Positions 1 to 64,000 of a stretch of 64,000 nucleotides of DNA are shown in pieces (position 1 is the stretch's first letter; every line of letters starts with the position of its first letter). The position numbers and the translations under genes are program-made. The stretch lies in the NCBI RefSeq assembly GCF_010993735.1, contig NZ_WQNI01000005.1:64501-128500 (forward strand), read 5' to 3'. The notes under the pieces are model-generated. The model did not search any database. It was not told the DNA's origin and saw only the letters and a list, made by a program, of their open reading frames with translations. The DNA comes from Chelativorans alearensis. GTDB lineage: Bacteria; Pseudomonadota; Alphaproteobacteria; Rhizobiales; Rhizobiaceae.

Positions 1-16
1 AAGCATAGACGGCAGC

Positions 17-42
17 GCCGTGCGTTCCTTTGGACGCACGGC
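17..42 (-). terminator. Hairpin downstream of the cytochrome c gene
   Basis: A perfect 9-bp stem (GCCGTGCGT paired with ACGCACGGC) with an 8-nt loop lies about 35 bases beyond the stop codon of the minus-strand cytochrome c gene. No T-tract follows on the minus strand, so it may be a Rho-independent terminator of weak type or only a 3'-end stabilising hairpin. Confidence 0.4.
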
Positions 43-77
43 GGGGAGATACCGGCACCACGCGGTGTCCCCTTGCC

Positions 78-479
78 TCAAGGCTTGGGGTCGGCCTGCA
101 GATAGGCAATCACGTTGGCGAGATCCTCATCGTTCTTGAGGCCGGCGAAAGCCATTTTGCCTTGCGGGACGACTGCCTTCGGATCACGCAGATATTCAGT
201 CAGGTTCTCCTCGTTCCAGACGAGTCCTTCCTCGCCCAGCTCTTTCATGTTCGGGGAGTAGCGCGACTGGTACGATTCCAGCGTGCCGGCGGTACGGCCG
301 ACGACGCCGAGCAGGGACGGGCCGACCTTGTTCCTGTCCGTCTCTGCCTCGTGGCAGGCTCGGCACTTGTTGAACACCGTCTTTCCGGCGGCCGGGTCGC
401 CCTCTTGGGCCAGTGCCGGAATCGGGGCCAGCACGGCGATGGCAAGGCCAATCCGAACGCATTGGGATATCGATTTCAT
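78..479 (-). CDS. Periplasmic class I cytochrome c (cytochrome c2/c-550-like)
   Basis: A 133-residue single-heme cytochrome c, probably a soluble electron carrier in the periplasm. Residues 1-24 form a signal peptide ending PALA. The heme-binding motif CRACH is at residues 39-43, and the distal axial ligand is most likely M109 in the GKMAF context; the length suits the cytochrome c2 family. The start is supported by a GGAGG ribosome site six bases upstream. It diverges from the oxidase operon that begins at 1074, so it may donate electrons to that oxidase, which has no fused cytochrome c domain in subunit II. The partnership is inferred from position only. Confidence 0.9.
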   Translation of the reverse strand: MKSISQCVRIGLAIAVLAPIPALAQEGDPAAGKTVFNKCRACHEAETDRNKVGPSLLGVVGRTAGTLESYQSRYSPNMKELGEEGLVWNEENLTEYLRDPKAVVPQGKMAFAGLKNDEDLANVIAYLQADPKP

Positions 480-644
480 GAGGAACCTCCTCCCTCTCGC
501 TCGCCGGCACGCATCCAGCGGCGCAATCGCCTCCCCATGCGTTTATCCTGTTGCCCCTCCCCGGCCCCAACAATGGGCAAATTGTCGCAGGCTCCTGTGA
601 CATAAGGCCGCGAATCCGGCAACCGAGCGGCGCCGCCCGCCGCA

Positions 645-725
645 TCAGACGGGAATGAGGCCGAAGCCGATCAACAGCAGTATCACCACAGAAAGCGCGA
701 CCAAGAACGAGGTTTTGGCGTCCAT
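645..725 (-). CDS. 26-residue single-pass membrane peptide beside the oxidase operon
   Basis: A very short frame encoding 26 residues, beginning MDAKTSFLVALS and ending LIGFGLIPV. It is almost entirely one hydrophobic helix after a short charged N-terminus. A GGGAGG ribosome site lies about seven bases before the ATG, which favours real translation. It lies between the cytochrome c gene and the divergent oxidase operon. Small single-helix subunits are known in heme-copper oxidases (for example CcoQ-like or subunit IV-like peptides), so an accessory oxidase peptide is plausible. I do not recognise the family, and expression is not shown. Confidence 0.55.
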   Translation of the reverse strand: MDAKTSFLVALSVVILLLIGFGLIPV

Positions 726-1073
726 CGCACGACCTCCCGGACGGAATCGAAGGCATCTCGGCAGCATCCGAACATGCCGGCTTGCCTAACTTTCCACAGG
801 TTACAGAAGAACAACCGCCGGCGCTAGCATTGTGCAGCAGCGTGTTCGACGTGCGGTCTCTAAAAAGCATGAGAAGACGCAAGTTAAGCCAAGTCAGCCG
901 GCAAGGCGTCAACAGAAAAAGCCGAAGAAAGCGCTGTTGCCCAGGGCGTCGAAATCTTCCAACCAATCACAGGTGCGCTGGCCGCCTCTGGATATTCGCG
1001 ACCGTTTCAGGCTAATATGCCGCCGGCTTCCTGAGGAAGGAGAGGTTCTCCAGGAGGCCGGGAGGGACGGAGA
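726..1073. other. Intergenic region between the small peptide and coxB
   Basis: About 350 bases of divergent leader. A purine-rich stretch with several GGAG-like tracts just before 1074 supplies the coxB ribosome site (GGGAGGGACGGAGA). I see no convincing FNR/FixK box (TTGAT-N4-ATCAA), no RNA gene and no convincing coding frame. A lysine/arginine-rich plus-strand frame here runs into coxB out of frame and is taken as spurious. Confidence 0.5.
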
Positions 1074-1901
1074 ATGGCCGTCGCATTGATACTCGTTCTT
1101 GTGGTCCTGGGCTCGATATTGTTCCATATCTTGAGCCCATGGTGGTGGACGCCCATCGCGTCCAACTGGGGCTATATCGACGATACGCTCATCATCACCT
1201 TCTGGATTACAGGAGCCGTCTTTAGCGCGGTGATCCTGTTCATGGCCTACTGCGTCTTCCGTTTCCGCCACAAGGAGGGCGCCAAGGCGGCCTACCAGCC
1301 CGAGAGCAAGCGGCTGGAATGGTGGCTCACCGTGGTGACGGCGGTGGGCGTTGCGGCGATGCTGGCGCCGGGCCTTTACGTCTGGTCGCAGTTCGTCACC
1401 GTACCCGACGACGCTACCGAGGTCGAGGTGGTCGGCCAGCAATGGCAATGGAACTTCCGGCTACCCGGTGAGGACGGCAAGCTCGGCAAGTCCGACAACC
1501 GGCTTGTCACTTTCGAGAACCCGCTGGGCATCGATCCGGAAGATCCTGCCGGTCAGGACGACATCGTCATCGAAGCGGCCGACCTGCACCTGCCCATCGA
1601 CAAGCCGGTGAAGATGCTGCTGCGCTCGATCGACGTGCTGCATGATTTCTACGTGCCCGAGTTCCGCGCCAAGATGGACATGGTGCCGGGCATGGTCACC
1701 TATTTCTGGTTCACTCCGACGAAGACGGGCACATTCGAGGCGCTTTGCGCCGAGCTGTGCGGCTCGGGCCACGCCTATATGCGCGGCATCGTCATGGTGG
1801 ACAGCGAAGAGGACTACCAGGCTTGGCTTGAAGGGCAGTCGACCTTCGCCGAGTTGACGGACGCCCGCCAGGTAGGCGCGGCGGAGGGGGCCGGGCCTTG
1901 A
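1074..1901 (+). CDS. coxB: Cytochrome c oxidase subunit II
   Basis: A 275-residue CuA-carrying subunit of a heme-copper oxidase that takes electrons from cytochrome c and passes them to subunit I. Two N-terminal transmembrane helices (about residues 3-20 and 38-62) and a third hydrophobic segment (about 85-105) precede a periplasmic cupredoxin domain. The CuA ligands are present: H190 (VLHDFYVPE), C225, E227 and C229 (CAELCGSGH), H233 and M236. The QWQWNF aromatic patch used for electron transfer is at about 123-128. There is no C-terminal cytochrome c domain, so this is aa3-like rather than caa3. It is the first gene of a five-gene plus-strand operon. Confidence 0.95.
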   Translation: MAVALILVLVVLGSILFHILSPWWWTPIASNWGYIDDTLIITFWITGAVFSAVILFMAYCVFRFRHKEGAKAAYQPESKRLEWWLTVVTAVGVAAMLAPGLYVWSQFVTVPDDATEVEVVGQQWQWNFRLPGEDGKLGKSDNRLVTFENPLGIDPEDPAGQDDIVIEAADLHLPIDKPVKMLLRSIDVLHDFYVPEFRAKMDMVPGMVTYFWFTPTKTGTFEALCAELCGSGHAYMRGIVMVDSEEDYQAWLEGQSTFAELTDARQVGAAEGAGP

Positions 1902-1983
1902 GACGGGAGACGGCTTAACAGCATGCTCCGGCGATGCCGGCAAAAGGCCGGGACTCGCGGGAAGGTTTTGAGGAGGTGAAGCG

Positions 1984-3759
1984 ATGGTCGATGCCACACC
2001 TCGCATGGAACGGGACATCCCGCCTGCGGAAGTCCCGGAGCTCGAGCTTTATCATCCGAAGAGCTGGTGGACGACCTATGTCTTCTCGCAGGACGCCAAG
2101 GTCATCGCCATCCAGTATTCCGGCACCGCGGTCGCCATCGGCCTGGTAGCGCTGGTGCTTTCCTGGCTGATGCGGCTGCAACTCGGCTTTCCCGGTACCT
2201 TCAGCTTCATCACGCCGGAGGCCTACTACCAGTTCATCACCATGCACGGCATGATCATGGTGATCTATCTCCTGACCGCGCTCTTTCTCGGCGGTTTCGG
2301 CAATTACCTCATCCCGCTCATGGTCGGCGCTCGGGACATGGTCTTCCCCTACGTCAACATGCTGAGCTTCTGGATCTATCTGCTGGCTGTCCTCGTTCTG
2401 GCGGCGAGCTTTTTCGCGCCCGGCGGGCCGACGGGGGCGGGCTGGACGCTCTACCCGCCGCAGGCGATCCTCGGTGGCACGCCCGGCGGCCAGAGCTGGG
2501 GCATCATCCTGATGCTGGTATCGCTGATCCTCTTCATCATCGGCTTCACCATGGGAGGGTTGAATTACGCGGTGACTGTGATCCAGGGCCGCACGCGCGG
2601 TATGACATTGATGCGCATGCCGCTCACCGTCTGGGGCATCTTCACTGCCACGGTGATGGCGCTGCTCGCTTTCCCAGCCCTGTTCGTGGCCTGCGTGATG
2701 ATGCTGTTCGATCGGGTGCTCGGCACCTCGTTCTTCATGCCGGCGCTTGTCGAGATGGGCGAGCAGTTGAGCTACGGCGGCGGCAGCCCGATCCTTTTCC
2801 AGCACCTGTTCTGGTTCTTCGGACACCCGGAGGTCTACATCGTCGCGCTCCCGGCATTCGGCATCGTCTCGGACCTGATCTCGACCCACGCCCGTAAGAA
2901 CATCTTCGGCTACCGTATGATGGTGTGGGCCATCGTCATCATCGGCGCGCTGTCCTTCATCGTCTGGGCGCACCACATGTACGTCTCGGGCATGCATCCC
3001 TGGTTCGGCTTCTTCTTCGCCACCACAACGCTGATCATCGCCGTGCCCACGGCCATCAAAGTTTACAACTGGGTGCTGACGCTTTGGCGCGGCGACATCC
3101 ATCTCACCGTGCCGATGCTGTTCGCGCTCGCCTTTATCGTCACCTTCGTCAATGGCGGGCTGACAGGGCTTTTCCTCGGCAACGTGGTGGTCGATGTGCC
3201 CTTGTCCGACACGATGTTCGTGGTCGCCCACTTCCACATGGTGATGGGCGTTGCACCGATCATGGTGATCTTCGGCGCCATCTATCACTGGTATCCGAAG
3301 ATCACCGGGCGCATGCTTGAGGATTGGATGGGCAAGTTCCACTTCTGGGTCACCTTCGTCGGCGCTTACGCGATCTTCTTCCCCATGCACTATGTGGGGC
3401 TCGTCGGCGTGCCACGGCGCTATCCCGAAATGGGCGAGGCGGCCTTCATGACTGCACCGGTGGATAACCTCAACGCGTTCATCAGCGTCGCCGCCCTGGT
3501 CGTCGGCTTCGCGCAGATGGTGTTCCTGTTCAACCTCGTCTGGAGCCTGCGCTTCGGCAAGGAGGCCGGGCCCAACCCCTGGCGCGCCACGAGCCTGGAA
3601 TGGCAGACGCCCACCACTCCGCCGCCGCACGGCAACTGGGGCGACGAGCGGCCGGTGGTCTACCGCTGGGCCTATGACTACTCGGTGCCCGGCGCGCCGG
3701 AGGATTTCATCCCCCAGAATGATCCATGGCCGGACAAGCCCGCGACGAGGGCGGCATGA
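1984..3759 (+). CDS. coxA: Cytochrome c oxidase subunit I
   Basis: The 591-residue catalytic subunit, carrying low-spin heme, high-spin heme and CuB, that reduces O2 to water and pumps protons in the inner membrane. Ligands visible: H88 (TMHGM) and H418 for the low-spin heme, H416 (HFHM) for the high-spin heme, and H281 with Y285 (GHPEVY), H330 and H331 for CuB and the cross-linked tyrosine. The E of GHPEV marks an A1-type D-channel oxidase. A GGAGG site (GAGGAGGTGAAGCG) lies just before the ATG. The stop overlaps the next gene in an ATGA junction, so the two are translationally coupled. Confidence 0.96.
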   Translation: MVDATPRMERDIPPAEVPELELYHPKSWWTTYVFSQDAKVIAIQYSGTAVAIGLVALVLSWLMRLQLGFPGTFSFITPEAYYQFITMHGMIMVIYLLTALFLGGFGNYLIPLMVGARDMVFPYVNMLSFWIYLLAVLVLAASFFAPGGPTGAGWTLYPPQAILGGTPGGQSWGIILMLVSLILFIIGFTMGGLNYAVTVIQGRTRGMTLMRMPLTVWGIFTATVMALLAFPALFVACVMMLFDRVLGTSFFMPALVEMGEQLSYGGGSPILFQHLFWFFGHPEVYIVALPAFGIVSDLISTHARKNIFGYRMMVWAIVIIGALSFIVWAHHMYVSGMHPWFGFFFATTTLIIAVPTAIKVYNWVLTLWRGDIHLTVPMLFALAFIVTFVNGGLTGLFLGNVVVDVPLSDTMFVVAHFHMVMGVAPIMVIFGAIYHWYPKITGRMLEDWMGKFHFWVTFVGAYAIFFPMHYVGLVGVPRRYPEMGEAAFMTAPVDNLNAFISVAALVVGFAQMVFLFNLVWSLRFGKEAGPNPWRATSLEWQTPTTPPPHGNWGDERPVVYRWAYDYSVPGAPEDFIPQNDPWPDKPATRAA

Positions 3760-4463
3760 GCGTCATCCTCGTCTTCCTGACGGTGGTGATCGGCTTCTCC
3801 TTCTGGTGGCTCTTCCACCAGAAAGTGATGGAGAAGCCATGGCTGGAGCACGGTGTGCACACAGCCCTGCCTGAGACCGACGTTTCGGGCATGCCGACGG
3901 CCAAGGTCGCGCTGGCCGTCTTCCTGGCCGTCGTCGGCAGCCTCTTCGCCCTGTTCGCCAGCGCCTATTTCATGCGCATGGACTATGCCGATTGGCAGGC
4001 GCCGCCGCTCCCCCGCATCCTGTGGGTCAACACGGTGATCCTTATCCTTGCCAGCATCGCCCTTTCCTGCGCCGTGCGCGCGGCACGCGAGCACCGCCGG
4101 GAGATGACGCGCCTTGCGCTGGTGACGGCGGGGCTTGCCACGTTCGTCTTCCTGGCCGGCCAGGTGACGGCGTGGCGGGAGCTGGCGGCTGGCGGGCACT
4201 ATCTGGACGTGAACCCGGCCAACGGCTTCTTCTATCTGATGACCGGCGTGCACGGGCTGCACATCCTGGGCGGCCTCGTCGCTCTCGGGCGGACCATGGT
4301 GAAGGCATGGGACGATGACGTGGCGGCGGAGCAACTGCGCCTCGGCGTCGAACTGTGCGCCGCCTATTGGCACTTTCTGCTCTTCGTCTGGCTTGGCGTC
4401 TTCGTCCTCCTGGCCGGCTGGGCCGGGGACCTGCTCGCGCTCTGCCGGCAGATACTGACGTAA
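3756..4463 (+). CDS. Cytochrome c oxidase subunit III-like protein (first of two)
   Basis: A 235-residue polytopic membrane protein with the subunit III hallmarks MTGVHGLHILGG and YWHFLLFVW near the C-terminus. I chose the ATG that overlaps the coxA stop (ATGA) because it gives a normal N-terminus beginning MSVILVF; an ATG ten codons earlier is possible but lies inside the coxA end. A second subunit III gene follows 13 bases after this one. The copies are divergent in sequence, so this is not a simple recent tandem duplication. It may be a distinct additional subunit specific to this oxidase subtype; assignment is by motif only. Confidence 0.8.
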   Translation: MSVILVFLTVVIGFSFWWLFHQKVMEKPWLEHGVHTALPETDVSGMPTAKVALAVFLAVVGSLFALFASAYFMRMDYADWQAPPLPRILWVNTVILILASIALSCAVRAAREHRREMTRLALVTAGLATFVFLAGQVTAWRELAAGGHYLDVNPANGFFYLMTGVHGLHILGGLVALGRTMVKAWDDDVAAEQLRLGVELCAAYWHFLLFVWLGVFVLLAGWAGDLLALCRQILT

Positions 4464-4476
4464 AGGGGAAACGAAG

Positions 4477-5199
4477 ATGGGCGAGACCACGCTGAACGGC
4501 TTCGGAGCCAAGCCCGCCCGCCCGAGCGGCATACGCGGTGTGGCGGCCGACTGGGCGTCGGATCAGCGCGCCTTCAAGAGCGCCTCTTGGGGGAAGGCCA
4601 TGATGTGGATCTTCCTCCTGTCCGACACCTTTATCTTCTCCTGCTTCCTGCTCGCCTACATGACGGCGCGCTCATCGACCACCGTGCCGTGGCCCAATGC
4701 CAGCGAGGTTTTCGCGCTGCATATGTTTGGCGCCGACATCCCGCTGATCCTGATCGCCATCATGACCTTCGTGCTGATCTCTTCCAGCGGCACCATGGCG
4801 ATGGCGGTCAACTTCGCCTACCGGAAGAACAAGGGCGCGACGGTGGCACTCCTGCTTGCCACGGCGGCACTCGGTGCCACCTTCGTCGGCATGCAGGCCT
4901 TCGAGTGGACGAAGCTCATCACCGAGGGCGTCCGTCCGTGGGGCAATCCGTGGGGCGCACCGCAGTTCGGCGCCACCTTCTTCATGATCACCGGCTTCCA
5001 CGGCACGCATGTCAGCTTCGGCGTCCTCTTCCTGCTCATCGTCGCCCGCAAGGTCTGGCGCGGTGAATACGACCGCGGCGACCGCGGCTTCTTCACGAGC
5101 CGCCCCGGCGACTACGAGCACGTGGAGACCATGGGCCTTTACTGGCACTTCGTCGATCTCGTCTGGGTTTTCATCTTCGCTTTCTTCTATCTGTGGTGA
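4477..5199 (+). CDS. coxC: Cytochrome c oxidase subunit III (second)
   Basis: A 240-residue subunit III of the heme-copper oxidase, which supports proton uptake and stability of subunit I. After a hydrophilic N-terminal segment of about 40 residues come around five membrane helices. Family motifs are MITGFHGTHVSFG, with two conserved histidines, and VETMGLYWHFVDLVWV at the C-terminus. An AAAGGGGAAACG ribosome site precedes the ATG. It is co-directional with the preceding genes and sits nine bases ahead of the subunit IV-like gene. Of the two subunit III genes this one looks closer to the canonical CoxC/CyoC pattern. Confidence 0.88.
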   Translation: MGETTLNGFGAKPARPSGIRGVAADWASDQRAFKSASWGKAMMWIFLLSDTFIFSCFLLAYMTARSSTTVPWPNASEVFALHMFGADIPLILIAIMTFVLISSSGTMAMAVNFAYRKNKGATVALLLATAALGATFVGMQAFEWTKLITEGVRPWGNPWGAPQFGATFFMITGFHGTHVSFGVLFLLIVARKVWRGEYDRGDRGFFTSRPGDYEHVETMGLYWHFVDLVWVFIFAFFYLW

Positions 5200-5208
5200 G
5201 GGACGGTC

Positions 5209-5583
5209 ATGGCTTCCCACGCGGAACAACCCCATCGGAAATACTCGCAGACCGCCATCGCGGAGCATGCCGAAGGCCAGCAGCACCCGATCCGCATCTA
5301 TCTCGTCGTCTGGTTCTGGCTCTTCGTCTTGAGCGCCTGTTCCTATCTCGTCGACTATGTCGGCTTTGAAGGCTATCTGCGCTGGGGGCTGATCCTCACC
5401 TTCATGATCCTGAAGGCGGGGCTGATCGTGGCGGTGTTCATGCACATGGTATGGGAACGGCTGGCGCTGGTTTACGCCATCCTGCTGCCGCCGATCGCCG
5501 TCCTCGTGTTCGTCGCCATCATGGCGATCGAATCCGACTATACCGCGCTCACACGCATGACGTCGTTCGTTGGTGGGGGGTGA
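5209..5583 (+). CDS. Cytochrome c oxidase subunit IV-like protein (CtaF/CyoD type)
   Basis: A 124-residue protein with a soluble N-terminus of about 30 residues and three hydrophobic helices, the layout of the prokaryotic subunit IV (CtaF/CyoD) family. The central helix contains the family-like MILKAGLIVAVFMHM segment. It is the last gene of the oxidase operon, nine bases after coxC. Its role is presumably assembly or stability of the complex; no catalytic residues are expected. Confidence 0.82.
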   Translation: MASHAEQPHRKYSQTAIAEHAEGQQHPIRIYLVVWFWLFVLSACSYLVDYVGFEGYLRWGLILTFMILKAGLIVAVFMHMVWERLALVYAILLPPIAVLVFVAIMAIESDYTALTRMTSFVGGG

Positions 5584-5586
5584 GTG

Positions 5587-5604
5587 AGGGGCAGAAGCGC
5601 CCCT
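5587..5604. terminator. Short hairpin between convergent oxidase and DUF2189 genes
   Basis: A 6-bp inverted repeat (AGGGGC/GCCCCT, 6-nt loop) lies in the 19-base gap between the convergent oxidase operon and the DUF2189 gene and touches the latter's stop codon. Its position fits a bidirectional terminator, but the stem is short and no T-tract is seen. Confidence 0.3.
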
Positions 5605-6427
5605 ACTCCTCGGACCGCCGCTTCCTGACCCCCGGCGCTATCACCGTCTTGCGGTAGAGGTGCCAGGTCGAATGCCCGAGCACCGGGATAACCACGGCGA
5701 GGCCGACGAAGAACGGCAAGGAGCCGATCACCAGAAGCGCGGCGACGATCAAGCCCCAGAAGAGCACGGGAAGCGGATTGGCCAGCATGACGCGTGCAGA
5801 GGTCTGGATAGCCGCGTATGCGCCGACGTCCCGGTCGAGCAGCAGCGGGAAAGCCACCGATGTGGTGCTGAGCACGACCAGCGCAAAGACGAAGCCTATC
5901 CCATTGCCCAGGAGAAGCAGGGTCCATCCCTGCTGCGTGGTCAGGACCTCGCGCGCGAAGCCGATGAACGACTCCGGCACGGCGGGCCCGTAAATCCAGG
6001 CATAGAGCGCCTGGGCGGTGAAAATCCACACCAGGAAGATCACCATAAGCATGGCGCCCACGGCAACCATGGAAGGAATCGCCGGCGACCTGAGCACCTC
6101 GAAAGCGTGCCGCCAGGACGTATCCATGTCGAGCTCGCGGCGCCGGCTGATCTCGTAAAGGCCGATGGCCGCGAACGGCCCGAGCAGGGCAAAACCGGCG
6201 ATCAGGGGGAAGATGAGTTGCAGGGCATGGCCGCTCGATGCCCACGTGATCAGGATGATTCCGAGAATCGGATAGATCAGGCACAGGAAAACGTAGTGGG
6301 AGGGCTTCTCCCAAAAATCGTCCAGACCGCGACGAAGAACATCGACAATATCCGCAAAATCGACTGTGCGGACCTTGGGATGCGCAATCGTCTTCTGGGC
6401 GCCTGTGAGCACGTGAAAGCCTGCCAT
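5603..6427 (-). CDS. DUF2189 family integral membrane protein
   Basis: A 274-residue membrane protein of unknown function with about six hydrophobic helices. A short cytoplasmic N-terminus containing the family-typical D-x-x-x-x-L-x-x-G-x-x-D-F pattern (DVLRRGLDDFWEKP) is followed by paired helices and the PLLLDRDVGAYAAIQTS loop. These features match DUF2189, often found beside respiratory genes in alphaproteobacteria. It is convergent with the oxidase operon and may or may not be functionally linked. No enzyme motif is visible. Confidence 0.85.
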   Translation of the reverse strand: MAGFHVLTGAQKTIAHPKVRTVDFADIVDVLRRGLDDFWEKPSHYVFLCLIYPILGIILITWASSGHALQLIFPLIAGFALLGPFAAIGLYEISRRRELDMDTSWRHAFEVLRSPAIPSMVAVGAMLMVIFLVWIFTAQALYAWIYGPAVPESFIGFAREVLTTQQGWTLLLLGNGIGFVFALVVLSTTSVAFPLLLDRDVGAYAAIQTSARVMLANPLPVLFWGLIVAALLVIGSLPFFVGLAVVIPVLGHSTWHLYRKTVIAPGVRKRRSEE

Positions 6428-6549
6428 ATCCTTCCTCCCTCCATCGGGTCCCGGGATGGCTGCGGCTCACGTAGCCTGGCGATGGCCGGTTACGTGAAAC
6501 CGCAACCCTTGCCGTGGCTATACAGTACTATGGTAGCGTCGATTTGTCG

Positions 6550-7233
6550 CTACTTTTCCGGGAGGGCTGTGGAGCGTTCTCCCTGGCGCGCGGCCCATAA
6601 AAGCCCGCGCTGCAGAATCGTGCGCACCGCGGGAATCTCCAGTTCGTCCGCCGTATGGCCGAGGGAGGAATAGAATACCCTTCCCGCCCCGTGCGTCGTG
6701 GTGAACACCACGGGCATCACCACGTCTTCGCGCCAGGGATGGTGCGCACCGGAGAAGGTGGTGGTGGCGAGCACCTCGACCGCCGGATCGTAATGAAGGT
6801 AATACTGCTCCGAGGTGTGCTCGAAGCTTTCGATGCCGGCCATGATCGGGTGGTCCGGCCTGGTGACGTCGACACGGTAGGTGATGATGTTGCCGGGGTG
6901 GGCAACCCAATAGCAGCCGGCTGCATAGCGGAAAGGCACACAATCGCGGAAGCTGGTGGCCAGCCCCATATGATAACCGGCAAGGCCGGTGCCGGCGCGG
7001 ACCGCCGCCGTCAGGCGCTCTCCTTTCTCACGGCTGAGCGTGCCGCCGGTGACGACGGGCACGACAAGGTCGTAGCTGCCGATATCCTCTGCGCCAAGCG
7101 CATCGTAGTCCTCGGTGAGGGTCACCGCGAAATGCTCCGCTGCAAGCAGGTCGCGCACCGTCTCGGCACCGCGCTTTGGCGTGTGCAGCTCCATGCCGCC
7201 ATGGACGACGAGGGCTTTTCGCTGGGTGGTCAT
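6550..7233 (-). CDS. ThuA-like domain protein
   Basis: A 227-residue protein of the ThuA (trehalose utilisation) family, which has a class I glutamine amidotransferase-like fold. Visible family features are the N-terminal strand ALVVHGGMELHTPK, the YDLVVPVVTGGTLS segment, GTGLAGYHMGL, and the C-terminal VFYSSLGHTADE. The start (MTTQRKALVV) was chosen because it begins directly at the first core strand and lies ten bases after the preceding gene; the frame upstream only overlaps that gene. It is the last gene of the oligosaccharide island. In S. meliloti ThuA acts in disaccharide catabolism with a keto-sugar step; the substrate here is unknown. Confidence 0.85.
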   Translation of the reverse strand: MTTQRKALVVHGGMELHTPKRGAETVRDLLAAEHFAVTLTEDYDALGAEDIGSYDLVVPVVTGGTLSREKGERLTAAVRAGTGLAGYHMGLATSFRDCVPFRYAAGCYWVAHPGNIITYRVDVTRPDHPIMAGIESFEHTSEQYYLHYDPAVEVLATTTFSGAHHPWREDVVMPVVFTTTHGAGRVFYSSLGHTADELEIPAVRTILQRGLLWAARQGERSTALPEK

Positions 7234-7243
7234 GGGCGGGTTC

Positions 7244-8896
7244 CTATAGTCCAAGGCCGACAGGGCGCGTGCGGTGCACGCCCTTCGGCACGAAGGGGAA
7301 GGCCTCCGCGAGGCCCAGGAGGTCGGCGGCAAGATGCAGCACCGACAGCCACATCTCCGTACCTTGCAGGCTGCCCGGCTGGCCGTCCGCGAAGGCGAAG
7401 CCCTCGCCTGGCCGCCAGCGCTCCGGTGCACCCAGGATGACGGCCTCGGCGATCGCTTCGGCTTCTCCGCGGCGGTGATCGGTCTGCTTGAGACAGAGCC
7501 CGAGCGGATGGATGGTGTCGAGCAGATTGCAGGCTGTGTAGGCCGGGCCGGAGAAACCGCCATGATTGCGATGGTTCGCCAAGACCGACTCGATCGCCGC
7601 CTCCGGCCACGGCACCGGCAGTCCGAACTGAGCGTGGGCTCCGCGCGTGAGGCGGTAGAAGCCGTTGACGGGTTGCAGGAGGCCGTCAGCAGCGGTTGCG
7701 CTGCCCCACAGACCGGTGGCGCGGTCGACGTTCATCGCCAACCAGCCGAACAGCACCTCGCGGGCACGGCCGGTGGTGAAATAACGGGCGTTGAAATAGA
7801 GCGCGGTGGCTATGGCGTCGACATGGGCGCCGGCAGACCACGCGTTCGTCTTCCACGGCAGACCTTCGAGCCAGGCGCACAGCGCAGAGGCATCGATCTC
7901 GACTGCGGAGACGGGGTGGAGGGGCCTGGCGCCTAGCACTTCAAGCGCATAGCCGACAGCAAGGACGTTGTAGAGCGCAAGCCCATCGTCGCGCAGGGCC
8001 CTGCCCGGCTCCGGCGGACGATAGGGGTCGGGGAAAAGGCCAGTGGCCGGATCCTGCACGGACTGGAGGCGCTCGATGGTCTTGCCGGCGTCGAGATGCT
8101 CCGGCAGTGCGTCGAAGCCGGCGGCGATCTCGATGGCATCGCACAAGTGCCGCATGCTCATGCGCGCGGTACCGTCGGCCTCCGGCGAGAGGTAGCCTTC
8201 GGCGGTACGGTACTTCGCCAGCACCGCCGGCCATTCGGTAGCGGCGGTACGTCCTATCTTTTCAAGGGCCGTCTCCACCGCGCCGCGGCGGGAGCGGACG
8301 GCAGGATCGCCGCGGCGGCGCACGACCTTTGCCGGAACGCCGGCGACGACGGCCATTTCCGGCACGTCCTTCGTCACCACCGCACCGGCGGCAATCACCG
8401 CGCCACGACGGACCGTGACGCCGTCGACGATGACAGCATTGGCGCCGATCCAAACATCGTCCTCGATGATGATACCCAGCGTCTCGTGCGGTTGCGTATG
8501 GATCGGGCGGTCGGGATCGTCGAAGCCGTGGTTGAAGCCGACGATGGAGACGAGGGAGGCGATGCGCACGCCATCGCCGCAGACGACCTTGCCGGAGATG
8601 CAGGCATAGGGATTGACCGTGCAATGGGCGCCGAATTTGACATCGCCGCGCACCAGGGCATGGCCGGCGATCCAGGCGTGCTCTCCGAGGACAAGGCGAT
8701 CAGTGAAGATGCGCGCCTCGACCGCCACATAAGCCGTGTCGGCGATGCTGGCGCCGGCGTCGCGCACAAGCCTTTTCTTGCGGGCGCGGTGGGCGGGGCT
8801 ATCGATATCAGCCGGCGTGCGCTCCCAGGTGAGGAATTGCAGGCGCGCCTCGTGCCCCTCCGCCACTTCGCTCCGAACACACTCGGCCTCACTCAT
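7244..8896 (-). CDS. Hexapeptide-repeat acyltransferase fused to a helical C-terminal domain
   Basis: A 550-residue two-part protein. Residues about 45-205 are a left-handed beta-helix of hexapeptide repeats ending in the acetyltransferase signature (DDVWIGANAVI, GAVVTKDVP, GVPAKVVRRR), like maltose/galactoside O-acetyltransferases. Residues about 215-550 form a separate, mainly helical domain with repeated aromatic-rich segments (TGLFPDPYRPPEP, TGLWGSATAADG, NHGGFSG) reminiscent of alpha/alpha-toroid sugar enzymes; I cannot name that family. Start and stop overlap neighbours: ATGA with the dehydrogenase upstream, and a ten-base gap to the ThuA gene. It probably acetylates or otherwise processes an imported sugar; this is inference. 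Confidence 0.75.
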   Translation of the reverse strand: MSEAECVRSEVAEGHEARLQFLTWERTPADIDSPAHRARKKRLVRDAGASIADTAYVAVEARIFTDRLVLGEHAWIAGHALVRGDVKFGAHCTVNPYACISGKVVCGDGVRIASLVSIVGFNHGFDDPDRPIHTQPHETLGIIIEDDVWIGANAVIVDGVTVRRGAVIAAGAVVTKDVPEMAVVAGVPAKVVRRRGDPAVRSRRGAVETALEKIGRTAATEWPAVLAKYRTAEGYLSPEADGTARMSMRHLCDAIEIAAGFDALPEHLDAGKTIERLQSVQDPATGLFPDPYRPPEPGRALRDDGLALYNVLAVGYALEVLGARPLHPVSAVEIDASALCAWLEGLPWKTNAWSAGAHVDAIATALYFNARYFTTGRAREVLFGWLAMNVDRATGLWGSATAADGLLQPVNGFYRLTRGAHAQFGLPVPWPEAAIESVLANHRNHGGFSGPAYTACNLLDTIHPLGLCLKQTDHRRGEAEAIAEAVILGAPERWRPGEGFAFADGQPGSLQGTEMWLSVLHLAADLLGLAEAFPFVPKGVHRTRPVGLGL

Positions 8897-9903
8897 GCCA
8901 GCCGCTCCAGGATATGCGGCTCGATCGCGTAGAGAAGCGGTTCGCCGGCGACGAAGCGCTCGATCTCCTCGACGGCCATCTGGCCGAGCCGCAGACGCTC
9001 AAGCCCGGCCGCGCCCGCCACGTGCGGCGTGAGGAAGACGTTGGGGAGCGTGTAGAAGGCAGAGCCGGGTGGCGGGATCTCCGGGTCCGTGACATCGACC
9101 ACCGCCTGGATGCGGCCGGTTTCGAGTTCCGCGAGAAGGGCGGCCTCGTCGACCAGCGCGCCGCGCGCCGTATTGATGAAGGTGGCACCGTCTCGCATCA
9201 GCTTCAATTCGCGCGCGCCGATCATCTGGTGGGTGGTGGCAAGCGAGGGGGCGTGGAGGGAGACGATGTCGGCGCGGGCGAGGAGGTCGTCGAGATTGGT
9301 GATCTCGGCGAGGCGGGCGACGGGGTCAGTGCCATCGACATAGGGATCGGCCAGGAGAACCTCGACCTCCAGCAACCCGAGGAGGGCGGCCACCTTGCGC
9401 CCGATACGCGAAGCGCCGACGAGGCCGACGGTGCGACGATAATTGCCGATCGGCTCATCCATCAGATCCCAGACGGAGCGGCGGGAAGGGTCGGCGCGGT
9501 AGAGATCGCGCAGGCCGAAGATGCGCTTGTTTGCAAAGATGATGGCGGCGAGCGTGAATTCGGCGACCGGTACGGCGTTGGCTTCCGCCGCGTGGGTGAC
9601 GGCGACGCCGGCCTCGAAGACGGCGGGGTCGAGCGTATATTTGACGGTGCCCGCGGCGTGGGCGACGAGGCGGAGATCCGGCATTGCCGCCAGCACCTCG
9701 GGCGAAACGAAGGGGCAGCCCCAGCCGGTCACCAGGATTTCCGTCTGCCGCAGGAGATCGCGCGCGGCATTGCTGGAGAATTCCTCCAGCGGTGCCGTGG
9801 AGAGGATATCGCAGCTTTGGCCGAGCCGGGCGAGCAGACGCTCGTCGAAGACGTGTCGCGTCCTGCTCGGCGCCATGGCGAAGACGAGTTTTGGCCGCAT
9901 CAA
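8893..9903 (-). CDS. D-isomer-specific 2-hydroxyacid dehydrogenase family protein
   Basis: A 336-residue NAD(P)-dependent oxidoreductase of the D-2-hydroxyacid dehydrogenase family. The Rossmann motif is atypical (VGASRIGR; the usual second glycine is serine). The catalytic set is present: R in NTARGALVDE, E in DVTDPEIPP, and H in LTPHVAGAAG. It overlaps the acyltransferase gene by four bases and the DUF2264 gene upstream by four bases, so it is translationally coupled within the operon. In this setting it probably acts on a sugar-derived 2-hydroxy or keto acid; the true substrate cannot be read from sequence. Confidence 0.9.
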   Translation of the reverse strand: MMRPKLVFAMAPSRTRHVFDERLLARLGQSCDILSTAPLEEFSSNAARDLLRQTEILVTGWGCPFVSPEVLAAMPDLRLVAHAAGTVKYTLDPAVFEAGVAVTHAAEANAVPVAEFTLAAIIFANKRIFGLRDLYRADPSRRSVWDLMDEPIGNYRRTVGLVGASRIGRKVAALLGLLEVEVLLADPYVDGTDPVARLAEITNLDDLLARADIVSLHAPSLATTHQMIGARELKLMRDGATFINTARGALVDEAALLAELETGRIQAVVDVTDPEIPPPGSAFYTLPNVFLTPHVAGAAGLERLRLGQMAVEEIERFVAGEPLLYAIEPHILERLA

Positions 9904-11759
9904 AATCTCTCCGGCACCTGGATGGCGCTGACTTCGATGCCCTCGCTGGCGAAAAGGCGTTCGAGCGCGGCGAGGTCGGGCGGTGGGGGTGGACTGGCGA
10001 GTGCGGCCTTGGTGTCACCGCCCGCAGGCAGCGCCATGGCTGCCGTCACGAGCAGGGTGGTGCCGGCAGGTATCTCCCCCCGCAACTGCGGCACGATGGT
10101 CTTGGCGGAAATCAGATTGGTGTTGGGCATCGCGCGGTGCGCACGTCCGGCCCGCTTTGCCCCCTCCGAAAGATCGAGGATGACACTCAGGTCCGTGGTG
10201 GAGTGGGCGAGCGCCCTGCCCTCGCCCTCCTCGCGGGTATCGGCGTCGAGATCGGCGCGGGCGATGGCGAAGCCGCCCTCGGTGGCATGGAGCGGCCGCG
10301 GCGTTTCAATTCGGTGAACGCGGATATGCCAGGGATTGGCCGGCACCAGCCAGGTTTCGACCGTCACATCACCCCATGGCTTCCATTTGCCGTAGAGGGT
10401 ATCGCCGGCGATCAGCGCCGCCTCATTGCTTTCGCGCACGCGGTAATGCCGGCCATTGTCGGAAAGGCCGATCATGCCGTCGAAGGCGGCGTTGGCATAG
10501 GCGCGCTCATCGCTCTCGACCGAGAAGCCGTAGCGCGAGGAATAGGCAAACTTGGCGTATTTCTCGGCACCGAAGCGCATCTGGTAGTTCTGCTGGCCTG
10601 AAGAAAGCGCCACCACATTGCCGGGCGTGTGCATCATCACCATGCCCGGATGCTTGAGCGGCACCGGCTCCCGTGGGGTAACGGCAGGGGCCTCCTCCGC
10701 CTGCCAAAACGGGTGGCTCTCGGGTAGAGCCAGGGGGAGGAAAGCCTTCAGCGCCCAATAGGGGGAGCCGGCGGAGTTGTAGTTTTCGCTCATAAGAAGG
10801 TTCGGATAGCCATAGCCGACCGACAGCACGCCGTCGCGGTCGGCTATGGGATGCCGTGCCCACCAGCGCAGGTGGCGCATGTAGTGGCCCTTGATCTCGG
10901 CCCAGGGCAGCGCCTCCAGATCGGCGAAGGCATACGCGCCCCAGATGCCGGCGCAGGCGAAGCGGTAGATGAGGCTGCGGCCAAAGGCGAGCGCCCCGCC
11001 GTCCTCGTCGTACCAGTGGCGGATATCGCGGGCGAATTGTTCGGCCCGCGCGCGGTAGCGGGCGGTGCGTTCCCCGTCGCCCTTGGCAAGCCTGGCATAG
11101 ATCAGGCCGTAGAAGTGCATGGCGAAGGGGATGTAATGGTCGATGCGGCGCACATTCCCATCGCGGTACCAGCCGTCGCCGAGATAGAAGCCGTCAAGTT
11201 CCTCGAGGTATCTTTCCGTCAGCTCGCGGTCGAAGCCGACGCCCACCTCTTCCAGCCCGAGATCGACGAGGATGCGGAAGAACTTCCAGTTGTTGTCGGC
11301 ATAGTCGAAGCGGCGGATATGCGTCAGATAGGCGGCGACGTTCTTCTTCGCCCGCTCGGGGAGCGGCTCCCAGACGAGATGGGGCACCATCTTCAGCGTG
11401 AAGCCGATTGCCGCCATCTCGACCATGCGCTGGTCCCTGTCGTTCACCTCGCCCCAGTATTCGGGGTGGTCGGGGTCCATGCCGTTGGCAAGGCCTTCGC
11501 GATAGAGTGCCCAGCGGTCGAAACGACCACCACCGGCGGCCAGTGGAGCAAGCCCCCAGAGCGGGCGGGCGAAGCCTTCGACATCCGCTGCGATACGGTC
11601 GAAATGCGCGGCAGCAGCAGTGAGGCGCACGCGGGCGCCGCCTTCGGAGAAGAACGGCAGCAACGGATTGAACAGGTCGTGCAGCGCCTTTTCGACATCG
11701 GCGCGGATCTTCAGCGGGTTGCCGGCGAGCGGATTGGCGCGTGAGGGGTCGTAGGTCAT
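9900..11759 (-). CDS. DUF2264 domain protein
   Basis: A 619-residue protein matching the DUF2264 family over its length. The N-terminal half is helical with conserved blocks such as NPEYWGEV-like HPEYWGEVNDRDQRMVE, FDYADNNWKFFR, and DGWYRDG; the middle holds GYGYPNLLMSENYNS and SPYWALKAFLPLALPE; the C-terminal half is beta-rich. The layout (helical toroid plus beta domain) resembles polysaccharide lyases and hydrolases, so a role in cleaving an oligosaccharide is plausible but unproven. There is no signal peptide, suggesting cytoplasmic action on imported material. The ATG overlaps the stop of the upstream ATPase (ATGA). Confidence 0.88.
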   Translation of the reverse strand: MTYDPSRANPLAGNPLKIRADVEKALHDLFNPLLPFFSEGGARVRLTAAAAHFDRIAADVEGFARPLWGLAPLAAGGGRFDRWALYREGLANGMDPDHPEYWGEVNDRDQRMVEMAAIGFTLKMVPHLVWEPLPERAKKNVAAYLTHIRRFDYADNNWKFFRILVDLGLEEVGVGFDRELTERYLEELDGFYLGDGWYRDGNVRRIDHYIPFAMHFYGLIYARLAKGDGERTARYRARAEQFARDIRHWYDEDGGALAFGRSLIYRFACAGIWGAYAFADLEALPWAEIKGHYMRHLRWWARHPIADRDGVLSVGYGYPNLLMSENYNSAGSPYWALKAFLPLALPESHPFWQAEEAPAVTPREPVPLKHPGMVMMHTPGNVVALSSGQQNYQMRFGAEKYAKFAYSSRYGFSVESDERAYANAAFDGMIGLSDNGRHYRVRESNEAALIAGDTLYGKWKPWGDVTVETWLVPANPWHIRVHRIETPRPLHATEGGFAIARADLDADTREEGEGRALAHSTTDLSVILDLSEGAKRAGRAHRAMPNTNLISAKTIVPQLRGEIPAGTTLLVTAAMALPAGGDTKAALASPPPPPDLAALERLFASEGIEVSAIQVPERF

Positions 11760-12793
11760 GCTTTGGCAAAGGTCCTTGTGGCGGGCGTTTGCTCGTAGGC
11801 GCCCTTCAGTTCCAGCGTCTCGGCAAAGTGACAGGCCACCTCCGCCTCGCCGACCTTGCGTAGCGCCGGCCTCTCCGCGCGACAGCGGTCTTCGGCGAAA
11901 CGGCAACGGGTGTGGAAGGGACAGCCGGGAGGGCGGCTGCCGAGATAGGGGATCTCGCCACGCACGGTCTTGGCGCGGCGCACCCGGCGGGTGGGGTCGG
12001 CAATCGGTAACGCCTCGAGCAGCACTTCCGTATAGGGATGGCGCGGGCGCTCGAACAGCGCTTCCGTGGGCGCGTTCTCCACCACGTGGCCGAGATACAT
12101 GACCACGACACGGTCGGCGATGTAGTTCACGACACCGAGATCGTGGCTGATGAAGATGTAGGTGAGGCCGAACTCGTCCTTCAGGTCTTCAAGCAGGTTC
12201 AACACCTGCGCCTGAATGGAGACGTCGAGGGCCGACACGGCCTCGTCGGCGATGACAAGCTTGGGGTCGAGCACTAGGGCACGGGCGATGCCGATGCGCT
12301 GGCGCTGGCCGCCGGAGAAGGCGTGCGGGTAGCGCCCCATGGCGTCGGACGGAATACCGACCTTTTCGAGCACGCTGGCAACGCGCTCCTCCAGCTCGTG
12401 ACCCTTGGCGAGACGGTGGATACGCAGCGGCTCGGCGACGATATCGAACACCCGCATATGCGGATTGAGCGAGCTCATCGGATCCTGGAAGATCATGCGG
12501 ATGTCGCGCCGCCAGGGTTTCATAGTTCGCTTGTCGAGCGCCGTCAGCTCCACCGGGTCGTGGCCCGGGGGACGGTAGGTCACCTTGCCCGCCGTCACTG
12601 GCTGTGCCCGTACGATCGAGCGCCCGAGCGTGGTCTTGCCGCAGCCGCTCTCGCCGACCACGGCCAGCGTTTCGCCGGGGGCCACCGAGAGCGTGACGTC
12701 GCAGAGCGCGTCGAGCGTGGTGAGCGGGCCGAACCAGCCGCTGCGGAAGGAGAAGGTCTTGGAAACGTTCTCGACCGAGAGAAGCGCTGTCAT
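11756..12793 (-). CDS. Oligopeptide/oligosaccharide-type ABC transporter ATPase (OppF-like)
   Basis: A 345-residue ATP-binding subunit. Walker A is GESGCGKTTLG, the signature is FSGGQRQRIGIA, and Walker B is KLVIADEAVSALD, with H-loop FISHDLG. The C-terminal zone with cysteines (GCPFHTRCRFAEDRC) is the extension typical of the OppD/OppF family. The start overlaps the OppD-like stop in an ATGA junction. It pairs with the OppD-like ATPase and the two permeases to import the ligand captured by the binding protein at 16075-18015. Confidence 0.93.
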   Translation of the reverse strand: MTALLSVENVSKTFSFRSGWFGPLTTLDALCDVTLSVAPGETLAVVGESGCGKTTLGRSIVRAQPVTAGKVTYRPPGHDPVELTALDKRTMKPWRRDIRMIFQDPMSSLNPHMRVFDIVAEPLRIHRLAKGHELEERVASVLEKVGIPSDAMGRYPHAFSGGQRQRIGIARALVLDPKLVIADEAVSALDVSIQAQVLNLLEDLKDEFGLTYIFISHDLGVVNYIADRVVVMYLGHVVENAPTEALFERPRHPYTEVLLEALPIADPTRRVRRAKTVRGEIPYLGSRPPGCPFHTRCRFAEDRCRAERPALRKVGEAEVACHFAETLELKGAYEQTPATRTFAKA

Positions 12794-13830
12794 GCCGGTA
12801 CCTCCGCCTTCCGGGCGCCCTCGGTGAGGAGATGGCAGCGCGCCACGTGATTGCCGACGGGCGTACGATCGGGCTTCGTGCCGGCGCACGGCTCGAAGGC
12901 GTAGGGGCAACGGCTCGTGAAGGAGCAGCCCTCGGGCCGGTCCTTCGCCGAGGGCACGGTGCCCTTGATCGGCGACAGACGCTGGCGCTCCTTCTTGCGG
13001 GCGATGGTCGGGATCGACCGCATCAGTGCCTGCGTATAGGGATGGCGCGGAGCGCGGAAGACGTCGAAGACGTCTCCCTGTTCCACCACGTCGCCCAGAT
13101 ACATCACCGCCACCTCGTCGGCGATCTCCGCCACCACACCGAGGTCGTGGGTGATGAAGAGCATGGCCATGCCGTAGTCCTCCTGTAGTTCCTTGAGGAG
13201 ATCGAGGATCTGCGCCTGGGTGGTCATGTCGAGGGCGGTGGTCGGTTCGTCGGCGATCAGCAGCGCCGGCTTGCAAGCGAGCGCCATGGCGATCATGGCG
13301 CGCTGGCGCAAGCCGCCGGAGAGCTGGAAGGGATAGGAGTTGGCGCGCTCGTGTGGGCCGGGAACGCCCACCTGGTCGAGAAGGCTCACCGTGCGCTCGC
13401 GCGCTTCCCTCGGCTTCAGTCCCTCGTGCAGCGTGATCATCTCGTCGATCTGGTCGCCGACCGTGTGAACCGGCGACAGGGAGCTCATCGGCTCCTGAAA
13501 GATCATGGCGATCTGATTGCCGCGGATTTTGCGCAGGGCCAGGCTGTCGGATTTGAGGGCGGCGATGTCGACGGTCTCTTCGCCCGGCGGGGAAAAGAGG
13601 ATGCGGCCGCGGCCGATGACGGCATTCTGGTCGTTGAGGTGCAGGACGGCCCGCGCCGTGACGGACTTTCCGCAGCCGCTTTCGCCGACAAGGCATAGCG
13701 TCTTGCCGGGGCTGAGCGCGAGGTCCACCTGGCGCACGGCGACGATGTCCGCCTCGTCCGGGGACGAGAAGGCGATCTCGACGTCCTCGATCTTGAGAAG
13801 CGGCCTATCGGCCATAGGGGTCTGCGGCAT
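12790..13830 (-). CDS. Oligopeptide/oligosaccharide-type ABC transporter ATPase (OppD-like)
   Basis: An ATP-binding subunit of about 346 residues with Walker [12 protein letters not shown], signature [12 protein letters not shown], Walker [14 protein letters not shown] and the OppD-type C-terminal cysteine zone ([15 protein letters not shown]). I start at [10 protein letters not shown] because a GGAGA tract lies 11 bases upstream; the internal ATG at 13815 is an alternative. The start lies within the end of the permease gene, so the two overlap by about 26 bases. It forms the second nucleotide-binding subunit of the island's transporter. Confidence 0.9.
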
Positions 13831-14941
13831 CGCGAAGTCCGTCTCCAAGGAAGTTGAGGGCGAGGATGGCCACCACCACGGCGACACCGGGCAGGAGCAG
13901 CCATGGCGCACTGGCGAGCGTGCGGATGTTCTGCGCCTCCTGAAGCAGTGTACCCCAGCTGACGATAGGCGCCTGCAGGCCGAGACCGAGGAAGGAAAGC
14001 GCCGTCTCCGCCAGGATCATGCCGGGAATCGCGAGGGTGGCCGCCGCGATGATATGGCTCATGAAGTTCGGCACCATGTGACGGGTGATCACGCGCCAGT
14101 CGCTGGCTCCGTCGAGCCTTGCGGCGGTGACGAAATCCTCCGTGCGCAGCGCCAGGAAGCGCCCACGAACCACACGCGCGAGCTCCGTCCAGCCGACGAG
14201 CGAAAGGATGACGGTGATTGCGAAATAGGTCTGCAGCGATGACCAGTCGCGCGGCAATGCAGCGGCAAGCCCCAGCCACAGCGGAATCGTGGGAAGCGAG
14301 CGGATGAACTCGATGACGCGCTGGACGACACTGTCGAACCAGCCGCCATAATAGCCGGAGAAGCCGCCGATGATGACGCCGAAGACGAGGCTCAGTACCA
14401 CGCCGATGAGGCCGATGGAGAGCGAGATGCGCGTGCCGTGGATGAGGCGGCTCAGAAGGTCGCGCCCCAGCCGGTCGGCGCCGAGGATATAGAGGGGCGC
14501 CCGCCGCTCGGTTGTTCCGAACAGCTTGACGTCCATGGGGATGATGCCGAGGAGCCGGTACGGCTCCGCCTCGACGAAGAAATTGATTGGATGCTTGACG
14601 TCGCGGTCGACGACGAAGGTGCGACGCAGCGCGGCCGGATCGATCTCGGACTTGTAACCGTAGACGAAGGGCCGGAAGGTCCAGTTCCCCTCCTCATCCC
14701 TATCGGTGAAGTGGATGCCTTGCGGTGCGGCATAGGTGTAGCGCGGGTTGTAGGCGGACGGCTCGAAGGGGGCCAGAAACTCGGCGAAGAGCGCAATGAA
14801 ATAGAAGAGGCCGACGATCCACAGGCTCCACACCGCAAGCCGGTGCTGGCGGAAGCGCCGCCACATGAGCGCCGCCTGGGACTCCTGCGAACGCTTGATC
14901 TCCGGTGGCGCTGTATCCTCTGTCAAGGCTTCGGCGGTCAT
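13805..14941 (-). CDS. ABC transporter permease (OppC-like)
   Basis: A 378-residue inner-membrane permease. A hydrophilic N-terminus and one membrane helix (about 38-60) are followed by a large periplasmic insertion of about 110 residues before the core five helices. Such an insertion is common in Opp-family permeases for larger or glycan ligands. The ATPase-contact EAA motif is AARLDGASDWRVITRH. Start and stop are both coupled: ATGA with the OppB-like permease upstream and overlap with the OppD-like ATPase downstream. Confidence 0.92.
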   Translation of the reverse strand: MTAEALTEDTAPPEIKRSQESQAALMWRRFRQHRLAVWSLWIVGLFYFIALFAEFLAPFEPSAYNPRYTYAAPQGIHFTDRDEEGNWTFRPFVYGYKSEIDPAALRRTFVVDRDVKHPINFFVEAEPYRLLGIIPMDVKLFGTTERRAPLYILGADRLGRDLLSRLIHGTRISLSIGLIGVVLSLVFGVIIGGFSGYYGGWFDSVVQRVIEFIRSLPTIPLWLGLAAALPRDWSSLQTYFAITVILSLVGWTELARVVRGRFLALRTEDFVTAARLDGASDWRVITRHMVPNFMSHIIAAATLAIPGMILAETALSFLGLGLQAPIVSWGTLLQEAQNIRTLASAPWLLLPGVAVVVAILALNFLGDGLRDAADPYGR

Positions 14942-15933
14942 CGGGCGCCTCCGTGGCGGATGCGTGGGTCGAGCCAGGCCAGGATCAGATCGGAGATCAG
15001 CGTGCCGATGACGGTGAGCACGCCCAAGAGCATGATGATGGTGCCGGCCAGATACATATCCTGGCTGGTGAGCGAGCGCAGGAGAAGCGGGCCGGCCGTC
15101 GGCAGGTTCATCACCACCGAGACGATGACCGAGGAGGAGACCAGCGTCGGCAGAAGCCAGCCGATGGTCGAGACCAGCGGGTTGAGCGCGACGCGCACCG
15201 GATATTTGACGATCACCTTCCACTCGGGCAAGCCCTTGGAGCGTGCGGTGGTGACGTAGGGTTTCTTCAGCTCGTCGAGCAGATTGGCGCGCATGATGCG
15301 AATGAGCTGAGCCGTGCCGGCGGTGGCAAGCACGATGATCGGCGCCCAGGCATAGGTAAGGAAATCCCAAAGCCGTGGCAGGCTCCAGTGGGCGCGCTCG
15401 AACGCCGGCGAGAACAGGCCGCCGAGCGTCGTGCCAAACCAGACATAGGTGAGATACATCAGCACCAGGGCGAAGAGGAAGTTCGGCACGGCAAGGCCGA
15501 GAAAGCCGAACACGGTGGCCAGATAGTCGCCGAGGGAATATTTGCGCACGGCCGCATAGATGCCGATGGGCAGCGCGACCAGCCACATGACGAGCACGGC
15601 CAGGCCCTCGAGCAGGATGGAATTACCAAGCCGGCCCCAGATCAGCTCCGTCACCGGCCGCTTCCATTCAAAGCTGCTACCGAAATCGCCATGCGCGAGG
15701 ATGCCCGAAATCCATTTCCAATACTGGACGAGGAAAGGATCGCCGAGAGAGTATTGTCGGCGCAGCGCCTCGAGCTCTGCCGGGGAGACGCGCTCGCCCT
15801 GGGCACTGAGCTCGGCCATATAGGCGGTCAGGTAATCGCCCGGCGGCAGCTGTATAATGGCGAAGGCCACGAAGGAGATGGCCCAGACGGTCAGCACGAT
15901 CGAGATCAGCCGGCCGACGAGAAAGCGGAGCAT
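14938..15933 (-). CDS. ABC transporter permease (OppB-like)
   Basis: A 331-residue permease with the OppB layout: an N-terminal helix starting MLRFLVGRLISIVLT, a periplasmic loop, then about five core helices. The EAA loop reads TTARSKGLPEWKVIVKY. It is separated from the binding-protein gene by about 140 bases containing a strong hairpin (16040-16059), and is coupled to the OppC-like gene by a four-base overlap. Confidence 0.93.
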   Translation of the reverse strand: MLRFLVGRLISIVLTVWAISFVAFAIIQLPPGDYLTAYMAELSAQGERVSPAELEALRRQYSLGDPFLVQYWKWISGILAHGDFGSSFEWKRPVTELIWGRLGNSILLEGLAVLVMWLVALPIGIYAAVRKYSLGDYLATVFGFLGLAVPNFLFALVLMYLTYVWFGTTLGGLFSPAFERAHWSLPRLWDFLTYAWAPIIVLATAGTAQLIRIMRANLLDELKKPYVTTARSKGLPEWKVIVKYPVRVALNPLVSTIGWLLPTLVSSSVIVSVVMNLPTAGPLLLRSLTSQDMYLAGTIIMLLGVLTVIGTLISDLILAWLDPRIRHGGAR

Positions 15934-16039
15934 TGGAGCGGACTCCGTTTGTTGAGATCAAGGGGTGCCGAGGGCGGCGAGAGCCGGGAGGAGGACCAAG
16001 CCCCCGCCGCCACTCAGGATCCGGCCGCAGCCGGTGCTC

Positions 16040-16059
16040 CGCGCCGGAGAGCCGGCGCG
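16040..16059 (-). other. Intercistronic hairpin between binding protein and permease genes
   Basis: A perfect 8-bp GC stem (CGCGCCGG/CCGGCGCG) with loop AGAG sits just downstream of the binding-protein stop and ahead of the permease. No T-tract follows. Hairpins in this position usually protect the upstream mRNA or attenuate downstream transcription, giving more binding protein than membrane parts. Confidence 0.5.
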
Positions 16060-16074
16060 AAGCGGAACGCATGA

Positions 16075-18015
16075 TCATTCGAAATACCACTGCGTGGCAT
16101 CGTAGCCGGCGGGCTCGGGGAAGAGCCATGCGTTGATCATGGACGGAGCAACATTCTTCAGATTGTTCTTGGCGATGTAGTAGCCGTCCGGCATGAGGCT
16201 AACGCCGATCACCGGGAAATTCTCCTTGGCGATGGCGAGAATCTCGCGCATCAGCTCGGCCCGCCGGTCGGCATCGCCCTCCCCCTTGAGCTCGTCATAG
16301 AGCGCCATCTGCTCCTTGGCCCAGTCGGCGGGCTCCTCGGCGATTTGCTGGTTGGCGCCGGTGTACCAGGCCTGCCACTTGTAGGCCCACACCGATTCCT
16401 CGCCCGACGGGAAATAGTAGCGCGGCTCCTGCATGACATCGAGGCCGCCGTCGCCGGCCCAGACCTGGGCGTCGTAGTCGTTGCTCGGGCGCTTGTCATA
16501 GAAGAGCGTGCGGTCGATGTTGTTGATTTCGATGTCAACGCCGACCTCGGCAAGCTGGAGCTGCATCAGTTCCAGCATGTCGATCCATTCGGGCCTCAAG
16601 GCGGCGATCACGTCGACCACGATGCGCGCGGGGCGCCCGTCACTCATCAGGCGGATGCCGTCGCCGTTCATCTCGGTCAGGCCGGCGGCCTCCAGGTGCT
16701 CGACGGCCTTCTCCGGATCGAACTCCGTGTACTGCTTGGCCATCTCCTCGTCATAGAAGGGAGATTCGGGGCGCGGCGCGACCTGGAAGGGCTCGCCTTG
16801 GCCGATGAAGACCACGTCGATGATCTCCTGCCGGTCGATGGCGTGCGACAGGCCGATGCGGAAGTCCTTGTTCTGGAACAGCGCCCGCTTCACCGGGTCG
16901 TCATGGTTGAAGTTGAGCTGCAGCACGAGCGACGAAGAGACCGACTGGATCACCTTGCCCAGGTGATAATCGCCCTTCTCCTGCCCGTCATAGAACACCG
17001 CCTGATTGGCGTTGGTGGCGATGTGGCGGTCCTGGAAATCGATCTCGCCGTTGAGCGCGAGCAGCGTCAGCTCTTCCAGGCTCCGGCTGACCCGCATATC
17101 GAGCCCGTCAATATAGGGAAGCTGGTTGCCCTCCGCGTCGACCTTGAAATAATAGGGATTGCGCTCCCAGACCACGCGCGCGGCATCGCCGGTAAGCGGC
17201 TCCGTGACGCGCCAGGCATACATGACGGGCAGTTCCGGATTGGTCCAACGCTGGGATTCCCAGCCCCAGGCGCATTTCTGCTGCATCAGGAACGTCCAGT
17301 TCTGATGCCCCTCCGCCTTCGCCATCTTGTCGGCGTCGGGATTGTGGTCGGGGCTGAACTGGCTGCAATAGTGCTTGGGAATGGTAAGCACCTGGGTGCC
17401 ATTGATGGTGGCAAGCGTGTCCATCAGCGTGCCGTTGGGCTTGTCGAAGATGAACTTGAAGGTGAAGTCGTCGACCACCTCCACCTTGACCGGATTGTCC
17501 TTGATATCGATCCAGTTGCTGTTGGCGGGATATTCCGGGTTCTGGAACATCTCGACGGCGAAGGCGATGTCCTCGGAGGTCATCGGCTGACCATCGGACC
17601 ATTTCAGCCCTTCGCGTAGCTTGAAGGTGTATTCCGTCGCGTCGTCGTTGATCTCCCAGGACTCGGCGAGGTTGGGGACGACCTTCTCCCATTTGTGATC
17701 ATAGCGCACGAGCCCTTCATAGGCCGCGGTCTTGGCGATGAGGCCGTTGTCGTCGCCGCCGCGCATGCCCATGCGCCAGACGCCGCCATATTTGCCGACG
17801 CTCTCGACCGGCTCGACCACCAGCGGGTTCTTCGGCAGGCGCTCGTCCACCGGCGGAAGGTCGCCACTTTCGACACGCTCGTCGAGCATGGGCGCCTGCT
17901 CGAAGGCGAGAGCGGGTGCGGCGGAAAGCATGAGGCCCGATAGTAGCGCCGCCAAGACCTTGCTTGAACGGGCTGCCCGGACATGGGCATCTGGGTGCGG
18001 AATGCGCTTGAGCAT
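16075..18015 (-). CDS. ABC transporter substrate-binding protein, family 5 (Opp/oligosaccharide type)
   Basis: A 646-residue periplasmic binding protein. A signal peptide (about 1-38) ends APALA. The body carries family 5 features: YDHKWEKVVPNLAESWEI followed by FKLREGLKWSDGQPMTSEDI. It is longer than typical OppA (about 540) and nearer the size of rhizobial family 5 proteins that bind oligosaccharides, such as AgpA for alpha-galactosides. It is the first gene of the transporter run, and its promoter region holds two palindromes likely bound by the island's LacI regulator. The ligand is presumably an oligosaccharide; this is inferred from neighbours. Confidence 0.92.
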   Translation of the reverse strand: MLKRIPHPDAHVRAARSSKVLAALLSGLMLSAAPALAFEQAPMLDERVESGDLPPVDERLPKNPLVVEPVESVGKYGGVWRMGMRGGDDNGLIAKTAAYEGLVRYDHKWEKVVPNLAESWEINDDATEYTFKLREGLKWSDGQPMTSEDIAFAVEMFQNPEYPANSNWIDIKDNPVKVEVVDDFTFKFIFDKPNGTLMDTLATINGTQVLTIPKHYCSQFSPDHNPDADKMAKAEGHQNWTFLMQQKCAWGWESQRWTNPELPVMYAWRVTEPLTGDAARVVWERNPYYFKVDAEGNQLPYIDGLDMRVSRSLEELTLLALNGEIDFQDRHIATNANQAVFYDGQEKGDYHLGKVIQSVSSSLVLQLNFNHDDPVKRALFQNKDFRIGLSHAIDRQEIIDVVFIGQGEPFQVAPRPESPFYDEEMAKQYTEFDPEKAVEHLEAAGLTEMNGDGIRLMSDGRPARIVVDVIAALRPEWIDMLELMQLQLAEVGVDIEINNIDRTLFYDKRPSNDYDAQVWAGDGGLDVMQEPRYYFPSGEESVWAYKWQAWYTGANQQIAEEPADWAKEQMALYDELKGEGDADRRAELMREILAIAKENFPVIGVSLMPDGYYIAKNNLKNVAPSMINAWLFPEPAGYDATQWYFE

Positions 18016-18078
18016 TAAACTTCTCCTCCCATCCGGCCGCTTGCAAGCGGCCTCTCCTCGGTAACGCTCTCAAGGCTA

Positions 18079-18092
18079 GCACAAATTTGCGC
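18079..18092. promoter_or_regulatory. Candidate LacI operator A upstream of the binding-protein gene
   Basis: GCACAAATTTGCGC is a palindrome with a single mismatch, 64 bases before the binding-protein start. It shares the CAAATTTG core and TTGCG half-site with the other sites in this island. Confidence 0.5.
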
Positions 18093-18124
18093 TCAGGCAA
18101 CAATTTTCCGGTAATTTGCGTTTT

Positions 18125-18142
18125 TTGCGCAATTATGCGCAA
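18125..18142. promoter_or_regulatory. Candidate LacI operator B (18-bp perfect palindrome)
   Basis: TTGCGCAATTATGCGCAA is a perfect inverted repeat of 7-base arms with a 4-base centre, about 110 bases before the binding-protein start and just after the lyase stop. It carries the TTGCG/CGCAA half-sites seen upstream of the lyase and the regulator. Confidence 0.6.
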
Positions 18143-18164
18143 GCGGCTTATCTCATTCGGCTTT

Positions 18165-19997
18165 TCAGCCGAGCGGTCGCATGAGGAGAGAAATCCGTCC
18201 GGCTTTCTGCGGTTTCGCGAGAGCGAAGATGACGCGGGTCAGGTCGACGGAGGGCGCATATTGCTTTTCCACATCGCGATGCCGCTCCAGCCGTACCGAC
18301 ACGCTTTCCGGGTCGAAGGACACCTCCAGACCCCCTTCCCCCGCGCGCATGACGACGGTGCCGCCGCGGATCTCTGCGTCGCCGGTGGTCACCAGCACGC
18401 TCTCGAAAGATCGGCCCCCGTCCTCGAAGACGAAATCGTCGGTGAGCGTGACCTCCCCGCCTGGCATGCGGCGGTCGACCTCCAGCGTCCTGTGCAGCGA
18501 GGCGAGCCCCGCCTCGACGGGATAAGCGGCGGTCATGTCGAGGAGCAGGCGGTCACCGGTGGCATCGTGGCGGTGCTCGACCACGCGCGCCGCGAAGGCC
18601 ATGCCGGGCTGCTGGAGATGCCCGTCGACCACCGGCACGGAATGCCCGCGCGATGAGGTCATCAGGTTCTCGTAGCGCTCGGCCCCGAAATACGCCTTCG
18701 AATAGCGCCCGCGCCCCGGATCGGTGACCACGGCACGGCCGCGTGTCATGACGATCAGCGAGCCGACGTCGTTCTGGTTGTGCATCTCCGCGTTGTGGCC
18801 GCCCTTGACGGCCACCTTGAGGGAAGCCGGGTCGGCGGGATCGAGGCGCGAGATCATCCACGCCATATCGGGAAACCAGTCGTGCGCACCGCCGCCGAAA
18901 TGCGTTGCACCATCCGGCAGCGGCCAGAGATATTGCCGAAGCGGCCAGGCGAACTGGTTGAAGTGATCGACGGTAAAGTCGTTGGCAACGCCCATCTGCG
19001 CCAGATCGGGCAGGGCGAGGCGCTCCGCCAGATAGGCGAGCAGGCCGGGATGGAAGGTGGCCTGAAGGTCGGAATCGGAGAAGCTCGCCCATTGCCCGGG
19101 TGCAAGTATCGTACGCAACGGAAACTGGGCGATCTCGCGCACGAAAAGGTCCTCCAGGAGGCGCACGGCGCCACCGGTGCGCACCTCCACGAGATGGGCG
19201 AGGGCGACGAAATTGCCGAAGCCGTAGCTCCAGTAATCGGGCCCTTCCGTGGAGCCGCCGCGCGCATCGAAAGTATCGAGATAGTCGGCGAGCGAGGCCA
19301 TGGCGCGGGCGATGATCTCGGCCAGACGCGCCCGGTCCGGCTCCAGATAGCAGGCCGCCCCCGCTGAGCCGGCCACACACACAGCGGTCCAGTTGTTCAC
19401 CGGCCTGTCCGGCGTCGAATGCAGCCACCAATGGTCGTGCCGGTGGAGGAATGGCGATACGGCACGCCGGTCGACCTCGCTGCGGATGCGCGCGCGCAGG
19501 TTCTCGTCCAGCCGGTTGCCGATGAGATAGTCGACCTCGGCCAGATCCAGCGCCGTCATCGCGGCGGCGAGATCGAGGGTTGGGCGGTCGGGCGCATCGA
19601 GGGTGCGGGCGTGGGCAGGCCAGGCCCAGTTGGTCTCCTCCAGCCGCGCCGAGAGGATATCGCAGATCGCGTCGAGGAAGCTTCCCTCCCATGTCAGGCA
19701 CTCGGCGAGAACGAGGCGGTAGAGCATGCTGCGCCGCCGCCGCTGGGCGTCCTCATAGGGTTCGCGCCGGCCGGTGCGCTGGAAATCGAGATAGAGGCTC
19801 GCTGGCAGCGCGGGAATCGGCGCAGTCGCGTCCTCGCCTGCCCGCACCCGGAGCAAGGCGACGTTTTCCTCTCCCACCCGCGCAGCGATGGCTGCCCAGC
19901 CCTTGCGGTCGGCACCCGGTGCGAAGGGCGTGAACACGCCTGTCTGCGCCAGGGCGGCATCGACGCGGCGCACGTTCCAAAGCCGAAGCGAGGACAT
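18165..19997 (-). CDS. Heparinase II/III-like polysaccharide lyase
   Basis: A 610-residue protein with the two-domain layout of heparinase II/III lyases, which cleave uronic-acid-containing polysaccharides by beta-elimination. The N-terminal helical toroid contains NNWTAVCVAG (about 201-210) and EGPDYWSYGFGNF (about 251-263), candidate Asn and Tyr catalytic positions. The C-terminal beta domain opens with GGHNAEMHNQNDVGS (H401, H406, D410), the histidine-rich signature of the family. No signal peptide is seen, so it probably acts in the cytoplasm on imported oligosaccharide. Candidate operators C and D precede it. The exact substrate is unknown. Confidence 0.85.
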   Translation of the reverse strand: MSSLRLWNVRRVDAALAQTGVFTPFAPGADRKGWAAIAARVGEENVALLRVRAGEDATAPIPALPASLYLDFQRTGRREPYEDAQRRRRSMLYRLVLAECLTWEGSFLDAICDILSARLEETNWAWPAHARTLDAPDRPTLDLAAAMTALDLAEVDYLIGNRLDENLRARIRSEVDRRAVSPFLHRHDHWWLHSTPDRPVNNWTAVCVAGSAGAACYLEPDRARLAEIIARAMASLADYLDTFDARGGSTEGPDYWSYGFGNFVALAHLVEVRTGGAVRLLEDLFVREIAQFPLRTILAPGQWASFSDSDLQATFHPGLLAYLAERLALPDLAQMGVANDFTVDHFNQFAWPLRQYLWPLPDGATHFGGGAHDWFPDMAWMISRLDPADPASLKVAVKGGHNAEMHNQNDVGSLIVMTRGRAVVTDPGRGRYSKAYFGAERYENLMTSSRGHSVPVVDGHLQQPGMAFAARVVEHRHDATGDRLLLDMTAAYPVEAGLASLHRTLEVDRRMPGGEVTLTDDFVFEDGGRSFESVLVTTGDAEIRGGTVVMRAGEGGLEVSFDPESVSVRLERHRDVEKQYAPSVDLTRVIFALAKPQKAGRISLLMRPLG

Positions 19998-20036
19998 CTT
20001 GTCTCCTTCCGTTCGGGCGCGAGATTATGAGACCAA

Positions 20037-20064
20037 GCACAATTTGCAATAACGCAAATTTTGC
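20037..20064. promoter_or_regulatory. Candidate LacI operators C and D upstream of the lyase
   Basis: Two related sites lie 40-67 bases before the lyase start: GCACAATTTGC (20037-20047) and the perfect palindrome GCAAATTTTGC (20054-20064). Both match the core repeated elsewhere in the island, and their position suits promoter blocking. Confidence 0.5.
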
Positions 20065-20115
20065 AATCAACGACTGCGTAGCTGGAGATATCGAGCCGGC
20101 TTGAAAGCAAGCTCC

Positions 20116-21126
20116 CTACGAGCCCACGTGCCGGATCGTCTGCCCCTCCACCGGCGTGACGCCGATCTCCAGCTGCTGCACGGCGGTCTCGCCTTCCATC
20201 TGCCGGATGAGCAGGCGGATGGCGCCGCGGCCGATGGCCTCGCGGTCGACGCGCATCGTCGATAGCCGAGGGCTCGTCATTGCGGCGAGCGGCAGGTCGT
20301 CGAAGCCGACGATGGAGAAGGTCTCCGGAAGCACGCCGCTACCGCCATGCAGCCCCTCGATGATCTCGACGGCGGCGAGATCGTTCCAGGAGAAAAGCGC
20401 CGTCACGCCGTAGCGATCGGCAAGGATGTCCTGGGCCAGCTCGCCAGGGCTGCGCTCGCCGGTGCTCAGCACCACGGCCTCCGCATCGGCGGTTGCGGCC
20501 ATGGCGGTCTCGAAGCCGCGGCGGCGCTCGAGAATGGTCGGCCGCAGGCCGTGCGTATAGTGCAGGATGCGGCGGTGGCCGGCGTCCAGCAGGCGCTGCG
20601 TGGCGAGATGGGCGCCGTAGAAATTGGCGGGCGCGACAGAGCTCAATCGCATCAAGGGATCGGTGCCGTTGACCAGCACGGTGGGAACGGCTTTCTCGAC
20701 GCACCAGGAGACCAGCCCTTCCCAGGCATCGATGCCCGCCAAAAGCACACCATTAGCTTCCGACTGCGTGAGATGACGTTCGATGAGTTCGAGGGGCACC
20801 TGGGCTTCGTTCACCAACCGTACGTCGAGCGCCAACCCCGCCTCCTCGGCCGCCGCGCGCATGCCCTCGGCGATGCCCACATAGAAACCGGACATGCCGC
20901 TGGTGGCGCCGCCCAGCGGCACCAACGCGACGGCTCGCCGGTCGAGATTGACGACGCCGGTGTGCTTGCTCTTGTAGCCGAGCGCGCGGGCGACCTTGTG
21001 CACGTCGCGCCGCACCGTCTCGCTGACCCCCGCCTCGTTGGTGAGCGCCCGCGACACGGTGCTCACCGACACGCCCAGACGGGCCGCGATATCGGCCTGG
21101 TTGGGGCGCCGGGGGGTTATGGTCAT
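20116..21126 (-). CDS. LacI family transcriptional regulator
   Basis: A 336-residue repressor-type regulator. The N-terminal helix-turn-helix (about residues 9-30, NQADIAARLGVSVSTVSRAL) and hinge (VARALGYKSKH) precede a periplasmic-binding-protein-like sensor domain ending in the VDREAIGRGAIRLL dimer region. It lies between the FAH-family gene and the lyase. Related palindromes occur upstream of itself, the lyase and the binding protein, so it probably controls the island and itself. The effector is likely a breakdown product of the imported oligosaccharide; this is inference. Confidence 0.93.
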   Translation of the reverse strand: MTITPRRPNQADIAARLGVSVSTVSRALTNEAGVSETVRRDVHKVARALGYKSKHTGVVNLDRRAVALVPLGGATSGMSGFYVGIAEGMRAAAEEAGLALDVRLVNEAQVPLELIERHLTQSEANGVLLAGIDAWEGLVSWCVEKAVPTVLVNGTDPLMRLSSVAPANFYGAHLATQRLLDAGHRRILHYTHGLRPTILERRRGFETAMAATADAEAVVLSTGERSPGELAQDILADRYGVTALFSWNDLAAVEIIEGLHGGSGVLPETFSIVGFDDLPLAAMTSPRLSTMRVDREAIGRGAIRLLIRQMEGETAVQQLEIGVTPVEGQTIRHVGS

Positions 21127-21164
21127 GGGTGCTCCGCCTCGTGCAAAGGAGGTTTTCCCCTCTT

Positions 21165-21179
21165 ACGCAAGTTTTGCGT
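21165..21179. promoter_or_regulatory. Candidate LacI operator E upstream of the regulator gene
   Basis: ACGCAAGTTTTGCGT is a perfect inverted repeat of 6-base arms with a GTT centre, about 40 bases before the regulator's ATG, suggesting autoregulation. A GGAGG ribosome site is not seen here; the leader instead holds the plus-strand AAAGGAGG complement. Confidence 0.55.
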
Positions 21180-21227
21180 TTTTTGAAAGCGGGAATGCGG
21201 CTGGCGAAGCGCGGGTGGTTTTACTCC

Positions 21228-22385
21228 TCACAAAAGGCCGCGCCCGGCGAGGTTGCGCATGAGGGCGGCGGTGCCGAAGGTCCATTCGGGGCATTCGGTG
21301 GACAGGCGAACCGTATTGACGAGCCGGCCCAGATGCCGCTCCGAGATGGTGACCACATCGCCATTCTTGTGCGTAAACCCCTGTCCCGGCGCATCGCGGT
21401 CCTCGACCGGGGCGAAGAGCGTTCCCAGGAACAGGACGAAGCCGTCGGGATACTGGTGATGCCGGCCGATGGTCTGGGAGACCAGGTCGAGCGGGTCGCG
21501 GCTGATCTCGCTCATGGAGCTTTGGCCCTTGAGCACGAAGCCGTCCTCGCCCTCGACACCGAGTTCCAGCTCCGCGGCGCGCACGTCTTTGATGCCATAG
21601 CTGCGGTCGAAGAGACGAATGAAAGGACCGATGGCGCAGGAAGCGTTGTTGTCCTTTGCCTTGCCGAGAAGCAGGGCGGAGCGGCCTTCCACGTCGCGCA
21701 GGTTCACATCGTTGCCGAGCGTGGCCCCTTTCACAACGCCTCGGCTGTCGACGGCCAGCACCACCTCCGGCTCGGGGTTGTTCCAATGCGAGACCGGGTG
21801 CAGACCGACGGCCGCGCCCCAGCCGACCGCCGACATGGGTTGGCCTTTCGTGAAGACCTCGGCATCAGGTCCGATACCGACCTCGAGATATTGCGACCAC
21901 ACACCCTCCTCCATGAGGGCCTGCTTCACGCGCTCGGCCTCGGGCGAGCCCGGCACGAGGCTCTGGAGGCTCGTGCCGATGATGGCACCCGCCCGCTCCC
22001 GGATCGCCGCCGCCTTGGCGGGATCGCCGGCGGCCTTCTCCTCGATGACGCGCTCGATCATCGAACGCGCGAAGGTGACGCCGCACGCCTTTACGGCCTG
22101 CAAGTCGCACGGGGCGAGGAGGTGAAGGCGGTCGGCCGCGCCTTTTCCTTCGGCCGACATCTGGGCGATCTCCTCCAGCGAGCCGAGATCCTCGCCTTCG
22201 GCACCGCCCACGAGGGAAGCCGGGTCGTCGAACTCCATCACGTCGCGCATCGTCGGGGTCGCGCGCGACGTGATGTCGACCAGCCGCCCCTCGCGCAGCA
22301 CCACCAGCGCCGGCCCCTGCACATCCGGCCGCCACACCCGCCCGACAAACAGGCCCCGCTCCATCTCGTCCCGCTCGATAATCAT
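21228..22385 (-). CDS. Fumarylacetoacetate hydrolase (FAH) family protein
   Basis: A 385-residue enzyme with the FAH fold in its C-terminal two thirds. Metal-binding residues are visible in HWNNPEPEVVL (E-x-E) and TLGNDVNLRDVEGR (D). FAH relatives in sugar-acid clusters act as dehydratases or hydrolases on 2-keto-3-deoxy acids, which fits a pathway fed by uronate-type oligosaccharides; the exact reaction is not determined. It is the first minus-strand gene of the island and diverges from the TIM-barrel gene at 22592. Confidence 0.85.
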   Translation of the reverse strand: MIIERDEMERGLFVGRVWRPDVQGPALVVLREGRLVDITSRATPTMRDVMEFDDPASLVGGAEGEDLGSLEEIAQMSAEGKGAADRLHLLAPCDLQAVKACGVTFARSMIERVIEEKAAGDPAKAAAIRERAGAIIGTSLQSLVPGSPEAERVKQALMEEGVWSQYLEVGIGPDAEVFTKGQPMSAVGWGAAVGLHPVSHWNNPEPEVVLAVDSRGVVKGATLGNDVNLRDVEGRSALLLGKAKDNNASCAIGPFIRLFDRSYGIKDVRAAELELGVEGEDGFVLKGQSSMSEISRDPLDLVSQTIGRHHQYPDGFVLFLGTLFAPVEDRDAPGQGFTHKNGDVVTISERHLGRLVNTVRLSTECPEWTFGTAALMRNLAGRGLL

Positions 22386-22516
22386 CGCCTCGCCTCTTCT
22401 CCAGGAATCGCACTTCGCGAGACCTTAGAGCAGGACGTGCCTGGATGGAATCGGCCAGGTGGAATCGGAAGGAGCATGAACGCCCGACCGCACCGATTTC
22501 CGTGAAATGTCTTCCA

Positions 22517-22532
22517 TTGTCAGACCACTGAC
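22517..22532. promoter_or_regulatory. Candidate GntR/FadR-type operator
   Basis: TGTCAGACCACTGACA (22518-22533) is an inverted repeat in the divergent promoter region. Its complement contains TGGTCTGACAA, which fits the FadR-subfamily consensus TNGTNNNACNA used by many sugar-acid regulators. No GntR gene is present in the window, so the binder would be encoded elsewhere. Confidence 0.4.
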
Positions 22533-22591
22533 ACATACGCTGATCAATCTCCGCGACAATGTAGCTGCGCCTGAAGAGAAGGAGCAAGAAG

Positions 22592-23521
22592 GTGCTGTCG
22601 AACGGGATCACGGGAACCGGCATTTCCGCGCGCAAGCGCGCCAACGACCTCAGCGATTTCGCCGATGAACTCAACGCAATCGAGGAGCTCGGCGTCGAGG
22701 CGGTCGAACTCCCGCTCTTCGACATGGACGTCGTGGTTGGTGGCCGCATCCGCAAGGCGCAGCTCGATGCCCTCAAACATGCCTGCGCCGGGCGCAAGCT
22801 CGTCTACTCGGTGCACGGTCCCCTTTCCATCAACTTCATGGACGAAGCCTGGCGCCTGCCGCGTCATCTGGAAGTGCTGGAGGCCTCCGTCGAGGCCAGT
22901 GCGGCGATTGGGGCCGAGCACTATGTCGTCCATTCGGGCCTGGTCCGCGCGCAACAGGCCGCAAGCATCGAGGCGGCGTACGGGCGGCAGCGCGAATGGC
23001 TGTCGCGGGCCGGAGACATCGCCGCCGGCCACGGCCTGATCCTCTGCGTCGAAACGCTCTTCGGAGGCTACGACGGGCAGGTTCATGCCTCCTCCCCGGC
23101 GCGGCTGGCGACCGAATTGACCGCTATCGACCATCCCAACGTGCTCGCCACGCTCGACTTCAGCCATGCTTATCTGAAGCTCGATTTCGACGGCCGCCGG
23201 GAGGACTTCCTCGACGAGATCAAGGCGCTCGCCCCCTGGGCGCGCCATCTGCACATCCACGACAGCTTCGGCCGCCAGGACGACATATGGATGTTCACCG
23301 AAGGCGAGCGCCTCGCCTATGGGCACGGCGATCTGCATCTGCCGGTGGGGTGGGGCGACATTCCGTGGGAGGCGATCGTAGCCGAGTGCCGTTTCCCGCA
23401 AGGGGTGCTGTTCAACATCGAGTTGAAGGAGCGCTACTGGTACGCCGCGCGGGAGACCGTCGAGGCCACCAAGGCGCTCGCTGCCGCGGCCCGGACATTC
23501 AAGCGGGCGCGGGCGGCATAG
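22592..23521 (+). CDS. Sugar phosphate isomerase/epimerase family TIM barrel protein
   Basis: A 309-residue protein of the xylose isomerase-like TIM barrel/AP endonuclease 2 family. Probable metal and substrate ligands are H in YSVHGPL, H in VVHSG, E in LCVETLFGG, D and H in TLDFSHAY, H in HLHIHDSFG, and E in FNIELKERYW. The start codon is GTG, chosen because a GAAGGAG site lies seven bases before it. It is the only plus-strand gene of the carbohydrate island and diverges from the FAH-family gene, so the two may share regulation. The substrate is unknown. Confidence 0.85.
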   Translation: MLSNGITGTGISARKRANDLSDFADELNAIEELGVEAVELPLFDMDVVVGGRIRKAQLDALKHACAGRKLVYSVHGPLSINFMDEAWRLPRHLEVLEASVEASAAIGAEHYVVHSGLVRAQQAASIEAAYGRQREWLSRAGDIAAGHGLILCVETLFGGYDGQVHASSPARLATELTAIDHPNVLATLDFSHAYLKLDFDGRREDFLDEIKALAPWARHLHIHDSFGRQDDIWMFTEGERLAYGHGDLHLPVGWGDIPWEAIVAECRFPQGVLFNIELKERYWYAARETVEATKALAAAARTFKRARAA

Positions 23522-23537
23522 GGATTAGGCAGAGCGC

Positions 23538-24452
23538 TCAGGTCAGCACGTGCATTGCCTTGACGGCAGCCGAGGCACGGTTCTCGACGCCCAGCTTCAC
23601 GTAAATCTGCTCGAGATGCTTGTTCACCGTGCGTGGGCTCAGCTTCAGGACGTCGGCGATGTCGCGGTTGGTTTTGCCTCGGGCAATCCACACCAGCACT
23701 TCGCTTTCCCGGAGCGTCAGGCCGAAATGCTGGCGCAGCGTCTCCTCTTCCTTGGCGCCGCCCTGGGAGACTAGGCGGAAGAGATGCTCGTCAGGGGCGA
23801 TCATGCCGAGACACACGAGTTGCAGATCGCTCGAATCGGCAAGCCTCAGCGTCAGGCTTTCGCCGGTGAGCGCCGCCGGGTCGCGCCCGCCGAACCATTG
23901 ACGCATCCGCTCTTGAAGCGCCGTAAGCACTCCCTCGCCGGCCTCAGGCGCGTTGAGGAGCCTGTTCGCCTGCGGCGTCGACCAATGCACCTCACCCGTC
24001 GACGACAGTGCGATCAGATGCCTTCCCGCCGCATCCAGCGCCACACGCGCGCTCTGCGTGCGCCGCGCATTGGCCAGATGCACGCGCATGCGCGCACGCA
24101 TCTCCTCCAGGTTGATGGGTTTGGTAAGGTAGTCCACGCCGCCCGATTCCAGCGCGTGCACCACGTGTTCGGTCTCCGTCAGTGCTGTCATGAAGATAAC
24201 CGGGACATGCGCCGTGCCCGGCAGCGCCTTGAGCCGGCGGCACGTCTCGAAGCCGTCGAGGCCGGGCATCATGGCATCCATGAGCACGACGTCCGGTGTC
24301 ACCTTCCCGGCGATGCTCAAGGCTGCCTCGCCGCTGGTGGAAACCAGCACGGTGATGCCCTCCTCTTCCAGCGCACGCGTAAGGAAGCCCAGCGCCTCGG
24401 GTGAATCATCGACGACCAGAACGATCTCCCCTTCCGGGATTACGTCACTCAT
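23538..24452 (-). CDS. Response regulator with LuxR-type DNA-binding domain
   Basis: A 304-residue two-component regulator. The N-terminal receiver (about 10-125) has the acidic pair in VLVVDDS, the phospho-acceptor D59 (VVLMDAMMPG) and a lysine in YLTKPI. A middle segment of about 100 residues looks like a degenerate PAS-like linker. The C-terminal LuxR/NarL helix-turn-helix (about 235-300) reads LTLRESEVLVWIARGKTN. The gene overlaps the hybrid kinase gene by eight bases, so the kinase at 24445-27804 is almost certainly its partner. The target is plausibly the adjacent urea uptake and urease genes. Confidence 0.92.
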   Translation of the reverse strand: MSDVIPEGEIVLVVDDSPEALGFLTRALEEEGITVLVSTSGEAALSIAGKVTPDVVLMDAMMPGLDGFETCRRLKALPGTAHVPVIFMTALTETEHVVHALESGGVDYLTKPINLEEMRARMRVHLANARRTQSARVALDAAGRHLIALSSTGEVHWSTPQANRLLNAPEAGEGVLTALQERMRQWFGGRDPAALTGESLTLRLADSSDLQLVCLGMIAPDEHLFRLVSQGGAKEEETLRQHFGLTLRESEVLVWIARGKTNRDIADVLKLSPRTVNKHLEQIYVKLGVENRASAAVKAMHVLT

Positions 24453-27400
24453 GCTCGCTCACGCTTTCCAGAAGCTTGGTGTAGCCGGCAAAGTCGTAGA
24501 CTTCCATATGCGCCCTCAAACGCTCGACCAATGGTGTGTTCTCGGGCGTGGCCCCAAGCTCCGTCAGCTTGCGGTCGATGCCGCGCACATGGCCGATCTT
24601 GCCGAGGCTCAGAAGCTCACGCACATGGCCCGCGCCGGGTGAGCAGAGCCCATTGCCCTCGGCGGCAGGCACCGGCGTCTCCACCCCCTCGATCCATTCG
24701 AGCCGTAGTTGTGCGGCGATCTTTTCGAGCAGTTGGCGCAGGCCGAAGGGCTTTGCCAGGGCGTCGTTGTGACCGGCGTCGCGGTTGGTCTTGGCGATGT
24801 CATCACCAATATTGGCCGACAGCATGACGATGGGGGCGGAGAAGCCCTTCTCGCGCAGCCGCTCGACCAGCTCCCAGCCCGTCATGCCGGGCATGAGAAT
24901 GTCGACGAAAACGAGGTCCGGCCGCGCGCTTTCGATCATCGTCAGGCAGTCCGGTCCGTCGACGGCGGTAAACACCGTGAAGTCGAGCGGCTGCAGCATC
25001 TGCCGCATCATCTCGCGGTGCTCGGCATTATCGTCCACCACCATGACCGTACGGCGCGCGCCTCTGTAGCCCTTGACGATGAGATCCTGCGCGGCGAAAG
25101 CCGCCGGCCGGTCGACCTTGGCGAGCATCAGGCGCACCTGGAAGGTCGAACCCACTCCCGGGGCGCTTTCGACCGTGATTTCGCCCCCCAGCGTCTCCGT
25201 CAGGAGCCTGGTGATGGTGAGGCCGAGGCCAAGCCCCGGTGACAGGCGGTTGCGCTCGGCCGGGCCGCGCACGAAGGGCTCGAAGACATGTTCCAGATCG
25301 CTCTCGCCGATGCCGGGGCCGCTGTCGGCGACCCGGAAGGTGGCCACCTCCGAACGGTAGCCGACCGTGAAGTCGACATGGCCGCTGTCGGTGAACTTGA
25401 TGGCGTTGGAAAGAAGGTTGACGAGGATTTGCCTCAGCCGCTTCTCGTCCGTACGCACATATTGCGGCAGGCCCGGATCGCGCTTGTGCTGGAAGGCCAA
25501 CCCCTTAGCCTCGGCCTGCAGGCGGAACATGCCGACGATCTGGTCGAGGAAATCGTACAGGTTGATCTCGTTGGAATAGACCTGCAGCCGCCCCGTCTCG
25601 ATCTTTGAGATGTCGAGCAGGCCATCGATCAGGCCCGACAGATGCTCGGCGCTGCGCCGAATGACGCTGATCGAGGAGCGCCAGGGAGCGGGCGCCGCCG
25701 CCTCCCGCTCCAATATCTGAGCGTAACCCAGGACGGCGTTGAGCGGCGTGCGCAGCTCATGCGAAAGACCGACGACATAGCGGCTCTTGGCCCGATTGGC
25801 CGCTTCCGCCTTCTCCTTGGCCATCTGCAATGCGGCATCGGTCTTCCGGTGCGCCGAGATTTCCCTCAGGAGAAGCGTGTTCTGCCGCGCACTCTCCTCC
25901 TCGGCTATCCTGCGGCTGTCGTGCGCGAGCACCAGGAACCAGGCGACGATGCCGGCGACCACCGAGAAGGCGAAAAAGACCACGAGGATCGTTCCGCCCA
26001 CCACATCCGCCGTCTCCGGCGCGACCTTCGTGGCGAAGGAGTAGACCAGTGCCAGGATGGCGCCGAGGAGCGCCACGGCAAACACCATCGCCATGCCGAA
26101 CTTGCCGAGCCGCGTCTGCAACTTTTCCACCGCCAGGGCCGGCAGCAGGCTCTCTGCAAGGGTCATGGCCTGCGCCCTGGCATTGGCCTTAGGCTTGCAC
26201 AGATCGTGGCAGCGCGCATCGAGCGAGCAGCACAGCGAGCATATCGGCGCGGCGTAGGCCGGGCACCAGGCCATGTCCTCCGGCTCGAACGGGTGCTCGC
26301 AGATGGAGCAGGTGATCGCTCCCTTGCCGGCCCAGGCCCTGCGCGGCTTGCGCGCCAGATAGTATTTGCCGCCGGTAGCATAGGCGATGGCCGGGGCTGC
26401 GATGAAGGCCGTCACGAGAGCGATATAGGGAGCAAGCGCCGCGGCCATCTGGCCGAAGGCGCCGAAATGCGCCGCGAGCGCGATACCCGCCGAAAGTGAC
26501 ATGGAGCCGAGGCCGACGGGGTTGATGTCGTAGAGATGCGCGCGCTTGAACTCGATGCCGGGCGGGGCAAGCCCCAGCGGCTTGTTGACGAAGAGATCGG
26601 CCGAGACCGTGCACAGCCACGCCATGGCGACGATGGAGAAGATGGCGAGGGTCGCTTCCAGAAGCCGGTATATGCCGAGCTCCATCAGGAGGAGCGCGAT
26701 AGCGACGTTGAAGACCAGCCAGACCACGCGGCCGGGGTGGCTGTGGGTGAGGCGCGAGAAGAAATTCGACCAGGCGAGCGAGCCCGCATAGGCGTTCATC
26801 ACATTGATCTTGAGCTGCGAGACGACGACGAAGATCGCCATCAACACCAGCGCCAGGGTTTCGTTGGGGATCATATAGCCGAATGCCGCGGCATACATCT
26901 CCGCCGGTTCCGACGCATGCTCGGGCGCAACGCCGGTCGAAAGCACCAGAACGGCAAGGAACGAGCCCGCCAGAAGCTTTGGCGCGCCGACCAGCACCCA
27001 GCCGGGGCCGGCGAGAAAGACGCCAAGGCGGTAACGCTTACGCTTTTCGCCATCGGCCGGCAGGAAGCGCAGGAAATCGACCTGCTCGCCGATCTGCGTC
27101 ATCAGTGCCAGGATGACGGCCGACGCCGCGCCGAACTTCGCCACCTCCAGCGCGGAGATACTGCCCGGCACCTCGTGGATACCGGGGAAGGCGCGCCACA
27201 GGTCGAACTTCTCCCAATCGAGCCAGGCGATGAAGAGGAAGGGCAGGATGTTGAGCACGATCCAGACAGGCTGGGTGAGAAGCTGGAAGCGGCTGATAAG
27301 CTTCACCCCGTGGGTGACCAGCGGGATCACCACCACGGCACTGATGATGTAGCCGATCCATGGCGGAATGCCGAAGGCGAGCCTGAGCGCGCCTGTCATG

Positions 27401-27804
27401 ATCGAGGCCTCGATGGCAAAGAGGATGAAGGTGAAGCTCGCATAGACCAGCGAGGTGACGGTCGAGCCTATATAGCCGAAACCCGCACCGCGCGTCAGAA
27501 GATCGATGTCGAGGCCGTGGCGTGTGGCATAACGCGAGATCGGCACGCCGACCGCCAGGATGGCGATACTGGCGACGACGATGGCGGCGATCGCATTGGC
27601 GGTGCCGTAGGAGAGCGTGATCGCCCCGCCGATCGCCTCCAGCGCCAGAAAGGAAATGGCGCCGATGGCCGTTTGCGAGATGCGCTGGCTGGAAAAGCGC
27701 CGGGCGCTCTTCGCCGTGAAGCGCAGCGCATAGTCCTCCAGCGTCTGGTTGGCGACCCAGCGGTTATATTCGCGCCTGATAGGAAGAATCCGCTGCCGCG
27801 CCAT
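24445..27804 (-). CDS. Hybrid histidine kinase with an N-terminal NCS1-like permease sensor
   Basis: An 1119-residue inner-membrane hybrid kinase. Residues about 40-490 form a polytopic module resembling the NCS1 nucleobase/cation symporters (cytosine permease type). Residues 499-536 hold eight cysteines (C499, C502, C514, C522, C525, C526, C532, C536), a probable metal-binding module. Two helices follow (about 570-630), then a coiled coil. The kinase core has phospho-accepting H682 (SHELRTP), the N-box NLLSNAIKFT, and glycine boxes DSGPGIG and GLGLGL. The receiver (about 918-1035) has D968 and K1018. A short tail has no recognised domain. It is divergent from urtA, so it probably senses urea or a related nitrogen compound; the ligand is inferred. 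Confidence 0.88.
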   Translation of the reverse strand: MARQRILPIRREYNRWVANQTLEDYALRFTAKSARRFSSQRISQTAIGAISFLALEAIGGAITLSYGTANAIAAIVVASIAILAVGVPISRYATRHGLDIDLLTRGAGFGYIGSTVTSLVYASFTFILFAIEASIMTGALRLAFGIPPWIGYIISAVVVIPLVTHGVKLISRFQLLTQPVWIVLNILPFLFIAWLDWEKFDLWRAFPGIHEVPGSISALEVAKFGAASAVILALMTQIGEQVDFLRFLPADGEKRKRYRLGVFLAGPGWVLVGAPKLLAGSFLAVLVLSTGVAPEHASEPAEMYAAAFGYMIPNETLALVLMAIFVVVSQLKINVMNAYAGSLAWSNFFSRLTHSHPGRVVWLVFNVAIALLLMELGIYRLLEATLAIFSIVAMAWLCTVSADLFVNKPLGLAPPGIEFKRAHLYDINPVGLGSMSLSAGIALAAHFGAFGQMAAALAPYIALVTAFIAAPAIAYATGGKYYLARKPRRAWAGKGAITCSICEHPFEPEDMAWCPAYAAPICSLCCSLDARCHDLCKPKANARAQAMTLAESLLPALAVEKLQTRLGKFGMAMVFAVALLGAILALVYSFATKVAPETADVVGGTILVVFFAFSVVAGIVAWFLVLAHDSRRIAEEESARQNTLLLREISAHRKTDAALQMAKEKAEAANRAKSRYVVGLSHELRTPLNAVLGYAQILEREAAAPAPWRSSISVIRRSAEHLSGLIDGLLDISKIETGRLQVYSNEINLYDFLDQIVGMFRLQAEAKGLAFQHKRDPGLPQYVRTDEKRLRQILVNLLSNAIKFTDSGHVDFTVGYRSEVATFRVADSGPGIGESDLEHVFEPFVRGPAERNRLSPGLGLGLTITRLLTETLGGEITVESAPGVGSTFQVRLMLAKVDRPAAFAAQDLIVKGYRGARRTVMVVDDNAEHREMMRQMLQPLDFTVFTAVDGPDCLTMIESARPDLVFVDILMPGMTGWELVERLREKGFSAPIVMLSANIGDDIAKTNRDAGHNDALAKPFGLRQLLEKIAAQLRLEWIEGVETPVPAAEGNGLCSPGAGHVRELLSLGKIGHVRGIDRKLTELGATPENTPLVERLRAHMEVYDFAGYTKLLESVSEHE

Positions 27805-28127
27805 TGCCTTGTTCTAACGTCCCCCTGTGGCAACCCTTGAGCCGGCGCGCCTTCTTTACCTGTTCAACTATGGTGCCGGCGTGGGGCCGCTTGCCCCCTG
27901 GCCCACCCTAGATGACTACTTTTTCATCAATTCTGCAATATGCCAAAAAATTGTGCGCTTCTCTTCCAGCCGGGAACGCCGCGGAAACCGGGTCTTTCGC
28001 GCCCGGAGCAACCCTCCCCGCCGGTTCACCTACGTTGTTCGACGTATAGGAGGCGTGTGCTCATGATTGCAAACTTCCCCCGGCCCGACCTTTCGGCCCA
28101 ATCGATCTTTCGCAGGGGAACATCAAG
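27805..28127. other. Divergent promoter region between the hybrid kinase and urtA
   Basis: About 320 bases. AT-rich patches near 27915-27960 suggest promoters, and an AGGGGAAC ribosome site precedes urtA. I looked for a sigma-54 element (GG-N10-GC) and found none that fits. No RNA gene or riboswitch-like fold was recognised. Confidence 0.5.
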
Positions 28128-29423
28128 ATGAGCACCAGATTTACCCGCCGCGCGGTTCTCGCAGCGGCTCTCGCCGGCTCCGTGAGCCTTTCCGCAGGCA
28201 TCTCTTACGCACAGGAGGAGACCATCAAGGTCGGCGTCCTGCATTCGCTCTCGGGCACCATGGCGATCTCCGAGACGACGCTGAAGGACACGATGCTCTT
28301 CCTCATCGACGAGCAGAACAAGAAGGGCGGGCTTCTCGGCAAGAAGCTCGAGGCGGTCGTCGTCGACCCCGCCTCCGACTGGCCGCTCTTCGCCGAGAAG
28401 GCGCGTGAGTTGATTTCCGTCGACGAGGTTGCTGCCGTGTTCGGCTGCTGGACGTCGGTCAGCCGCAAGTCCGTCCTCCCGGTCTTCGAGGAGCTGAACT
28501 CGATCCTCTTCTACCCCGTTCAGTACGAGGGCGAGGAGAGCCAGCGCAACGTCTTCTACACGGGTGCGGCCCCCAACCAGCAGGCCATCCCCGCCGTCGA
28601 CTACCTGATGAACGAGGAAGGCGTGGAGCGTTGGGTGCTGGCGGGCACGGACTACGTCTACCCGCGCACGACCAACAAGATCCTCGAGCAATACCTGATG
28701 GATAAGGGTGTGGCCGCCGAGGACATCATGATCAATTACACGCCCTTCAGCCATTCCGATTGGCAGACGATCGTCTCCGATATCAAGGCCTTCGGCTCGG
28801 CGGGCAAGAAGACGGCGGTGGTCTCCACCATCAACGGTGACGCCAATGTGCCGTTCTACAAGGAGCTCGCCAACCAAGGTATCGCGGCGGAAGACATCCC
28901 CGTCGTCGCCTTCTCGGTCGGCGAGGAGGAGCTTGCCGGCATCGACACGGAGCCGCTGGTGGGGCATCTGGCCGCCTGGAACTACTTCCAGTCCGTCGAC
29001 ACGCCAGAGAACGAGGAGTTCATCGCCAAGTGGCGCGAGTTCATCGGCGACGAGGACCGCGTGACCAACGATCCGATGGAAGCCCATGTGGTCGGTTTCA
29101 ACCTGTGGGTCCAGGCGGTCGAGAAGGCCGGCACGACCGACACCGATGCGGTGCTCGACGCCATCATCGGGCTGGAAACGCCGAACCTTACCGGCGGCAT
29201 CGCCAAGATGCTCCCGAACCACCACATCACCAAGCCGGTGTTGATCGGCGAGATCCAGGACGACGGCCAGTTCGAGGTGGTGTGGGAGACGGAAGAGGTG
29301 GTGCCGGGTGACGCCTGGTCGGACTTCCTGCCCGAATCGAAGATGATCGAGGCGGATTGGACCGCGCCGATCAGCTGCGGAAACTACAACACCGAGACGA
29401 AGAGCTGCGGTGGGGCGAGCTGA
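28128..29423 (+). CDS. urtA: Urea ABC transporter substrate-binding protein
   Basis: A 431-residue periplasmic binding protein for urea, of the branched-chain amino acid (Leu/Ile/Val) binding type. The N-terminus has a twin-arginine signal (FTRRAVL) followed by a hydrophobic stretch ending ISYAQ. The mature start TIKVGVLHSLSGTMAI and the VFGCWTSVSRKSVLPVFE and NPIQYEGEES-like VQYEGEESQRN segments are characteristic of UrtA. It is followed by a strong hairpin and then urtB, as is usual for ABC operons that make excess binding protein. Confidence 0.96.
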   Translation: MSTRFTRRAVLAAALAGSVSLSAGISYAQEETIKVGVLHSLSGTMAISETTLKDTMLFLIDEQNKKGGLLGKKLEAVVVDPASDWPLFAEKARELISVDEVAAVFGCWTSVSRKSVLPVFEELNSILFYPVQYEGEESQRNVFYTGAAPNQQAIPAVDYLMNEEGVERWVLAGTDYVYPRTTNKILEQYLMDKGVAAEDIMINYTPFSHSDWQTIVSDIKAFGSAGKKTAVVSTINGDANVPFYKELANQGIAAEDIPVVAFSVGEEELAGIDTEPLVGHLAAWNYFQSVDTPENEEFIAKWREFIGDEDRVTNDPMEAHVVGFNLWVQAVEKAGTTDTDAVLDAIIGLETPNLTGGIAKMLPNHHITKPVLIGEIQDDGQFEVVWETEEVVPGDAWSDFLPESKMIEADWTAPISCGNYNTETKSCGGAS

Positions 29424-29429
29424 CCGGCC

Positions 29430-29453
29430 GGGGCGCGGCGAAGGCCGCGCCCC
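29430..29453 (+). other. Intercistronic hairpin between urtA and urtB
   Basis: A perfect 10-bp stem (GGGGCGCGGC/GCCGCGCCCC) with the tetraloop GAAG begins six bases after the urtA stop. There is no T-tract, so it is more likely an mRNA-protecting or partially attenuating structure than a full terminator. Confidence 0.6.
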
Positions 29454-29538
29454 TTCACGCCCCCTCTGGCCTGACGGCCATCTCCCGCGAGGGGTGCGAA
29501 AGAGCAAAAGCATCCCCGCAGCGGTGGATACCAAGACG

Positions 29539-31155
29539 ATGCACCCGACCCGTCTCATCTCGAAGCTCCTCATCGCGCTTGCGCTATTGATTGCAGTAGC
29601 ACCCGGCGCCTTCGCCCAAGATGTCGAATCCCTCGTCAGCGCCCTGCCCGAGGGCGACTATTCGGACCGCGAGAAGGTGATTTTCGATCTCGCCGCCACC
29701 GGCGACGAACGCGTGGCGGGGCTGCTCAACGCACTGGGCGAAGGCGACCTCTACGTGCGTGAAGAAGATGGCCGCGTGATCGTTGGCAAGCGCTCAGGCC
29801 GCAACTATACGCTGACCGACGCGCTCACCGGCGAAGAGCTGGGCACCGCCCCTTCCTCTGCGCTGGAAAAAATCCGCGTCAACAACCGGCTGCGCCGCGC
29901 TGTCCGCAGCGCCATCGGGCAACTGACGTTGATGAGCCCCAGCCCCTCGGTGCGCCTCAGGGCCGCGCGCAGCCTCTTGAGAAACGCCGATCCCGATTCC
30001 CTGGAACTATTGGACACGGCACTCGCCGCCGAAACAGACCCGCAGGTGAAGACGATGATGGAGACGGCCCGTGCCGGCATCATCGTCAAGACAGATGCCG
30101 GCATCGAGGAGAAGGTGGCCGCCATCGACCTCCTTGCCGCGCGGGGAGACCGCGAAGCGCTGGCGATGCTGACGGGCGCGCGCTCCTCCGCCGCGCCCGA
30201 GCTTCAGCCGGTCATCGAACGCGGCATCGCCGGCATCGAGCGCGAGCTTGCCATGTGGGACGGATTGCAGAACGTCTGGTACGGGCTGTCGCTCGGCTCC
30301 GTGCTCCTTCTGGCGGCCATCGGCCTTGCCATCACCTTCGGCGTGATGGGTGTCATCAACATGGCCCATGGCGAGATCGTCATGCTGGGCGCCTACACCA
30401 CTTTCGCGGTGCAGCAGGTGATCCGCACCTCCTTCCCCGGCCTTTTCGACTATTCGCTGGCCATCGCCCTGCCCCTCGCTTTCCTGGTCACGGCGCTCGT
30501 CGGCATCGCCATCGAGCGCGGCATCATCCGCTGGCTCTACGGCAGGCCGCTCGAAACACTGCTTGCCACCTGGGGCCTCAGCCTGATCCTGCAGCAGACC
30601 GTGCGCACCATCTTCGGCCCCAACAACCGCGAGGTCGGGAACCCTTCCTGGATGTCCGGCGCCTTCGATCTCGCCGGCCTGTCGATCACCTGGAACCGGC
30701 TGTGGATCATCGTCTTCGCGCTCGTGGTCTTCGCCGTCCTCCTCGCCGTACTCAACCGCACGCCGCTTGGCCTGCAGATGCGCGCTGTGACCCAGAACCG
30801 TCGCATGGCCTCTTCCATGGGCATCCGCACCCCCTGGGTAGACGCCATGACCTTCGGTCTTGGCTCCGGCATCGCCGGCATGGCGGGCGTCGCGCTCTCG
30901 CAGATCGACAACGTCTCGCCCAATCTCGGCCAGAGCTACATCATCGACAGCTTCATGGTTGTCGTCTTCGGCGGTGTCGGTAACCTGTGGGGCACGCTGG
31001 TGGGGGCGCTGACGCTGGGCGTTGCCAACAAGTTCCTGGAGCCTTACGCCGGCGCCGTGCTCGCCAAGATTTTCATTCTCGTCTTCATCATTCTCTTCAT
31101 CCAGCGGCGCCCGCGCGGATTGTTCGCGCTCAAGGGCCGGGCGGTGGACGCATGA
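29539..31155 (+). CDS. urtB: Urea ABC transporter permease UrtB
   Basis: A 538-residue permease. A signal-like segment (1-25, ending APGAFAQ) and a helical, HEAT-like periplasmic region of about 200 residues precede the LivH-type membrane domain of about eight helices. The long N-terminal extension is normal for UrtB and distinguishes it from LivH. Conserved motifs include GVINMAHGE and FGGVGNLWGT. I start at MHPTRLISK because it gives a clean signal sequence; an upstream in-frame extension would be proline/arginine-rich noise. Its stop overlaps the urtC start (ATGA). Confidence 0.95.
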   Translation: MHPTRLISKLLIALALLIAVAPGAFAQDVESLVSALPEGDYSDREKVIFDLAATGDERVAGLLNALGEGDLYVREEDGRVIVGKRSGRNYTLTDALTGEELGTAPSSALEKIRVNNRLRRAVRSAIGQLTLMSPSPSVRLRAARSLLRNADPDSLELLDTALAAETDPQVKTMMETARAGIIVKTDAGIEEKVAAIDLLAARGDREALAMLTGARSSAAPELQPVIERGIAGIERELAMWDGLQNVWYGLSLGSVLLLAAIGLAITFGVMGVINMAHGEIVMLGAYTTFAVQQVIRTSFPGLFDYSLAIALPLAFLVTALVGIAIERGIIRWLYGRPLETLLATWGLSLILQQTVRTIFGPNNREVGNPSWMSGAFDLAGLSITWNRLWIIVFALVVFAVLLAVLNRTPLGLQMRAVTQNRRMASSMGIRTPWVDAMTFGLGSGIAGMAGVALSQIDNVSPNLGQSYIIDSFMVVVFGGVGNLWGTLVGALTLGVANKFLEPYAGAVLAKIFILVFIILFIQRRPRGLFALKGRAVDA

Positions 31156-32312
31156 TCACGAAAACGCTCCTGCGCGCCTTCGATGGCAAGGCCATATGGG
31201 TGGTGGCGATCCTCATCGCGATCGCCGTCGCCGTGCCTGCCTCCAACCTCTATCTGCCCGTCGGCCACCCGCTGCGCGTGCCCAATCACTTCGTGCCGCT
31301 GCTCGGAAAATACCTCACTTACGCCATGCTGGCGTTGGCGCTCGACCTAGTCTGGGGCTACTGCGGCATCCTCTCCCTCGGCCACGGGGCCTTCTTCGCC
31401 TTCGGCGGCTACGCCATGGGCATGTACCTCATGCGCCAGATCGGCGACCGCGGCGTCTATGCCAACCCCGTCCTGCCCGATTTCATGGTGTTCCTGAACT
31501 ATCAGGAACTGCCGTGGTTCTGGTACGGCTTCGACATGTTCTGGTTCGCCGCCATCATGGTCGTGCTCGTGCCGGGGGTGCTCGCCTTCGTCTTCGGCTG
31601 GTTCGCCTTCCGCTCCCGCGTGACGGGCGTCTATCTCTCCATCATCACCCAGGCGATGACCTACGCGCTGCTCCTGGCCTTCTTCCGCAACGACATGGGC
31701 TTCGGCGGCAACAACGGCCTGACAGACTTCAAGGACATCCTCGGCGCGCCCCTCCAGGCAGGCTCGACGCGGGCCGCCCTCTTCGCCGCCTCGGCCATTG
31801 CCCTGGCGCTGTCCTTCATCGTCTGCTCGGCCATCGTGCGCTCGAAACTCGGCAAGGTGCTGGTCGCCGTGCGCGATGCGGAAAGCCGCACACGCTTCCT
31901 CGGCTACCGCGTCGACAACTACAAGCTCTTCGCCTTCACCGCCTCGGCCGTCATCGCCGGCATCGCCGGCGCACTCTACGTGCCACAGGTGGGCATCATC
32001 AATCCGGGCGAGTTCGCGCCGGCCAACTCCATCGAGATCGTCATCTGGACCGCCGTCGGTGGGCGCGGGACGCTCATCGGACCGATCGTCGGCGCGGTAC
32101 TGGTGAACGCAGGTAAGTCCTGGTTCACCGGGGTCTTCCCCGAGTTCTGGCTGTTCGCTCTGGGCGGGCTCTTCGTCGCCGTCACGCTGTTCTTGCCCAA
32201 GGGTATCGTCGGTGCGCTGGCGCAGGGATGGACGGCTCTGAAGGCGCAGCGCGTTTCAGCGCAGGCGGAGGACGGCAGCGATGCCGCGCCCGAACCCTCG
32301 CCAGCGGAGTAG
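31152..32312 (+). CDS. urtC: Urea ABC transporter permease UrtC
   Basis: A 386-residue LivM-type permease. Characteristic segments are WGYCGILSLGHGAFFAFGGYAMGMYLM, shown here as its parts WGYCGILSLGHGAFF and GGYAMGMYLM, then RDAESRTRFLGY and VGGRGTLIGPIVGA. The start is the ATG overlapping the urtB stop by four bases. It pairs with UrtB to form the membrane channel for urea import. Confidence 0.95.
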   Translation: MITKTLLRAFDGKAIWVVAILIAIAVAVPASNLYLPVGHPLRVPNHFVPLLGKYLTYAMLALALDLVWGYCGILSLGHGAFFAFGGYAMGMYLMRQIGDRGVYANPVLPDFMVFLNYQELPWFWYGFDMFWFAAIMVVLVPGVLAFVFGWFAFRSRVTGVYLSIITQAMTYALLLAFFRNDMGFGGNNGLTDFKDILGAPLQAGSTRAALFAASAIALALSFIVCSAIVRSKLGKVLVAVRDAESRTRFLGYRVDNYKLFAFTASAVIAGIAGALYVPQVGIINPGEFAPANSIEIVIWTAVGGRGTLIGPIVGAVLVNAGKSWFTGVFPEFWLFALGGLFVAVTLFLPKGIVGALAQGWTALKAQRVSAQAEDGSDAAPEPSPAE

Positions 32313-32321
32313 GTGTCGTCC

Positions 32322-33071
32322 ATGGATCAGAACCATCCCCCTCTCCTCTATCTCGACGGCGTCTCCGTCTCCTTCGACGGTTTCAAGGCCATCAACAACC
32401 TGTCGCTGATCGTCCAGCACGGCGAGCTCCAGGCCATCATCGGCCCCAACGGCGCCGGCAAGACGACCATGATGGACATCATAACCGGCAAGACACGGCC
32501 GGACGAGGGCGAGGTCTTCTTCGCCGGCGATGTGGACCTAACGCGGCTCGACGAGGCGGCCATAGCCGAACTGGGGATCGGCCGGAAATTCCAGAAACCC
32601 ACCGTCTTCGAAAGCCACACGGTGTGGGACAATCTGGAACTAGCGCTCAAGAAGCCGCGCGACGTCTTCTCCGCCTGGTTCTACCACCCCTCCAAAGAAG
32701 ACGTGGGGCGCCTGGAAGACATCCTCGCCACCATCCGGCTGACGGAGCGCCGCGAGGAACGCGCCGCGAACCTCAGCCACGGGCAGAAGCAATGGCTGGA
32801 GATCGGCATGCTGCTCGCCCAGGACCCGAAGCTGCTCCTCGTCGACGAGCCGGTGGCCGGCATGACCGATGCCGAGACGGTGGAAACGGCGAAGCTTCTG
32901 AGGGAGATCGCCAAGTCCCGCTCAGTCGTCGTGATCGAGCATGACATGAGCTTCATCCGTGATCTTGCCGCGCGCGTTACCGTGCTGGCCGAGGGATCCG
33001 TGCTGGCCCAGGGCAGCCTCGACCACGTGAGCGCCGACCCGCGCGTCATCGAAAGCTATCTGGGGAGGTGA
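32322..33071 (+). CDS. urtD: Urea ABC transporter ATPase UrtD
   Basis: A 249-residue LivG-type ATPase. Walker A is GPNGAGKTTMMD, the signature is LSHGQKQWLEIG, and Walker B is KLLLVDEPVAGM. The LSHGQ variant with a tryptophan is typical of UrtD. I start at the ATG at 32322, with AGGTG about six bases upstream; a GTG three codons earlier is possible. It is followed at once by urtE. Confidence 0.94.
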   Translation: MDQNHPPLLYLDGVSVSFDGFKAINNLSLIVQHGELQAIIGPNGAGKTTMMDIITGKTRPDEGEVFFAGDVDLTRLDEAAIAELGIGRKFQKPTVFESHTVWDNLELALKKPRDVFSAWFYHPSKEDVGRLEDILATIRLTERREERAANLSHGQKQWLEIGMLLAQDPKLLLVDEPVAGMTDAETVETAKLLREIAKSRSVVVIEHDMSFIRDLAARVTVLAEGSVLAQGSLDHVSADPRVIESYLGR

Positions 33072-33073
33072 GG

Positions 33074-33778
33074 ATGGCAACGGCACTCGCCGTCGACGGG
33101 ATCGATCTTTACTACGGCGCCGCGCGGGCGCTGAAATCGGTGAGCGTGGAAGCCGCCCCCGCCGCCATCACCGCTGTCCTCGGCCGCAACGGGGTGGGAA
33201 AGTCCTCGCTGCTCAGGGCTATCGCCGGCGTTCACCCGATCTCCAGGGGCGAGATCCGCTTCGACGGCGCCGCACTCGGCAAGACCCCACCCTACAAGCG
33301 CGCCCGCCTCGGCCTCGGCTACGTGCCGCAGGGTCGTGAGATCTTCCCGCTTCTGACGGTGCGGGAGAACCTGCAGACAGGCTTCGCGCCGCTGAAGGCG
33401 GGCGAACGCTTTGTTCCCGACACGGTCTTCACCCTCTTTCCGGTGCTGAAAGAGATGCTTTCCCGGCGGGGCGGCGACCTGTCCGGTGGCCAGCAGCAAC
33501 AGCTGGCCATCGGCAGGGCGCTGGTGACACGGCCCAAGGTGCTGATCCTCGACGAGCCGACGGAGGGCATCCAGCCTTCCATCATCAAGGACATCGGCCG
33601 GGCACTGCAATTCCTGCGCGACGAGCTGGGCATGACGATCCTGCTGGTGGAACAGTATCTCGACTTCTGCCGCGAACTGGCCGACAGTATCTACGTCATG
33701 GACCGGGGCGAAATCCTCCATTCCGGGCCGGCATCCGATCTCGATAAGCCGGAAGTAAAGCGGCATTTGATGGTTTAG
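33074..33778 (+). CDS. urtE: Urea ABC transporter ATPase UrtE
   Basis: A 234-residue LivF-type ATPase. Walker A is GRNGVGKSSLLR, the signature is LSGGQQQQLAIG, and Walker B is KVLILDEPTEGI. A GGGGAGGTGAGG ribosome site overlaps the urtD end and supports the ATG at 33074. It completes the urea importer and is followed 24 bases later by ureD, so import and hydrolysis are probably co-transcribed. Confidence 0.95.
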   Translation: MATALAVDGIDLYYGAARALKSVSVEAAPAAITAVLGRNGVGKSSLLRAIAGVHPISRGEIRFDGAALGKTPPYKRARLGLGYVPQGREIFPLLTVRENLQTGFAPLKAGERFVPDTVFTLFPVLKEMLSRRGGDLSGGQQQQLAIGRALVTRPKVLILDEPTEGIQPSIIKDIGRALQFLRDELGMTILLVEQYLDFCRELADSIYVMDRGEILHSGPASDLDKPEVKRHLMV

Positions 33779-33802
33779 CGGTATGGATATCAAGCGCACG
33801 TC

Positions 33803-34630
33803 ATGACCGCCGCCCCACTCCATCTCTCCCCTCCCATGCAGCGCTCGCGCGGTGCCGGCCAGCTTGGCGCCAAGCTGCGCAGCGAAAAAACCTGCCTCGA
33901 CACCTTTTATCAGGAGGGCTGCTGCAAAATCCGCCTGCCGCGCGGCCACGGTTCGGCGCTGGAGGCAGTGCTGATCAACACCTCGGGCGGCCTCACCGGC
34001 GGCGACCGGGTCGAATGGGAAGCCAAAGCGGCGGCGGGCACGAAACTGGTGCTGACCACGCAAGCCTGCGAACGCATCTACCGCTCGACCGGGGATGACG
34101 CCCGGGTATCGACGGCGCTGCGCGTCGGCGCCGGCGCGCATGTCGATTGGCTGCCGCAGGAGACAATCCTGTTCGAGGCAAGCCGTCTCGACCGCACACT
34201 GACAGTCAACCTGGATGAGGGCGCCACCTTCACCGCGGTCGAGGCCGTGCTTCTCGGCCGCGAGGCAATGGGCGAGGCGGCCCGCTCGGCGCGGCTCAAG
34301 GACAGCTGGCGTATCTTTCGCGCAGGCCGGCTCATCCATGCCGAGGCGACGCGGCTCACCGGCGACGATTTCGAGCGTGACGGGCTTTCGCTGCTGTCCG
34401 GCCACAACGCCTTCGCCACCCTCCTCGCCGTCACGCCCGATGCCGAGGAGAAGCTGGAGGCGCTGCGGGCGATGATCGCGCCACACGCGCATGCGGCGGC
34501 AAGCGCCATCGGCGAACGCCTCATCTTGCGCATTCTCGCCCCTTCGGGTCTTATGTTGCGGCGCACACTCGCGCCGGCCATCGCATTATTGTCAGGCGCC
34601 GGCGCCCTGCCCCGCCTGTGGACCATCTAA
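33803..34630 (+). CDS. ureD: Urease accessory protein UreD (UreH)
   Basis: A 275-residue urease chaperone needed with UreF and UreG to insert nickel into the apo-urease. Family motifs include NTSGGLTGGDRVEW, TTQACERIYRS and DWLPQETILFEASRLDR. It opens the urease structural operon, directly after urtE, the usual order in rhizobia. No catalytic residues are expected. Confidence 0.95.
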   Translation: MTAAPLHLSPPMQRSRGAGQLGAKLRSEKTCLDTFYQEGCCKIRLPRGHGSALEAVLINTSGGLTGGDRVEWEAKAAAGTKLVLTTQACERIYRSTGDDARVSTALRVGAGAHVDWLPQETILFEASRLDRTLTVNLDEGATFTAVEAVLLGREAMGEAARSARLKDSWRIFRAGRLIHAEATRLTGDDFERDGLSLLSGHNAFATLLAVTPDAEEKLEALRAMIAPHAHAAASAIGERLILRILAPSGLMLRRTLAPAIALLSGAGALPRLWTI

Positions 34631-34648
34631 AACGGAAACGAGACCGCC

Positions 34649-34951
34649 ATGAACCTGACGCCCCGCGAAAAGGACAAGCTGCTGATCGCCATGGCCGCAC
34701 AAGTTGCCCGCCGCAGACTGGAGCGCGGCGTCAAGCTGAATCATCCCGAGGCGATTGCCCTGATCACCGATTTTGTCGTCGAGGGCGCGCGCGACGGCCG
34801 CCCCGTCGCCGAGCTCATGGAAGCCGGCGCCCACGTGATCACCCGTGACCAGGTGATGGAGGGCGTTGCCGAGATGATCCACGACGTCCAGGTCGAGGCC
34901 ACCTTTCCCGACGGCACCAAGCTCGTCACCGTTCACGAACCCATCCGCTGA
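34649..34951 (+). CDS. ureA: Urease gamma subunit
   Basis: The 100-residue gamma subunit. Its sequence opens [13 protein letters not shown] and includes [14 protein letters not shown], the hallmark of UreA, and ends TVHEPIR. Length is normal for the separate bacterial gamma subunit. It is followed by hupE/ureJ before ureB. Confidence 0.97.
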
Positions 34952-34976
34952 CCACGAACTCCGAGGGGGACCCCGC

Positions 34977-35567
34977 ATGTTCAAACGTATCGCATTCGCC
35001 GCCGCGGCACTTTTCTCCGCCACCGCGCCCGCCTTCGCACACCTGAACCCGGCCGAGCACGGCTCCTTCATGGCCGGCTTCTCGCATCCGCTTTTCGGCC
35101 TCGACCATATTCTGGTGATGGTGGCCGTCGGCTTGTGGGCGGCAACGCTCGGGCAGCGCGCGCTGATGCTGGTGCCGGCCGCCTTCGTCGGCACGATGGC
35201 CCTCGGCTTCGCCGCCGCCCTTCTCGGCGCGCCGCTGCCGCTGGTGGAGCCGGTGATCCTCGCTTCCGCGGTCTTTGTCGGACTCATGGTAGCGCTTGCC
35301 ATTCCGTTGCCCCTAGCGGGTGTTGCCGGCGTCGTCGCCTTCTTCGCCTTCTTTCACGGCCATGCCCATGGCGGCGAGCTCGGCACCGCGGGCGCGCTTC
35401 CGTTCGCCGCCGGCTTCGCCCTCGCCACCGTGCTCCTGCATACCGCCGGTATCGCGGCGGGCCTCGCCTTCGGCCACCGGCAGAACGACGTCACAGGTGG
35501 CACACTGACCCGCATCGCAGGCCTAGCCACGGCGCTGGCGGGTCTGTGGCTGGCCTTCGCCGGCTGA
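34977..35567 (+). CDS. ureJ: HupE/UreJ family nickel-associated membrane protein
   Basis: A 196-residue membrane protein with a signal-like N-terminus (ending PAFAH) and about six helices. The two family signatures are present: [12 protein letters not shown] near the N-terminus and [11 protein letters not shown] in the middle, both rich in candidate metal ligands. HupE/UreJ proteins are linked to nickel uptake. Its place between ureA and ureB is a known rhizobial arrangement and supports nickel supply for this urease. Confidence 0.93.
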
Positions 35568-35592
35568 CAACTCGAAAAGGAATCAATTTCTC

Positions 35593-35897
35593 ATGATACC
35601 GGGCGAAGTCATTACGAAAACGGGCGAAATCGAGCTCAACGCTGGCGCGAAGCAGTTAATGTTGGAGGTGAGCAACACCGGCGACCGGCCTGTGCAGATC
35701 GGCTCGCACTACCACTTCTTCGAGGTGAACGAAGCGCTCTCCTTCGACCGCGACAAGGCGCGCGGGATGCGGCTCGACATCGCCGCTGGAACGGCGGTCC
35801 GCTTCGAGCCCGGCCAGACGCGCGAGGTGCGGCTGGTGCCGCTTTCCGGCGCGCGCAAGGTGTATGGTTTCCAGCAGAAGATCATGGGAAAGCTCTG

Positions 35898-35898
<1 letters not shown>
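35593..35898 (+). CDS. ureB: Urease beta subunit
   Basis: The 101-residue beta subunit, opening MIPGEVIT, with the family block [13 protein letters not shown] and [13 protein letters not shown]. It overlaps ureC by one base (TGATG), giving translational coupling of the two structural subunits. Confidence 0.97.
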
Positions 35899-37607
<1,709 letters not shown>

Positions 37608-37637
37608 CGTCGGGCCTCCAACCAACTGGGACACGCC

Positions 37638-38246
37638 ATGATCGCCTGGTCCATCTTCATCCCCGCCTGCTTCGCGCTCAACTGCGCGCCTGGGCCGAAC
37701 AACATGCTGGCATTCTCGAATGGCGCGCGGCTGGGCCTCCTCCGCGCCATGGCGGGCGGTTTTGGCCGCATGCCGGCCTTCGCCCTGCTCATCCTGATCA
37801 CGGTGTTCGGCCTCGGCGCCGTGCTCGCCACCTCCGCCACAGCCTTCACGATCATCAAATTCGTCGGCGCTGCCTATCTCGTCTATGTCGGCATCCAGTT
37901 CTGGCGCAAGGCGCGGGTGCTAGCCGCGGCGCAGTCCGAGGAATCGGCCATAAGGCTCTTGATGCGGCGGGACTTCCTCATCGCCATCTCAAATCCCAAG
38001 GCAATCGCCGTCTTCACCGCCTTCTTCCCGCAGTTCATCACGGCCCCGGCCCCGGCCTGGAGCCAGCTCGCGGCAATGGGCGCCGTCTTTCTCCTCCTCG
38101 AGGTGGTCGCTGTCCTTCTCTACGTCGTGGCCGGCGTGCTTCTCGGTAAGCTGCTGAAATCGGGCCGCGTGTTCGTGCATCTGAACCGCCTGGTCGGCGG
38201 CGTCCTGATCGCCTCCGGCGCCTCCATGGCACTTTCGCGGCACTGA
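37638..38246 (+). CDS. LysE/RhtB family exporter
   Basis: A 202-residue inner-membrane exporter with about six helices. The N-terminal CAPGPNNMLAFSNGARLG and the central FLIAISNPKAIAVFTAFFPQF blocks, given here as NCAPGPNNML and NPKAIAVFTAFFPQF, are the LysE/RhtB signatures. It lies 30 bases after ureC in the same direction, but has no known role in urease function. Substrates of the family are usually amino acids; none can be assigned here. Confidence 0.9.
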   Translation: MIAWSIFIPACFALNCAPGPNNMLAFSNGARLGLLRAMAGGFGRMPAFALLILITVFGLGAVLATSATAFTIIKFVGAAYLVYVGIQFWRKARVLAAAQSEESAIRLLMRRDFLIAISNPKAIAVFTAFFPQFITAPAPAWSQLAAMGAVFLLLEVVAVLLYVVAGVLLGKLLKSGRVFVHLNRLVGGVLIASGASMALSRH

Positions 38247-38313
38247 CCGCAAAAGCCTCGGCTTTCTCCGCTCTCTCAACAGAATCGGCGCTTTGCCGCA
38301 CTTGGCTTCGCAC

Positions 38314-38334
38314 CTGCAAAATGATTTATTGCAG
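38314..38334. promoter_or_regulatory. Inverted repeat upstream of the peroxiredoxin gene
   Basis: CTGCAA-N9-TTGCAG lies about 110 bases before the peroxiredoxin start. The geometry suits a LysR-type activator such as OxyR, but the sequence alone does not establish the binder. Confidence 0.3.
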
Positions 38335-38444
38335 TGCCGTACTCGGCGCGGTCCTCCCCCGCGCCGGATCATGACCAGAACCAAGTTTGCAGCCTCCCCG
38401 ATTTTTTCCGGGGCTGGTTCATCTGTTGTCGAAGGATTGTATTC

Positions 38445-38987
38445 ATGAGGTTGAGAAAAGTCCCCGACGCGACCTTCCGCACGCGTGTGCGCGATGAAAG
38501 CATCGAAGGCCCGAACCCCTATCGCTGGGAAGAGAAGACCACCGCCGACTATTTCGCCGGTAAGCGGATCGTCCTCTTCTCACTGCCGGGTGCCTTCACC
38601 CCCACCTGTTCCACCTACCAGCTTCCTGACTTCGAGAAGCTCTATGGCGAGTTCAACGCGGAGGGCATCGACGAGATCTACTGCATCTCCGTCAATGACG
38701 CCTTTGTCATGAATGCCTGGGGCAAAACGCAAGGCATCGAGAACATCAAGCTCATCCCGGATGGCTCGGGCGAGTTTACCCGCAAGATGGGCATGCTGGT
38801 GGCCAAGGATAATCTTGGCTTCGGCATGCGCTCCTGGCGCTATGCGGCGGTCGTCAATGACGGCGTCATAGAGCAATGGTTCAAGGAGGAGGGCTTCGCC
38901 GACAACTGCGAGACCGATCCCTACGGCGTCTCCTCGCCGCAGAATATTCTGGACAATCTGCGGGCGGGCGAAGCGGTCGCCGCCTGA
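38445..38987 (+). CDS. Peroxiredoxin (Prx5/AhpE-like, atypical thiol peroxidase)
   Basis: A 180-residue peroxiredoxin. The peroxidatic cysteine is C55 in LPGAFTPTCST, the signature of the Prx5 subfamily; further cysteines lie in IYCISVND and near the C-terminus (NCETDPYGV). The start at MRLRKVPD is supported by GAAGGA eight bases upstream and excludes a cysteine-rich upstream reading that lacks family similarity. A clear terminator follows, so it is probably transcribed as its own unit between two urease gene blocks. Confidence 0.92.
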   Translation: MRLRKVPDATFRTRVRDESIEGPNPYRWEEKTTADYFAGKRIVLFSLPGAFTPTCSTYQLPDFEKLYGEFNAEGIDEIYCISVNDAFVMNAWGKTQGIENIKLIPDGSGEFTRKMGMLVAKDNLGFGMRSWRYAAVVNDGVIEQWFKEEGFADNCETDPYGVSSPQNILDNLRAGEAVAA

Positions 38988-39009
38988 CTGCACTATCCGG
39001 CAAAATCCG

Positions 39010-39042
39010 AGCCCCGGCGGCGCTGACGCGGCCGGGGCTTTT
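39010..39042 (+). terminator. Rho-independent terminator after the peroxiredoxin gene
   Basis: A perfect 9-bp GC-rich stem (AGCCCCGGC/GCCGGGGCT), 12-base loop, then TTTT at its 3' side, 22 bases after the peroxiredoxin stop. This is a well-formed terminator on the plus strand. Confidence 0.8.
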
Positions 39043-39132
39043 CCTTGCACCACGACTGCCGCTGACGCACACTTGGCGCGCCTGACCATGCGCGAGGGGG
39101 AGATTCCATGACGGCAATATCAGCAGGATGCG

Positions 39133-39723
39133 ATGGACCATGAACTGACCGGCGTGGAGATTTTCCCGCATATCCGCATCGTCATGGGCATCATCATCGG
39201 CATGGGCATCACCCGCCTGCTGGCCGGCATCGCCCGCTTCGTCCAGCACCCGGCCCGGGAGAGCATCTCCACCATCCACCTCGCCTGGGTCGCAACCATG
39301 CTCTTGATGCTGGTGCATTTCTGGTGGTGGGAGGTAGCGCTCTACGGCATCCGGCACTGGTCCTTCGGCGTCTTCTTCTTCCTCATCATCTACTCCGTCG
39401 TGCTCTTCCTGATGAGCGTGCTGTTGTTCCCCGACGACATCCGAGAATACGCAAACTACGAGGATTTCTTTCTCAACCGTCGAAAGTGGTTCTTCGGCCT
39501 GCTCGCCTCCACCCTCATTCTCGACGTCGTCGACACATACATCAAAGGCGAGACGCATTTCGACGAGTACCGCATAGAGCTGTTGGTTAGCACGCCGGTC
39601 TTCTTCATCCTGTGCCTGATGGCGATGCGGATCGCCATTCGCAAGTTCCATCTCGCCATGGTGGCTATTAATATGGCCTATGAAGCCATCTGGATCGCCA
39701 CGCTGTTCGACACGCCCAGTTGA
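39133..39723 (+). CDS. Integral membrane protein of unknown function
   Basis: A 196-residue protein with about five to six hydrophobic helices, starting MDHELTGVEIFPHIRIV. It is rich in tryptophan and phenylalanine near HFWWWEVALY and has a conserved-looking charged loop (FPDDIREYANYEDFFLNRRKW). I do not recognise a family. It lies after the peroxiredoxin terminator and 29 bases before ureE, so it may be co-transcribed with ureEFG. An 11-codon frame starting at 39108 with a strong GAGGGGGAG site overlaps its start and might couple its translation. Confidence 0.65.
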   Translation: MDHELTGVEIFPHIRIVMGIIIGMGITRLLAGIARFVQHPARESISTIHLAWVATMLLMLVHFWWWEVALYGIRHWSFGVFFFLIIYSVVLFLMSVLLFPDDIREYANYEDFFLNRRKWFFGLLASTLILDVVDTYIKGETHFDEYRIELLVSTPVFFILCLMAMRIAIRKFHLAMVAINMAYEAIWIATLFDTPS

Positions 39724-39752
39724 ACCGGCGGCAAGCCCGAAAAGGAAAACAG

Positions 39753-40241
39753 ATGCCCCGCGCCGTTTCGCACGTCCATGCCGGAGAATTCGACGGCACC
39801 CCCGTCGGTCATATCGTGCTCGCCCATGACGAACGCCACCTGCGCCGCAAGCTTCTCACGCTCAAGGAGGGTGGCGAGGTGGTCGTCGACCTGCACGAGG
39901 CAGTGGCGCTAGGCAACGGCGATGCGCTTGTGCTGGAGGATGGAGGCCTGGTGGAGATCCTCGCCGCCGAGGAAGCGCTTTACGAGGTGACGGCGCGCGA
40001 CAGGAACCATCTGGCAAAGCTGTGCTGGCACCTGGGCAACCGCCACTTGCCCACCGAGATCGACGAGGACCGCGTCCTCATCGGCCGCGACCACGTCATC
40101 CGTGACATGCTCCTCGGCCTCGGCGCGACGGTGCGGGAGATCACCGCGCCCTTCTCGCCGGAACGCGGCGCCTATCACAGCCATTCACATGGCCACCATC
40201 ACCACGATCACGACGCCGAGCACCACCACCATCATGGCTGA
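39753..40241 (+). CDS. ureE: Urease accessory protein UreE (nickel chaperone)
   Basis: A 162-residue nickel metallochaperone. The N-terminal and central domains are followed by a histidine-rich tail (12 or more histidines in [13 protein letters not shown] and AEHHHHHG), a nickel store present in some UreE proteins. The ATG at 39753 has an AAAGGA site and begins [12 protein letters not shown]; an upstream in-frame start would only add basic residues. It overlaps ureF by eight bases. Confidence 0.94.
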
Positions 40242-40892
40242 CACGCAGGCCCTCCAGAGATTGCTCGCCTGGGCCTCACCGGCCTTTCCGGTGGGTGCCT
40301 TCGCCTATTCGGCCGGTCTTGAATCGGCAATCGAGGAAAAGCGCATAACCGATTCCGCCACAACGCGAAACTGGATCGAGGGCAGCCTGCGAGGCGGCGC
40401 GGCGCGCAACGACGCGATCCTGGCAGCCGAGGCCTGCCGCGCCCATCGGTACACGGCGAAGTTGACGGAGCTTGCCGAGCACTGCCTGGCGCTCACCCCG
40501 GCACGCCAGCGGCACGAGGAGATGCTGGTGACGGGTAAGGCGTTCATGGAGGCGGCAAGCGCGTGGCCGAACCCGGTGCTGGGCCGGCTTCCCGATCCCT
40601 GCCCCTACCCGGTCGCCTTCGGCGCGGTTGCCGGCGCAGGCGGTATCGCAGCGGCCGAGACGCTGATCGCCTTCCTCACCGCCTACACCCAGGCGCAGAT
40701 TTCAGTGTCCATCCGGCTGGTACCGCTCGGCCAGACCGATGGGCTTGCCATCCTGGCGGCGCTGGAGCCGCTGATCGCCGCAACTGGGGACACGCTCGCC
40801 AAGGCAAGCCTCAACGACCTTGGCTCGGCCGCCTATGCCGCCGACATCGCGGCCATGAAACACGAAACGCTTTCCACGAGGATTTTCCGCTC

Positions 40893-40896
<4 letters not shown>
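40234..40896 (+). CDS. ureF: Urease accessory protein UreF
   Basis: A 220-residue helical chaperone of the UreD-UreF-UreG maturation complex. Family motifs are [21 protein letters not shown], cut here to [16 protein letters not shown], and the C-terminal [10 protein letters not shown]. The start overlaps the ureE tail by eight bases and the stop overlaps ureG (ATGA), so the three maturation genes are translationally coupled. Confidence 0.94.
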
Positions 40897-41516
<620 letters not shown>

Positions 41517-41517
41517 T

Positions 41518-42312
41518 CTACCATGTCGGGCGCGTGCTGACGCCGCCATCGACTACCAGATCGGCACCGGTGATCCAGCGCGCGGCGTCGGAGAGGAGGA
41601 AGAGCACGGCATCTCCAACATCTTCCGGCTGGCCGAGCCGGCCGAGCGGTGTAGCCTTCTTCCATCGGGTAACACCTTCCGGCCAGACTTCCTCGATGCC
41701 CTCGCGGTGAACAAGCCCCGGCGAGATGGCGTTGACGCGAATGCCGAGCACACCCAATTCCAGCGCCGCCGCCCTGGTGAACATGAGGAGCGCCGCCTTC
41801 GACGCCGCGTAGTGGGCGTGCCCCTCCGCCGGCTGGTGCCCTTCGATCGAGGCGATGTTGACCACCGCGCCAGCGCCGGAACCCGACGCGCGCACATGCC
41901 CGGCGAAGGTGCGTGTGAGCAGGAACGGCGCGCCGGCATTGACCGCCATCATCCGCGCCCAGCTCGCCTGCGAGATATCCGTGAACGGCTCCACCGGCTG
42001 GTTTCCTGCGCAATTCACGACGCCGTAAAGGCCGCCGAACTGCTCCACAGCGTCACGGACGAGCGCTTCGGCATCGGCCTCTTCGGCAAGGTCCGCCTGG
42101 CAGGTGGCAGCCTTCCCACCCGCTTGCGCGATTTGCGAAACGAGACCCTCCGCCGCCGCGCGGTTGCCGTGGTAGTGACAGACGACATTGGCGCCCGCCT
42201 CGGCGAGACGCCGGGCGATGCCCGCGCCGATCCCCCCGCTCGCCCCGGTGACGACCACCGTCCGGCCGGAGAGGTCGAGAAGCTCAGCGACCGGAGGGGT
42301 GTCCGCCGCCAT
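41518..42312 (-). CDS. Short-chain dehydrogenase/reductase (SDR)
   Basis: A 264-residue NAD(P)-dependent oxidoreductase of the classical SDR family. Cofactor motif is TGASGGIGAGIA; the catalytic set is N/S in VNIASIEG and Y-x-x-x-K in HYAASKAAL. It is the last gene of the minus-strand nucleoside operon, three bases after the phosphorylase gene. Its substrate cannot be inferred; a sugar or sugar-alcohol related to ribose metabolism is conceivable. Confidence 0.88.
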   Translation of the reverse strand: MAADTPPVAELLDLSGRTVVVTGASGGIGAGIARRLAEAGANVVCHYHGNRAAAEGLVSQIAQAGGKAATCQADLAEEADAEALVRDAVEQFGGLYGVVNCAGNQPVEPFTDISQASWARMMAVNAGAPFLLTRTFAGHVRASGSGAGAVVNIASIEGHQPAEGHAHYAASKAALLMFTRAAALELGVLGIRVNAISPGLVHREGIEEVWPEGVTRWKKATPLGRLGQPEDVGDAVLFLLSDAARWITGADLVVDGGVSTRPTW

Positions 42313-42315
42313 TGC

Positions 42316-43161
42316 TCATCCCTCCTTCCCACCCGGCAGGGCAGGCAGAAGCTCGGTGAGGACCGCCGCGATTTTCTCGCCGCATATGGCGGCATGGGCG
42401 AAGATGTCCTCAACAGTGTCGGGCTGCTGGTCCGGTCCGCCGGTGGCCTGGTTGGTGATCGCCGAAAAGCCAACGACGGGCAGGCTCGCATGGTTGGCCG
42501 CGATCACCTCGGTGACGGTGGACATGCCGACCGCGTCCGCCCCGGCGGCGCGCAGGAAGCGGCGCTCGGCGGAGGTCTCGAGCGAAGGGCCGAGCACGCC
42601 CGCATAGATGCCGCGGCGGACGGTCACCTCCGCGCGCCCGGCCGCCTGCGCGGCAAGGTCGAGCAGCGACGGGTCGTAGGCCCGCGACATGTCGGGGAAG
42701 CGCAGGCCGATCGCCTCGTCGTTCGTGCCCCGCAGCGGATTATGGCCGGTGAAGTTCAGATGATCCTCGATCAGCATCACCTCGCCCGCCTGGTAGTCGG
42801 GGTTGAGACCGCCGGCGGCATTGGTCACCACCAGCGTCGCCGCGCCAAGCCGCTTCAACAGATAGACGGCAAGCGCGATGTCGCGCGGCGACCAGCCCTC
42901 GAAAAGATGCAGCCGTCCCTGCATCACGACGACACGTCGGCCATGAAGCGTGCCGATGACGAGCTGGCCCTTGTGGCCAGGGGCCGTCGAGACGGGAAAA
43001 TCCTCGATCTCCTGGTAAGGGATGACCGTGGCATCCGACACGGCATCGGCGAGATGGCCGAGCCCGGAGCCGAGCATGAGGGCGATCTCGCACGGCGCGC
43101 CGGCGCGCTCGGCGATCGATGCATAGGCCCTCTCAAGGCGCGGAAGCTGGCTCTCGGTCAT
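42316..43161 (-). CDS. Purine nucleoside phosphorylase (trimeric type)
   Basis: A 281-residue enzyme that cleaves purine nucleosides with phosphate to free base and (deoxy)ribose-1-phosphate. Phosphate-binding GSGLGHLAD, the GRLHLFEGW block, NAAGGLNPDYQ, GPSLETSAE and GMSTVTEV are present, and the purine-contact asparagine is in ITNQATG. It lies between the amidohydrolase and SDR genes in the nucleoside operon, so it releases base for the deaminase and sugar phosphate for carbon. Confidence 0.94.
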   Translation of the reverse strand: MTESQLPRLERAYASIAERAGAPCEIALMLGSGLGHLADAVSDATVIPYQEIEDFPVSTAPGHKGQLVIGTLHGRRVVVMQGRLHLFEGWSPRDIALAVYLLKRLGAATLVVTNAAGGLNPDYQAGEVMLIEDHLNFTGHNPLRGTNDEAIGLRFPDMSRAYDPSLLDLAAQAAGRAEVTVRRGIYAGVLGPSLETSAERRFLRAAGADAVGMSTVTEVIAANHASLPVVGFSAITNQATGGPDQQPDTVEDIFAHAAICGEKIAAVLTELLPALPGGKEG

Positions 43162-43185
43162 GACTATCCCTCGTATGGTGATCGT

Positions 43186-44502
43186 TTAAGCGATGCTCGC
43201 GGCGATCTTCGGCACCAGCAGTTCGACGGCCTCGATCGTTTCCTCGATGGCGTGGCGGGTCAGCTCCCCCTCGCGCACCACCTGCTCGCCGCCCAGGAAA
43301 ACATGGCGCACATCGGATTTGGCGGTCGAATAGACGAGATGCGTGACGGGATCGAACATCGGAACGGCGTGCGGCCGCTTCACGTCGATAAGGATCATAT
43401 CGGCGAGCTTGCCCGGCTCCAGGCTGCCGATGCGGTCGGCCGCGTTCAGTGCCGCCGCGCCCGCCGAGGTCATCATGGCCAGCGCTTCGCCCGTGGAGAC
43501 GGCGTCGGCCTTGGCCGAGACGGCCTTGTGCAGCGTCGCCGCCAGCCTGAGCGCCATCCACATGTCGAGGTCGTTGCCGCTGATGGCACCGTCGGTGCCG
43601 AGCGTCACCCGCACGCCGGCGGCGAGCATCTCAGGCACGCGGGCAAAGCCCGAGGCGAGTTTCAGGTTCGACATCGGATTGTGCACCGCGGTAGCGCCCG
43701 TGCGGGCAAGGATATCGATCTCCTCGTCGTCGAGATGCACACAGTGGGCAAGCACCGTGCGCTCGTCGAGCAGGCCCAGATGATCGAGATGGCGGATGAC
43801 GGAGCGGCCGTAGCGACTGGAGACGTCGGCCTGCTCGGCCCTGGTCTCGGCTGCATGGGTGCTGAAGAGCGCGCCGTGATGGTCGGCGATCTCCTTGGCC
43901 GCCTTCAGATTCTCCGGCGCCACCGTATAGGCGCCGTGCGGCAGGATGGCAGGAAAGACATCCTCCGCCCCTCCGAATTCCTCGAAGAAACGCTCTGCCG
44001 CAGCAATGCGGCCCTTGAGATCGTCGCCCGTCACCCCCGGTGGGTCGAAGAAGATGCCCCCGGTCGAAACACGCATGCCCACCTTGCGCGCCGCCTTCAC
44101 CGTCTCGGCCGGATACCAGAACATGTCCATCACCGTTGTGACGCCCGAAAGCAGGAGCTCGGCAAAACCCAACACACTGCCGAGATGGCAGGTCTCGGGA
44201 TTGAGGATCGCCCCTTCCGCCTTCCACACCGTCTGCAGCCACGGCTCCAGCGGTAGGTCCTCCACGAGCCCGCGGAACAGGCTGTCGCCGGCATGGCAGT
44301 GGGTGTTGATAAGACCCGGCATCAGGATATAGCCCGTGCCGTCGACGACCTGGCGGGCACTGGCCGCGGCGGCTTCGAGCTCCGCACTGGAGGCGACACG
44401 CTCGATGCGACCGCCCTCGACGGCAACACCGCCCACGGTGATCACCGTGCCTGCGGCATCGCAGGTGACCACGGTTGCGTTGGTGACGACGAGATCCGTC
44501 AT
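43186..44502 (-). CDS. Metal-dependent amidohydrolase / nucleobase deaminase (TrzA-AtzA superfamily)
   Basis: A 438-residue zinc-type amidohydrolase. Metal and catalytic residues are in INTHCHAGDSLFRG (H-x-H), FSTHAAETRAE, VLAHCVHLDDEE and LGTDGAISGNDLDMW. I start at MTDLVVTN because a GGAGGA site lies six bases upstream and because the ATG overlaps the permease stop (ATGA); a longer in-frame start would add a non-conserved N-terminus. With phosphorylase and nucleoside transporter beside it, guanine or another aminopurine is the likely substrate, but S-adenosylhomocysteine-type deaminases share these motifs. Confidence 0.85.
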   Translation of the reverse strand: MTDLVVTNATVVTCDAAGTVITVGGVAVEGGRIERVASSAELEAAAASARQVVDGTGYILMPGLINTHCHAGDSLFRGLVEDLPLEPWLQTVWKAEGAILNPETCHLGSVLGFAELLLSGVTTVMDMFWYPAETVKAARKVGMRVSTGGIFFDPPGVTGDDLKGRIAAAERFFEEFGGAEDVFPAILPHGAYTVAPENLKAAKEIADHHGALFSTHAAETRAEQADVSSRYGRSVIRHLDHLGLLDERTVLAHCVHLDDEEIDILARTGATAVHNPMSNLKLASGFARVPEMLAAGVRVTLGTDGAISGNDLDMWMALRLAATLHKAVSAKADAVSTGEALAMMTSAGAAALNAADRIGSLEPGKLADMILIDVKRPHAVPMFDPVTHLVYSTAKSDVRHVFLGGEQVVREGELTRHAIEETIEAVELLVPKIAASIA

Positions 44503-45416
44503 AGCGTTCCTCCGTTCGCTGTGCGTCCGTGGCGCCACCACGACAGCGCCACCAGAACCACGAGCGTGGCGAGATACGGCATCATATCCGTGAACTGCTG
44601 CGGCATGCCCAGCCCCTGCACGCGGAACGACATGCTGTCAACGGCACCGAAGATGACGGCGATGGCAAAGAGCGGCCACGGCCGTCCGCGTGTCAGAAGC
44701 ACAGCGACCACCGCGATCCAGCCGCGCCCGGCGCTCATACTCTCCACGAAAAGATTGACGTTGGCGATTGAAAGCTGCGCGCCGCCGAGCCCGCACAAAG
44801 CCCCGCAGCCCATCAGCGCATAAAGCTGCACACGCCGCCGCCCGACACCTCCCGCCTCGAGCGCCGCCGGATTTTCGCCAGCGGCGCGGATGCGCAAGCC
44901 GAGCCGGTGGCGGGCGAAGAAGAAACTGAGCGCCGGCACCATGAGAAGTGCCAGATAGAACAGCGGCGACTGCCCGTCGAGGAAGGGGCCGATCAGCGGC
45001 AGGGAAGCGAGGCCCGGGATGGAGATCCGGGCAAAGCCAGCAATCGCCGGATCGCTGAAGGCACCCATGGCATCGAAGATGGCGCGCAGGAGATAGGTGG
45101 TGAGCCCGGCGGCCAGGATGTTGATGGCGATGGAAACGACAATGGCGTCCCCGCCCCGCCGCAGGTTGAACTCGGCGAAGACGAGGCCCATGGCAACGCC
45201 GGCCAGCATAGCGGCAAGCGCGCCGATGTAGGGGGAACCGGAAAAATAGGAGCCGACGACGGCGGCGAAGGCGCCGACGAGCAGGAAACCTTCGAGCGCG
45301 ATGTTGAAAACCCCTGCCCGCTCGCACAGCGCCCCGCCGAGCGCGGCAAGCAGGATCGGCGTGACGAAACGCGGCACCGAAGCGGCAAACGAGGCATCGA
45401 AGAGCAGGTCAAGCAT
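44499..45416 (-). CDS. Nucleoside ABC transporter permease (second, YufQ/NupQ type)
   Basis: A 305-residue RbsC-like permease of about eight helices. The motif ALGGALCERAGVFNIALEGF is characteristic of the second permease of BMP-type nucleoside importers, given here as LCERAGVFNIALEG. The start (MLDLLFDAS) overlaps the first permease by eight bases. It pairs with the permease at 45409-46479. Confidence 0.92.
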   Translation of the reverse strand: MLDLLFDASFAASVPRFVTPILLAALGGALCERAGVFNIALEGFLLVGAFAAVVGSYFSGSPYIGALAAMLAGVAMGLVFAEFNLRRGGDAIVVSIAINILAAGLTTYLLRAIFDAMGAFSDPAIAGFARISIPGLASLPLIGPFLDGQSPLFYLALLMVPALSFFFARHRLGLRIRAAGENPAALEAGGVGRRRVQLYALMGCGALCGLGGAQLSIANVNLFVESMSAGRGWIAVVAVLLTRGRPWPLFAIAVIFGAVDSMSFRVQGLGMPQQFTDMMPYLATLVVLVALSWWRHGRTANGGTL

Positions 45417-46479
45417 CGTCGGTCGCCCCCGCCTTGCGTTCGGAAGAGGCGACGAGCGCGCCGGAGACCCGGCTCGCCACGAACAGGATGATGACCGCCT
45501 GCATGACCAGCGCGATCTCCTTGGGCACACCGGCCGAGCGCTCCATGCCCGCCGCCCCCGTCTGGATCGCCGCGAAGAACAGGCCCGAAAGCGGCACCGC
45601 CCAGGGGATCATGCCCACGAGGAGAACCGCGATGATGCCCGTCCAGGCATAGAGCGGCTGCACCAGCATGCCGTCAATATAGCGGTGGTGCATCCCGAAG
45701 ACGGCGATGGCGCCGACCAACCCGGCAACCGCCCCGCTCATGGCCAGCGTCTGCAGCGTGAGCTTGCTGACCGGCAGCCCGACCGTGCGCGCGAAGGCCG
45801 GAGACAGGCCGTTCATGCGGGCGTGATAGCCATGCACGGTGGCGCGGCTGTAGACGACGGCGAAGAGGCTCACGGCCACGATGAACAGGATGCCGATATC
45901 GAGCCGCGTGCCGGGAAAGTAGGAAAGCCACGTCGCTTGGGGAACCAGATGCGACTGCACCATGCCCGACTGCACGTCGCGGAAGGGATGCGCGACGACG
46001 TAGGAGGCAATGTAGCGGATGGGATAGTTGAGAAGCAGCGAGCCCACCAGCAGCGGCACGCCCACATAAAGCTGCATCACACCCGCCAGAAGTGCCCAGC
46101 CCGCCCCCGCCAGCATGGCAGCGAGGATCGAGGCAGTAAGCACGAAGAGCGGCGGCCCGGGCAGGAGAAGTGCTGCCAGGGCGGCGGCGAGCCCGCCCGC
46201 CACCAACTGCCCCTCACCGCCGATGTTGAACAACCCGGCGCGGAAGCTCAGCATGACGGAGACCGCCATGCCGGCGATGAGCGCGGTCCGGCTGAGGGTC
46301 GCCATGAGATAGGAGAAGCGCCGACCGCCGAAGGCGTTTTGCAGGAAGGCCGCAAGCGCATCGCCGAAAGGCGCTCCAACAAGCGCCATGAGGATGAAGA
46401 GCACGGCCGCGATCCAGGCGAGCGCCACCGCCCATGATACCGCCTCGCGCGCCATCGACCCTTGCCCGATACCGTTCAT
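45409..46479 (-). CDS. Nucleoside ABC transporter permease (first, YufP/NupP type)
   Basis: A 356-residue RbsC-like permease with about nine helices. FRAGLFNIGGEGQLVAGG is the hallmark block of the YufP-type subunit. Its ATG overlaps the ATPase stop by four bases, so ATPase and permease are coupled. Confidence 0.92.
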   Translation of the reverse strand: MNGIGQGSMAREAVSWAVALAWIAAVLFILMALVGAPFGDALAAFLQNAFGGRRFSYLMATLSRTALIAGMAVSVMLSFRAGLFNIGGEGQLVAGGLAAALAALLLPGPPLFVLTASILAAMLAGAGWALLAGVMQLYVGVPLLVGSLLLNYPIRYIASYVVAHPFRDVQSGMVQSHLVPQATWLSYFPGTRLDIGILFIVAVSLFAVVYSRATVHGYHARMNGLSPAFARTVGLPVSKLTLQTLAMSGAVAGLVGAIAVFGMHHRYIDGMLVQPLYAWTGIIAVLLVGMIPWAVPLSGLFFAAIQTGAAGMERSAGVPKEIALVMQAVIILFVASRVSGALVASSERKAGATDDA

Positions 46480-47996
46480 GCCACCTCCGGCAGGGCATCC
46501 ACCACGCGCGACGTCATCATGCTGCCGATCCGCTCCCGGTCCGCCTCCGCCCCTGCCACCTCGCCGGCGAAGGCGCCGGAATACATGACTAGGATGCGGT
46601 CCGAGAGCGCCAGCACCTCATCGAGCTCGGTTGAGACCAGCAGCACGGCATGGCCCTCGTCGCGCATCCTCATCAATTCGCCGTGGATGAAGTCGATGGC
46701 ACCGATGTCGACGCCCCAGGTGGGGTTCTCGGCGATGACCAGCGGTGTATCCCGCGCCAACTCGCGCCCGACGACGAGCTTCTGCTTGTTACCGCCCGAC
46801 ATGGTGGAGGCAAGTGCCGTGGGTCCGCCAGTTCGAATGCGGTAGCGCTCGATCAGCTGACGGGCGAAACCAGCCATCGCTGCGCGGTCGAGGAATGGGC
46901 CGCGCGTGAAGGAGGCGCTGTCGTCGCGGCCGGCATTGGCGTTCTCGCTGACCGTCGCGCCCAGCGCCAGCCCCATGCGTTGGCGGTCCTCCGGGATGTA
47001 GCTCATGCCGATCAGCCGCCGGTCCTCCACGTCCAGGTTCCCGATCGGCCTGCCGCAAAGTACGATCTCCCCCGATAGCGACGGCGCAAGCCCGGTGATC
47101 GCCTGGATCAGCTCGGCCTGCCCGTTGCCGCTGACACCGGCGATGCCGACGATCTCGCCAGCACGCACGGAAAGCGACAATGGCCCGACAGTGCCACCTC
47201 GGCCGGCGACCTTGAGGTCGCGCACAATAAGCACCTCCTCGCCCGGTGTCCGCGCGGTGCGCTGCCGCGCCGGCGGCAGTTCGCCGCCGATGATCCCGCG
47301 CGCGATCTCCTCCTTGCTGGTCGCAGACAGCGGCCCCGACCGGACCAGCCGTCCCGCGCGCATGACGCTGACACGATCGGCCAGTTCCATCACTTCGTCC
47401 AGCTTATGGGTGATGAGGACGATGGCCTTCTCCGCCGAGCGGAAGCTGCGCAGGGTGGCGAAGAGCCGGTCCTTCTCCAGCGGGGTCAGCACCGAGGTGG
47501 GCTCGTCGAGGATCAGCACCTCCGCCTCCCGGTAAAGCATCTTCAGCACCTCGACGACCTGCCGCTCTCCCACCGAAAGCCGGCCGACCGGACGGTCGAG
47601 GTCCATGGCGATGCCGTGTTCGTCCGCAACCACGGCCAACCGCCGCCGCGCGGCGGCAAAATCGACAAACCCGAAACGGCCGACAGGCTCGGCGCACAGC
47701 ACCACGTTCTCCAGGACCGTCATCGATTCCTGCAGCATGAAGTGCTGGTGCACCATACCGAGGCCGTGGCGGATCGCCTCCTGGGGCGAGGCCCAACGCA
47801 TCTCCTTGCCATCGAGGCTGATCGTGCCGGCCTCCGGCGCGACGAGGCCGAAGAGCACGTTCATGAGCGTCGTCTTGCCCGCCCCGTTCTCACCGACGAT
47901 AGCGTGGATCTCGCCCGGCTCGATGACGAGCGAAGCATCATCGACAGCGGTCAGCGCGCCGAAGCGGACCGTGATGCCGGAAAGCGCCACACGCAT
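46476..47996 (-). CDS. Nucleoside ABC transporter ATPase (duplicated domain, YufO/NupO type)
   Basis: A 506-residue protein with two ATPase domains. First: Walker A GENGAGKTTLMN, signature LSVGERQVVEVLK, Walker B VLILDEPTSVL. Second: degenerate Walker A (GVSGNGQAELIQ) and signature MSGGNKQKLVVGRE, the usual RbsA/YufO pattern of one strong and one weak site. The start has a GGAAGGG site seven bases upstream. It energises import of the ligand held by the BMP-family protein. Confidence 0.93.
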   Translation of the reverse strand: MRVALSGITVRFGALTAVDDASLVIEPGEIHAIVGENGAGKTTLMNVLFGLVAPEAGTISLDGKEMRWASPQEAIRHGLGMVHQHFMLQESMTVLENVVLCAEPVGRFGFVDFAAARRRLAVVADEHGIAMDLDRPVGRLSVGERQVVEVLKMLYREAEVLILDEPTSVLTPLEKDRLFATLRSFRSAEKAIVLITHKLDEVMELADRVSVMRAGRLVRSGPLSATSKEEIARGIIGGELPPARQRTARTPGEEVLIVRDLKVAGRGGTVGPLSLSVRAGEIVGIAGVSGNGQAELIQAITGLAPSLSGEIVLCGRPIGNLDVEDRRLIGMSYIPEDRQRMGLALGATVSENANAGRDDSASFTRGPFLDRAAMAGFARQLIERYRIRTGGPTALASTMSGGNKQKLVVGRELARDTPLVIAENPTWGVDIGAIDFIHGELMRMRDEGHAVLLVSTELDEVLALSDRILVMYSGAFAGEVAGAEADRERIGSMMTSRVVDALPEVA

Positions 47997-48047
47997 CGGC
48001 CTACCCTTCCGCCATGCGCACACTCGCCGTTCTTACGGCGAGATCGC

Positions 48048-49049
48048 TCACTGGGCAAACATCGGGTCTTCGAGCTTCAGCGAGCCATCGCTGATGCTGG
48101 CGGCGACGCTACGCATCTTCTCCACCACCTCCGGATGCTCGGCGACCACGCATTGACTGTCGGCGAGCTGGCCCTCTTCGAGAGCCATGGCCGACACCCC
48201 GCCTTCCGCAAGGCCGAGCGACATCATCACATGCTCGCCCTCGAGAATGGCGCCGATGGCCTGCAGCATGGCGTTGTCGACCCGCTTCAGCGTGACGTCG
48301 ACCACGTGGCCTGGCGCTTGCGGGCACTGGTTGATGTCGACGGAGAAAACCAGGAAGTCGCCTTGCTCGGCAGCTTCGAAGACGCCGAAATCGCCGCCCG
48401 ACGTGGCCGTGAAGATGAGGTCGGAGCCGGCCGAGTGCATGGCCACCGCCTGCTCCTTGGCGCGCACCGGATCGGAGAACGGGTTCTCCCCGCCCACCCA
48501 GCGCACGTCGACGCTCGCCTCGGGTGCCACCGACTTGACGCCCTGCGCGTAGCCGTCGGTGTAGCGATGCAGGAAGGGGATATCGAGTGCCCCGACCACG
48601 CCCACCTTGCCGCTCTCCGACAACATTCCGGCGGCAACGCCCATCAGGTAGCTTGCCTCGTATTCCCGGAACACGGCACAGTGAACGTTCTCCGGCCTGT
48701 CCTCAATGCACTGGTCGACGATGAGGAACTGGATGTCGGGCGCCGTCGGCGCCACTTCCCGGACGATGTCGTTGAACTCGAAGCCGAGAAGCACGACGAT
48801 GTCGGCCTCTTCGTTCACCGCCGCATTCACGTTCTCCAGGCGGTCGGCGGCGGTCCTGCTCTCGTAGGTCCTCACATCGGCCCCATACTCCTCGCCCGCC
48901 GCCTCGATGCCGTCCCGGCCCATCTGCAGGAACGCGTTGACGCCGATCGGGTCCGGCGAGACGTAGACGAAGAGCTTGTCCTCTTGGGCGGCTGCCGTTC
49001 CTGCCGCGCTCACCAACCCGGCGGCGAGCAGTGCTTTCAAGAATTTCAT
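48048..49049 (-). CDS. BMP family ABC transporter substrate-binding protein
   Basis: A 333-residue periplasmic binding protein (BmpA/PnrA type) for nucleosides. The signal peptide begins MKFLKALLAAGLVSAAGTAAAQ. The body shows ADIVVLLGFEFNDIVREVA and GALDIPFLHRYTDGYAQG-type blocks, given here as LLGFEFNDIV and DIPFLHRYTDGYAQG. The start has a GGGAGA site eight bases upstream. Note two cysteines in DQCIEDRPENVHCAVF. It is the first gene of the minus-strand nucleoside operon and diverges from the cupin gene. Confidence 0.92.
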   Translation of the reverse strand: MKFLKALLAAGLVSAAGTAAAQEDKLFVYVSPDPIGVNAFLQMGRDGIEAAGEEYGADVRTYESRTAADRLENVNAAVNEEADIVVLLGFEFNDIVREVAPTAPDIQFLIVDQCIEDRPENVHCAVFREYEASYLMGVAAGMLSESGKVGVVGALDIPFLHRYTDGYAQGVKSVAPEASVDVRWVGGENPFSDPVRAKEQAVAMHSAGSDLIFTATSGGDFGVFEAAEQGDFLVFSVDINQCPQAPGHVVDVTLKRVDNAMLQAIGAILEGEHVMMSLGLAEGGVSAMALEEGQLADSQCVVAEHPEVVEKMRSVAASISDGSLKLEDPMFAQ

Positions 49050-49242
49050 CCGGTAATCTCCCTGTTCGTCCCCTCGCGCCGGCTTTCGCCTGAAGCGGTC
49101 GCAGATCGGTCCCCAAGAACGGCGGCATGACAATCGCTTGCGGACGCAGCCGCCACGGCATGAAGTCAAGGGTGAAATCGCCCGGAAGCCGCACCCCCAT
49201 GCAACGGGAAACGGCGCCGCTTCGCAAGCCCGACCACTGCTT

Positions 49243-49278
49243 TTGACAATTTAGGATGCCATTTCTAACAATTGTCAA
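49243..49278. promoter_or_regulatory. Symmetric divergent promoter region (TTGACAATT inverted repeat)
   Basis: TTGACAATT (49243-49251) and AATTGTCAA (49270-49278) form a perfect 9-bp inverted repeat with 18 bases between. Each arm contains a TTGACA -35 element. Reading plus, TTGACA-N17-TAACAA leads to the cupin; reading minus, TTGACA-N17-CCTAAA leads to the binding-protein gene. The two promoters face each other and overlap. Confidence 0.5.
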
Positions 49279-49319
49279 GCGATCTGATATTTGCTGAAAT
49301 TGTTCATAGCGAGGAAGCG

Positions 49320-49703
49320 ATGCAGTCCGATTGGTTTGTGCCCGACGCGGGCCGGAAGGAGCTCTGGACGGAGGAGCGATGCTTCATCACCGAGCTTTTG
49401 AACGCGCCGGCCTCGCCCGATGCTTCGCTCGCCGTCGCCCGGGTAGAGCCAGGCGTCACGACGCAACTGCACAAGCTTGCCGGCACCTCGGAACGCTATA
49501 TCATCCGCAAGGGCAAGGGCATTGTCGAGATCGACGGCGTCCGCCAGCAGCTCACGGTCGGCGACCAGGCGGTGATCCCGGCGAACGCCGCCCAACGCAT
49601 CACCAACACCGGCGACGGCGATCTGGAGTTCTACTGCCTCTGTACACCCCAATTCCGGCCTGAAGTTTACGTGAACCTGGAGGAGAGCGGAGGCGCGGGT
49701 TAA
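49320..49703 (+). CDS. Cupin domain protein
   Basis: A 127-residue single-domain cupin. Motif 1 contains TTQLHKLAGTSERYIIRKGKG and motif 2 NAAQRITNTGDGDLEFYCLC, given here as QLHKLAGTSERY and QRITNTGDG. The first motif has only a single histidine rather than the usual pair, so metal binding may be weakened. I start at the ATG at 49320 with GAGGAAG just before it; a TTG frame at 49272 is possible but inside the promoter repeat. Function unknown. It is convergent with the methyltransferase gene. Confidence 0.8.
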   Translation: MQSDWFVPDAGRKELWTEERCFITELLNAPASPDASLAVARVEPGVTTQLHKLAGTSERYIIRKGKGIVEIDGVRQQLTVGDQAVIPANAAQRITNTGDGDLEFYCLCTPQFRPEVYVNLEESGGAG

Positions 49704-49712
49704 ACCCGCGCC
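49692..49712. terminator. Bidirectional hairpin over both stop codons
   Basis: A perfect 9-bp stem (GGCGCGGGT/ACCCGCGCC) with loop TAA covers the stop codons of the convergent cupin and methyltransferase genes, which themselves overlap by four bases. It probably ends both transcripts, though no T-tract is visible on either strand. Confidence 0.55.
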
Positions 49713-50782
49713 ACAAACCAGACGTTCATCGGGTCGTGCGGCAGGACGTGGCGGTCCACCGAACGGAAACCCGCGCTCTCCAGCATTCCCTTTGCCGTCT
49801 CCCAGCCCCACATCGTGCCGAGCCCCTGGCCGCCCTGGCCCAGCGAAACTGGCGTGCAGTGTGCGCAGGAGATGGCGTAGAGAAAACCGGCCATCGGGAA
49901 ATCGAGATTGTTCTCGAGCTTCGCCGAGCCGCCGATGTCCTGCATCAGATAGACGCCGCCGGGCTTCAGCGCTCCATGAAGGCTGCGGATCAGCGCCTGC
50001 GGGTCCTTCTGGTCGTGCACCGCATCGAACGAGGTGATGAAGTCGAAGCGCGCCTTTTCGTCGTAGCCGGTGAGGTCCCGTTGTTCAAAGCGGATGTTTG
50101 CAAGACCCGCCTTCCGTGCTGCCTCATTGGCGAACTCGATAGCATCCGCACATAGGTCGTAGCCGGTGAAGCGGCTCTTCGGGAAACGCTTCGCCATCTC
50201 GATAAGCGCTAGGCCGCGCCCGCAGCCGGCGTCGAGCACGTCGATGCCCGCCTCCATGCGCTCCGCGATCCCCTCGGCCAGAGGCAGGATAACGTCGAAG
50301 ATCTGGGGGACGACCGTCTGCCCGCTATCCTCCGCCATGAACTGGTGAAAGCAGGGATAGTCGCCATAGGCCAGCCCCTCGCCGGTCTCGAAGCAGGTGA
50401 GGAGCCGCTCCTGCATTTGCCCTATCAGGGCAATGGCCTGGGCATAGACCGCAAGGTTGCCGAGCGGCGCCTCACGCGTCAGGCAAGCGACATGTTCAGG
50501 CGGCAGACGGTAGGTTTTCCCCGCCGGATCGTAGGCGACGATGCCGCCCGTCACCATCACCGCCAGCCATTCGCGCACGTAGCGCTCGGAAAGCTCCGCG
50601 CGCTCAGCGATCGCCGCGCTCGTCGACGGCGGCAGCGCCGCCAGCACGTCGAACAGTCCCAGCCGGTGGCCGACAGACATCATCACCGCCACCGTGCCCG
50701 AATTGAGGATGCCGCCGACATTTTCAGCAAAGGCTTCCGCTGTCGCCATATCCAGTGTCGGGGTTTCTGCAGCCAAGGACAT
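49700..50782 (-). CDS. Class I SAM-dependent methyltransferase with N-terminal winged helix
   Basis: A 360-residue methyltransferase. Residues about 30-100 look like a winged-helix dimerisation domain (SAAIAERAELSERYVREWLA). The SAM-binding motif I is VLDAGCGRGLALI, followed by RFTGYDLCADAI and, later, KPGGVYLMQDIGG. This two-part layout is typical of small-molecule O-methyltransferase-like or transcription-associated methyltransferases of the Rv2258c type. No substrate is apparent. It diverges from the GlxA-type regulator, which may control it. Confidence 0.85.
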   Translation of the reverse strand: MSLAAETPTLDMATAEAFAENVGGILNSGTVAVMMSVGHRLGLFDVLAALPPSTSAAIAERAELSERYVREWLAVMVTGGIVAYDPAGKTYRLPPEHVACLTREAPLGNLAVYAQAIALIGQMQERLLTCFETGEGLAYGDYPCFHQFMAEDSGQTVVPQIFDVILPLAEGIAERMEAGIDVLDAGCGRGLALIEMAKRFPKSRFTGYDLCADAIEFANEAARKAGLANIRFEQRDLTGYDEKARFDFITSFDAVHDQKDPQALIRSLHGALKPGGVYLMQDIGGSAKLENNLDFPMAGFLYAISCAHCTPVSLGQGGQGLGTMWGWETAKGMLESAGFRSVDRHVLPHDPMNVWFVARV

Positions 50783-50892
50783 TGTTCCTCTCCTTCAACG
50801 ATTGAATACCGGACGGCGGAGTATCCCGTGGAGTAGGCCTACAGAAGTGCTGAAATGGACAAGAACGAGGCTTTTGTGCCATTTATGCCCCC

Positions 50893-51932
50893 ATGAACGC
50901 TTCACCCGACACAGCGTCGGCGCGCATCTGCCTGCTCGCCCTCCCGGAGACGACGCCGACATCGGTCTACGGCCTGCACGAGATCTTTTCCTCCGTGGGC
51001 GTGGCCTGGCAGGAGATGACGGGCGAAGAGGTCGATGTCCGCCGCCTGAAAACGCGTATCGTGGCAAGACAGGCCGCCCCGTTTCCCTCCTCGCTCGGCG
51101 TGCCAATCGCGCCGCATGCGCGGCTCGAGGATACCGGTCGCGCCGACGTGGTCATCGTCACCGACCTGGCGCTCGCGGCGGAGGAGAATCCGCACGGGAA
51201 ATGGAACGAGGAAGCGGCCTGGGTGCGGGACCAATTCCAGCAAGGGGCGACCATCTGTTCGGTCTGCACCGGCTCGGTCTTCCTGGCCGAAGCCGGCTTG
51301 CTCGACGGCGTCGAGGCCACCAGCCATTGGGGCGTCACGGGTATTTTCGCTGCGCATTATCCGCAGGTGAAGCTGCACCCGGAGCGCATCCTGTGCCCGG
51401 CAGGGCCAGAGCACCGCATAGTCACGGGTGGCGGCGCGGGCGCCTGGGCGGACCTCGCGCTCTACCTGATCGCCCGCTTCTGCGGTGCAGCGGAGGCCGT
51501 GCGCATCGCCAAGGTCTTCGTGCTCGGCGACCGCAGCGAAGGGCAACTACCCTTCGCCGCCATGGGCAAGGTGCCCGCCCACTCCGACGCCGCGATCGGC
51601 CGATGCCAGGAGTGGCTTGCCGACCACTATACCGAAGCCAATCCGGTGAGCCGCATGGCGGCTCTCTCGGGCCTGCCGGAGCGCACCTTCAAGCGGCGTT
51701 TCAAGGCGGCGACCGGCTATGCACCGATCGACTATGTACAGGCCTTGCGCATCGAGGAAGCGAAACAACTCCTCGAAACTACGGCCGAGCCGACGGACAT
51801 GATCGCCCATCTCGCGGGCTATGACGACCCGGCCTTCTTCCGCCGTCTGTTCAAACGCATCACCGGCGTCACCCCGCCCGCTACCGCCAGCGCTACCGCT
51901 ACATCGGCATTGCGGGGAAAGCCGGGATCTAA
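50893..51932 (+). CDS. GlxA-type transcriptional regulator (DJ-1/PfpI + AraC), with apparent frameshift near the 3' end
   Basis: A regulator with an N-terminal DJ-1/PfpI-like domain (nucleophile-elbow region CSVCTGSVFLAEAG) and a C-terminal AraC DNA-binding domain (MAALSGLPERTFKRRFKAATG; HLAGYDDPAFFRRLFKRITGVTP). As read, the frame runs past the expected end to 52116, deep into the antisense of the SpoVR gene. In the next frame, from about 51876, the sequence reads RYRQRYRYIGIAGKAGI and stops at 51930-51932, the normal AraC-type C-terminus. A missing C in the run ACCCCGCCCG (51871-51880) would restore it. This is either a sequencing error or a real recent lesion; corrected length about 346 residues. 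Confidence 0.85.
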
Positions 51933-51945
51933 GCCTTGCTGCCCC

Positions 51946-53496
51946 TTACTCCCCAATCTGCTTCGTCGAGCACTCGTAGAGCCTTTCGCCACTTTCCCCG
52001 TCCACGCCTTCAAGGCTCACATCGTAGCCCCACAGGCGGCGCATGTGGCGCAGCGTTGCATTGCGGGTGGCTTCCTCCAGCACGACGCCATGCTTTACCC
52101 CGTGCTGAAGCCGTAGGTGGCGATCGCCGAGAAGATCGACATCGATGACCTGAACGTCCGGCTGAATGACGCCGATATCGTAGCTGCGGCCGAGCGCCGC
52201 GCGGACAGCTTCATAACCGCGCTCATTGTGGATCGAGGCGACTTCGCAATAGGGATCATCTGCATCGTCGGTAAGCTGGAACAGCCGGAAGTGGCGTATC
52301 AGCGCCGGGCTCAGATACTGCAGAACGAAGGACTCGTCGCGATGGTTCGCCCAGGCATCCAGCAGGACGCCTCGCCAGTCGCCGTTGCCGGCGATGTCGG
52401 GGAACCAGTCGCGGTCCTCCGACGTCGGCTCGGTGCAGATGCGCTCAATGTCCTTCATCATGGCAAAGCCCAGCGCATAAGGATTGATGCCGGAGAAGCG
52501 CGGATCGTCGAAAGCAGGCTGGAAGATCACGTTCGAGTGGCTCTGCAGGATCTCCAGCATCGCGCCCTCGCTGATTTTGCCATCGTCGTAGAGCCGGTTC
52601 ATGATGGTGTGGTGGACGAAGGTGGCGCAGCCCTCGTTCATCACCTTGGTCTGCCGCTGCGGATAGAAATATTGCGCGATCACCCGTACGATGCGCAGGA
52701 GCTCACGCTGCCAGGGCTCCAGGATCAGGCTGTTCTTTTCCAGGAAATAAAGCAGGTTCTCCTCCGGCAGGTGAAGCGCCCGCTTGCGGTCCCGCGCCTC
52801 CCGCTCACGCTCGTCCTCGGTTCCGTCGGCTTCCTTCTTCGGCAGCGTGCGCCACAGGTCGCTGTAGGTCTGCTCCTCGTATTCCAGCCGCTCGCGCGCC
52901 CGCTCCCGCTCCTTCTCCGAGGAAAGGCGCGGTGCGCGGCGGTAGCGGAAAACGCCTTGGTCCATGAGCGCATGAGCGGAATCGAGAATGCTCTCCACCG
53001 CTGCCGTCCCGTGCCGCTCCTCGCACTTGGCGATGTATTTCTTGGCGAAATCCATATAGCTGAGGATGGTGGCCGCCTCGGTCCAGCGCTGGAACATGTA
53101 GTTGTTCTTGAAGAAGTGATTGTGGCCGAAGGCGGCGTGCGCGATCACCAGGGCCTGCATGGCCATGGTGTTTTCCTCCATCAGGTAGGAGATGCAGGGG
53201 TTGGAGTTGATGACCAACTCATAGGCGAGCCCGCGATGCCCCTTGCGGTAAAGGTGCTCCTCGAAGACGAAACGCTTGCCGAAGGACCAGTGCTGATACA
53301 TCAGCGGCATGCCGATGGAGGAATAGGCGTCCAGCATCTGCTCCCAGGAGATGATCTCCAGCTGGTTCGGGTAGATGTCGAGCTTCAGGTCGTCGATGGC
53401 GATCTCGCTGATCGCGTCGTAGACACGGGAAAGCTTTTCGAAGTTCCAGTCCGAACTCCGGAACAGCAGATCTGGCGCGGATTCACTCTTCTTCAT
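51946..53496 (-). CDS. ycgB: SpoVR/YcgB family protein
   Basis: A 516-residue protein of the SpoVR family, conserved beside prkA and yeaH in proteobacteria. Characteristic blocks are EIISWEQMLDAYSSIGMP, NPCISYLMEENTM, QRQTKVMNEGCATF and FSGINPYALGFAMMKDIERIC, given here as NPCISYLMEENTM and NPYALGFAMM. It is the last gene of the prkA operon, 11 bases after yeaH. Its biochemical activity is unknown; recent links in the family are to stress and stationary phase. Confidence 0.93.
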   Translation of the reverse strand: MKKSESAPDLLFRSSDWNFEKLSRVYDAISEIAIDDLKLDIYPNQLEIISWEQMLDAYSSIGMPLMYQHWSFGKRFVFEEHLYRKGHRGLAYELVINSNPCISYLMEENTMAMQALVIAHAAFGHNHFFKNNYMFQRWTEAATILSYMDFAKKYIAKCEERHGTAAVESILDSAHALMDQGVFRYRRAPRLSSEKERERARERLEYEEQTYSDLWRTLPKKEADGTEDEREREARDRKRALHLPEENLLYFLEKNSLILEPWQRELLRIVRVIAQYFYPQRQTKVMNEGCATFVHHTIMNRLYDDGKISEGAMLEILQSHSNVIFQPAFDDPRFSGINPYALGFAMMKDIERICTEPTSEDRDWFPDIAGNGDWRGVLLDAWANHRDESFVLQYLSPALIRHFRLFQLTDDADDPYCEVASIHNERGYEAVRAALGRSYDIGVIQPDVQVIDVDLLGDRHLRLQHGVKHGVVLEEATRNATLRHMRRLWGYDVSLEGVDGESGERLYECSTKQIGE

Positions 53497-53507
53497 CGCG
53501 GCCGCCC

Positions 53508-54821
53508 TCAGCTACGTGCCTGCCCGAGGGGCTGCCTGGCGAAAAGCTTGCGGAAGACAGGATAGATGTCCGCCGGACGGGCGATCCGGGTCATCTGGAA
53601 GTTCGGCCAGTTCGCGCCGACGGTCCGGTAGGCGCGCCACAGCGACGTTCCGTTGTCGGTCGCCCCGAAGATCTCCGTCTCGCGCTCGTCGATGATCTCG
53701 ATATAGGCATAATACTGGCAAAGCCGCATCACCGCCTCGTGAAGAAGCGAGGCGCAGCGCTCCGAGTCGCCGGCGATGTTGTCGCCGTCGGAAGCCTGGG
53801 CGGCATAGATGTTCCACTCCTTCGACGGATAGCGCTCGCGGATGATGCCAAGCATCTCCTCGAGCGCGGTGGAAACCACCGTGCCGCCGCTCTGCGTCGA
53901 ATAGAAGAAGGTCTCCTCGTCCACCTCACGCGCCTCGTGCGTGTGTCGGATGAAGACGATGTCGATGCGCTCATAGCGCCGCTTGAGGAAAAGGTGCAGC
54001 AGCACGAAGAAGCGTTTTGCCAGGTCCTTCTCCCGCTCGCCCATGGAGCTGGAGACGTCCATGAGGCAGAACATCACCGCGTTGGCATTGGGCAAGGGCT
54101 GCGGCTCGAATCGGTTGAAGCGGATGTCGACGGGATCGACATAGGCAATGACCCGCCGCCGGCGCTCCAGCTTCTCCAGTTCCTGGCGCAGCGCCTCCAG
54201 GCGCCGGCGTCTCTCGGCGGTGGCCGGCTTCGCCTCCAGCGCGGCGATCTCCTCGGCCAGCGCCTCCACCTCCTTGCGTTTGGGGCGGTGCAGTGCCAGA
54301 CGGCGGCCGTAGCTGTTGCGCATGGTGCGCCCGACATTGATGTTGGTAGGCGTGCCGGTGGTGGCGAAGCCTGCGCGGCGCGGCTTGTAGGCGACGGCTT
54401 CCTTGAGGCTGAGCTTCACCATGTCGGGAAGCTCCAGGTCCTCGAAGAACAGGTCCAGCACTTCCTCGCGGGACAGCACGAACCGGAAGTCGTCTTCGGC
54501 ATCGCCCGTGCCCGCGCGGGAGCCGCCTTGACCGCCGCCCGAAGCCGGCTTCGGGATGCGGTCGCCCGGTGTGAACTCCCTGTTGCCCGGCAGCACGTAT
54601 TCCCGCTTCCCGCTGCCCCTGGCGTTCTGGAAGGACGGCTCTCTGGTGCCGTCCTCCGGCATTGGCACGGAATGCTTCGCGTCGACGTCGGCGATCTTGC
54701 CGGCCTTGACCTGCTCCTTGATCGTCCGCTTCAACTCCTCCCGCGCACGCTTCAGGAAGCGTCGCCGGTTGCCGAGGCTCTTGTCCTTCGGGTTGAGGCG
54801 GCGGTCGATGAAATTCGGCAT
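53508..54821 (-). CDS. yeaH: YeaH/DUF444 family protein
   Basis: A 437-residue protein of the YeaH family. The basic N-terminus (FIDRRLNPKDKSLGNRRRF) and a glycine-rich hinge (SGGGQGGSRAGTG) precede a von Willebrand A-like domain containing CLMDVSSSMGE, whose DVSSS matches the metal-adhesion DxSxS motif. It sits between prkA and spoVR/ycgB, with 25 bases from the first and 11 bases to the second. Confidence 0.93.
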   Translation of the reverse strand: MPNFIDRRLNPKDKSLGNRRRFLKRAREELKRTIKEQVKAGKIADVDAKHSVPMPEDGTREPSFQNARGSGKREYVLPGNREFTPGDRIPKPASGGGQGGSRAGTGDAEDDFRFVLSREEVLDLFFEDLELPDMVKLSLKEAVAYKPRRAGFATTGTPTNINVGRTMRNSYGRRLALHRPKRKEVEALAEEIAALEAKPATAERRRRLEALRQELEKLERRRRVIAYVDPVDIRFNRFEPQPLPNANAVMFCLMDVSSSMGEREKDLAKRFFVLLHLFLKRRYERIDIVFIRHTHEAREVDEETFFYSTQSGGTVVSTALEEMLGIIRERYPSKEWNIYAAQASDGDNIAGDSERCASLLHEAVMRLCQYYAYIEIIDERETEIFGATDNGTSLWRAYRTVGANWPNFQMTRIARPADIYPVFRKLFARQPLGQARS

Positions 54822-54846
54822 GGGTGGCCCCGTGGGTCCCGCTTCC

Positions 54847-56796
54847 TCAGCCGGCCTTGTTCACGCGCATGTACCAGTCGACCAGCCGCCGCACCTGACG
54901 TTCGGTGTAGCCGCGTTCGACCATGCGCTCGACGAAGTCCGCATGCTGCTTTCCTGTCTGGCTGTCCTTCTTCGAGCCGAAGCTGATGACCGGCAAGAGG
55001 TCCTCGACCTGGCCGAACATGCGCTTCTCGATCACCTCGCGCAGCTTCTCGTAGCTGGTCCAGGAGGGGTTGCGGCCATGGTTCTTGGCACGCGCCCGAA
55101 GCGTGAACTTCACCACTTCGTTGCGGAAGTCCTTCGGGTTGGCGATGCCCGCCGGCTTCTCGATCTGCGACAGTTCGCTGTCGAGAATCTCGCGGTTGAG
55201 TATCTGCCCCGTGTCCGGGTCCTTGAAGTCCTGATCCTCCAGCCACGCGTCCGCATAGGCGATGTAGCGGTCAAACAGGTTCTGGCCGTACTCGCTGTAG
55301 GATTCCAGATACGCCTTCTGGATTTCGTGGCCGATGAACTCCGCATAGCGCGTGGCAAGCTCCGACTTGATGAAGTCGAGATACGCCGTCTCCGCCTCCT
55401 TGGGGAACTGCTCGCGCCGGATCGCCTGCTCCAGGATGTACATGAGGTGCACGGGGTCGGCGGCGACCTCCTTTGTGTCGTAGTTAAAGGTCTCCGACAG
55501 CACCTTGAAGGCGAACCGCGTGCTCACCCCGGTCATACCCTCGTCGACGCCGGCGGCGTCGCGATATTCCTGCACGGACTTCGCCTTGGGATCGATGTCC
55601 TTCAGGTTCTCGCCGTCATAGACCCGCATCTTGGTATAGAGCGGCGAGTTTTCGTGCTCATGAAGCCGCGTCGACACGGTGAAGCGGCTGAGGATATCGA
55701 GCACCTCCGGCGCGCAGGGGTTATCCACCAGCTCACTCTCGCGCAGAAGCTTCTCGTAAATCAGCTTCTCCTCGGTCACCCGTAGGCAGTACGGCACCTT
55801 GACCACCAGGATGCGGTCGAGGAAGGCCTCGTTGTTCTTGTTGTTCTTGAACTGGAGCCATTCCGACTCGTTGGAGTGCGCCACGACGATGCCCTGATAG
55901 GGAAAGGCGCCGAAGTTCTCGGTGCCGTTGTAGTTCCCCTCCTGGGTGGCCGTCAGAAGCGGGTGCAGCACCTTGATCGGCGCCTTGAACATCTCGACGA
56001 ATTCGAGCAGCCCCTGCGTGGTGCGGTTGAGGCCGCCGCTGTAGGAGTAGGCGTCGGGGTCGGCCTGGCTGTAATTCTCGAGCTGGCGGATATCCACCTT
56101 GCCGACTAGCGCCGAGACGTCCTGGTTGTTCTCGTCGCCCGGCTCCGTCTTGGCAATGCCGAGCTGGCGCAGGCGGGAAGGCGTCAGCTTGACGACGGAA
56201 AACTTGGAGATGTCGCCGCCGATCTCGTCGAGCCTCTTCGTCGCCCAGGGCGAGATCAGGCCCGTGAGCCGCCGCCGCGCAATGCCGTACTTGTCCTCGA
56301 GAAGATCCGCCATGCGCTCGGGATGGAAGAGCCCGAGCGGCGATTCGAAGACGGGGCTGACCTGCCCGCCTACCATCAGCGTATAGATCGGCCGCTGCTC
56401 CATGAGCTTCTTCAGCCGTTCCGCCAGAGACGACTTGCCGCCGCCGACCGGACCCAGAAGATAGAGGATCTGCTTGCGCTCCTCGAGCCCCTGGGCGGCA
56501 TAGCGGAAATAGCCGACGATCCGCTCGATCGTGTCTTCCATGCCATAGAAGTCGGTGAAGGAAGGATAGACCTTGATGGTGCGATTGGCGTAGATGCGGC
56601 CGAGGCGCTCGTCCGCACTGGTGTCAACGAGGGTCGGCTCCCCGATGGCCTCCACCATGCGCTCCGGCGCGGTGGCATACATGGAGGGGTCATCGCGACA
56701 GGCGAGGAGGTATTCCTGTAGGCTCATCTCCTCGCGCGTTGCGCTGGTGTAGATCTCGGAAAAGAGATCAAAGACTTCAGATTCGCTCCTTTGCAT
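54847..56796 (-). CDS. prkA: PrkA serine protein kinase / AAA+ protein
   Basis: A 649-residue PrkA. The N-terminal AAA+ domain carries the P-loop GPVGGGKSS (about 115-123). The family blocks NRTIKVYPSFTDFYGMED and GLLEFVEMFKAPIKVLHPLLTATQEG, shown here as IKVYPSFTDFYGMED and EMFKAPIKVLHPLL, are conserved. The C-terminal part is the PrkA domain. An EcfG-type promoter lies about 70-90 bases upstream. First gene of the three-gene stress operon with yeaH and spoVR/ycgB. Confidence 0.96.
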   Translation of the reverse strand: MQRSESEVFDLFSEIYTSATREEMSLQEYLLACRDDPSMYATAPERMVEAIGEPTLVDTSADERLGRIYANRTIKVYPSFTDFYGMEDTIERIVGYFRYAAQGLEERKQILYLLGPVGGGKSSLAERLKKLMEQRPIYTLMVGGQVSPVFESPLGLFHPERMADLLEDKYGIARRRLTGLISPWATKRLDEIGGDISKFSVVKLTPSRLRQLGIAKTEPGDENNQDVSALVGKVDIRQLENYSQADPDAYSYSGGLNRTTQGLLEFVEMFKAPIKVLHPLLTATQEGNYNGTENFGAFPYQGIVVAHSNESEWLQFKNNKNNEAFLDRILVVKVPYCLRVTEEKLIYEKLLRESELVDNPCAPEVLDILSRFTVSTRLHEHENSPLYTKMRVYDGENLKDIDPKAKSVQEYRDAAGVDEGMTGVSTRFAFKVLSETFNYDTKEVAADPVHLMYILEQAIRREQFPKEAETAYLDFIKSELATRYAEFIGHEIQKAYLESYSEYGQNLFDRYIAYADAWLEDQDFKDPDTGQILNREILDSELSQIEKPAGIANPKDFRNEVVKFTLRARAKNHGRNPSWTSYEKLREVIEKRMFGQVEDLLPVISFGSKKDSQTGKQHADFVERMVERGYTERQVRRLVDWYMRVNKAG

Positions 56797-56862
56797 CGTG
56801 CTCTCTCGTGACAGGGCGGTTAGAGGTCCGGGACACTGCCTGTCGGCTCCTGCATTGGTCGG

Positions 56863-56888
56863 AACGATTTCCCGCCTTCAAAGGTTCC
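56863..56888 (-). promoter_or_regulatory. EcfG-type general stress promoter upstream of prkA
   Basis: On the minus strand, GGAAC (56888-56884), a 17-base spacer and CGTT (56866-56863) exactly match the alphaproteobacterial general stress sigma factor consensus GGAAC-N16/17-CGTT. The -10 end is 66 bases before the prkA ATG, a normal leader length. GGAAC also occurs in the opposite orientation, so the element is roughly symmetric. Confidence 0.75.
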
Positions 56889-57091
56889 TCGCAGGAACTG
56901 ACGCGACTCAACAACCAATAGTGAAGCGTACCGCAGACCGTTTTATGGCGATAGGTGCGTTTCACCCTCGCCCTCCTTTATTATTATATCTAAGCACGCT
57001 TTCGTCCTTTTGCAGGGTGTCCGGTAGCGATTGTTCGGTGAATTCTTGCCGGTCGACATCCGCCTTTCGGCGGAAGCCGGACGAATGATCG

Positions 57092-57688
57092 TCAGCACTT
57101 TCGCTTGAAGATCGCCATCTGCGAAGGCCCGCCGAGGCGCGGAAGCCCCGGAGGCACATCCGCATACCGGACGGCATAACCGTTCCGCTGGCCAACACCG
57201 TCCGCCCAGGCCCGAAACCGTTCGCGATCCCATTCGAAGCGATGATCCGGATGGCGGAACCTTTGCGGCGGGACGCCGAGAAAAGGATTATACGCGCTAT
57301 TCGGCGTCGTCACGATCACGATTGCGGGAACCAGGGTTTTGAACACGGCCTGCTCTACACCGGGGAGGCGATGCGGGTCGATATGCTCGATCACCTCCAG
57401 GAGAACGGCGGCATCGAAACCCTTGAGATATTCGGCAGGCTCCGTCAGCGAGGCCGCGACGATCTCGATCTCCTTCTTTGTGCCGGCGTCGAGAACGCGT
57501 TGCCGCGCGCCGGCAACGGCTTCCCCCGAGACATCGACGCCCGTGATGCGGCGGATTCCCGGCAGGGCCGCCAGCGCCAAGATCAGATCGCCGTCGCCGC
57601 AGCCGAGGTCGAGCACGCTCTTCACTTCGGCCCTGTCGAGCTCGGCGACGACGGCGTTGATGCGGCGGCGATGAAGCGCACTCGTCAT
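57092..57688 (-). CDS. Hen1-like 3'-terminal RNA ribose 2'-O-methyltransferase domain protein
   Basis: A protein of about 198 residues consisting of just a SAM methyltransferase domain. SAM motif I is VLDLGCGDGDL. The Hen1 metal-site pattern is present: E98, E101 and H102 (LLEVIEHID) and H149 in HPDHRFEWDRERFRAWA. The TTPNSAYNPFLGVPP segment also fits bacterial Hen1. In bacteria Hen1 usually sits beside Pnkp and methylates repaired RNA ends; no Pnkp is visible here. A longer start (to 57859) would add a non-conserved, proline/arginine-rich N-terminus, so I prefer MTSALHRRR. Confidence 0.75.
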   Translation of the reverse strand: MTSALHRRRINAVVAELDRAEVKSVLDLGCGDGDLILALAALPGIRRITGVDVSGEAVAGARQRVLDAGTKKEIEIVAASLTEPAEYLKGFDAAVLLEVIEHIDPHRLPGVEQAVFKTLVPAIVIVTTPNSAYNPFLGVPPQRFRHPDHRFEWDRERFRAWADGVGQRNGYAVRYADVPPGLPRLGGPSQMAIFKRKC

Positions 57689-57925
57689 GCGGCCGTCATC
57701 CCCGCCCGCTCGACCTTCGCCGCGGCACATGGCCGCAAACCGCTCATGAACGTCTCCGCATCTTCCATCCCGCGGCGATTGTGGAGAACGGCCCGCCCCC
57801 GCGCAAGACAGGCAGAAGGGGGTTAAGTGAGAAGCGGGGAGGGCAGCCGTGTCTTCCACCCTTCTTGGCTTACCACCTTGCCCCGGCCGATCGCACGGCG
57901 ATGGCCGGGGCCGCTCTGGCGCTTC

Positions 57926-60900
57926 CTACTGCCGCGTCTCGATCCTCGTTTCGATCTCGAGGCGGTATCGGCGCGGCCTGGCCTTCCACAGACTGGCGAT
58001 CGCGCGATGCAATTGCCGGACCCGATGACCCGCCAGCTTGCGGTTGGCAGCGGCATCGACATAGGCCAGCCGGAGCACTGACTCCTCCCCCTCCAGCATG
58101 CTGATGAGACCGGGCAGCTGAGCCAGCCATTCCTGCCTCAGATCGGCAAGGCCCGGCTCGAAGGCGGCATCGTTGAGATCGACGCGCACCACCCGGCCGA
58201 TGGTGGCGGCGAAGTTGAGGCGCGATGCCTTGCCCGCCGTCAGCCGCACCGTCCTCGGGTTCTCGCTGATGAGCCGATAGCCCGTCGGCAGCGTGCGCGG
58301 GTCGAGCTTCATGATGAAGGTCGAGCCGATGCGCCCGTCCGGCAGGTCGGCGCAGGCGACATTGAAGCGGCCGTACTTGTCGGTCGTGATCAGAAGGCCC
58401 TCGACCGTGGCCACCCGCACGCCCGCCAATCCCGGCTCGCCTTCGTCCTGGTAGCCGTTGCGGTTGATGTCGTCGAACACCTTGCCGAGGATGTCGCCGC
58501 AGTCGAAGATGGGCTCGATGACCACCTCCACCTCGGCCATGCCGACATTGGAGACCACGTCCACGACACTGTCTCCCAACACCATCTGCGCCCGGTTGAC
58601 GAACTTGCCGGGGCTGACGGCGGCCGAAACGCCGAGCTGCATGTCGACGACGATCTCCTCGTCCGGCGCGTACGGGATGTCCTCGAAGATGAGCCTGCGG
58701 CCCTCGATCTTCGGCTCGTGCGCCGTGCCGCCCACCGTGGCGGTCCCCTCGATATAGGCGAAGCCCGCCGGCATCGTGTCGATCAGCGTCACCGGCTCGG
58801 TGAGGCCGTCCACCTCCAAGGGCGCCATGGTGATGGTGTAGGGCACGCGCTGGCCGCGCCGCACTTCGGCGAGGTGGGCTGTCTTGCTCACGTTGAAGCC
58901 GGGCAGCTCCGCCACGTCGGCGCCCTCCTCCACCGTGTCGACCGGCTCGCCGTCGCGCGCCGAGATGCCGGTGGCGGTGGCCGTGTTGGTCACCCCGTTG
59001 GTAACGCCGGCCGCGTTCGCCACGTCCTCCTGGCTCAGCGTGTAGACCGCCGTGAAGACCGCATCGTCCTCCGGCGCCAGCGAGGCCACCGACGCCGGCT
59101 TGAAGGCCGAAAGCCTGCCCGTGCCGCGCTTGCCGTTGAAGCTCGGGCCGGGATCGTCGGGCGCCACCTCCTTCGCCGTCACGTTGCCGACATTCTCGAT
59201 GGTCACCCGGTATTCGATCTTGTCGCCGGCCCGCACGAAGCCGTCGGGCAGGATGGATTCCTTCCCGCTCACCTTCAGGTGCGAGACCTCGGGGATGGCG
59301 GTGCGCACCGGATCGTCGGGGATGCCGTCGCCGTCGCGGTCCACGTTCTCCGCATTCGTCGGGTCGTCCGAAAGGCCGGTCACCGGGTCGACCGGATTGC
59401 CGTCCTTGTCGAGGGGCGGCTGGCCCGCCACCAGGCCGTTCACCTCCACATAGCCCCTGTCGATGTCCTCCTGGGTCAGGATATGGGTGCCCGTGAAGGT
59501 CTCGCTGTCGCACTCGCCCGCCCCGAGCTCGGGAACCGGCCCGCCGTCGACGATAAGCTCTCCCCCTTCGCCGGAGTCCGTCACCGTCGCCTCGCTCAGC
59601 GTCACATTGCCGGTGTTGCAGACCGTCATCGTGTAGCGGACCGGCTCGCCCACATCCATGACGCCGTCGCCGTTGGTGTCCTCATGCTCGCCCTCCAGCT
59701 CCAGGCGGATATCCGGTTCGTGCGGCAGCTCCTTCTCCGTCGGATCGCCCGGCACACCGTCCTTGGTGCGCGACGTCTCTTCGAAGGTGTTGGTGTAGTC
59801 CTCGTCCGTCACGGTAGCCGTCATCTCCGCCACGTTGGCGAGAAGCCCCGCGTCGAGCTCTTCCTGGGTGACCGCGTGCCAGCCGGTGAAGCTGGTGTCG
59901 TCCGTCCCGCCGGCCGGGATCGGCGCGGCAAGCGTGCCCTCGATCACCGCGTCCGGATCCTCGATGACGATGTCGGTGATCGGGATGTTGCCGGTATTGA
60001 TGATGGTGAACTTGTAGTTGATCCGGTCACCGGCGGTGAGGCTTCCGCTGTCGTCCCGATCGTCGAATGCGTCGAGCGCTTCCTTGACGAAGTCGCCGTC
60101 GCCGAAGGGAACCTTCGTCTCGGTCTGCGTCCCCGGCACATCGTCTTCCCCGTGCGATTCGACCGGCGGTATCTCCTTTCCGTCGGGGTCCTTGCCCGTC
60201 CCCGTTGCGAGGTTCTTCACCGATCCGCTCTCGATGTCGGCCTCGGTGATCGTATAGATGCCCGTGAACGTGCCGGTGTCGATGTCGCCCGGATCGAGCT
60301 TGGCGACCGGTCCGCCCGCCATGCTGACCTTGGTATCGGTGATGACGATGTCGGTGAGCGTCACATCGCCGATATTCTCCACCGTGAAGGTGTAGGTGAT
60401 CGTCTCTCCCACATTGGCGAAGCCGTCGCCGTTCTCGTCGTTCATCGTGCCGGTCTTGATGATGTCGAGCGCCCCTTCCCGGGGAAACTCCGTCTCCGTC
60501 GGGTCGTCCGGGTCCCCGTCGCCGTCGCTGTCCTCGTCCTTCAGGTTGGCCGGATCGTCGGACGTGTCCTCAACCGGCGTCCCGCCCTCGGTCTCCCCCG
60601 TGGCTATGGCCGAATTCGTCACCGAGCCGCTGGCGATGTCGGCCTCGGAAAGGGGATAGGTGCCGGTCAACGTCGCGCTGGCGCCCGGATTGAGCGGGTT
60701 GGGCACCGTGCCCTGGAAAGCGCTGATCAGCGGGTCCTCCACCGCGATATTGAAGATCGGCACCTCACCGGTGTTCTGAACCGTGATGGTGTACTCGATC
60801 GGCTCGCCCTCCTTGGCGAAGCCGTCGCCGTTCTGGTCCATCCACGCGCCCGTCTTCTCGACCGCAAGCCGGGCGAGCTTCTTCGTCACCGTGCTCGTGT

Positions 60901-62485
60901 TGTTCTCAGGGGCAGGGTCCGGGGTATCACCTGGATTGGTGACGGTGGCCGTGTTGACGAGATCCCCGGTGAAGTCCAGCGGCACCGTCAGGGTGTGCGT
61001 GAAGGTGACCGAACTGCCAACGGGCAGGTTCACAGGCACATCTGCGATGGCGCCAGTGCCGCTCGCCACGCCGCACGTGGCACCGTTCGTCGGGCTGCCG
61101 CAGGTCCAGTTCGCCGTGGTGATGCCGGCGGGAAGCGGGTCGCTCACCAATGCGTTCTGCACGCCGAACGGGCCGTCGTTCGACACTTCGATGGTGTAGG
61201 TGACATCCGCGCCTGGCACGTAGCCCTCCTCACCGCCCTCCTTGGTGATCTGTAGATCGGCCTCGATCAGCCTAAGGCCGATATTGAAGTCTGGATGATC
61301 TCCTGTCGCCGAGTCCGCACTGACGACGTTCAGAACGCCGTCAAGTGGCAGAGCGCCCGTCGTGCCATAGGTCGCGTTCGGAGTCTCGCTTACAACCGCA
61401 TAGCCAGCAGGAGGGGCGACCGCAGCCACCTGCCCGAGTTGGGGCGCTGAATCGAGCAATATAAGCCTCTGCCCGATATCCGCCGTCGAATAAGCGGCAT
61501 TCTGAAGCAGATAGGTGCCGTCCGCAGCGACCTGGACAAAGTCGATAACAGTGTCATTCGCGCCAATCACCGCAACATACGGCAGAGGACCGGAAACGGT
61601 CTCGTCTCCCGCATCGAAGACACCATTCTCATTGTTATCTACATATATCTGCCCCGAAATTCTTGCCCTCGCCATCTCGATGAGAAGATCATCGATGGCA
61701 AGATCGTTTCCCGCCGCGGTCACAAAGTCCGGAGCGGAATTGAAAAAGTTAAAATATACCGCGTCGCCCACATGGTCGACAGGCAACTGAAAATTGACGG
61801 TGCGCTCAATCCAGGGGAGATAATCCTGATTCCCAACGGCGCGCGGTACCTCAGTCGAATTGTCCGGATGGCTTGCATATAAAGTGCCGGCGCCACCCGG
61901 TTGGTCGCGTACGGTAAGGCCAATATATGCGTCGTAGAAACCATTCCCAGCGTCGTATGCTATGAGATTGGCCGTCCAGTAGCTCATCCGATAGGTCGCG
62001 CCCGGGACGTCGGACGTCGCGGCCTTGAAGAGATAATAGGTGCCGTCCGCCTCACCGTGCCGGGTTGGGTCGGCGTTGAATATAGCCATGTACTCCGTGC
62101 CAGTCGTGTGGTCGCCGGCATGCTGCCAATTCTCTCCCGTGACGGCGTCGATGTGGTCAGGGTTCTTGACGACCGCGTAAGTGCCGGCATCTGTGGAATT
62201 CGGCAATGCTCTGTAACTGGTGGTTCCCGGGAGCATCTGGGCACCGGGATCCTGGCTGGAGTTATCGACGCCGGTCTCGAAGGTTTCGGCTACCAGCGTT
62301 TGCCAGATTGCCTGCGCATGAGCAGTGGACCAACCCGCGCTGACGACAACTGCAGAAAATGCGAGAAGGGGGATCACCGAGGCAACGGCAAGCGAAAACG
62401 CACCCCCCGGCGCCCGTCGCAATCCGCCGGTGGCCAGCGGCCGGTAATGCGCAGCCGGTGCTGCGCGACTGATATCGTTTGACAT
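57926..62485 (-). CDS. Giant secreted repeat protein with DUF11 and SdrD-like domains and a conserved C-terminal domain
   Basis: A 1519-residue exported protein. A long signal peptide (cleaved about residue 57, STAHA-Q) precedes a lectin-like N-terminal domain (about 60-270) and an SdrD/CNA-B-like unit (QIYVDNNENGVFDAGDE). Then follow about seven DUF11-type beta repeats (about 410-1290), each carrying variants of NTGNVTLTDIVI and acidic linkers rich in DxDGDG calcium-binding-like loops. Near the end come a second SdrD-like unit (KVFDDINRNGYQDEGEPG) and a 70-residue OmpA-like C-terminal segment (FEPGLADLRQEWL). No LPXTG is expected in a Gram-negative. Probably cell-surface or outer-membrane anchored; adhesion or matrix role is inference. 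Confidence 0.8.
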   Translation of the reverse strand: MSNDISRAAPAAHYRPLATGGLRRAPGGAFSLAVASVIPLLAFSAVVVSAGWSTAHAQAIWQTLVAETFETGVDNSSQDPGAQMLPGTTSYRALPNSTDAGTYAVVKNPDHIDAVTGENWQHAGDHTTGTEYMAIFNADPTRHGEADGTYYLFKAATSDVPGATYRMSYWTANLIAYDAGNGFYDAYIGLTVRDQPGGAGTLYASHPDNSTEVPRAVGNQDYLPWIERTVNFQLPVDHVGDAVYFNFFNSAPDFVTAAGNDLAIDDLLIEMARARISGQIYVDNNENGVFDAGDETVSGPLPYVAVIGANDTVIDFVQVAADGTYLLQNAAYSTADIGQRLILLDSAPQLGQVAAVAPPAGYAVVSETPNATYGTTGALPLDGVLNVVSADSATGDHPDFNIGLRLIEADLQITKEGGEEGYVPGADVTYTIEVSNDGPFGVQNALVSDPLPAGITTANWTCGSPTNGATCGVASGTGAIADVPVNLPVGSSVTFTHTLTVPLDFTGDLVNTATVTNPGDTPDPAPENNTSTVTKKLARLAVEKTGAWMDQNGDGFAKEGEPIEYTITVQNTGEVPIFNIAVEDPLISAFQGTVPNPLNPGASATLTGTYPLSEADIASGSVTNSAIATGETEGGTPVEDTSDDPANLKDEDSDGDGDPDDPTETEFPREGALDIIKTGTMNDENGDGFANVGETITYTFTVENIGDVTLTDIVITDTKVSMAGGPVAKLDPGDIDTGTFTGIYTITEADIESGSVKNLATGTGKDPDGKEIPPVESHGEDDVPGTQTETKVPFGDGDFVKEALDAFDDRDDSGSLTAGDRINYKFTIINTGNIPITDIVIEDPDAVIEGTLAAPIPAGGTDDTSFTGWHAVTQEELDAGLLANVAEMTATVTDEDYTNTFEETSRTKDGVPGDPTEKELPHEPDIRLELEGEHEDTNGDGVMDVGEPVRYTMTVCNTGNVTLSEATVTDSGEGGELIVDGGPVPELGAGECDSETFTGTHILTQEDIDRGYVEVNGLVAGQPPLDKDGNPVDPVTGLSDDPTNAENVDRDGDGIPDDPVRTAIPEVSHLKVSGKESILPDGFVRAGDKIEYRVTIENVGNVTAKEVAPDDPGPSFNGKRGTGRLSAFKPASVASLAPEDDAVFTAVYTLSQEDVANAAGVTNGVTNTATATGISARDGEPVDTVEEGADVAELPGFNVSKTAHLAEVRRGQRVPYTITMAPLEVDGLTEPVTLIDTMPAGFAYIEGTATVGGTAHEPKIEGRRLIFEDIPYAPDEEIVVDMQLGVSAAVSPGKFVNRAQMVLGDSVVDVVSNVGMAEVEVVIEPIFDCGDILGKVFDDINRNGYQDEGEPGLAGVRVATVEGLLITTDKYGRFNVACADLPDGRIGSTFIMKLDPRTLPTGYRLISENPRTVRLTAGKASRLNFAATIGRVVRVDLNDAAFEPGLADLRQEWLAQLPGLISMLEGEESVLRLAYVDAAANRKLAGHRVRQLHRAIASLWKARPRRYRLEIETRIETRQ
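58275..58327. repeat. 53-base segment identical to one in the neighbouring paralog (first copy)
   Basis: This stretch is identical base for base to 63359-63411 in the second paralog and lies in a wider block of high identity encoding KLDPRTLPTGYRLISENPR. The rest of the two genes is clearly less similar. Confidence 0.85.
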
Positions 62486-62537
62486 TGTGCTTTTCCCTGC
62501 CTTCGCTCTTTGTCCTCGAAAGGCCGCGGCGGACGCA
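62472..62537. repeat. Direct repeat covering the giant gene's start and leader (first copy)
   Basis: About 65 bases spanning the ATG and ribosome site of the giant repeat gene are imperfectly repeated at 62670-62735, 198 bases away. Both copies share the sequence TTTCCCTGCCTT upstream of an ATG on the minus strand. Confidence 0.65.
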
Positions 62538-62641
62538 CCGCGCGGCGTGCTTGACTTCGGGGCAGGGGGAGGTTCGCGTAGTGCTGCCGGCAGCGAACGG
62601 ACGAGCCGGCCCGCGGAAGCTCGCTGGCCAGCATCGATCGC

Positions 62642-62683
62642 TTACGGAAACATAAACGCTGTGCACTCCGTATCGTCCGACAT
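62642..62683 (-). pseudogene. 13-residue frame resembling the 5' end of the giant gene
   Basis: A minus-strand frame reading MSDDTECTAFMFP then stop. Its start and leader match those of the giant gene (MSNDISRAA) so closely that it looks like the remnant of a third copy or a duplicated promoter with a leader peptide. A GGCAGGGAAAGG ribosome-like tract precedes its ATG. Confidence 0.4.
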
Positions 62684-62735
62684 GACGCCTTTCCCTGCCT
62701 TTGCCTTTTCGGCTTGGAGAGCTGCGGCTGACGTA
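62670..62735. repeat. Direct repeat of the giant gene's start and leader (second copy)
   Basis: Partner of 62472-62537, at an offset of 198 bases. It carries the small frame MSDDTECTAFMFP, and shares the tract TTTCCCTGCCTTTG with the first copy. Confidence 0.65.
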
Positions 62736-62934
62736 AAGAATACGTGGGGGCGCAGCACGCTCGCCCCTGTCGTAGGAAAGACGCAGGTGATTCGTTCAGT
62801 TGCGATGGGGTATGCTTACGGTAGTCGGCACTTTTCCAACCGCTCGCACTCGGCAAGGGAAACTGGGGAGGCCGAGGCTGCTTGGGCAATTCCAGGAAAA
62901 GTGGAAACCGGTTTTCCGTCCGGAATTGGGCGGC

Positions 62935-62965
62935 AAAAAGCGCCCCGCGCAAGCGGCGGGGCGCT
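62935..62965 (-). terminator. Rho-independent terminator of the second giant paralog
   Basis: A perfect 10-bp GC stem (AGCGCCCCGC/GCGGGGCGCT) with a 7-base loop, followed on the minus strand by TTTTT, about 45 bases after the gene's stop. Confidence 0.85.
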
Positions 62966-63009
62966 GTCGAAGCCGAAGGTGGGAAAGCAGCGCGGAAGGG
63001 CTGACGCCC

Positions 63010-64000
63010 TTACTCGCGTGTCTCGATCCTGGTTTCGATCTCGAGCCGGTATCGGCGCGGCCTTTCCTTCCACATGCCGCCGATGGCGCGGCGGATGTGC
63101 CTCATGCGGTTGGCGACGAGCTTGCGGTCGGCGCCGGCGTCGACATAGGCAAGGCGCAGAACGGAGACCTCGGGTTCGAGCAGGGCAATGATCTGCGGCA
63201 GCCTGACCTGCCATTCGGGCCTCAACTCCAGCGCCTCCGGCTCGAAGGCGGCGTCGTTCAGGTCGAGGCGGATCACGCGGTTCACCGTAGCGGCGAAGTT
63301 GAGGCGCGAGGCTTTACCTGCCGTCAGCCGCACGGTGCGCGGGTTCTCGCTGATCAGTCGATAGCCCGTCGGCAGCGTGCGCGGGTCGAGCTTCATGATG
63401 AAGGTCGAGCCAATGCGCGCGTTCGGCATGTCCGCGCAGGCCACGTGGAAGCGGCCGTGCGCGTCGGTGGTCACAAGCAGCCCGTCCACTGTCGCCACCC
63501 GCACGCCGCCGAGCCCCGGCTCGCCCACATCCTGGTAGCCGTTGCGGTTGAGATCGTCGAACACACGGCCGATCAGGTCGCCGCAGTCGAAGACAGGCTC
63601 GGTCACCACCTCCACCTCCGCCGAGGCGATCGCGGAGACTGCCGTGCCATCGGCAAGGACCACCCGCGCGCGATTGACATATTTGCCGGGGCTTGCCGCC
63701 CCCGACACGCCAAGCCGGTAGCTGATGACGATCTCCTCCATGTCGGCCGTGTAAGGCACATTCACAAACACCAGGTCGCGGCCACGTATTTCCGGCTCGA
63801 CCGGCCTGCCGCCGATCGCCGCCGTGCCCTCCAGGTAGGTGAAGCCCCGCGGCGTGGTGTCGATCACCGTGACGGGCTCCTCGCTGCCCTTCTCTATACT
63901 CCGTGGCCTCAACGTGACGGTGTACGGCACCGTTTCGCCGCGCCGCACTTCGGCAAGGCGGGATGCCTTGTCGAGGCCGAAGCTCGGCAGCTCCGCCAGG
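63010..64000 (-). CDS. Second giant secreted repeat protein, C-terminal part (cut by window edge)
   Basis: The frame is open through the right edge, so the gene starts beyond this window; at least 329 residues are visible. The order matches the end of its neighbour: a DUF11-like unit (LAEVRRGETVPYTVTLRPRS), an SdrD-like unit (RVFDDLNRNGYQDVGEPG), and the OmpA-like C-terminal segment (FEPEALELRPEWQVRL), ending RYRLEIETRIETRE. A strong terminator follows. Some segments are nearly identical at DNA level to the first paralog, suggesting recent duplication or gene conversion. Confidence 0.8.
   Translation of the reverse strand, partial: LAELPSFGLDKASRLAEVRRGETVPYTVTLRPRSIEKGSEEPVTVIDTTPRGFTYLEGTAAIGGRPVEPEIRGRDLVFVNVPYTADMEEIVISYRLGVSGAASPGKYVNRARVVLADGTAVSAIASAEVEVVTEPVFDCGDLIGRVFDDLNRNGYQDVGEPGLGGVRVATVDGLLVTTDAHGRFHVACADMPNARIGSTFIMKLDPRTLPTGYRLISENPRTVRLTAGKASRLNFAATVNRVIRLDLNDAAFEPEALELRPEWQVRLPQIIALLEPEVSVLRLAYVDAGADRKLVANRMRHIRRAIGGMWKERPRRYRLEIETRIETRE
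63359..63411. repeat. 53-base segment identical to one in the neighbouring paralog (second copy)
   Basis: Identical to 58275-58327 and in the same position of the C-terminal coding region. It is the longest identical run I found between the two paralogs. Confidence 0.85.

Follow-up and report, generated by a model that had tools for sequence, protein, structure and literature searches.

A hybrid sensor histidine kinase with a permease as its input domain lies beside the urea uptake and urease genes of Chelativorans alearensis, and control of the urt genes by this kinase system is strongly supported. The kinase gene was found in a stretch of 64,000 nucleotides, referred to here as the window, in which all positions are numbered. 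A permease-fold sensor, a cognate regulator and a dyad upstream of urtA are best explained by a urea transceptor kinase that activates urt and ure expression, an explanation which is probably correct and in which urea is the presumed ligand.

The kinase, 1119 amino acids long, is encoded on the minus strand (24445-27804) by an ORF that has an ATG start and no internal stops, and its assignment is based on this ORF, on Pfam matches to HisKA, HATPase and REC domains and on full-length homologues. Pfam and motif searches place the HisKA domain at residues 673-738 (25591-25788, minus strand) with His682 as the expected acceptor, the HATPase_c domain at residues 785-894 (25123-25452, minus strand), and the receiver domain (Response_reg) at residues 920-1029 (24718-25047, minus strand) with Asp968 as the expected acceptor. 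The H-, N- and G-boxes and the receiver motifs are all intact. Pfam recognised no HPt domain in the hybrid kinase, no PAS domain in its main form, and nothing above the cut-off in its first 650 residues. Conservation of the kinase spans its full length in relatives, and the domain also occurs on plasmids recorded from three proteobacterial classes (alpha, beta and gamma), so that the architecture is not due to chance. The adjacent gene (23538-24452, minus strand) encodes a LuxR-type response regulator with receiver and GerE domains, identified from the ORF, Pfam and motifs, and its ATG overlaps the TGA of the kinase gene by 8 nt. With its HisKA, HATPase and REC domains, its catalytic motifs and the adjacent regulator, the protein belongs to the hybrid histidine kinases that work with a LuxR-type regulator. 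An earlier note on this DNA, made from the sequence by a model, described a permease-like module followed directly by kinase and receiver domains. The ORF, Pfam and fold analyses bear out this order, but "directly" overlooked an eight-cysteine module and two additional helices located between permease and kinase.

The kinase gene and urtA are divergent and separated by an intergenic stretch of 323 bp, so that the divergence and the regulator overlap reported in the note both hold. The plus strand carries urtA, encoding the binding protein of the urea ABC transporter (28128-29423; TIGR03407, 565.7 bits against a cut-off of 492.75), the permease gene urtB (29410-31155, ORF start uncertain; TIGR03409 above cut-off), the permease gene urtC (31152-32312, start inferred from ORF 30987-32312), the ATPase genes urtD (32313-33071; TIGR03411 above cut-off) and urtE (33068-33778; TIGR03410 above cut-off), ureD (33803-34630; PF01774) and, further on, ureC for the urease alpha subunit (35898-37607; TIGR01792, 981.7 bits). 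UrtA, UrtB, UrtD, UrtE and UreC pass NCBIfam equivalog cut-offs, which with the adjacent urease identifies a UrtABCDE operon, while UrtC was identified from its use as a tblastn query and from synteny. The gene order is urtABCDE, ureD, ureA, a UreJ-like gene and then the remaining urease genes. The urease operon (34977-39723) is interrupted by this HupE/UreJ gene between ureA and ureB, and a LysE-type gene, a redoxin gene and a 196-amino-acid ORF without a Pfam match lie between ureC and ureE. Behind the regulator gene (18165-23521) are genes for a xylose-isomerase-like TIM barrel, a fumarylacetoacetate-hydrolase-like protein, a LacI regulator and a heparinase II/III-like protein, a set that looks like an unrelated sugar catabolic cluster.

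The permease domain covers about residues 40-480 (26365-27687, minus strand). The AF2 model of the sensor is of moderate confidence (pLDDT 75.5, pTM 0.77) and has a LeuT-type fold whose best PDB matches are the NCS1 structures Mhp1 and CodB, which on this model places the domain with NCS1. The designation NCS1-like in the earlier note was thus right, based on these fold matches and on a stand-alone Klebsiella homologue of 41% identity, though the domain is invisible to Pfam. The NCS1 family PF02133 has no match in the sensor region of the window at E up to 10 and none in the whole genome, and neither the SSF (SLC5) family nor any other transporter family was matched at E up to 0.1 with the whole kinase or up to 10 with the first 650 residues. 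A stand-alone homologue at locus L223 likewise has no PF02133 match at 1e-3, whereas the Klebsiella homologue passes (37.7 bits against a cut-off of 23.5). Because PF02133 misses the sensor and the L223 protein but accepts the Klebsiella protein, the domain is described, as far as the model allows, as a divergent relative of NCS1 rather than one of its canonical members.

Likeness to CodB and Mhp1 (PF02133) extends from the fold to the glycine of the TM1 break (G48, aligned with CodB G29) and the TM8 asparagine (N334, aligned with CodB N280). Other positions differ. In CodB the base is reported to be partnered by two aromatic residues conserved across NCS1, Trp108 and Phe204 (PMC9379551). Trp108 aligns with Leu128, a position occupied by Phe in 86 of 166 rows, and Phe204 aligns with Leu234, which is Leu in 161 of the 166, and the base-stacking pair is therefore lost from the permease domain. 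The Na2-site residues Thr278 and Thr279 of CodB align with the invariant Lys332 and the near-invariant Ile333; judged from this alignment, Lys and Ile in place of the two hydroxyls argue against Na+ coupling. Residues Q237, E240, D243, R246, Q330, K332, N334 and N337 are invariant in 166 of 166 rows. The domain differs further from CodB and Mhp1 in being fused to signalling domains and in having its own C-terminal cysteine module.

This module, delimited from alignments, occupies residues 485-558 (26131-26352, minus strand) and contains cysteines at positions 499, 502, 514, 522, 525, 526, 532 and 536. All eight are invariant in a 23-row alignment and present in 86 of 86 urea-labelled and 65 of 65 amide-labelled rows (151 in total). 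No Pfam family matched the module above cut-off and no clear fold was recognised, the fold search giving weak zinc-finger-like matches; the spacing of the cysteines suggests that the module may bind metal. The start of the module is found on the stand-alone permeases of Klebsiella and locus L224, and all eight cysteines on that of L223, indicating that the module follows the permease subfamily and not the kinase. Two further long helices are predicted at about residues 565-630 (25915-26112, minus strand; AF2 helices 565-594 and 596-649). They perhaps form a transmembrane hairpin that continues as the dimerisation helix, their membrane insertion having been judged by eye from the sequence.

Linkage of the kinase to genes for urea or amide utilization was surveyed in several samples. 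Among 61 genomes (C. alearensis and 60 relatives), strong kinase matches were found in 20, at 24 places. In the 22 neighbourhoods fetched around these matches, which leave out the window itself and one match at a contig end, the regulator gene is adjacent to the kinase gene in all 22 and a urt-like operon is divergent in 21. A scan of named genomes gave the best 80 of 590 confirmed loci. A further 42 neighbourhoods came from a sample of 398 genomes of the window's phylum, and 16 from 369 genomes sampled within the class to which G079 belongs. In the phylum sample 54 genomes match the sensor region, though in two of them (G253 and G295) the match is a stand-alone protein of 26% identity or a fragment. 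A hybrid kinase is present in 157 of the 163 loci scored, which are partly redundant, four pairs of sensors being identical copies. The markers were urt, ure or fmdA/ami genes, scored by tblastn (E 1e-10, more than 34% identity) at any position of the fetched stretch, which measured about 5-20 kb, or 64 kb for the window. By this measure 149 of the 157 hybrid-kinase loci have marker genes, as do 61 of the 68 that remain after thinning at 84% identity. The earlier note would have been refuted if the same kinase lay beside unrelated operons in most genomes; this was checked, and the reading of unrelated neighbours was rejected on these linkage counts.

The 149 linked loci consist of 86 of the urea type, with a urtA like that of the window and urease, and 63 of the amide type, whose urt-like genes form a different set (38-55% identity to those of the window) and which go with the formamidase FmdA; none has both kinds of marker. 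FmdA is found in 56 of the 63 amide-type loci, sometimes together with AmiF or AmiE, and urease without urt genes in the stretch is found at the urea loci L187 and L199-L201. C. alearensis has one system of each type, as a second kinase gene (L045, G000:C1:538636-541752) stands opposite a urt-like set of its own, behind which lies FmdA. The L045 stretch (G000:C1:530200-550100) comprises a formamide-type kinase, a regulator, a urt-like operon and fmdA, and lacks the dyad core described below. On a tree of 77 sensors the urea and amide labels require at least five changes by parsimony, some branches behind these changes being poorly supported. None of 500 shuffles gave so low a number for either label, and the labels thus follow the tree far better than chance. 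A search for residues that separate urea- from amide-linked sensors in parallel lineages yielded none that was convincing and four weak positions. Plasmid records with the domain number 533, of which 342 are from Klebsiella, and the Klebsiella plasmid copy of the kinase that was examined (L048, NZ_CP124699.1) is divergent from urtABCDE and a formamidase gene. In Sinorhizobium meliloti 1021 a copy on pSymB (L047) is likewise divergent from urtA.

Comparison of the kinase-urtA intergenic regions revealed a shared TACGT-N6-ACGTA dyad, which in the window is TACGTTGTTCGACGTA (28031-28046), a candidate operator for the response regulator. The exact core TACGY-N6-RCGTA is found in 102 of 126 such regions (58 of 64 urea-type and 44 of 62 amide-type) and, after thinning, in 12 of 16 urea-type and 21 of 36 amide-type regions. 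Elsewhere in the same loci it has 10 matches in 2,363,586 bases, and first-order Markov controls contain it in 4 of 6300 sequences. Seven of these 10 outside matches (L171, L172, L174, L178, L181, L182 and L230) are placed 88-116 bp upstream of a match to the FmdA start, suggesting that separately placed formamidase genes bear the same element. Since shared ancestry is the main caveat on conservation of the dyad, a presence control was run with the urtA orthologues (70-83% identical) of relatives that lack a kinase match at E 1e-100, 19 of 40 such genomes having one. Within about 1.5 kb upstream of urtA the core is present in 14 of 15 kinase-bearing relatives, a set in which the window and L025 are near-identical, versus none of the 19 kinase-lacking ones (Fisher p 1e-8). 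The core occurs seven times in the C. alearensis genome, once before urtA. It is missing from 24 of the 126 intergenic regions, among them those of five of six formamide-type loci of the window's relatives, L045 included, and of several urea-type loci that belong to other classes than the window (L177, L180, L185, L234 and L235). The stretches of the urease-only loci have no core either. Formamide-type lineages that lack the dyad may use another site. A second short conserved stretch, TGACTACTTTTT (27913-27924), lies near the kinase start in close relatives (7 of 38 short urea-type intergenic regions) and is possibly the kinase promoter.

The same permease also occurs without the kinase. A stand-alone copy ends the ureDABCEFG operon in Klebsiella (L049, NZ_CP129771.1 398968-416512; WP_002916878.1) and at L224. 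These proteins are 40-43% identical to the sensor along the permease and into the first part of the cysteine module. From the sensor they differ in having no kinase and a shortened cysteine tail. The Klebsiella protein is annotated as a cytosine permease; its place and its relatives suggest urea rather than cytosine. With it as the query, both L223 and L224 were retrieved. At L223 (5437-14645) the kinase and regulator genes are divergent from a stand-alone permease gene, which is followed by genes for FmdA (NF045496, 798 bits) and an aliphatic amidase, amiE (NF009802, 714 bits), and a TACGTCGGATGACGTA dyad lies between kinase and permease. The stand-alone permease occupies the place usually held by urtABCDE, and no urt genes are present in the stretch. 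Of all the evidence, this substitution hints most strongly that the small amides imported by the regulated transporter are also handled by the fold. L223 has in effect a natural pair of sensor and transporter of one fold.

Other proteins carry the permease head on different outputs. It is joined to plain HisKA-HATPase kinases at L228, L195 and L197, the stretches of the latter two containing FmdA matches, to a kinase with two PAS matches, HisKA, HATPase and REC at L226, and to PAS-GGDEF-EAL domains at L225 (7149-10820, minus strand), where its domains make the protein a candidate c-di-GMP enzyme whose input has a transporter fold. No marker genes were found in the stretches of L225, L226 and L228, and a RuBisCO gene lies near L225.

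Architecture, NCS1-type fold, conserved linkage, and the dyad with its co-occurrence with the kinase were established by computation, and the model of signalling proposed here starts from them. Urea would bind to, or pass through, the permease domain and thereby change its conformation. The change would be relayed through the cysteine module and the hairpin into the dimerisation helix, resulting in autophosphorylation at His682. The kinase would then phosphorylate the LuxR-type regulator, whose gene overlaps that of the kinase, either directly or via its own receiver domain, a route that is presumptive as the hybrid has no HPt match. The regulator would bind the dyad at 28031-28046 and activate urtABCDE and the urease genes that follow. 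The steps from the kinase onward are drawn from knowledge of the family, and both regulator binding to the dyad and activation as the direction of control are presumed. A formamide-type counterpart, which comprises urt-like genes and fmdA, is present elsewhere in the C. alearensis genome and in many other lineages. Counting against the model are the intergenic regions and urease-only stretches that lack the core, the fusions at L225, L226 and L228 with no marker genes nearby, the failure to find a convincing residue that separates urea- from amide-linked sensors, the missing HPt match and the moderate confidence of the AF2 model.

It is possible, though rather unlikely, that the system controls urt and ure with the permease as a mere anchor or modulator, the signal being read in the cytoplasm, by the cysteine module as a metal or redox signal, or through contact with UrtA or UrtBC. 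CbrA provides a precedent, as its SLC5 domain is reported not to be essential for signal perception, from which it follows that the sensing part of such a kinase may be other than its permease head; in CbrA, signalling may be separable from transport (PMC9100948; see also PMC13022988). The cysteines, invariant in all 151 urea and amide rows, fit the same reading, and a metal signal would suit a nickel enzyme such as urease. Against such a role stand the many permease residues invariant in 166 of 166 rows and the stand-alone occurrence of the same permease in urease and amidase operons. The presence of the cysteine tail, in part or in full, on stand-alone permeases ties it to the permease subfamily, and L223, where the kinase is paired with a stand-alone permease in the absence of urt genes, indicates that UrtA is not an obligatory local partner.

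Alternatively, the domain could respond to general nitrogen status or ammonium instead of urea and amides themselves. Nitrogen-scavenging genes are what the marker neighbours are, yet they are specifically urea and formamide/acetamide genes, and the stand-alone relatives examined sit in urease and amidase operons, making this option improbable. Still harder to credit is a sensor of purines, pyrimidines or allantoin, with urea as the end product of the pathway, despite the fact that known NCS1 transporters have ligands of this kind (PMC13390362). Leu or Phe and Leu at the positions of the CodB aromatic pair (PMC9379551) speak against it, as do the formamidase-linked relatives, since the formamide type points to small amides. 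A purine or allantoin sensor as first choice was rejected on how the aromatic pair aligns in the 166 rows, and such ligands are disfavoured. The proposal in the earlier note of a transporter-based sensor for urea or a urea precursor such as a purine or allantoin is accordingly supported in its tie to urea uptake and not supported for the other two ligands. Urea sensing through the permease fold is the reading preferred here.

A broader proposal, which is about as likely to be right as wrong, is that the small-amide NCS1-type permease, the eight-cysteine module and the hairpin together form a hitherto undescribed membrane input module, one that is portable and uses transceptor logic to report urea or formamide. 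The module would serve at least four outputs, namely hybrid kinases coupled to LuxR-type regulators, plain kinases, a hybrid kinase with PAS and a c-di-GMP protein of the PAS-GGDEF-EAL type. The lysine at the Na2 site would have made a sodium-free, possibly uncoupled receptor from a urea/amide transporter, and the preference for formamide or urea would have switched at least five times. If the transceptor reading of the kinase is right, many proteobacteria possess a membrane sensor devoted to urea or formamide, for which an operator and a regulon are predicted, and the few known kinase transceptors gain a second transporter family. The repeated switches between formamide and urea, the L223 arrangement and the swapped outputs make it directly testable whether such sensing occurs by binding or by transport.

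Gene clusters of the formamide type have been reported before. A urt-like cluster beside acetamidase/formamidase genes was described for Bradyrhizobium, where amides were already suggested as substrates of the urt-like transporter (PMC3098086), and for Pseudomonas veronii (PMC13209695), and UrtABC/AmiF occurs on plasmids of Klebsiella ST307 (PMC5506382, PMC13060141). In the available text of these four papers the divergent kinase is not mentioned; neither "kinase" nor "two-component" appears in that of PMC5506382 and PMC13060141, nor "kinase" in that of PMC3098086. In the open-access literature as available, neither a kinase with an NCS1 head nor a urea transceptor was found described, consistent with the earlier description of the system as undescribed, but the principle of joining a transporter to a kinase is known from CbrA, CrbS and RpuS.

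These SLC5/STAC kinases resemble the kinase of C. alearensis in that the N-terminal part of a histidine kinase is a transporter domain (PMC13022988, PMC9100948, PMC5715377). CrbS and RpuS are, in addition, hybrid kinases with a LuxR-type regulator, and CrbR recognises an imperfect palindrome in its target promoters that is comparable to the dyad, although the motif itself differs from TACGY-N6-RCGTA (same sources). The kinase described here has an NCS1-type permease where CbrA, CrbS and RpuS have an SLC5 domain, the eight-cysteine module where they have STAC, and, in its main form, no PAS match, and it is associated with urea and formamide genes instead of genes for histidine, acetate or pyruvate. 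By analogy, it may work like the SLC5/STAC transceptors, with which it shares the fusion of a transporter fold to a kinase, but it is not filed as a member of that group.
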